A stretch of DNA of 25,932 nucleotides from a virus: IMG/VR virus record IMGVR_UViG_3300025816_000065, positions 1-25,932 of that record, one strand, 5' to 3'. Shown here in pieces: positions 1-25,932 of the stretch (the first letter of the stretch is position 1; every line of letters begins with the position of its first letter). Position numbers and translations under genes: made by a program. The notes below the pieces were generated by a model. It was given only the letters and a program-made list of their open reading frames with translations, was not told the DNA's origin and did no database searches.

Positions 1-156
1 CCACTCTACATCTTTAACATTTTTTGTACTAAGTATTTTCATAATATCTGATTCACTTTCACCAAATAACCAAAATGTAACAACTTTACCCTTTGGTTGG
101 GATATATCCATATCTCTCGCTTTGATGTGATACCAACGTTTATTTGTTTCTTTCAC
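1..156 (-). CDS. Partial hypothetical protein, C-terminus beyond window edge
   Basis: An open frame enters at a GTG (156-154) and runs off the left edge without a stop, giving 52 codons. The N-terminus reads roughly VKETNKRWYHIKARDM, followed by a hydrophobic stretch VVTFWLFGESE, which looks like real alternating strand/helix protein. It overlaps the preceding 38-aa gene by 17 nt, in keeping with the packed style here. In this frame the nearest upstream stop is a TAG seven codons before the GTG; an ATG at 111-109 is an alternative start but would drop the conserved-looking RWYHIKA stretch. I do not recognise the family. Confidence 0.5.
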   Translation of the reverse strand, partial: MKETNKRWYHIKARDMDISQPKGKVVTFWLFGESESDIMKILSTKNVKDVEW

Positions 157-256
157 GTTTATTAAAACTATCAGCTACTTTATCACATACCCAATCTATA
201 ACATCTGTAGATACAGCTAACAAACATATAGCGATTACCCAAACTAAACTATCCAT
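140..256 (-). CDS. Small 38-aa probable membrane protein
   Basis: ATG at 256-254 overlaps the TAA of the upstream gene by one base (TAATG), the junction type used throughout this window, which is the main reason to call it. The product begins MDSLVWVIAICLLAV, a short hydrophobic segment at about residues 4-16, and ends in a charged tail (FNKRERNK). This fits a single-pass or membrane-associated small phage protein. The hydrophobic stretch is short for a full transmembrane helix, so membrane insertion is inference. No family recognised. Confidence 0.5.
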   Translation of the reverse strand: MDSLVWVIAICLLAVSTDVIDWVCDKVADSFNKRERNK

Positions 257-654
257 TACTTACCCCACTTACCATTCTTTACGATTGTAGCCATAATACC
301 ATAGTTACTCACATCTAAGTAAGCATCTTCAATAGGCTCACCTTGTACAGCATTATCTTTACCACTCATCAATAATGTTTTAAGTCTCTGTATTTTGTCA
401 TTCATTCTGAACCAAAGACCTGTGAGTGATAACTTTATCTCTTCAGATGTTACTAATTGTGTACCAACTGAAATATTACCTGGACCGTAATCGTGTTGTT
501 TTCTACAGAATAATTCGTATTGTTCTCGTTGTAACCTCTGAAACTCTGTAGTCATCTCAGGCCATTCTTTTTCCATCTGTTCTACAATCGGGTGAGATTG
601 TAATTTAAATGTAACATCTTTTTTTGTTGATGCTTCTTTTATTGCTTTAGGCAT
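256..654 (-). CDS. DUF1599 / Nmad1-like protein
   Basis: A 132-aa protein resembling the DUF1599 family, also called nucleotide modification associated domain 1. Recognisable blocks are RKQHDYGPGNI (residues 51-61), GLWFRMNDKIQRLK (79-92) and PIEDAYLDVSNYGIMA (107-122). The acidic helix with E109, D110 and D114 after a DKI-x-RL helix recalls metal-binding all-alpha NTP pyrophosphatases (MazG-like), so a role in modified or non-canonical nucleotide metabolism is plausible but inferred. The start is well set: AGGAG lies 5 nt before the ATG at 654 and overlaps the TAG stop of the upstream oxygenase gene. It is followed by a coupled 38-aa gene. Family call is fairly secure from memory of the motifs; biochemical role is unproven. 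Confidence 0.7.
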   Translation of the reverse strand: MPKAIKEASTKKDVTFKLQSHPIVEQMEKEWPEMTTEFQRLQREQYELFCRKQHDYGPGNISVGTQLVTSEEIKLSLTGLWFRMNDKIQRLKTLLMSGKDNAVQGEPIEDAYLDVSNYGIMATIVKNGKWGK

Positions 655-662
655 AATAGCTC

Positions 663-1271
663 CTATGCTTTCTTTTCGTTATCATAAGGAAATGGTTCTT
701 CATATACTGATTTCATTCTTGATGCATCTTTCATCCAACAAACAAGACTATATTTTATACCACTTTCTAAAGGAGATACTCTGTGTGTAGAGTGTCCTGA
801 ATATGATACACCGTCACCTTTGTTTAATGTTAATTTAGGGTTGTTCTTTAATTGAAAATCTCCACCTACGTGTTCATCAGAGTCACTTAGATTAATAGAA
901 AACGATACATAACTTATTCTACCTTCAGCGTGCCATCCAAGACCATCGCCTTTATTTCTATATTTCATAATGTGCCAATGATGAGGTAAATTTATTTTTT
1001 CATCATAATAATAACACAATTTTTTATGTAATTTCAACAAGAAGTGTGGATATTCTCTAAATGTCCAATATTGCCTATCTACTTCATACAAGCCTTTGTT
1101 TTGTCTTCTAAGACTTACAAGTGGAGAAGTATCTTCTTCAAATACATCAGTTAAAGAACGTAAAAAATTACATTCTTCATTACTTAAAATATTTTGTATC
1201 TTCAAGTCAGGCTTAGTAGGATATATTAAGTCTTGACCGGAGTTGTTTCTAATTACTTTATGTTTACTCAT
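663..1271 (-). CDS. 2OG-Fe(II) oxygenase (prolyl-4-hydroxylase-like fold)
   Basis: A 202-aa protein with the C-terminal double-stranded beta-helix pattern of 2-oxoglutarate/Fe(II) dioxygenases. The first metal-ligand pair is H114-x-E116 in GWHAEGR, then GGDFQL (136-141) and GDGVSYSG (152-159). The distal histidine is H163 (THRVSP), followed by SGIKYSLVCW, where K173 sits at the position normally held by the 2OG-binding Arg. Such enzymes hydroxylate proteins, nucleobases or small molecules; the substrate cannot be read here. Similar oxygenases are common in marine T4-like phages. The gene starts 1 nt after the clpP stop codon; upstream sequence is AT-rich without a clear Shine-Dalgarno, so translational coupling is likely. 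The HxE in place of HxD and Lys for Arg are tolerated in some family members but make activity less certain. Confidence 0.82.
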   Translation of the reverse strand: MSKHKVIRNNSGQDLIYPTKPDLKIQNILSNEECNFLRSLTDVFEEDTSPLVSLRRQNKGLYEVDRQYWTFREYPHFLLKLHKKLCYYYDEKINLPHHWHIMKYRNKGDGLGWHAEGRISYVSFSINLSDSDEHVGGDFQLKNNPKLTLNKGDGVSYSGHSTHRVSPLESGIKYSLVCWMKDASRMKSVYEEPFPYDNEKKA

Positions 1272-1272
1272 A

Positions 1273-1851
1273 TTATATTATTTCGTCAATTATTCCTACA
1301 TCAAGTGCATCTTTAGCAGTTAAGTAACAATCAAATTTACTAATGTTTGTCCAATAATCAAAGTCTTTTTTTGTAACTTCTGCCATTAATTTATTACATC
1401 TATCAGTTAAGTCTTTGAAATGTTCTGATGCTCGTTGAAAGTCAGCAACTTTTTCTTGTATACCAATTTGTCCATCGTGTATCATTATACTTGAGTTTTT
1501 ATGTGCTTTTCGAACTCCTGTTCCCGCAGCAAGTATTACTGCTCCTGCGCTCATACAAGTTCCAAGGCAAATAGTATTTACCTTTACAGGCATACTTCTC
1601 ATCTTATCTATGAGTCCAAACATAGCATACGTATCACCACCAAACGAGTTGATGTTAATAGTAATATCCATACCAGGATTAAATCTATTTAAGATATCCA
1701 TATGAATAGCACCTGAGTGTAAAGTCTCACCTCCAACATCACCTGCAAGATATAAAGTGTTTGTATCTGTATTAATACCCCATTCAAGTTCTTGTATTAA
1801 CATTGAATGAAAGTTTCTATCGCCTTCGTTTACTCGGTTTTTAAGATTCAT
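1273..1851 (-). CDS. clpP: ClpP-family serine protease
   Basis: A 192-aa ClpP/crotonase-fold peptidase, about the normal ClpP length. The complete catalytic triad is visible by alignment with E. coli ClpP: Ser101 in CMSAGA, His125 in SIMIHDG, and Asp174 in FDCYLTAKDA. The oxyanion/strand segment INSFGGDT (67-74) and the C-terminal ending GIIDEII are also typical. ClpP assembles into barrel-shaped peptidases, normally fed by ClpX or ClpA; no ATPase is encoded in this window, so it may pair with a host unfoldase or act alone. Prohead proteases of some phages share this fold, but the location here, next to clamp-loader genes rather than capsid genes, argues for an auxiliary role. The ATG overlaps the upstream clamp-loader gene by 11 nt, with AAGG 9 nt upstream of it. 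Confidence 0.88.
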   Translation of the reverse strand: MNLKNRVNEGDRNFHSMLIQELEWGINTDTNTLYLAGDVGGETLHSGAIHMDILNRFNPGMDITININSFGGDTYAMFGLIDKMRSMPVKVNTICLGTCMSAGAVILAAGTGVRKAHKNSSIMIHDGQIGIQEKVADFQRASEHFKDLTDRCNKLMAEVTKKDFDYWTNISKFDCYLTAKDALDVGIIDEII

Positions 1852-2314
1852 AATCGTATACCTTACGTATTTCCTTTTCGGTTATGCCGTATCTTGTTAA
1901 GTGTTCATATAATTCTAATTTACCACCTGCAGAAATCATATACATCTCCATAGCTTCATGGGCTTCTGTTAGTGATATTTCAAAGTGTTTTGAGATTATT
2001 TCTAACCATTGTTTGGGCCAATTCATACTTTTATCCTTACCTATGTATTTAAAAAAAAATGATTTATAGTTCGGCAATAACTCTGACCACAATAAAAAGT
2101 GATACTTATCTTTTAGTTTTGCTGAACCCTGTTGTATCTGTACATCGTTTACTGAAGTAATAAAATCAGGTTCCATTGACAGATATCGATTAATCATATA
2201 TTGACTATACTTCTTCTTACTATCATCAAGAGAGTTCCAAAATTTTTCATTCTCTTGATATTGTTTACTTGTGATTCTCTTTAAAAAATCATAAAAGCTT
2301 TTAACGTTAGCCAA
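1841..2314 (-). CDS. 62: Clamp loader small subunit (T4 gp62-like), TTG start
   Basis: A 157-aa protein downstream of the gp44-like clamp-loader ATPase, in the same clamp-loader-large-small order as T4 genes 45-44-62. The segment SQYMINRYLSMEPDF and the later LLPNYKSFFFKYI match the pattern of T4-like gp62, which forms the non-ATPase subunit of the 4:1 gp44/gp62 loader that opens the sliding clamp. A longer frame begins with an ATG at 2371, but that would overlap the previous gene by 65 nt and has no ribosome binding site. A TTG at 2314-2312 preceded by GGGAGG nine bases upstream, right at the previous stop codon, is the better start. The tail overlaps clpP by 11 nt. Family identity rests on motif memory plus gene order. 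Confidence 0.72.
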   Translation of the reverse strand: MANVKSFYDFLKRITSKQYQENEKFWNSLDDSKKKYSQYMINRYLSMEPDFITSVNDVQIQQGSAKLKDKYHFLLWSELLPNYKSFFFKYIGKDKSMNWPKQWLEIISKHFEISLTEAHEAMEMYMISAGGKLELYEHLTRYGITEKEIRKVYDYES

Positions 2315-2534
2315 GAGTACTTGCCTCCCGTTTAAACTTCTCAGGAACTTCGTTGCATTTGATACACGCATAGACTTGAATAGGAACTATTGCTTCTTGT
2401 CCTGTAGGAGATACTAATGGAGATAATCTCTTCATTGCCATTACAGGTTGAAAGTATGTACTACCACAATCTTGTGCCTCGCACGTTATATCTTCTGCTT
2501 TACTTATGTCTACTTGTACTTCTTGTTGATTCAT
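2307..2534 (-). CDS. Small zinc-ribbon-like protein
   Basis: A 75-aa protein with two cysteine pairs, C18-x4-C23 in CEAQDCGS and C57-x2-C60 in ACIKCNE, spaced as in a zinc ribbon, with the hydrophobic connecting segment LVSPTGQEAIVPIQVYAC. Similar short Cys-pair proteins sit in the clamp-loader area of other T4-like phages; I know no tested function. It starts with ATGA overlapping the gp44 TGA stop by 4 nt and ends 5 nt past the TTG start of the gp62-like gene, so it lies inside the clamp-loader operon and is translated with it. Possible roles are DNA or protein binding as a replication or transcription accessory. No domain beyond the ribbon is visible. Confidence 0.72.
   Translation of the reverse strand: MNQQEVQVDISKAEDITCEAQDCGSTYFQPVMAMKRLSPLVSPTGQEAIVPIQVYACIKCNEVPEKFKREASTLG
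2324..2329 (-). promoter_or_regulatory. Shine-Dalgarno deciding the TTG start of the gp62-like gene
   Basis: GGGAGG on the minus strand, inside the last codons of the zinc-ribbon gene and 9 nt before TTG at 2314-2312. It is the strongest purine-rich site near this junction; no such site precedes the in-frame ATG at 2371. Confidence 0.65.
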
Positions 2535-3469
2535 TTTAAAACTCCTAATATTTCTACAAACATAGCCATTATGTTAATTTCTTTATCAACTGCTAAACTA
2601 TCCATATTTTGATAACGAGCTAATAATAAAATTATGTCAGCTTTTTGACTACCTTTATCTGCTAACTTATCTAATCTGTCATACATTAAACTAAACAAAG
2701 GAGTAAAGTCTCTAACTTTATTCTTCATCAAAAGTTTACGTACAGCTACAAAAGCATCTTTCTTGTTTAGTGACTTGTCACCTAATAGTTCAATCAGTTT
2801 CAACTTGTAATCTGAATCTCTTAGTTCTTCTACACCTGAATTTAATTTACCATCAATAGATTGTTTCTGAAGATAGTTAATTACTCTTCTGATATCAGGA
2901 TAACAAGCGTCTATAATTGTAGCAATAGTCTCTATATCGTATTCAACATTTTCTTGTTCAAGAACTTTTACACAATGTTTACCTACTTCAGCTCTGTTAG
3001 GCGGAATCAATTCATAATCTTGGCATCTACTTTGTAAAGGGTCAATGACCTTTTCTTTATAGTTACAAGTCAGTATAAATTTACAATGTGATGAATAAGA
3101 CTCCATTAGATTCCTAAGTGCGGCTTGTGCTGATGCGGACATATAATCACACTCATCTAATATAACAATTTTTATATTAGAGATAGCAGTAGAATATGTC
3201 ATAGCAAAACCTTTTATCTTAGTTCTGATATTATCTACGCCTGTTTCATCTGATGCATTAATGTATAGATAATCACAATCAATATTCTTTACAAGAATTT
3301 TAGCGAGTGTTGTTTTACCTGTACCTGCTCCGCCATAAAACAAGTAATGAGGTAAATCATTTTCTTCTATGTTTCTATCTATTTGCTTCTTCAGATGTTC
3401 GTTTCCGATGTAGTTATCAAGAAGAGCAGGACGATACTTCTCAACCCAAAGTGTATTTGTTTTACTCAT
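2531..3469 (-). CDS. 44: Clamp loader large subunit, AAA+ ATPase (T4 gp44-like)
   Basis: A 312-aa AAA+ ATPase (T4 gp44 is 319 aa). The N-terminal WVEKYRPALLDNYIG is the classic clamp-loader opening. Walker A is GGAGTGKTT (46-54), Walker B is VILDECD (102-108), sensor 1 lies in FILTCNY (131-137), and the SRC arginine-finger motif is at 147-149. The C-terminal third is the helical collar domain. With the gp62-like protein it loads the gp45-like clamp onto primer-template junctions using ATP. Its ATG overlaps the clamp gene stop by one base (TAATG), giving coupled expression of clamp and loader; the stop overlaps the zinc-ribbon gene by 4 nt. All ATPase residues are intact. Confidence 0.96.
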   Translation of the reverse strand: MSKTNTLWVEKYRPALLDNYIGNEHLKKQIDRNIEENDLPHYLFYGGAGTGKTTLAKILVKNIDCDYLYINASDETGVDNIRTKIKGFAMTYSTAISNIKIVILDECDYMSASAQAALRNLMESYSSHCKFILTCNYKEKVIDPLQSRCQDYELIPPNRAEVGKHCVKVLEQENVEYDIETIATIIDACYPDIRRVINYLQKQSIDGKLNSGVEELRDSDYKLKLIELLGDKSLNKKDAFVAVRKLLMKNKVRDFTPLFSLMYDRLDKLADKGSQKADIILLLARYQNMDSLAVDKEINIMAMFVEILGVLK

Positions 3470-4185
3470 TATTTGTCCATTGCAACAAGAAAGTAGTCAG
3501 CATTATAAGAATTTGAAGAGAAAGAACACTTCAATAATCCTGCTGAACTAACTGAGATAGAAATACTATCTGAATCTTTATTAGCATTAATAATACTTCT
3601 TAGATGGTCTGATGCGAATGATAGTCCATCTATGTCACCACTGCTTATCACTTTAACAGGAACTCTTATCATATCAAGATTCTTTGTTCTATCATAGTTT
3701 ACGACAAGTTCGTATGAATCATCACTACCTACTACCGTAAAATGATTACTTTCAGTAATAGCATTACAGCCATTTACAAATGCTACTGCGGCTTGCTTTG
3801 TCATCTGTAGAACTAATTCAAAGTCAGGAACATTTTTTAATTTAGCACTCTCGCCAAATATAGATAAATCTCCAAGATTAAATTTAACTTCTGCGTTATC
3901 ATCCTGTAACTTCATAGCTATGATTCTATCTTCGACTTTTTGATAATCAAGTTTACAATCACCATTCAATACTGATAAGATTCTAATTAATCTTTCAGTA
4001 TCTACTATGCCTAAATCTGCATCAGGTTGTGTAAAGTTATTAAATTTTACTGAACCCAACATTTCTTTACCTTCAGTAGTAAAAGAAGTGTGTAAAGTAT
4101 TGTCTCTAACTTTCCATATTGTGTTTGATATCAGACCGCCAAGATAATATTTTGATATGAAACTATCTAAGTATGTTCTATTCAT
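3469..4185 (-). CDS. 45: DNA polymerase sliding clamp (T4 gp45-like)
   Basis: A 238-aa protein, close to T4 gp45 (228 aa), immediately upstream of the loader genes. The pattern of short beta strands and two central helices, with segments such as SVKFNNFTQPDADLGIVD and SISISVSSAGLLKCSF, fits the duplicated processivity fold of the trimeric T4-type clamp. It tethers the family B polymerase to DNA and in T4 also activates late transcription. The start is supported by GAGG nine bases upstream of ATG 4185. It is separated from the glutaredoxin-like gene by 19 nt and joined by TAATG to gene 44. Sequence conservation of clamps is low, so the call leans on operon position as well as fold-like pattern. 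Confidence 0.87.
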   Translation of the reverse strand: MNRTYLDSFISKYYLGGLISNTIWKVRDNTLHTSFTTEGKEMLGSVKFNNFTQPDADLGIVDTERLIRILSVLNGDCKLDYQKVEDRIIAMKLQDDNAEVKFNLGDLSIFGESAKLKNVPDFELVLQMTKQAAVAFVNGCNAITESNHFTVVGSDDSYELVVNYDRTKNLDMIRVPVKVISSGDIDGLSFASDHLRSIINANKDSDSISISVSSAGLLKCSFSSNSYNADYFLVAMDK

Positions 4186-4204
4186 TATTGTAACCTCTTA
4201 TTGT

Positions 4205-4480
4205 TTAATTTAATTGTTCTAAGTATTCTAAAATTTCGTACTCTGTTTCCGGAGAAGGGAATCCTGTAAACCCATTCTCATCAGTTATCATTACAAAAGG
4301 GAGAATCCCGATATCATATCTAAGTTCGTGTAAAACATTTTCTGCTTTTAAATATTCATCATTGTTTTTAACATCTGAAATGTCAACTAATTTATATTCA
4401 AATTTATATCGTTCCATAAAAGAAACAGCATATGCACAATTTTTACAACTCATTTGTGAATTATGAAATATTCTCATCAT
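4205..4480 (-). CDS. Glutaredoxin/thioredoxin-fold protein
   Basis: A 91-aa thioredoxin-fold protein with an N-terminal active-site CKNC (C12-x2-C15) after strand MRIFHNS, then helix, the second strand YKLVDIS, and the cis-proline loop GILPFVMI (P61), ending GFTGFPSPETEYEIL. T4-like phages carry such a glutaredoxin (NrdC) to reduce ribonucleotide reductase; here the reductase is class II and encoded in the same window, so it is a likely client, although other disulfides are possible. Two ATGs occur in tandem; the first, at 4480, overlaps the polymerase TAA by one base and has GAGAGG at good spacing. Length and motifs are those of a complete small glutaredoxin. Confidence 0.85.
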   Translation of the reverse strand: MMRIFHNSQMSCKNCAYAVSFMERYKFEYKLVDISDVKNNDEYLKAENVLHELRYDIGILPFVMITDENGFTGFPSPETEYEILEYLEQLN

Positions 4481-6996
4481 TAAAAGAACCTCTCTAATGT
4501 AAACTTTTTATCTACCGGTTTAGACCAACCCATTGCTTCGTAAAACATCATAATCTTTCGATGTAGATTTTTATCGTACATTTTGTCATAGTCAATGTAA
4601 TCACGAATGTATTGTAGAATTTCTATAGGGTCTTCATAACCTTTGTATGCTAAACTTTCGATACCTAATGGGTTCTTTGTGAGATAGACCCATCTGATTT
4701 TTTCTGCTGAACTTATTAATAAGTATTGTTTAGAAATCTCAAAATGTAATAATAAATCATTATAATTTACAGCAGACTTAACGTGTACAGGAGCTCCTGA
4801 TTTGAACTTACTAAATGTTTGTTTTTTTAATTTACGTTGCGTATACTTCTTCAAACTTTTAATACCTGTAGGCATCGATATATTGTCAATAGGCATTGTA
4901 TTCATAGAAGACTTAAAATTTAAAATTCTGTCATCAATCTTCTCTTTAGGAACGTTAGCAAGAACATCATCAAGAACTTCTTTTAAAAGTTTACCACAAG
5001 CCTTAGGAAAATTTGAACGAACGGTATCAATACCTTTTACCATAACCTTGTTGACATCAACTCCGTTATCATTAATTATCTTCATACCATATCGTTTTTT
5101 AGCAATAAACAATCCTGATATAGCAATAACCTCTTGTTTAATTTCAAACTTATGATTCTTAATATTACAAAACTTCTCACCAAAATAATCATAACTCTTA
5201 TTAAGATATGCTTGTAGCTCTGATGCTATTGTAAGAATACGTTTACTCATCATTGATTTTGAATTAGTATTCTCATTCGGGTATCTATGTTTTACTAATG
5301 GCAACGCAGATGCGAAAATAGAATCAGTATCAATATAAATCACGTGGTCGTCATCAGTTCCTAATTCATTATTGTAGAAGTGATTAGTAATAGTTTTACT
5401 AAACTTGATTAATGATTGACCTGTTAGTGTAGTAGCTTCAGCATTATCAATATCATAGAATCTAAATACTGATAACCCAAGAACACCATATAAACTATTT
5501 AACATAATTTTTTGAATCAACTGCCTTCTATCAAAATATTCATAACGTTCTGTATTACCATCGTTACCAAACTTCTTTGCTAACTTACGATATTCTACTC
5601 TTTCATCAAACCACTTAGAAAGAATAGCGGGAATCAGACCTGTTTTGTCAGTACGATATAATACACCATTTGCTGAAATAGAAATCTTATTATCTGTTAC
5701 GTATGATTTAAAGGCTTCATAACTCATTGATGCTACTTCGTTACCATAGTCATCATTAATTTTATATACCTTTTCTACTTCTCGAATAAAATCTTGTTCA
5801 CTCCATTCTTCGAGTTTACCTAATTTAGTTTCAGGTGATATGTTCAGAGACATAATAACAGAAGGATACATAGATGTAACATCTAAATCAAATACCCAAT
5901 CGTGTTTACCCTTTTGTGGTACTGCTACGTGTGCACCTGCAAACTGAAAGTCTTCTGCTAATTTAGGTTTAGGCTTTTTGTCAGGAGCTACAATCCCAAG
6001 TTTTCTCAAATAAACTAATATAGCACCTTCAAGATATCGTGATGATGTAAACACATTTTCATAAGGAACGTGTCCGGAGTGAGTTAGTGCTTGTGTAATA
6101 CTGATGAAATCTAATTTCTTATTGAGTTTGTCTACGATTGCTACATCTTGTACGTTGTATAAAACAAATTGTGTTCTATCATTATTGTATAAATCATTGA
6201 GTGTACCTTCATACTCAACTTTATTCTCTCCGAGTTCTTCTTCTGCTATAGCATCCAATCGATAACTTGATTTCTCTGTATATGTAAACTTACGATATAA
6301 AAATAAATAATCTAAATGTGATACTCCTGCTATCCTATGTTTACTTTTGAAGTCTGACCATTGTACGATTCCTATAGGACTAAACATAGACGCTACTTTT
6401 TTACCTACTATTTTACAAGCACGATTATATAAATAAGGAACATCGAATTTCTCTGTATTCCATCCTGATATAATAGTCGGATTTATTTCTCTATATCTTG
6501 CGAAGAATCTTTGTAGTAAATCAAACTCTGAATCAAATGTCTCAACATTAAAATTATTTCTAAGTATATCAGGATGATTTAAATCAACTTTGCCTTCAGG
6601 GTCTAATACTAAACAATGGTATGTATCATCTGTACAATCATTAAAACCTATTGATGTTACTTCATTAGGCGCTTCATCAGGACTCGGAAATCCTTCTGTA
6701 ACTTTTACTTCTATATCAAAAAATAAAGTTCTATGTCCTTTTGAAATCTCATCTGAGTCTGCATATCTGTCAACTAATACACGAGTTTCTGCAGGTACAT
6801 CTGATTCAAATAATCCACGTTGTTTAGGGTCGTAGTTATATACCTTTGTTAATTTATCTCCAAATAACGAAGTATAGGTACCCGTAGGTGACTTCTTGTA
6901 GGCATACGGCTTAAACTTGAAAGTCTCGTAACCCTTGACATCATCCCAAAGATGAACTTTTTTAGTTTTTATTTCGAAATAAATATTTTGATACAT
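4480..6996 (-). CDS. 43: Family B replicative DNA polymerase (T4 gp43-like)
   Basis: An 838-aa polymerase with intact proofreading and polymerising sites. Exo I is FFDIEV (D94, E96), Exo II is GWNTEKFD (N180, D185), and Exo III is YNVQD (Y280, D284). Pol motif A is DVTSMYPS (D372 onward), motif B is KIMLNSLYG (496-504), motif C is YIDTDS (D556, D558), and KKRYG lies at 633-637. The C-terminal FTLERFF resembles the clamp-binding peptide that ends T4-type polymerases. T4 gp43 has 898 residues, so this one is slightly compact but complete. It starts by TAATG overlap with the dUTPase and is followed by the glutaredoxin gene by the same overlap, placing nucleotide supply and replication genes in one transcript. 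No intein or intron interrupts it. Confidence 0.97.
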   Translation of the reverse strand: MYQNIYFEIKTKKVHLWDDVKGYETFKFKPYAYKKSPTGTYTSLFGDKLTKVYNYDPKQRGLFESDVPAETRVLVDRYADSDEISKGHRTLFFDIEVKVTEGFPSPDEAPNEVTSIGFNDCTDDTYHCLVLDPEGKVDLNHPDILRNNFNVETFDSEFDLLQRFFARYREINPTIISGWNTEKFDVPYLYNRACKIVGKKVASMFSPIGIVQWSDFKSKHRIAGVSHLDYLFLYRKFTYTEKSSYRLDAIAEEELGENKVEYEGTLNDLYNNDRTQFVLYNVQDVAIVDKLNKKLDFISITQALTHSGHVPYENVFTSSRYLEGAILVYLRKLGIVAPDKKPKPKLAEDFQFAGAHVAVPQKGKHDWVFDLDVTSMYPSVIMSLNISPETKLGKLEEWSEQDFIREVEKVYKINDDYGNEVASMSYEAFKSYVTDNKISISANGVLYRTDKTGLIPAILSKWFDERVEYRKLAKKFGNDGNTERYEYFDRRQLIQKIMLNSLYGVLGLSVFRFYDIDNAEATTLTGQSLIKFSKTITNHFYNNELGTDDDHVIYIDTDSIFASALPLVKHRYPNENTNSKSMMSKRILTIASELQAYLNKSYDYFGEKFCNIKNHKFEIKQEVIAISGLFIAKKRYGMKIINDNGVDVNKVMVKGIDTVRSNFPKACGKLLKEVLDDVLANVPKEKIDDRILNFKSSMNTMPIDNISMPTGIKSLKKYTQRKLKKQTFSKFKSGAPVHVKSAVNYNDLLLHFEISKQYLLISSAEKIRWVYLTKNPLGIESLAYKGYEDPIEILQYIRDYIDYDKMYDKNLHRKIMMFYEAMGWSKPVDKKFTLERFF

Positions 6997-7505
6997 TAAT
7001 TGCCTGTCGAGCCAAAGCCACCGTCACCACGTTTTGAATTACTTAATGTGTTTACTAACTCTACATTAATAAAATCTAAATTAGCTCCTACTACTTGAAA
7101 AAGTCTTGTATGTTTTTCAATAATAAAATCTTCATCTGATAAGTTATCTACAGGGACCATATAGTTTCCTCTATAACCCGCATCCATTATACCTACAGAA
7201 TTAGCCATTCTCAAAGGAGTCTTTATTATTGAAGAACGTGGAACGACTTTATAAGATAAATACCTGTCTTCTATATTCATTCCTTGTAACATTTCGGGTG
7301 GTATGTTTTGTGTTAGTTGTTTATTAACTGCTTGGCACATCTCTGCTTGTATCTTTAAATCTATTTTCATTCCTAATGTTTTTCCTGGCACAACGACTTC
7401 TTCAGGAAAATATAAATCTACACCCGCATCGCCTTCTACGTTTACTCTTTTTTTATATAGTGGTTCTAAAGATTCATCCAAGACTTTAATTCTTAGTGTA
7501 TTCAT
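6996..7505 (-). CDS. dut: dUTPase (dUTP pyrophosphatase)
   Basis: A 169-aa trimeric-type dUTPase with all five motifs: AGVDLYFP (27-34), PRSS (89-92), GIMDAGYRG (105-113), RLFQVV (134-139) and the P-loop-like RGDGGFGSTG (159-168). D108 holds the position of the catalytic aspartate and F164 that of the uracil-stacking phenylalanine. It hydrolyses dUTP to dUMP, lowering uracil incorporation and feeding dTMP synthesis. It is about 20 residues longer than many bacterial enzymes because of an insertion around residues 52-80 before motif 2. It is the first gene of the dut-43-grx-45-44-62 run and the first gene after the TBDT terminator. A GAGAGAG tract lies 9 nt upstream of the ATG. Confidence 0.95.
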   Translation of the reverse strand: MNTLRIKVLDESLEPLYKKRVNVEGDAGVDLYFPEEVVVPGKTLGMKIDLKIQAEMCQAVNKQLTQNIPPEMLQGMNIEDRYLSYKVVPRSSIIKTPLRMANSVGIMDAGYRGNYMVPVDNLSDEDFIIEKHTRLFQVVGANLDFINVELVNTLSNSKRGDGGFGSTGN

Positions 7506-7531
7506 AATTATACTCTCTCAATTTACGTTTA

Positions 7532-7560
7532 AACTTACGAAGAAAACCTTTAAAGGTCAA
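7532..7560 (-). promoter_or_regulatory. Candidate sigma70-type promoter for the dut-polymerase-clamp operon
   Basis: On the minus strand TTGACC (7560-7555) is followed after 17 nt by TAAGTT (7537-7532). The -35 matches the consensus in 5 of 6 positions; the -10 is weak (3 of 6, keeping the key T, A and T). It lies between the TBDT terminator and dut, where a fresh start would be needed. Confidence 0.4.
7546..7557. repeat. 12-bp perfect palindrome overlapping the candidate dut promoter
   Basis: ACCTTTAAAGGT reads the same on both strands and overlaps the -35 and spacer of the candidate promoter upstream of dut. This is where a repressor or activator dimer could bind. It could also be chance in AT-rich DNA. 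Confidence 0.4.
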
Positions 7561-7573
7561 GTGTTTTTTTGAA

Positions 7574-7606
7574 ATAAATGGGGGGAAATTAATCCCCCCG
7601 ATTTAT
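7574..7606 (-). terminator. Hairpin terminator behind the TonB-dependent receptor gene
   Basis: Starting 5 nt past the TBDT stop codon, ATAAATGGGGGG pairs with CCCCCCGATTTAT across an 8-nt loop, giving a 12-bp stem with one bulged G at 7600. In the minus direction the last arm is U-rich (AUUUAUUUC). Runs of six G and six C are exceptional in this AT-rich genome. Confidence 0.75.
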
Positions 7607-7610
7607 CATT

Positions 7611-10340
7611 TTAGAAATTGACTGCTAAGCCAATATTGAAGTGTCTTGGTGTACCCAAGAATACTTCAGCATTATGAGGAGCGTGAACTTTGTCACCATA
7701 CCCATTATACTTTGAATTATCAACAGCATCTTGAACATAAACACCATCAAGTGCGTTGAACATATGAGCTGATATAGTCATATCAAGTCCTGCTATCTCA
7801 GGTAACTTATAAGAAGCGTGTAAGTCTAACTTACCATAAGATGGAGTTTTCCATACTTGCGCTCTATCTGCGTCACCATCAACTTCACGACTATCAGGAG
7901 ACCAATCTGAAAAGTGATTATCATACCACTTGTACAGACCTTGTACTCTTAAACCATCTATTGGTTTTAGTGTAAGACCACCAACATAAGATGTCTGTGG
8001 CATATCACCAACCATTAGTTTGTCAAGAGCATATCTATACTCAGTAGATGTTTGACCAATGATTTGATTATCATCATTGTATTCCATCTCAGTATAGTCA
8101 CCATTAGCATCTCCATCGAAATACCAATCACCTAAACTTACGATGAAGTCAACATCAACCATTTCGTGAAGAGCCACTTTAGACTCAATCTCTACACCTG
8201 AGTGTGATTGATTTACACCTGTAAGATAAATGATGTCAGTATCACCTGAGTCACCTTGTCCTGTAGTAACAGACTTAGTTAGGTTTCTGTCTTTCCATTG
8301 AGTGTTATAATAACTACCCTTGATAGACACTAACCCACTATTATATTCACCACCAATTTCCATTGATGTGAATTTCTCGTTATCAGGATTCTGAGAAACA
8401 TTACCATTATAATCGATAACGTTATCTAAGATTGGTGGCTTCTGAACATATCCAAGATTAGCAAATGCTGATAGTCTATCATCAAGATTGAATCTACCAC
8501 CACCTTTAACTTGAAATGTTGTGATTGCATCTGCTTCGACAAGTTCTTTCTCTACAGAGAAATGGTCTTGATAAGTATATCCAATAGTAGATATTCCACC
8601 CATACCATATAAACTGAACTTCTCAACATCATACTTACCTTGTAAGAAAGCACCAAACCAATCAACCGTTGTTTCGTTGTGATAAGCAATTATGTCGCCT
8701 AAACCAACTTTCTTTCCGTCAGGAGCATTGTCATCAGCATAGTCTACATAGTAGTCACCGCCGAGTAAATCACGAACTTCACGAGCGTGTTCAATACCGG
8801 CTGTTCTCCAATCAATACCAACTTGAACTTCAAGTTCGTCTGATACATCATAGTTTAACTTTGAAATTAAACCATAAGTGTTCTGTCTGTTGATTGAATT
8901 ACGAAGTATACCTGTTGAACGATTTTCTGTGTCTGAAAAAGAAGAATCTACATTAGCAGAGTTCTGTGCTATTTCAGCATTCCAATCCCAAGTCCAAGGT
9001 GAACTTGCATACCAAGGGCTTCCTTCTATCGCGGGCATCCTACTTACGCTACCATAAGTTCCTGTACCACCACCGGAACCACCGCTCCAATATGCTACTG
9101 AACTTAACCTCATATCGTCATTGATATCAAGAAAGTGATTCAAGTTAACGAGAGGCTTATGAAAGAAATTCTCTCTTTCATTTAAGAAATCAGAACTATA
9201 TCTATCCTGTGTTTTATCACCATACATATAAAAGTATTGTTTACCTTTATAAGAAGGGTCTACAGGAGCGACATTCTGATTATAGAACCTACCTGCTTCA
9301 GTTTCAAACTTCTCGCCTGAAACATACGCAGAATCATTATAACCATCAATACTACCTGCTAACTCTTGAGAGTAAGTAGCAATATTTTGCTTATATAAGT
9401 TCTGTCCGTGTCTTTGTGGTGCACCGATTCCATACAACTCGAATCGTTGTTTATCACTAACGGCATAACTTGCACCTGCATAGTAAGCCCACGCATCTGT
9501 CCAAGTTCCGTCAATGAATCCATCACCGGTTTTTCTAACTATAGTTCCACTCAAAGCTAACTTATCATTGATAAGACCTGAGTTATAGTTAATAGTAGAT
9601 TTAAGAAATCCTCCCTCACCTACTTCTTGTTTGAACTTACCACCTTTCTCCTGCGCTGCAGGGTCTGTGATAATATTCATAGTTCCACCAATTGATGGTG
9701 TTGCGAGATTAACAGCTGATAGACCTCTTTGCATCTGAATTGAAGAAGTAGCATCACCTACTCCGTCCCAATTAGACCAATAAACCCATCCGTTCTCCAT
9801 ATCATTCTGAGGAACACCGTTTATCATCACAGCAACATTTCTTTGGTTGAAACCACGTACATTGATACGAGCATCACCCGCACCTCCGCCTTGGTTAGTT
9901 GCATATACACTTGGTGTAGTATTAAGAATCATTGGAATATCTTGACTACCAAGTCTGATTTCCATCTCTTCTTTACTAATATTAGTGTAAGCAACAGGTG
10001 TTGTTTCATCAGCTCTTGAAGCTAAAACTTCAAGTGCCGACATCGCTACTACATCAGCTTCTAAATTGAAACTAACTGAAGCAACTATATCGCCAATCTC
10101 TACTTTTTGAGTTTGGGCGATGAACCCGATGTACGATGCAGTAATATCAAAGTTACCTGAACCTGTTTCAATAACGAATTTTCCTTCATCGTCACTTACT
10201 CCACCAAGTTCAGTTCCTTCAACAACTACATTCGCTCCAACGAGTGGACCATCTTCAGTACCAACATATCCTGTAACTGCTTGTCCGAAAACAAGGCTAA
10301 AAGACATCATTAATACTGAGATTAGATTACGATAGTTCAT
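7611..10340 (-). CDS. TonB-dependent outer-membrane receptor (full length)
   Basis: A 909-aa TonB-dependent transporter/receptor. Residues 1-19 form a signal peptide (NYR, then hydrophobic LISVLMMSFSLVFG). Residues 20-100 are a carboxypeptidase-regulatory-like domain (GPLVGANVVVEGTELGGVSD). A TonB-box-like LEVLA lies near 103-107. The plug domain spans about 112-228 (INVRGFNQRN, NDMENGWVYWSNWDG, GGTMNIIT). The rest is the barrel, ending in NIGLAVNF with the terminal Phe needed for BAM insertion. Such proteins import siderophores, cobalamin or glycans, and many serve as phage receptors. AGGAG is 7 nt from the second in-frame ATG (10340), which is preferred over the ATG at 10346, only 1 nt from AGGAG. 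The reading frame is uninterrupted. Several stretches look more GC-rich than neighbouring genes. Substrate is unknown; no SusD partner is present. Finding this in a phage is very unusual. Confidence 0.95.
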   Translation of the reverse strand: MNYRNLISVLMMSFSLVFGQAVTGYVGTEDGPLVGANVVVEGTELGGVSDDEGKFVIETGSGNFDITASYIGFIAQTQKVEIGDIVASVSFNLEADVVAMSALEVLASRADETTPVAYTNISKEEMEIRLGSQDIPMILNTTPSVYATNQGGGAGDARINVRGFNQRNVAVMINGVPQNDMENGWVYWSNWDGVGDATSSIQMQRGLSAVNLATPSIGGTMNIITDPAAQEKGGKFKQEVGEGGFLKSTINYNSGLINDKLALSGTIVRKTGDGFIDGTWTDAWAYYAGASYAVSDKQRFELYGIGAPQRHGQNLYKQNIATYSQELAGSIDGYNDSAYVSGEKFETEAGRFYNQNVAPVDPSYKGKQYFYMYGDKTQDRYSSDFLNERENFFHKPLVNLNHFLDINDDMRLSSVAYWSGGSGGGTGTYGSVSRMPAIEGSPWYASSPWTWDWNAEIAQNSANVDSSFSDTENRSTGILRNSINRQNTYGLISKLNYDVSDELEVQVGIDWRTAGIEHAREVRDLLGGDYYVDYADDNAPDGKKVGLGDIIAYHNETTVDWFGAFLQGKYDVEKFSLYGMGGISTIGYTYQDHFSVEKELVEADAITTFQVKGGGRFNLDDRLSAFANLGYVQKPPILDNVIDYNGNVSQNPDNEKFTSMEIGGEYNSGLVSIKGSYYNTQWKDRNLTKSVTTGQGDSGDTDIIYLTGVNQSHSGVEIESKVALHEMVDVDFIVSLGDWYFDGDANGDYTEMEYNDDNQIIGQTSTEYRYALDKLMVGDMPQTSYVGGLTLKPIDGLRVQGLYKWYDNHFSDWSPDSREVDGDADRAQVWKTPSYGKLDLHASYKLPEIAGLDMTISAHMFNALDGVYVQDAVDNSKYNGYGDKVHAPHNAEVFLGTPRHFNIGLAVNF

Positions 10341-10347
10341 AATCATT

Positions 10348-10352
10348 CTCCT
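10348..10352 (-). promoter_or_regulatory. Shine-Dalgarno deciding the start of the TonB-dependent receptor
   Basis: AGGAG 7 nt upstream of ATG 10340 and only 1 nt upstream of ATG 10346, so translation should begin at 10340. Confidence 0.75.
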
Positions 10353-10370
10353 ATTGTTGTGTTGAACATT

Positions 10371-10394
10371 GGCACATTTTTCTACAGGTGTGCC
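10371..10394. repeat. Inverted repeat upstream of the TonB-dependent receptor
   Basis: GGCACA and TGTGCC flank a 12-nt spacer in the 74-nt gap between the RNR stop and the receptor start. The adjoining 10395-10408 is also unusually GC-rich for the window. No U-run follows, so a terminator is unlikely; an operator or an mRNA leader hairpin is possible. Confidence 0.45.
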
Positions 10395-10414
10395 GTCTGC
10401 CTGTCCGCTTTTTA

Positions 10415-12424
10415 TTAATTTGCATAGTCTTGGTCATCGTTATCACCTGTCATTGGAATAATTTCACAAGAATCATTATTACAGAATTTATCTACATCTG
10501 CTTCTTCATTCTTAATTACACCAAATGATAGCTTACCGATTTTCGAAACCTCTTTTTGATAAGTCTTCTCATCAATAGCTTCGTAAGGCATCTGTTTGTA
10601 AGCACCTAATTCGTGTCTTGGTAGCAAACTTATGCCTTTTAACTGATATTGATAATAATTCAAACAAGGGGCAATTTGTTCTGATTCTGTTTCAGGATTG
10701 AACGTTACCGTACAACTAACTTGATTATCAGCCCAATGTCTTTGCATAAATGCTGCTAAAGAGAATTGTTCCCATATTGAAAGTTCTCCTGCTGTTTTGA
10801 TATTCTCACCAACATCAACAGGAACTTCTACAACCATTGTTGTGTCTTCAGAACCAAATGCTGGTTCTATATGATAACCTGCTTTTTTCATAGGTTCTAA
10901 TAAATCTGAATGTTTTGATATTCTCATTCTTCTTTTATAAAATCTTGATTCAGGATAATGGAGACCAGGTGTAGCGCCTGCTAATAATGAAACCGTTCCA
11001 CTCGGTTTAACACTTGTAGTCTTTATAGAATTAGGTACAGCCATCCAATCAGAATATTGTTTATCCCAAGCTTGAATAACATCGTAACCATCGTTTAACC
11101 AATTCTTCAGTTCATCTAATCCACGATTAGTAATAAACTGAGCTACACCACTTACACTACAACCAATTCTTCTGTTTCTTAACATCACACGATTTGTATC
11201 ACTCCAATGAGTTCTACCTAATGTAACCGTCTTTGCATATAGATACGCATATTTTAGGGTACGTGCATAATCGTCAAAGTCTTCGTGATTGTCAGGAAAC
11301 GTTTCTACTAAACAACATAACTCGTAAGATTCAAGTGTCTGCTCTAAACAAGGATTACCACCCATAGCTCTATGGTCTTTATCATCACCCCCATTTTTCA
11401 TTCTTGAATACTTCCTCATATTGTCCAACCAAGCAAATCCTGGTTCTCCATTATCATTAATTCTTTTTGCTGCTTCTGTATAATCCATTCCTAACTCAGC
11501 AAATATACTATTGTTAGATGTCCAACCATATTGGTCACGATGTGGATTAACTTTATAATTCTTTAAATCTAAATACTCTTCATTGTCCGGCTCACCAAAT
11601 ACAATCTCAGCAGTTCTTCTAACATTACCTGCTACAACACATTTACCGATTAGATTCATTATATCTACGATTGTTGTAATTGTAATATCTTTTCCACTAT
11701 TCTTTTCTAAAACTTCAGAGATACTATTATGAACTTCTTCTAACGGGTCAGGTCCACTTGCTACTCCACCGAAACCACTTATCGGTTCTCCCGCAAGTCT
11801 TATCTTTGAGTAATCAAATTTCATTTTACCTTGACCATGAAAATAACTTTCTAATAATAGTTTCATCGACTCAACCCAACCTTCACGAGTATCAGGTATT
11901 TGAAATACTTGTTCATTTTTCTTTTTGTCAATGCCTTTAACTACTATCTCTCCTGCACCCTTTGTATCAAATCCAACTCCAACACCTAACATACTTGCAT
12001 CCATTAAAAATGTAAATGGTTTAGCATAGTCTTCTTTTAGTGTTTTTGTCGATACAAATGCACAATTATTTAGGGCGGCGTATAATCCTTTTTCTTCTGT
12101 GATAGGTGTACCCATAGCCCACAGACCGCGTCCAGGAGGCAAGAATTTCATTGTAAAAATTCGCTCATACATTTCTTGAGCAGACTTTTGAGCTTGCCAC
12201 GCATTCCACCCTAATTGGTGTGATTCAATCCAATCTTTTTGCATAGAGTAAGTTCCCTCTACGACTCGTTGTACCGTTTCCCACCATCGTTCATTTTTAC
12301 CATTTTCTTTGATTCGTGAGTAGGTTCGCATATAAACTAATTCACCTAATCCGTTAAAACCGAATGGTGCCTTTTTGCGTTTGTATCCGTTAATAAAATT
12401 TTCTGAGAGTTTAAATTTTTCCAT
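10415..12424 (-). CDS. nrdJ: Adenosylcobalamin-dependent (class II) ribonucleotide reductase
   Basis: A 669-aa monomeric class II reductase resembling the Lactobacillus leichmannii RTPR type. It has LPPGRGLWAMGT (95-106), the active-site NPCLE (N357, C359, E361), and the redox pair C121 (NNCAFVS) and C370, eleven residues after C359 as in RTPR. The phosphate-binding KTTSVKPSGTVSLL is at 468-481 and the C-terminal shuttle cysteines are C648 and C653 (CNNDSC). It makes deoxynucleotides anaerobically or aerobically using coenzyme B12, so no NrdB partner is required or present. AAGGA lies 7 nt before the ATG. It is the last gene of the gp32-uvsX-helicase run and directly precedes the outer-membrane receptor. 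It is slightly shorter than RTPR (739 aa) but keeps every catalytic residue. Confidence 0.95.
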   Translation of the reverse strand: MEKFKLSENFINGYKRKKAPFGFNGLGELVYMRTYSRIKENGKNERWWETVQRVVEGTYSMQKDWIESHQLGWNAWQAQKSAQEMYERIFTMKFLPPGRGLWAMGTPITEEKGLYAALNNCAFVSTKTLKEDYAKPFTFLMDASMLGVGVGFDTKGAGEIVVKGIDKKKNEQVFQIPDTREGWVESMKLLLESYFHGQGKMKFDYSKIRLAGEPISGFGGVASGPDPLEEVHNSISEVLEKNSGKDITITTIVDIMNLIGKCVVAGNVRRTAEIVFGEPDNEEYLDLKNYKVNPHRDQYGWTSNNSIFAELGMDYTEAAKRINDNGEPGFAWLDNMRKYSRMKNGGDDKDHRAMGGNPCLEQTLESYELCCLVETFPDNHEDFDDYARTLKYAYLYAKTVTLGRTHWSDTNRVMLRNRRIGCSVSGVAQFITNRGLDELKNWLNDGYDVIQAWDKQYSDWMAVPNSIKTTSVKPSGTVSLLAGATPGLHYPESRFYKRRMRISKHSDLLEPMKKAGYHIEPAFGSEDTTMVVEVPVDVGENIKTAGELSIWEQFSLAAFMQRHWADNQVSCTVTFNPETESEQIAPCLNYYQYQLKGISLLPRHELGAYKQMPYEAIDEKTYQKEVSKIGKLSFGVIKNEEADVDKFCNNDSCEIIPMTGDNDDQDYAN

Positions 12425-12483
12425 TTCTGTATCCTTATTAGTCTTTTAAATCGTAACAAATATAATTAGAATATATACACATT

Positions 12484-13866
12484 TTAATCAAAGCCTTTCA
12501 TATCATTATTGTTAGTTTTATAGTCTTTATATTTCTGACCTAATGATTTTCTTAAAAACTCATCGTGATTATTCATTTTACCTTGTACGTTCTGTCCTTG
12601 CTGTGTCTGTTTGTCGAATATTTGAATGTGTCCTGTATTAGTATTTATAGTTGCGGGAAACGTAATACCATCGACACCAAATCTATTTTTAATTACGTGA
12701 AATCTGCCTGTGTTTGCTATCTTATCTTCTACTTTACGACTCATACTGATAACGAAGTCAGCAGTCATTACTTTACTATAATCTTCAGCTACCTTACTTG
12801 CGTCAATAACATCTTCTTCAAGTGCTGAACGATTTGCTTGAGAAGCAGTCCATATTGGAACTCCAAATTCTCCTGCCATGCCTCTCAAGTCTTCATATAT
12901 GTTACCAAGTTGATGTCGTCTTTCTGTAAAGTTACCTATCGGCTTTAATATATCAGCATAATCTACAATAATCATATCAGGAAGTTTTCCTTGTAATTCC
13001 ATTTGTTTAATATGTGCCGCGAGTGTTTGAACAGAAGCAGTTCTTGTAGGATAATACTTTATTAGTAAGTAACCTTTTATCGCATCTAATTTCTTTTGAA
13101 CATCATCTTGATAAAACTTTAGATTTCCTGTAGGGACTCCTGAAAATATTGTATCGTATCTCAAACCAACATACTCAGCATTTAATTCTAATGTGTAGTG
13201 TGCTACACTCAATCCTGCTCGAACACAATTAGCACCTAATGCTTGAAGAGTCCAAGACTTACCGATACCTGCGGGTGCTACAACAACACCTAACTCTCCG
13301 CCTGCCAATCCACCATCCATAACTTCATCAATAGTATCCCAACCTGTTTTTACCGTATCACGTGCTGATTGATTCAATCTCTCTTCAAGTGAAATTAAAT
13401 ACTCGTGTCCAAGATTTCTATCAGTACCTGCTCTTAAAGCATCATCTATAATTCTTTTTATACTATCATAATCTTTACCTTCAAGTAAATCTACACTCTC
13501 TATAATAGCATTTTTTAATGTTTGATTTTTACAAAATCCAAGTACTTGTTCTTTAACAAATTCTAAATCTGTAGCTTCTATATGTCGCCAAGATTCTTTT
13601 AAACTTTCTACTACTGCTACTTTTAAAACATCGTTACCTATTTCATCTGTTTTAACTTTTAATACTTCAAGTGTAGGGACATTTTTATACTCTATAAAAT
13701 ATGCCATTATAGTCTTTACTAAAAACTTATTTGAATCTGATTCAAAATAGTCAGGATTCATAATATCAGAAATTTGTGCTGTGAATGTATTGTCACTTAA
13801 TAAAGAAGACACTACTTTCGATTGAAACGTAGGGCTATATTGATTTAAGTTTTCTTTATTCGCCAT
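12484..13866 (-). CDS. 41: Replicative DnaB-type helicase (T4 gp41-like)
   Basis: A 460-aa RecA-fold hexameric helicase, close to T4 gp41 (475 aa). The N-terminal half is a helical DnaB-like domain; the linker TGWDTIDEVMDGGLAGGEL (174-192) leads into the motor. Walker A is APAGIGKS (197-204), Walker B is MIIVDYAD (298-305), and the DNA-contacting/sensor motif is TASQANR (340-346). KNRFG further on supplies a candidate arginine finger. It unwinds DNA ahead of the polymerase and would recruit a primase not seen in this window. ATG 13866 has AAGGA six nt upstream, and the gene overlaps the preceding small gene by 11 nt. The C-terminal 40 residues are polar and Asn/Lys rich. Confidence 0.93.
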   Translation of the reverse strand: MANKENLNQYSPTFQSKVVSSLLSDNTFTAQISDIMNPDYFESDSNKFLVKTIMAYFIEYKNVPTLEVLKVKTDEIGNDVLKVAVVESLKESWRHIEATDLEFVKEQVLGFCKNQTLKNAIIESVDLLEGKDYDSIKRIIDDALRAGTDRNLGHEYLISLEERLNQSARDTVKTGWDTIDEVMDGGLAGGELGVVVAPAGIGKSWTLQALGANCVRAGLSVAHYTLELNAEYVGLRYDTIFSGVPTGNLKFYQDDVQKKLDAIKGYLLIKYYPTRTASVQTLAAHIKQMELQGKLPDMIIVDYADILKPIGNFTERRHQLGNIYEDLRGMAGEFGVPIWTASQANRSALEEDVIDASKVAEDYSKVMTADFVISMSRKVEDKIANTGRFHVIKNRFGVDGITFPATINTNTGHIQIFDKQTQQGQNVQGKMNNHDEFLRKSLGQKYKDYKTNNNDMKGFD

Positions 13867-14023
13867 AAAGTTCCTTTTTTAATTTTTGATTTTTTTTACT
13901 TTGATATCGTTGTCTTGCTTTATCCAAAACTCTATGCCTATTTTTTAAATAATAGTTTTGAGACCACTTTAATTGAGCGGCTCTTCGTTCTTCGTCTGTT
14001 TTATATTTTATTTTTCTACCCAT
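13856..14023 (-). CDS. Small 55-aa basic protein
   Basis: ATG 14023-14021 to TAA 13858-13856, in the gap between exonuclease and helicase. The product begins MGRKIKYKTDEERRAAQ and continues with KWSQNYYLKNRHRVLDK; about a third of residues are Lys or Arg. The pattern, a K/R-x-Y-T/H-x-EE-R helix followed by YY-x-K/R-N, is common in short virus proteins and at the start of some HNH or DNA-binding proteins, so nucleic-acid binding is plausible. It overlaps the exonuclease by 8 nt and the helicase by 11 nt, filling the space exactly, which strongly supports it as a gene. Ribosome binding site is weak (GAG), consistent with coupling. Confidence 0.65.
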   Translation of the reverse strand: MGRKIKYKTDEERRAAQLKWSQNYYLKNRHRVLDKARQRYQSKKNQKLKKELYGE

Positions 14024-15020
14024 TTCTCGTAAGAATATCTAATGAAGCCCAACTTTCACGTAACCACACTTCTAAGTTTTTTATCTCATTAGAAAATCCG
14101 TCTTCAATATACATTTGTCGAAATTTATAACTATTTAAGTGATGTGGCCGATTGTCAACAAAATCAAGAATTTTTTGTTTCGCACTGCCACTTATAATTA
14201 TCTCTCTCAAATCCATTAATTCAAAATTTCTTTTTAAAATGTCTAAATTATCTGATAACCTGTTATCTCTACTAACCAATTCTTTTAATGAAACAGGTTC
14301 AGTAGCCATTTCAGGACATATCTTCATTAACGTTTTCAATCCGATGCCTCGTACACCTGGAATATTATCAGATTTATCACCATCAACCATTCTGTACATC
14401 AAGAAGTTTTCAGGATGTATATCATACTCTTCCATTAAAGTTTCAGTAGTGTACAACTTCTTCTTTGAAGGGCTATAAACATTTATTCTGTCATCTACTA
14501 ATTGTAGAAAGTCTTTGTCTGTAGACATTATAGTACAACGGCTGAAATTTCCTTTGTTTGCTACGTATGAAATTACATCATCTGCCTCCATATTGTCAAG
14601 AGAAAAAGTTTGTACAGGTAAACATTCTAAGTACTCCATCAATCTTGACATCTGTTGTATCATAGATTGTCTTTCACCGCCATCTTTAGTAAACTCTACT
14701 TTACGATTTAGTTTAGATTTAAAAGCACGGTTTGCTTTGTATTCAGGGTAGAGTTTTCTTCGTTTCTGTGAACCACCTTTACCATCGAAGACTATTAGGA
14801 TTCTTGTAGGTTGTATAAGTCGTATTACATAACTCAACGACCTCAAGAATCCTATCATCCCCCCTACGTGATAACCATTGTCACTCATCATAGGAATAGC
14901 ACTAAAGCATCTGATAAAGTTATTTAGACCATCTATTACTAACACATGGTCATTTAACTCTGTTGGTTTTGACGGGTTATTTTTTATTTCGTCAAACAGA
15001 CTTAGGTATCGTTTTTTCAT
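14016..15020 (-). CDS. 5'-3' exonuclease (FEN / T4 RNase H-like)
   Basis: A 334-aa FEN-family nuclease with the metal-binding acidic residues in order: D30 (LVIDGLNN), D79 (IVFDGKGGSQKRRKLYPEYK), E145/D147/D148 (MEADDVIS), D168/D170 (STDKDFLQL), and D215/D218 in the helix-hairpin-helix GDKSDNIPGVRGIGLKT. The basic arch helix follows the second motif. It resembles T4 RNase H and the N-terminal domain of Pol I, which remove RNA primers and flaps during lagging-strand maturation. ATG 15020 has AAGGA six nt upstream although it overlaps the epimerase gene by 29 nt, so this start is kept. The C-terminal 100 residues are less conserved. All catalytic residues appear present. Confidence 0.93.
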   Translation of the reverse strand: MKKRYLSLFDEIKNNPSKPTELNDHVLVIDGLNNFIRCFSAIPMMSDNGYHVGGMIGFLRSLSYVIRLIQPTRILIVFDGKGGSQKRRKLYPEYKANRAFKSKLNRKVEFTKDGGERQSMIQQMSRLMEYLECLPVQTFSLDNMEADDVISYVANKGNFSRCTIMSTDKDFLQLVDDRINVYSPSKKKLYTTETLMEEYDIHPENFLMYRMVDGDKSDNIPGVRGIGLKTLMKICPEMATEPVSLKELVSRDNRLSDNLDILKRNFELMDLREIIISGSAKQKILDFVDNRPHHLNSYKFRQMYIEDGFSNEIKNLEVWLRESWASLDILTRNG

Positions 15021-15918
15021 CGTATTCCTTTACTTTTTGTGCTATGTAATCTTCAAGTGAATGTTCAGGTATCCATCCTAAAAGTTTGTGTGCATTAATG
15101 TCTTCACATAATGTAACATCCATTTCTCCGGGTCTTGGTCCTATATTTACACTATCAGATTTGTACAATTTAACAAGTTCATTTATGCTGTAGTTTTTAC
15201 CTGTTCCTAATTCAAAGTACTCTGCTCTCAAATCACTACGTCCTTGACAAGCAATCAAAGCACTACATATATCTAATACGTGAGTAAAGTCTCTTCTTTG
15301 TTCACCATTGTTTGTAACCGTTAAAGGCTTGCCGAGTTCTTTCAATTCATCGAATACTGCAACAACCGTAGCATATGCACTACCTGAAGGAATCATATAA
15401 TCACCATATACATTATAAAATCTTGTTATAATAGTAGGCAAATCATACACTTTAGAATATAACTCACACAACAACTCACCATTGTACTTATAAAAAGTAT
15501 ATGGATTAGCAAAGTGGTCACCATGAGTAGAACTTGAGCCAGCATAAACAACAGGTATATTGCCTCTCATCCTAGCCCATTCTAATATATTTTGTGTACC
15601 GATTGTGTTAGATGAAAATGTATTCATCGGTTCATCAAATGAAGGCTGTATTCTCGCTAATGCCGCAAGATGATATATTATGTCAGGCGTACCTTCTGAG
15701 TCATCCCCTAATACAATATCATCTATACGTTGTTGAAAGAAATAGTCTGCAACATCAAACTCGTGATATATAACTCTGTCGCTATCGATTCTATTATGAT
15801 GATAACCTGTTGAAAAGTTATCTAATACTTGAATATACGCTTCAGGTTGTTCTTTGAGTATCTTACTAATTAAATTAGTACCTATAAAACCAGCACCGCC
15901 TGTAATCAATATCTTCAT
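14992..15918 (-). CDS. NAD-dependent epimerase/dehydratase (extended SDR)
   Basis: A 308-aa extended short-chain dehydrogenase/reductase resembling UDP-sugar 4-epimerases. The Rossmann motif is ITGGAGFIGTNL (5-16), the adenosine-binding strand is VLDNFSTG (31-38), HLAALA is at 83-88, the catalytic Ser/Thr lies in AGSSSTHGD (126-134), and the Y140-x3-K144 pair is in NPYTFYKYNGE. RFYNVYG and RRDFTHV are also typical. These enzymes epimerise or dehydrate nucleotide sugars; in a phage the product may go to host surface polysaccharide or modified-base glycosylation. No glycosyltransferase is visible nearby. It is linked to uvsX by TAATG and overlaps the exonuclease, so it is a stable part of the replication operon rather than a recent loose insertion. 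Exact sugar unknown. Confidence 0.92.
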   Translation of the reverse strand: MKILITGGAGFIGTNLISKILKEQPEAYIQVLDNFSTGYHHNRIDSDRVIYHEFDVADYFFQQRIDDIVLGDDSEGTPDIIYHLAALARIQPSFDEPMNTFSSNTIGTQNILEWARMRGNIPVVYAGSSSTHGDHFANPYTFYKYNGELLCELYSKVYDLPTIITRFYNVYGDYMIPSGSAYATVVAVFDELKELGKPLTVTNNGEQRRDFTHVLDICSALIACQGRSDLRAEYFELGTGKNYSINELVKLYKSDSVNIGPRPGEMDVTLCEDINAHKLLGWIPEHSLEDYIAQKVKEYDEKTIPKSV

Positions 15919-17021
15919 TATAACTCGTCCGCAGGTTCATCAGTTTCTACAACATCATCCAATCCAAGAGCTGAAGTATCATATTTAAGAATCAAGACAC
16001 TACAAATTTTTTCATACAACACATCTGCTAAGCCATCGTGTTTTTCAAGAATAGACTCAAAATCTTTTGATTGAAATTTGATATCTTCACCTTCGTGTTC
16101 TATAGTATACCAAGCGCCTGTTTGTTTAAGAAGTTTATATTCTTTCATAACTTGTAACCAAGATGATTTATCATCTATACCTCTATCGAAGTATAAAGGA
16201 AAGTCTGCGCGTCTCAAAGGCGGGCCTAATCTATTCTTGATAACTTGTGATGTTATAGTCATTCCGATTGTATTCTTTTTTGTATCTTTAATCTGACCTT
16301 TGTTCTTCAATCTAATACGAGTTGAAGCGTGAAAAGGCAATGCTTTACCGCCTGATGTTGTATAAGGGTCACCAAACATAACACCAAGTTTTTGTCTTAA
16401 CTGATTAGTAAATACAAGTGCTACACGTTGTCTACCTATCATTTGAGTAATTTTACGAAGTGCTTTAGATATGATGATTGCTTTGTGTGTAGCATATCCA
16501 TCTTTATCAAAATCAGCTTCCATTTCAAATTTAGTAGATGCCGCAGCTACTGAATCAACTAATATTGTTACTAATCTATTCTTATCACTTTCACGAACTT
16601 TAGTCACAATCTCTTCAATAGCTTCAAATATGTCTTCTACCGTTTCAAGATGAAGATATAACATTTTACTACTATCTACACCGATAACTTGTAAAAAGTC
16701 TTCACTAACTGCTGTTTCAGTATCTATATAAACTGCTACACCATCTTTCTTTTGAGTTTCTGCAAGTATATGTGCACCGAGTAATGATTTACCACTTGAC
16801 TCTAAACCATTAATTTCTGTAATCCTTCCAACAGCTATACCACCATTTGGTCTATTAGATATTGCTAAATCTAATATACTCGAACCTGTAGATAAAAATT
16901 CTCTAATATCTGTGGGTGTTGTATCACTACCATCAAGAAAGTAAGCTACTTTTTGATTGCTAAATTTTTTGTTTAGGGTGTCGGCCAAAAGACCCTCTAA
17001 CCCGTCTTTAGTATTAGACAT
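15918..17021 (-). CDS. uvsX: RecA-family recombinase (UvsX role)
   Basis: A 367-aa strand-exchange ATPase. Walker A is GLESSGKS (72-79), the catalytic glutamate is E102 in YIDTETA, Walker B is VTILVDSVAA (151-160), and the L2/signature region is VFTNQLRQKLGVMFGDPY followed by TTSGGKAL. The sequence around Walker A and L2 is closer to bacterial RecA than to classical T4 UvsX. The C-terminus is acidic (DDVVETDEPADEL), as in RecA proteins. It would promote homologous pairing for repair and recombination-dependent replication. AGGAG lies 8 nt before ATG 17021. It is downstream of the gp32-like SSB gene and coupled to the epimerase. Confidence 0.93.
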   Translation of the reverse strand: MSNTKDGLEGLLADTLNKKFSNQKVAYFLDGSDTTPTDIREFLSTGSSILDLAISNRPNGGIAVGRITEINGLESSGKSLLGAHILAETQKKDGVAVYIDTETAVSEDFLQVIGVDSSKMLYLHLETVEDIFEAIEEIVTKVRESDKNRLVTILVDSVAAASTKFEMEADFDKDGYATHKAIIISKALRKITQMIGRQRVALVFTNQLRQKLGVMFGDPYTTSGGKALPFHASTRIRLKNKGQIKDTKKNTIGMTITSQVIKNRLGPPLRRADFPLYFDRGIDDKSSWLQVMKEYKLLKQTGAWYTIEHEGEDIKFQSKDFESILEKHDGLADVLYEKICSVLILKYDTSALGLDDVVETDEPADEL

Positions 17022-17041
17022 ACTATAACTCCTATTCGAAT

Positions 17042-17063
17042 GGGGCGAACTTATGCCCGCCCC
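17042..17063 (-). promoter_or_regulatory. GC-rich hairpin between gp32-like and uvsX genes
   Basis: GGGGCG and CGCCCC (6 bp, all G-C) enclose a 10-nt loop in the 62-nt gap. There is no U-run after it on the minus strand, so it is a weak terminator or attenuator, or an RNA stability/processing element protecting the SSB mRNA end. It stands out against AT-rich surroundings. Confidence 0.5.
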
Positions 17064-17083
17064 GAGTTTCTGTTTACGTTGTA

Positions 17084-17836
17084 TTACTTATTGAAGAGTT
17101 GGTCGAACGCTTCTGAAGTGTCTTTAACCGTTTTCTTGGAAAGAACTTCAGTTGTCACCGAATCGCCTTTATCATTACCCTCTTCTTCAGATGGAGTCAA
17201 CCAAGTATTAAGAACTTCAGTAAGTTCTTCATAGGTCTTCTCTTGATACATTTCTTGAATGTTTGGTTGTTCATTCAACATTTTATCAAGCATCTTATCA
17301 TCTTCTGTGATTGGATTTTGATTAGGCTTGACCCTTATGTTAGTAACAGGAAAGTTCTTTCCTGCTTCTTCAGCAGAAATAAATTCTACCGTTACATCAC
17401 GACCATTCATTGAATCTGTGATGTCACCATAATCAGGGTCTGCTATTACAGATAGAAGCTCTTGATAAACCATTTTACCAAAGCCCCAAAATCGAACACC
17501 TTCGCTTTCTTCACCACGAACTATTACAGGTGCAAATGTTCTCATTTTAGCCATGAGTTTCTTTGCTATCTGATAATCATCTTTGTTACCACTTGAACGA
17601 AGTTTTTGTGCAAACTCTTCGATTGGGTCAGGACGACCAAATGTTATCGGAGACAAATAAGTCTTGCCACCTAAATCATAATGAAAGAAAAGTTCCTGAA
17701 AAGGATTCTCTTTATTGTGTTGATAAGGCACGATTCGGACTACTTGTTTTCCTGGTTGTGGTTTCCAAAGATTATTGGTTTTCGTGTTAGAAGTTTGAAG
17801 TTGCTCTAACCTTTTGCGTATTGCTGTAATATCCAT
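17084..17836 (-). CDS. 32: Single-stranded DNA-binding protein (T4 gp32-like)
   Basis: A 250-aa SSB resembling gp32 of marine T4-like phages. After a short basic N-terminus (the cooperativity region) come LWKPQPGKQVVRIVPY, NPFQELFFHYDLGG, VIVRGEESEGVRFWGFGK and ADPDYGDITD, which form the OB-fold core. The tail from about residue 210 is acidic and ends DTSEAFDQLFNK, fitting a protein-interaction tail. T4 gp32 is 301 aa and binds zinc through His/Cys residues; this protein has no cysteine at all, so it cannot carry that site. AGGAG lies 8 nt upstream of the ATG. The 98-nt AU-rich leader suggests autogenous translational control, as known for T4 gene 32. Next downstream is uvsX. Confidence 0.92.
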   Translation of the reverse strand: MDITAIRKRLEQLQTSNTKTNNLWKPQPGKQVVRIVPYQHNKENPFQELFFHYDLGGKTYLSPITFGRPDPIEEFAQKLRSSGNKDDYQIAKKLMAKMRTFAPVIVRGEESEGVRFWGFGKMVYQELLSVIADPDYGDITDSMNGRDVTVEFISAEEAGKNFPVTNIRVKPNQNPITEDDKMLDKMLNEQPNIQEMYQEKTYEELTEVLNTWLTPSEEEGNDKGDSVTTEVLSKKTVKDTSEAFDQLFNK

Positions 17837-17847
17837 TTGATATTCTC

Positions 17848-17887
17848 CTATTGTTATTATTTAATTGTTAATTGTTACTTGAGTAAC
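17848..17887 (-). promoter_or_regulatory. AU-rich repeated leader of the gp32-like gene, possible autoregulatory operator
   Basis: The mRNA leader holds three copies of AACAAU (17850-17855, 17864-17869, 17871-17876) just upstream of AGGAG, preceded by an inverted repeat GTTACT/AGTAAC (17874-17887), which can form a 5-bp stem. Unstructured A/U repeats next to a small upstream structure are how T4 gp32 represses its own translation; the match here is by analogy. Confidence 0.4.
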
Positions 17888-17891
17888 CATT

Positions 17892-17919
17892 CATATATAA
17901 GTATGGTTGTAAAATTCAA
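17892..17919 (-). promoter_or_regulatory. Weak candidate promoter for the gp32-uvsX-nrdJ operon
   Basis: TTGAAT (17919-17914), 16 nt, TATATG (17897-17892) on the minus strand. Both boxes are partial matches and the region is AT-rich, so chance is possible. The position, in the 98-nt gap before the SSB gene, is where a promoter is expected. Confidence 0.3.
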
Positions 17920-17934
17920 AACGTTAATTTATTT

Positions 17935-18327
17935 TTATAAATCAATAATTTCTTTTAATCGTGTATCTATTTTGTTTAAGCCTTGTTTATTTGTCAATAA
18001 AATACAATTACGATAGTTGTTCCATTGTAATCTATACGATGTGTCTAAGATACCGTTGTTAGCATTCCTAATTATAATGTTAACTGCATTGATTGTGTAT
18101 AGTGTATTTGTTTCTTTCTTTCGATGTAATAATATTGTGTTAGGGAGAAATCCCGATACTTCTGATTTTAACACATTATAGGTCAACATTAACTCATTAG
18201 AGTTTTCTGTTCTTTCTAAAACATAAAGTTTTTTCATAGAAAGTGGTGCAGACTCTTTGATGAGTAAGACCATTTCAGTAAGTTCTTTCTTGTTAGAGAA
18301 AGTACAAAGTAGTTGTGAATCTATCAT
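17935..18327 (-). CDS. Conserved phage protein of unknown function
   Basis: A 130-aa protein. The stretch PNTILLHRKKETNTLYTINA, then NNGILD and LQWNNYRNCILLT, is a pattern I associate with short conserved proteins of marine T4-like phages, but I know no assigned function. There are no transmembrane segments, signal peptide or catalytic motif. It is mixed alpha/beta with a basic middle (HRKK) that could contact nucleic acid. It starts by TAATG overlap with the 773-aa gene upstream and is followed by the 98-nt gap before the gp32-like gene, so it ends the upstream transcript. Gene reality is secure; function is not. Confidence 0.75.
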   Translation of the reverse strand: MIDSQLLCTFSNKKELTEMVLLIKESAPLSMKKLYVLERTENSNELMLTYNVLKSEVSGFLPNTILLHRKKETNTLYTINAVNIIIRNANNGILDTSYRLQWNNYRNCILLTNKQGLNKIDTRLKEIIDL

Positions 18328-20648
18328 TATCTAACTTTTTTTCCTGTCTGCGCGTCTAAAGCTACGATTGCTGATGGATTAGTGTTTTCAGGACTTATCT
18401 TTTTCTTTGGTGGCGATGCGATACTAAATCCTTGGTCACAACTAAAATCCATTCCTGAAATAGTATTTATACCATCTGCTTCTACGGTTTTATATTTACC
18501 TTTTTTAATAACTTCGTCTGTGTCTGAATCTTTTTTAAATCCTGATATCTTGTGTGCAACATTATTAAACTTATTGTATTCTGTATCACGATTATTTATT
18601 CCTGCCATTACTTTTCCGTGCGCACAATGTTTCATAAAAGTTTCTTTAACTCTTCTCAAATCATCTTCAGTAAACCCTGCTTTCATAAGTTTTCCTTTAT
18701 TCCCCGCTTTTTTCATAAATGCCGAAAAAGCTTTCTCGCCTGTTTCTAATCCTGCGTTGTAAATCTTATCATATTCTTCTTCTGTCATAATACCATCATT
18801 TACAACTTGTGCTTTAGTTGCATCTCTTACATCATCTAACTCTTTTATAACTTCATCACTTGGTGGATAATCATCTCCATTGTAAACTTTATCATATGTA
18901 TCAAGTAAATCATTTATAGTTTTTCGTGTGCTTTTATTCTTATAAACGGTTAACGATACTTTACCAGCAGAAGAAGACCTAGCTCCTGCATCATACTTTA
19001 CACTTTCACCGCCTGATACTTCAATACTAACTAATACTTGTTGTATTGATTCTGCTAATTTTTCAGGGTCTTTTGTATCGCCTGGGTCTTTTATAGCATA
19101 AACATCAGTTACTTTAAAAGTTTCAGATGATGGTAAAATAGCAGTAAATCCTTGTGATAATCTGTGCATATAAGTTATAGCTTCTGCTACTTCAGCACGT
19201 GAAGTCATCATATCACCTAATGCATTCATCTCTACTAATATTTGCCCCATATCTTCATTAAATTTATTTGCTCTTTCTTGTTGTTCTTCAAATGATAGAT
19301 TATCCCATTCAGGGTCTTCTAATGGGTTTTTTACATTTCTAATTAATTCTGCTAACTCATAATGGCTTCTTGATAATGGTGGATGAGGAGGCGTAGTACT
19401 TTCTAATTTTTCTTCTAATGTATTTGCTAAGTCTTGTAAACATTGATTAATTGCAGTCTTTTTACCTTCAGTAGTACTTGTATCACCATAATCAACTACT
19501 TCTAATTTACCTTTACTTGCCTCAGCTGTCTCTGCTAATAAATCTATTTGGTCATTATATCTTTGTATACCTAATACTGCTTTTCTTGCTTTTCTCTTCG
19601 CTTCACCAGCGTCCATACCTTTTTCTATCAAAGCTTTTTCTACATCACTTATTCTTGGTACAGATTTTTTCGTATGTGTTTGACCTGCAATAGTTGCACT
19701 TACAACTTTACCTTTCTTTTTGTCTATCTTAATTTTTTCTTCTTTTCTCTTTTTATTTATTGCTGTAGGAGCCATCATCTTTGAAGTGGTTCTTGAATTA
19801 GTTGGTGATGCCATTTTTAGTCCAACTGCATCTGCTAATTTTACTATTTCATCATATGGTGCTTTACCTTTTCCACCTGTCATTGTTGCTTTTTTTCTTG
19901 CTTGTCTTGCAGGTTCTCCGCCACCTACACTTTTGTTACCGAATCTCCAATCATTTGGACTTATGTCTGCTATGTAAAATTCAGCACTTCGTTTCTCTTC
20001 ATCAGGCTGTCCTTTTTGGTCTTTTACTGCTACCCATCTTCTCAATGAATTTATCTCATCGTCTGTCATTGTTTCTACTTTTTCTTCTTTAATCTTTTGA
20101 ATAGCAGAACTTATATTTTTCTTATCTTCATCAGGAATAACGTTTGATTCTTGAACTCCTGCATTAACATTATCAAGTCCATGGTGTACTTTTAAGACTT
20201 CTACTTTTTCACCTTTAGGTCCTACTTTTCCTGTAATGTCTTTATCTAAATTAGGATTTTTAGGTTCTCCTGTAGGTTTACCAAATTCATCTAAACCTTT
20301 CTCCGCATATTTTTCTTTTTGTTTTTCTACTTTAACATCAATATCATCTTTTGGCTTTTCTGATGTTTCTTCATCATCCTCGTCTTCTTTTTCTTTAGCA
20401 TCTAATGCTTTTTGTGATTTAGGGTGGTCTTTAATATATTGTGCTTGTTGTTCAGGAGACAATTTTGTCCACCACTCATCGTCTTCTCTAATAAATCTTT
20501 CAGATAATTCTATAACATCAGAGTGTGAAAATCCTATAGATAAGAGATAATCGTATAATGCTTCTCTATCTTCTTTTATAGTGAAGTCAGGATAGCCTTT
20601 ATCATACATCCAAGATATATTGGTAAGCAGTTTATCAAATGAGTTCAT
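18327..20648 (-). CDS. Large hydrophilic phage protein of unknown function
   Basis: A 773-aa, highly charged protein with no transmembrane segment or signal peptide. Residues 1-60 look folded and helical (MNSFDKLLTNISWMYDKG). Residues 60-150 are an acidic/lysine-rich linker (KEKEDEDDEETSEKPKDD). The middle contains basic patches (GEPARQARKKA, INKKRKEEKIKIDKKKGK). The C-terminal third looks globular again (FMKKAGNKGKLMKAGFTEDD, MKHCAHGKVMAGIN, GMDFSCDQGFSI). It may be a virion or internal/injected protein because it sits next to structural genes, but no family function is known to me. GAGG lies 11 nt before ATG 20648; the gene overlaps the polymerase-like gene by 14 nt and joins the 130-aa gene by TAATG. 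Confidence 0.8.
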   Translation of the reverse strand: MNSFDKLLTNISWMYDKGYPDFTIKEDREALYDYLLSIGFSHSDVIELSERFIREDDEWWTKLSPEQQAQYIKDHPKSQKALDAKEKEDEDDEETSEKPKDDIDVKVEKQKEKYAEKGLDEFGKPTGEPKNPNLDKDITGKVGPKGEKVEVLKVHHGLDNVNAGVQESNVIPDEDKKNISSAIQKIKEEKVETMTDDEINSLRRWVAVKDQKGQPDEEKRSAEFYIADISPNDWRFGNKSVGGGEPARQARKKATMTGGKGKAPYDEIVKLADAVGLKMASPTNSRTTSKMMAPTAINKKRKEEKIKIDKKKGKVVSATIAGQTHTKKSVPRISDVEKALIEKGMDAGEAKRKARKAVLGIQRYNDQIDLLAETAEASKGKLEVVDYGDTSTTEGKKTAINQCLQDLANTLEEKLESTTPPHPPLSRSHYELAELIRNVKNPLEDPEWDNLSFEEQQERANKFNEDMGQILVEMNALGDMMTSRAEVAEAITYMHRLSQGFTAILPSSETFKVTDVYAIKDPGDTKDPEKLAESIQQVLVSIEVSGGESVKYDAGARSSSAGKVSLTVYKNKSTRKTINDLLDTYDKVYNGDDYPPSDEVIKELDDVRDATKAQVVNDGIMTEEEYDKIYNAGLETGEKAFSAFMKKAGNKGKLMKAGFTEDDLRRVKETFMKHCAHGKVMAGINNRDTEYNKFNNVAHKISGFKKDSDTDEVIKKGKYKTVEADGINTISGMDFSCDQGFSIASPPKKKISPENTNPSAIVALDAQTGKKVR

Positions 20649-21906
20649 CGTAGTTTTTACCTCGTTTCATCTTGACAGGGAATCCATCTTGTTGTAACTC
20701 TTTTTGAACAATTTCAACAAATTTATCTCCATCGTTTTTATTGTAGTCAAACAAAAAACTATCATAATGATATAATACTAACGTACTTTTAAAGTCTTTT
20801 GTTTTTTTTAACAAACTCTTTAATACTAATATGTTTCTCTCTGTTTCTAAACTTTGTATCATATAATTAAAAAGTTTTGAAGGATAAAAGTCCTTTACAT
20901 CTAATGTTATTCTTCTTTTATAAATATCAGTTACTAAAACTTTATCTCTCTTAAAACGTGACCACAGATTAGTGTAATATTTCTTAACCTTACCGAAAAA
21001 TTCGTGTGTTTTTGCTATATCATCAGGTACACCACCATATAAATACTTAAAAGTCATCGTCTTTGACTCTTCGTAAGATACGTTATATAGTTTACTAAAA
21101 TGTTCGTGTACACTCTCAGCACCAAAATCATATCCTATAATCTTACCAATCAATCTTACGTGATAAGCATCAAAGTCAAATTCAATTAATTCATCATATC
21201 TACTTTCTATCATCTTACGTGAACCATCACTTTTATTCATAGCCGCAAAGTTTAAACCATCATAAGTATTACTCGGTCTACCTGTAGGAGTCAACACATT
21301 ATAATTAGTAAACATCAAATGGTCTTTCGAAACATTATCTGATTGTCCAGCTGGTACTCTTAGTGGATTGACACATAATCCAACTCGTTCTACATCTGCA
21401 AATACTTTATTAGCATCTGAATAAAACTCATTATATTCATCACCTATATTTTCTTTATAGTTTGTGAACAAATCTTGACAATACTCTAAATGTTTCATTA
21501 AAGGAATAACAAAATTATTCATCCCTTTAGAATGAAAATATCTATGTGAAGTAGTCAGGAATATATGATTATCAACTAAATTTCCTTGTTTCTGAAACTC
21601 TGCTTGTTGTAAATCAATAACGTTACTAAAATTAGCAAAGTGGCAAACTGCTTTTATATCTGCTACGTATTTAGGAACATCAGTATCTAAATGTAATAAA
21701 CAATCTAAAGTTAGTTCAGGAGCTTCATCGTGATTGAATGATAGCATATATTCGTTATCGTTAGATAACCGTACGTATAGCATCAACGGATAATCGTTTA
21801 ATGGATGTTTGTTTTTACTTCCTATGAAATGTAAGAACACCCAATCAGAAGAACGATATTCATCCACAAAGTCCTCAAATTGGTTGTACTTTTCTATTAT
21901 AACCAC
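20635..21906 (-). CDS. Divergent family A DNA polymerase-like protein
   Basis: A 423-aa protein aligning with the palm/fingers of Pol I. TPTGRPSNTYDGLNFAAMN (206-224) matches the T-x-TGR-x-SS...NLQN block. EFDFDAYHVR (242-251) matches motif A, with D244 at the catalytic Asp and H249 where Pol I has the steric-gate Glu. SKTMTFKYLYGG (281-292) matches the O-helix with K282, F286 and Y290. NYMIQSLETERN (347-358) matches the N-x-x-x-QG block. YHYDSFLFD (379-387) replaces motif C HDE, keeping D382 but with Ser for Glu. The first 200 residues show no clear DEDD exonuclease. The ORF opens with GTG 21906 and no Shine-Dalgarno; an in-frame GTG at 21867 with GAGGA 4 nt upstream is an alternative. It lies beside virion genes rather than in the replication operon. 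It could be a specialised polymerase or a DNA-binding relic. Confidence 0.78.
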   Translation of the reverse strand: MVIIEKYNQFEDFVDEYRSSDWVFLHFIGSKNKHPLNDYPLMLYVRLSNDNEYMLSFNHDEAPELTLDCLLHLDTDVPKYVADIKAVCHFANFSNVIDLQQAEFQKQGNLVDNHIFLTTSHRYFHSKGMNNFVIPLMKHLEYCQDLFTNYKENIGDEYNEFYSDANKVFADVERVGLCVNPLRVPAGQSDNVSKDHLMFTNYNVLTPTGRPSNTYDGLNFAAMNKSDGSRKMIESRYDELIEFDFDAYHVRLIGKIIGYDFGAESVHEHFSKLYNVSYEESKTMTFKYLYGGVPDDIAKTHEFFGKVKKYYTNLWSRFKRDKVLVTDIYKRRITLDVKDFYPSKLFNYMIQSLETERNILVLKSLLKKTKDFKSTLVLYHYDSFLFDYNKNDGDKFVEIVQKELQQDGFPVKMKRGKNYDELI

Positions 21907-21911
21907 GTCTT

Positions 21912-21940
21912 AATATATAACTTTTTATTGATAATGTCAA
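21912..21940 (-). promoter_or_regulatory. Strong sigma70-type promoter upstream of the family A polymerase-like gene
   Basis: TTGACA (21940-21935), 17-nt spacer, TATATT (21917-21912) on the minus strand: perfect -35, 5 of 6 at -10 and optimal spacing, in a 43-nt intergenic gap. The expected start of transcription falls on or next to GTG 21906, so the mRNA would be leaderless or nearly so. Confidence 0.75.
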
Positions 21941-21949
21941 GTATTATTT

Positions 21950-22738
21950 TTAATAACTTACGTTTCCGCCTGCTCCTCCTGTCATTACACCTGCCGGCGG
22001 TCCTGATAATGCGCTACCTGTTTTTTTAAGTTTCTTTGGAACTATTTCATTGTTTTTTTCTTGTAGAGGTATACTCTGTGTAGGTGCAGGAACAACTATG
22101 TTTCCTTTTGCATCTCTTGGTATTTTTTCAATACCTAATGATTTACGTTGTTTTGAAAGTTCACTTGCTGTTGGTATAATGTAGTATTCTATATAATTAG
22201 ATAACATTCTATCAAGACCAGGATGTTTAAAATTTTCATCAAAAACCGTTCTTCTATTTTGAGTGAACACATCTTTAGCTTTCCCTGTTAATCTCCATTC
22301 AATACTAAATTTTTCATATAACGGAGAATCAAAATCTTCATCTACTTCTTTAAGACCTTCACTTGGGTCATTTCTTCTAATAACAAAATATCGTGTAAAT
22401 GAACCATTAACGTAATCATTAGATTCCGGCCCTTCTTTTATAAAAACATCTGCCATTGGTTCATATGTTTTTCCAAAGTTATTAGTGTAAGCAGAGAAAT
22501 TACTTTCGTCTACAGGATTCAAAGGTTTAATTATTCGAGATGTAGGTCCGTGACTTTCACCCGTCATATAATATTCTTCAAAGTCAAATGTATAATGTAT
22601 ATGATAAGAAGTTCCTTTTTTAACTAAAGTACCATTAGAAACATATATAAAAGATGTGTTGTCAGGTACGCTTCCTGCATTAGGAACTGCTCTCATAGTG
22701 TTATCTTGAATTTGTCGTATTTTATCATAATCTATCAT
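21950..22738 (-). CDS. Probable virion structural protein
   Basis: A 262-aa protein. Segments such as GTSYHIHYTFDFEEYYMTG, PMADVFIKEGPESNDYVNG and FTRYFVIRRNDP are a pattern I associate with conserved tail/baseplate-region proteins of marine myophages. Residues 1-200 look beta-rich and folded; the last 60 are Pro/Lys/Gly-rich and end GGAGGNVSY. No transmembrane segment or enzyme motif is seen. It starts by TAATG overlap with the giant hub-like gene upstream and ends 43 nt before the next gene, where a promoter begins a new transcript. Structural role is inferred from neighbours and composition; exact part unknown. Confidence 0.6.
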   Translation of the reverse strand: MIDYDKIRQIQDNTMRAVPNAGSVPDNTSFIYVSNGTLVKKGTSYHIHYTFDFEEYYMTGESHGPTSRIIKPLNPVDESNFSAYTNNFGKTYEPMADVFIKEGPESNDYVNGSFTRYFVIRRNDPSEGLKEVDEDFDSPLYEKFSIEWRLTGKAKDVFTQNRRTVFDENFKHPGLDRMLSNYIEYYIIPTASELSKQRKSLGIEKIPRDAKGNIVVPAPTQSIPLQEKNNEIVPKKLKKTGSALSGPPAGVMTGGAGGNVSY

Positions 22739-25700
22739 TATAATCTCGATTGATATGTTCTAACATCTGAAGGACCATTTGGACCTGTTAGTCTCTTTAA
22801 ATAATTATAACTACCATCTTCTTTTATTTCTGATTCAGCTGCCCTACATCGTGACTTTTGACTTTTTTCTTTAGACGCACCCGGCTCTCTTGCTTCTATC
22901 ATTGAATCCCAAAATTTTCTTCGTTCACTAAATGGTACAGGGTCTTCGCCTCCACTTTCTCTTCCTGTTCCATACATTACTTGGTTTTTAAAATAAGTTC
23001 CTCGTTGCGTTACGTTTAATCTGTCTGTAGTAGTTATTGCGGCTTCAGCTTTACCTAATACAGCACCAAGTGTTTTCCATTTAGGAACTAATCTATATAT
23101 TAAATTATTTTGCCACTCATCCCCACCAAAATAACTTGAAGGAGGTGTTGCTGGCTTCTTTTTCTTTGTTCTCTTTGGTTTTCCTGAAGGAGGGTCTTGA
23201 CCTGGACTTGGCTGTGCATTAGGGTCTCGCATCAACGCAGGATTCATAGGTGCTGGTCTTCCTCTTTTTATTTTAATATTTTTTCTGTCGTTTTTCTTTT
23301 TGTCTTTTAAAACCGTTAATTTTGTTCTTTCAGGTTGATTTAATATAGCATTAATAATGTCATTTGTAAAATCATTATCTTGTCCTGTTGTGTTATTAGG
23401 GTCATTACCTACTTGTGCTTGTAGAGTCTTTCTCATCTCCTGTATCTTATCACCTATCATCATACCATCTTCTGTTTTTCTATTTGCTATATAACAATAA
23501 GTTGTTTCTCTTTTATCCCATTCACCAAAGTTCGAATTATCATCACCTGCAACAGAATCAGAATACTCTAATCTTGTGTATAATCTATCAAGTAAATCTT
23601 TTGGGTCTTTGCCGAATGATTGAAAATAAGTTTTTCTTATATTATTAAACTCTTCTATACTCAAAACATCTGTAACACCTAAAGAGAATATTATAGGGTG
23701 TGAGTTTTCACGACCTTTAGGATATAATTTAACATCTTGTTGTGGCGCGTCTTTAAATGGTTGTATGTTCGCTTTCCCATCTGTCATCTGTAATATTATA
23801 TTAGCAGTTTCATTCTCTACCATAGCATATGGAATAAAGGGCGGCGGAGGGGGCGGTACTTCCCAATCTTCAAACGAATCAAAATCTAATTCTTCTAATT
23901 CTACATCATCAGCTATATCTTCTTCATCTGATGGAACAGGAATAGACGGTCTTGGTACGGGTGGTATAGGAGGCGGTTTAGGCATATCTGAAAAATCTTC
24001 AAACTCTAACGGTTCTAAAGGCAAATCATCTGCGATATCTTCTTCATCTGAAGGAACAGGTATGTTAGGATACGGCACATTAGGTAATGGGTCTCCCACA
24101 GGTGTAGGAGCTGGTTTTGGTTTAGGTTTAGGTGTTGGATTAGATATTATTTTTTTAATGTTTTCTTTTTTCTTTTTAAATATTTTTTTAGTTTTAGACT
24201 TCTTTTTAGGTTGTGGCATAGACTTAGTTTTTCTTCTCATCAATCCTGTAATAGAAGTTTCCCACCCGTCAGAAGTTAATTCTTGTTCTATATTTTTAAC
24301 AATAAAAAAGAAGTTGTCACTAATTCCATCAGGTAAATAACTAACCGTAAAAGCTTGTCCTGGCAGTATACCACTTATTCCATCTATCTTGAAAGATAAC
24401 TCAAAATAACTTATTGTATTATTTAATTTTTCTAAAGAATTTACATTATCAAGATAAATTACGTGGTCTATATAGTTTTGGTAATCAGAATGTGTACTGA
24501 TTGATACATAAGGAACTTTTCTACTACCGGCGTCTACATTCTTTACAATAGTACTATGAGTCAAACTAAATTGGTTAAGAGTTATCCCACCTGCATTACC
24601 GCCTTTTACGTCTATACCTGTTATCATAGCTGTACCGGTGTCAGGGTTACTCGTATACTTTCCTGATAGTGAAAATAAGCCGTCCATTTGGTCCGACATT
24701 TTTGCGAGTCCTTTATTTAAATCAGGATACATATCACGAGCTTTTTTATCTTCCGCATCAGGTGTAGAATCGTGTTCATTAGTAGGTGGTCGATTTTGTA
24801 ATACATATGTTGGAGCGATACCAGCAAATGATGGAGAATACTTTTCTCTTGTAACTCTTAAAAAGTTTAAAGGAGCATCAGATATAACTTCTTCTGATGG
24901 GAGAGCTCCACGTGAACCATTTTCGACAATAACATTTATGTCTGTTACACTGCTTATATTAAAAGCAGGAGCGTCTTCTTCAGGGTCATAATCGGGTCTC
25001 GCAATACTTGAAGGCGGTGCTTCATTATTTTGGGTTAATGGGTAAACAATACGCCCAAATGATGAAGCATATACCGGATTATAAAGATTAGCAGTTGGTC
25101 TGTCTTTAATATTTAAATCTTGCAACAACTCAGCTTTTAGGCCTGAATTAAGTCCGCCTAACACATCAGTTAAATCAAAGTTTGTGCTAGCTCCTATAGT
25201 AGCGGCCAATTCTACGTTCTTAGGAATTTTACTATTTAATTCTAAAGACTTTACAATAGAGTTTTTTGAATATACATCAAATATGAAATGTTCTTGTTTA
25301 TTAGAATTTCGTAAATCATAAACACTTAAAAATCCAGGTAAGTGTACATTTGCGCCTACTTCAAAGTTTGGAAAGTTGTGAAAGTTAGAAGATATTCTAT
25401 TATAAAGATTCATCAAGCCTTCTCGTAGACTTCCTACACACGACATTTTGTCAAAAAATACGTTTCTATCTTGAAAATATGTTATATCATCTTTAAAAAA
25501 TATATCATTATCTTTACCTAAAATTTCTGTGATTTCTCCTGAACTATCTCGTTTCAACGTAGGAAAAAAGTTTCTATCACAAAAAGCTCTGTTATTAGTT
25601 CCTAAAAAAGAGTCTTGTACTACGTTTATATTAACATACATATTTCGTAGTTTTGCTTGAACGTGATTTGGGTTTGTTGCTTTAGCATCTTTTGATTCAT

Positions 25701-25932
25701 CAGAAGTTACTACAGGATTAGTTATTATAAAACCACGACCTTTGGCTAAAATTTTTCCTAATGCTTCAGAATACGATTTCATCATCGGAATTTGTTCTTT
25801 ATCATTAGATTGATGTATTCCTAATTGTGTACGACCAAGAAGTGCTTTCATAGCTTCTGTATTTATTAAACAATCAGTAAAACTTTTTGGTACCAATTGT
25901 CTGTGTGTTAACATTAAATTACTTTCTAACAT
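22738..25932 (-). CDS. Large baseplate-hub-like structural protein, 5' end at window edge
   Basis: At least 1064 aa. An ATG coincides with the last three bases of the window, so the true start may be there or further upstream. Residues about 510-566 (FELSFKIDGISGILPGQAF, then FFFIVKNIEQELTSDGWETS) resemble the tail-hub domain of phage gp27/gpD-type proteins, in which a pG-x-x-F strand is followed by an I-x-x-V-x-H-x-i...GW-x-T block. Residues about 570-615 are Lys- then Pro-rich; 624-676 hold a duplicated acidic motif; PPPPPP follows. The C-terminal region has more Lys/Pro-rich linkers and ends in a compact segment (YLKRLTGPNGPSDVRTYQSRL). It is much longer than T4 gp27 (391 aa), suggesting extra domains or fusion. 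Hub role is moderately supported. Confidence 0.6.
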   Translation of the reverse strand: MLESNLMLTHRQLVPKSFTDCLINTEAMKALLGRTQLGIHQSNDKEQIPMMKSYSEALGKILAKGRGFIITNPVVTSDESKDAKATNPNHVQAKLRNMYVNINVVQDSFLGTNNRAFCDRNFFPTLKRDSSGEITEILGKDNDIFFKDDITYFQDRNVFFDKMSCVGSLREGLMNLYNRISSNFHNFPNFEVGANVHLPGFLSVYDLRNSNKQEHFIFDVYSKNSIVKSLELNSKIPKNVELAATIGASTNFDLTDVLGGLNSGLKAELLQDLNIKDRPTANLYNPVYASSFGRIVYPLTQNNEAPPSSIARPDYDPEEDAPAFNISSVTDINVIVENGSRGALPSEEVISDAPLNFLRVTREKYSPSFAGIAPTYVLQNRPPTNEHDSTPDAEDKKARDMYPDLNKGLAKMSDQMDGLFSLSGKYTSNPDTGTAMITGIDVKGGNAGGITLNQFSLTHSTIVKNVDAGSRKVPYVSISTHSDYQNYIDHVIYLDNVNSLEKLNNTISYFELSFKIDGISGILPGQAFTVSYLPDGISDNFFFIVKNIEQELTSDGWETSITGLMRRKTKSMPQPKKKSKTKKIFKKKKENIKKIISNPTPKPKPKPAPTPVGDPLPNVPYPNIPVPSDEEDIADDLPLEPLEFEDFSDMPKPPPIPPVPRPSIPVPSDEEDIADDVELEELDFDSFEDWEVPPPPPPFIPYAMVENETANIILQMTDGKANIQPFKDAPQQDVKLYPKGRENSHPIIFSLGVTDVLSIEEFNNIRKTYFQSFGKDPKDLLDRLYTRLEYSDSVAGDDNSNFGEWDKRETTYCYIANRKTEDGMMIGDKIQEMRKTLQAQVGNDPNNTTGQDNDFTNDIINAILNQPERTKLTVLKDKKKNDRKNIKIKRGRPAPMNPALMRDPNAQPSPGQDPPSGKPKRTKKKKPATPPSSYFGGDEWQNNLIYRLVPKWKTLGAVLGKAEAAITTTDRLNVTQRGTYFKNQVMYGTGRESGGEDPVPFSERRKFWDSMIEAREPGASKEKSQKSRCRAAESEIKEDGSYNYLKRLTGPNGPSDVRTYQSRL
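23905..24063 (-). repeat. Direct repeat coding an acidic 13-residue motif in the hub-like protein
   Basis: The 13-residue IPVPSDEEDIADD is encoded at 24063-24025 (residues 624-636) and again at 23943-23905 (664-676), exactly 120 nt apart, each followed by an acidic/aromatic LEFEDFSDM- or LDFDSFEDW-type segment and flanked by prolines. Codons differ between copies at synonymous positions, so the peptide, not just the DNA, has been kept. Confidence 0.9.

Follow-up and report, generated by a model that had tools for sequence, protein, structure and literature searches.

With regard to DNA polymerases encoded beside a phage's regular replicase, the best described relatives of the protein studied here are those named divPolA1 by Yutin et al. 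(2024, Virol J 21:200; PMC11348598), with the protein of Flavobacterium phage immuto as the type. According to the text of that article, divPolA1 was found in 14 phages, its palm residues are conserved, its thumb is truncated and its exonuclease is inactivated by replacement of the three catalytic aspartates, while the genes lie among conserved replication genes and the phages encode a regular DNA polymerase at another place. A further group treated in the same text, divPolA2 of Rheinheimera barbaviruses, likewise is a second, thumb-less and exonuclease-less divergent PolA next to PolB, but is described there as having an unrelated N-terminal domain, variable gene surroundings and structural matches that include RNA polymerases. 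Our literature search for functional studies of divPolA1 returned the original paper and a preprint only, neither of which reports an assay of any member.

The window analyzed here comprises 25,932 nucleotides (IMG/VR record IMGVR_UViG_3300025816_000065, positions 1 to 25,932) and contains a marine phage gene whose small product is related to bacterial DNA polymerase I (Table 1). The interval 20635-21906, for which an earlier sequence-only reading had given no strand, is a single long open reading frame on the minus strand with a GTG start at 21906 and a stop at 20635; the start codon is plausible because homologues begin at the same place. Comparison with five close relatives yielded dN/dS values of about 0.09-0.12, and the gene is thus under strong purifying selection. 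The encoded protein matches immuto divPolA1 in tblastn (1e-49, 33% identity, residues 29-418, 92% of the length) and belongs to divPolA1, a family already described in 2024. It shares with the immuto protein a Klenow-like palm and fingers with the catalytic residues, a truncated thumb, an exonuclease domain, a regular polymerase beside it and replication genes downstream; on the other hand, it sits in another phage lineage, one with PolB. Relative to the text of PMC11348598, the present analysis adds many more members, two fixed active-site exchanges evaluated with a control set, purifying selection, a constant Pol I-type 5' nuclease neighbour and a promoter-like element at the start site. Neither this element nor His at the Glu710 position or Tyr at the Arg754 position appears in that text, the alignment in its Fig. 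5 aside.

Table 1. Position of divPolA1, its motifs and domains, and neighbouring genes within the window.
Feature	Coordinates	Strand	Basis and remarks
Promoter-like TTGACA-N17-TATATT	21912..21940	(-)	11/12 consensus positions; ends 5 nt before GTG
divPolA1 gene, compact family A DNA polymerase, 423 aa	20635..21906	(-)	ORF, PF00476 matches of relatives, fold, identity to immuto, dN/dS
Probably degenerate 3'-5' exonuclease-like domain, residues 1-165	21412..21906	(-)	Model aligns from residue 1 to Pol I large fragment from residue 301 on
Thumb remnant, residues 176-205	21292..21381	(-)	Spacing between motifs; one 6-residue helix in model
Motif A, EFDFDAYH, residues 242-249	21160..21183	(-)	Catalytic D244; H249 at steric-gate position (E710 of E. 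coli)
Motif B / O-helix, residues 278-291	21034..21075	(-)	K282, F286, Y290, G291 kept; Y278 in place of R754
QG-block equivalent, N347-Q351	20854..20868	(-)	N845 and Q849 of E. coli; mapping by hhalign
Motif C, YHYDSF, residues 379-384	20755..20772	(-)	Catalytic D382; tip of beta-hairpin, E375-380/E383-388 in model
Gene Y, 773 aa, candidate divPolA1 partner	18327..20648	(-)	Overlaps divPolA1 end by 14 bp
Gene Z, conserved, 130 aa, between gene Y and SSB	17935..18327	(-)	Resembles gene just downstream of immuto divPolA1
gp32-type single-strand DNA-binding protein (SSB)	17084..17836	(-)	phrog_1192, 7.2e-20
RecA/UvsX recombinase	15918..17021	(-)	PF00154, 1.8e-56
NAD-dependent sugar epimerase, inserted between RecA and 5' nuclease	14992-15918	(-)	PF01370, 5.3e-35
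5'-3' exonuclease, type fused to bacterial Pol I	14016..15020	(-)	PF02739, 1.3e-33
DnaB-type replicative helicase	12484..13866	(-)	PF03796, 4.2e-16
Family B DNA polymerase, presumed main replicase	4480..6996	(-)	PF00136, 9.7e-37; exonuclease domain PF03104, 8.5e-22

Relationship to family A DNA polymerases

The homology of the window protein to family A polymerases is evident from intermediate sequences and from the fold and not from its own score against PF00476 (Pfam DNA_pol_A), which amounts to 14.2 bits and stays below the curated cut-off of 34.3. Among 39 aligned family members, 21 match this profile (best 1.8e-12), and members in three other genomes, immuto included, pass the cut-off with 40.8, 38.7 and 43.9 bits. 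A PHROGs search assigned the window protein to no family, a single-sequence search of the PDB gave chance matches only, and single-sequence comparisons with immuto gp71 and T7 DNA polymerase were uninformative.

A profile-profile search and a structure prediction had been named as checks in the sequence-only reading, and both point to Pol I. In hhalign, residues 195-416 of the 39-member family align with residues 652-919 of E. coli Pol I (probability 93, E 3.4e-7) such that the motifs coincide: D244 corresponds to D705, H249 to E710, K282 to K758, F286 to F762, Y290 to Y766, D382 to D882 and S383 to E883. The AlphaFold2 model of the 423-residue protein (pLDDT 90.5) exhibits the Pol I palm fold; its top PDB matches in Foldseek are Pol I large fragments (E about 1e-16), and with Bacillus (Bst) Pol I, 402 of 423 residues align at 3.7 A with a Z score of 28.0. 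As judged from alignments and model, the window protein is a genuine family A polymerase.

Active-site residues, exonuclease-like domain and thumb

All motif residues listed in the sequence-only reading (D244, K282/F286/Y290, Q351, H249 and Y379-H-Y-D-S383) are present in the open reading frame, and the hhalign correspondence with E. coli Pol I shows that this is no coincidence. Their conservation was assessed among 97 non-redundant relatives with less than 90% identity to one another, 96 of which cover the C-terminal sites. D244, R210 (R668 in E. coli), K282, F286, Y290 and G291 occur in 97/97 and D382, N347 (N845) and Q351 (Q849) in all 96 covering sequences, while H267 (H734) differs in one relative only. 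Free variation of D244 and D382 among homologues had been named as grounds for abandoning the idea of a second, specialised family A polymerase; both are fixed and, together with the palm fold, uphold it. The overall fold and the equivalents of D705, H734, K758, F762, Y766, N845, Q849 and D882 are shared with the large fragments of E. coli and Bacillus Pol I (Klenow, Bst), from which divPolA1 differs by the exchanges E710 to H, R754 to Y, H881 to Y and E883 to S (E. coli numbering).

These exchanges do not carry equal weight. E710 is the steric gate of Pol I (PMC13228545), and the His reported at this position, H249, is present in 97/97 relatives. Y278 occupies the Arg754 position in 96/97. 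As a control, canonical phage PolAs (n = 79; relatives of immuto gp71 plus T7 and HTVC033P) were compared by alignment, and all 79 carry E at 710 as well as R at 754. R754 of Pol I binds the triphosphate, and Arg754 and Glu710 handle triphosphate and sugar; their invariant replacement by Tyr and His suggests altered sugar or triphosphate handling in divPolA1.

Motif C had received the main emphasis in the sequence-only reading, which regarded Ser instead of Glu as degenerate. Within YHYDS, D382 is fixed as stated above, but residue 383 alternates between S (84 of 96 relatives) and A (12), and canonical control PolAs also do without Glu: the E883 position is occupied by Q in 77 and by S in HTVC033P. 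When motif C was read directly, the canonical PolA of HTVC033P showed HDS instead of HDE and immuto gp71 showed HDQ; phage PolAs thus tolerate more variation here than the usual HDE consensus implies. The Ser can therefore be taken neither as a sign of inactivation, given Ser or Gln in canonical phage PolAs, nor as a sign of RNA polymerase ancestry. T7 RNA polymerase shares 'DSF' in the form HDSF but lacks the TxTGR and EFDFDAYH signatures, and a profile similarity to it was not found (hhalign probability 0.1). Since control PolAs carry Q or S, the motif C Ser is unremarkable and the emphasis moves to the Glu710 and Arg754 positions. By sequence comparison, the real departures from Pol I are His at Glu710, Tyr at Arg754, a thumb that is largely gone and proofreading acids that appear to be lost.

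In the structural alignment of the model, the N-terminal 165 residues superpose on the Pol I proofreading domain. The columns at or near D355/E357 and D424 are mostly hydrophobic or non-acidic in the relatives, with low alignment confidence in this part, where hhalign gave no reliable alignment; the first two exonuclease sites read as non-acidic at the likeliest columns and the third is unplaced. The spacing from E..G to T.TGRPSN is about 20-55 residues in the divPolA1 family vs. about 120 in E. coli Pol I, and the model has no thumb helices in this region apart from the short one listed in Table 1. Compared with the Pol I large fragment, some 65-100 thumb residues are gone, the proofreading acids appear to be missing and the 5' nuclease is a separate gene.

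Gene neighbourhood and promoter-like element

In the direction of transcription, divPolA1 is followed by gene Y, gene Z, SSB, RecA, the sugar epimerase, the 5' nuclease and DnaB. Gene Z and its immuto counterpart share the stretch NTILLHRKKETNTLYTINA / NTILVHRKKESNTLYTINS (compared by eye). A gene Y relative lies directly downstream of divPolA1 in 123 of 149 loci, as judged by single-linkage phmmer clustering, which may overstate homology. Where relatives have enough flanking sequence, the same strand carries SSB in 39/39, RecA in 35/35, the 5' nuclease in 29/29 and DnaB in 23/25 cases downstream; these loci are not independent samples, many contigs being near-duplicates. The complete family B polymerase noted earlier is confirmed in the window, and a separate PolB occurs in 19 of 25 relatives' records, immuto having a full-length PolA instead; in the relatives without PolB, PolC was not found as the main polymerase, the records being fragments. 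A Toprim primase (Toprim_2 match) is present in five larger relatives' records and DnaG is annotated in immuto, so that there is no primase gap for divPolA1 to fill and a role as primase replacement was discarded.

The genes upstream (21950-25932) match no Pfam family. They are presumed to encode tail or baseplate proteins, since the corresponding place in immuto and Mel-JY01 is taken by large genes of the virion region. The earlier statement that divPolA1 lies with virion genes thus describes one flank, while the other is a replication and recombination cluster.

The replication region also contains a complete 911-aa TonB-dependent receptor gene with Plug and CarboxypepD_reg domains (7611-10346, minus strand); among the records of 16 relatives, 5 contain this gene at 70-100% identity, and it is hence regarded as a stable phage gene and not as an assembly error. 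A ClpP-like protease is encoded at 1273-1851 on the minus strand (PF00574, 2.1e-31). A cellular origin was dismissed, as genome_contigs gave one match only, on a contig of 4.1 kb that was assigned to an archaeal metagenome-assembled genome and is probably a stray phage contig.

The TTGACA-N17-TATATT element ahead of divPolA1 is the sole exact match in the window. Hexamers and spacing are identical in 12 of 12 readable close-relative loci, some of which are only 85-91% nucleotide-identical in the divPolA1 gene, and several more distant clades have weaker boxes at a similar place ahead of the gene. The strong promoter of its own that the sequence-only reading had ascribed to divPolA1 is thus borne out as a present and conserved sequence, but promoter-like sites in the region are not in excess over shuffles (24 vs. 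27.8). Transcripts from the element, if it is used, would begin approximately with the start codon and might thus be leaderless.

Possible functions of divPolA1

We consider it probable that the divPolA1 member is an active family A DNA polymerase of compact build and without proofreading, which serves as an accessory to the replicase encoded by the phage itself. Conservation and model strongly suggest catalytic competence, and nucleotides would be added by the ordinary two-metal reaction. The proposed substrates are short gaps, e.g., after RNA primer removal, or repair and recombination intermediates; the exact role, be it gap filling, lesion bypass or recombination, is proposed from the gene neighbourhood, where divPolA1 and the free-standing 5' nuclease would form a split counterpart of Pol I. 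In view of the missing thumb, distributive synthesis or dependence on a partner protein is to be expected, with SSB and the gene Y product as candidates. Two observations speak against an active polymerase: Arg754 and Glu710 are replaced throughout the family, and a thumb-less polymerase may bind primer-template poorly. Together with the apparently lost proofreading site and the regular polymerase in most relatives' records, the same features would fit a pseudo-enzyme, i.e., a non-catalytic primer-template-binding scaffold or replisome loading factor. We regard this as unlikely, as both catalytic Asp residues and K282, F286, Y290, H267, R210, N347 and Q351 hardly vary although overall identity is 33-40%, whereas the exonuclease acids appear to have been freely lost in the same protein.

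The exchanged residues could also mean that divPolA1 uses ribonucleotides and makes or extends RNA (primers, short transcripts), its His gate and YDS motif C being shifted toward rNTPs. The uniform replacement of Glu710 and the 'DSF' shared with T7 RNA polymerase would agree with such an activity, and an RNA polymerase role was raised for divPolA2 in the text of PMC11348598. It nevertheless appears improbable, since the profile match to T7 RNA polymerase is lacking, HTVC033P has HDS in a canonical DNA polymerase as well, and TxTGR is a motif of the kind seen in DNA polymerases. A related proposal, that divPolA1 constitutes a distinct polymerase class whose His gate and Tyr-for-Arg754 allow ribonucleotides or unusual nucleotides in phage replication, with SSB or the product of gene Y bound to it, is likewise doubtful. 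Two suggestions of the sequence-only reading lack backing. The small size and the absence of thumb and proofreading would agree with a template-independent terminal transferase, but no specific feature of such enzymes was seen and the template-side motifs, TxTGR and the QG block, are conserved, which renders this very improbable. Just as remote is a structural DNA-binding protein of the virion: the presumed tail/baseplate genes upstream and a conserved gene unit that straddles virion and replication genes would be in line with it, but the constant neighbours are replication genes, the catalytic site is strictly conserved and, in close relatives, the conserved promoter-like element separates divPolA1 from the upstream genes.

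Returning to divPolA1 as a compact DNA polymerase, the two fixed exchanges, His for the steric-gate Glu and Tyr for Arg754, give clear biochemical predictions, and a thumb-less polymerase, if working, would be informative on how family A enzymes hold DNA. With regard to distribution, a single scan of IMG/VR detected 386 relatives of the protein, and in a profile scan the contig stretches coding for such relatives numbered at least 579; set against the 14 phages reported previously, these numbers indicate that aquatic T4-like phages commonly carry divPolA1 as their second polymerase.
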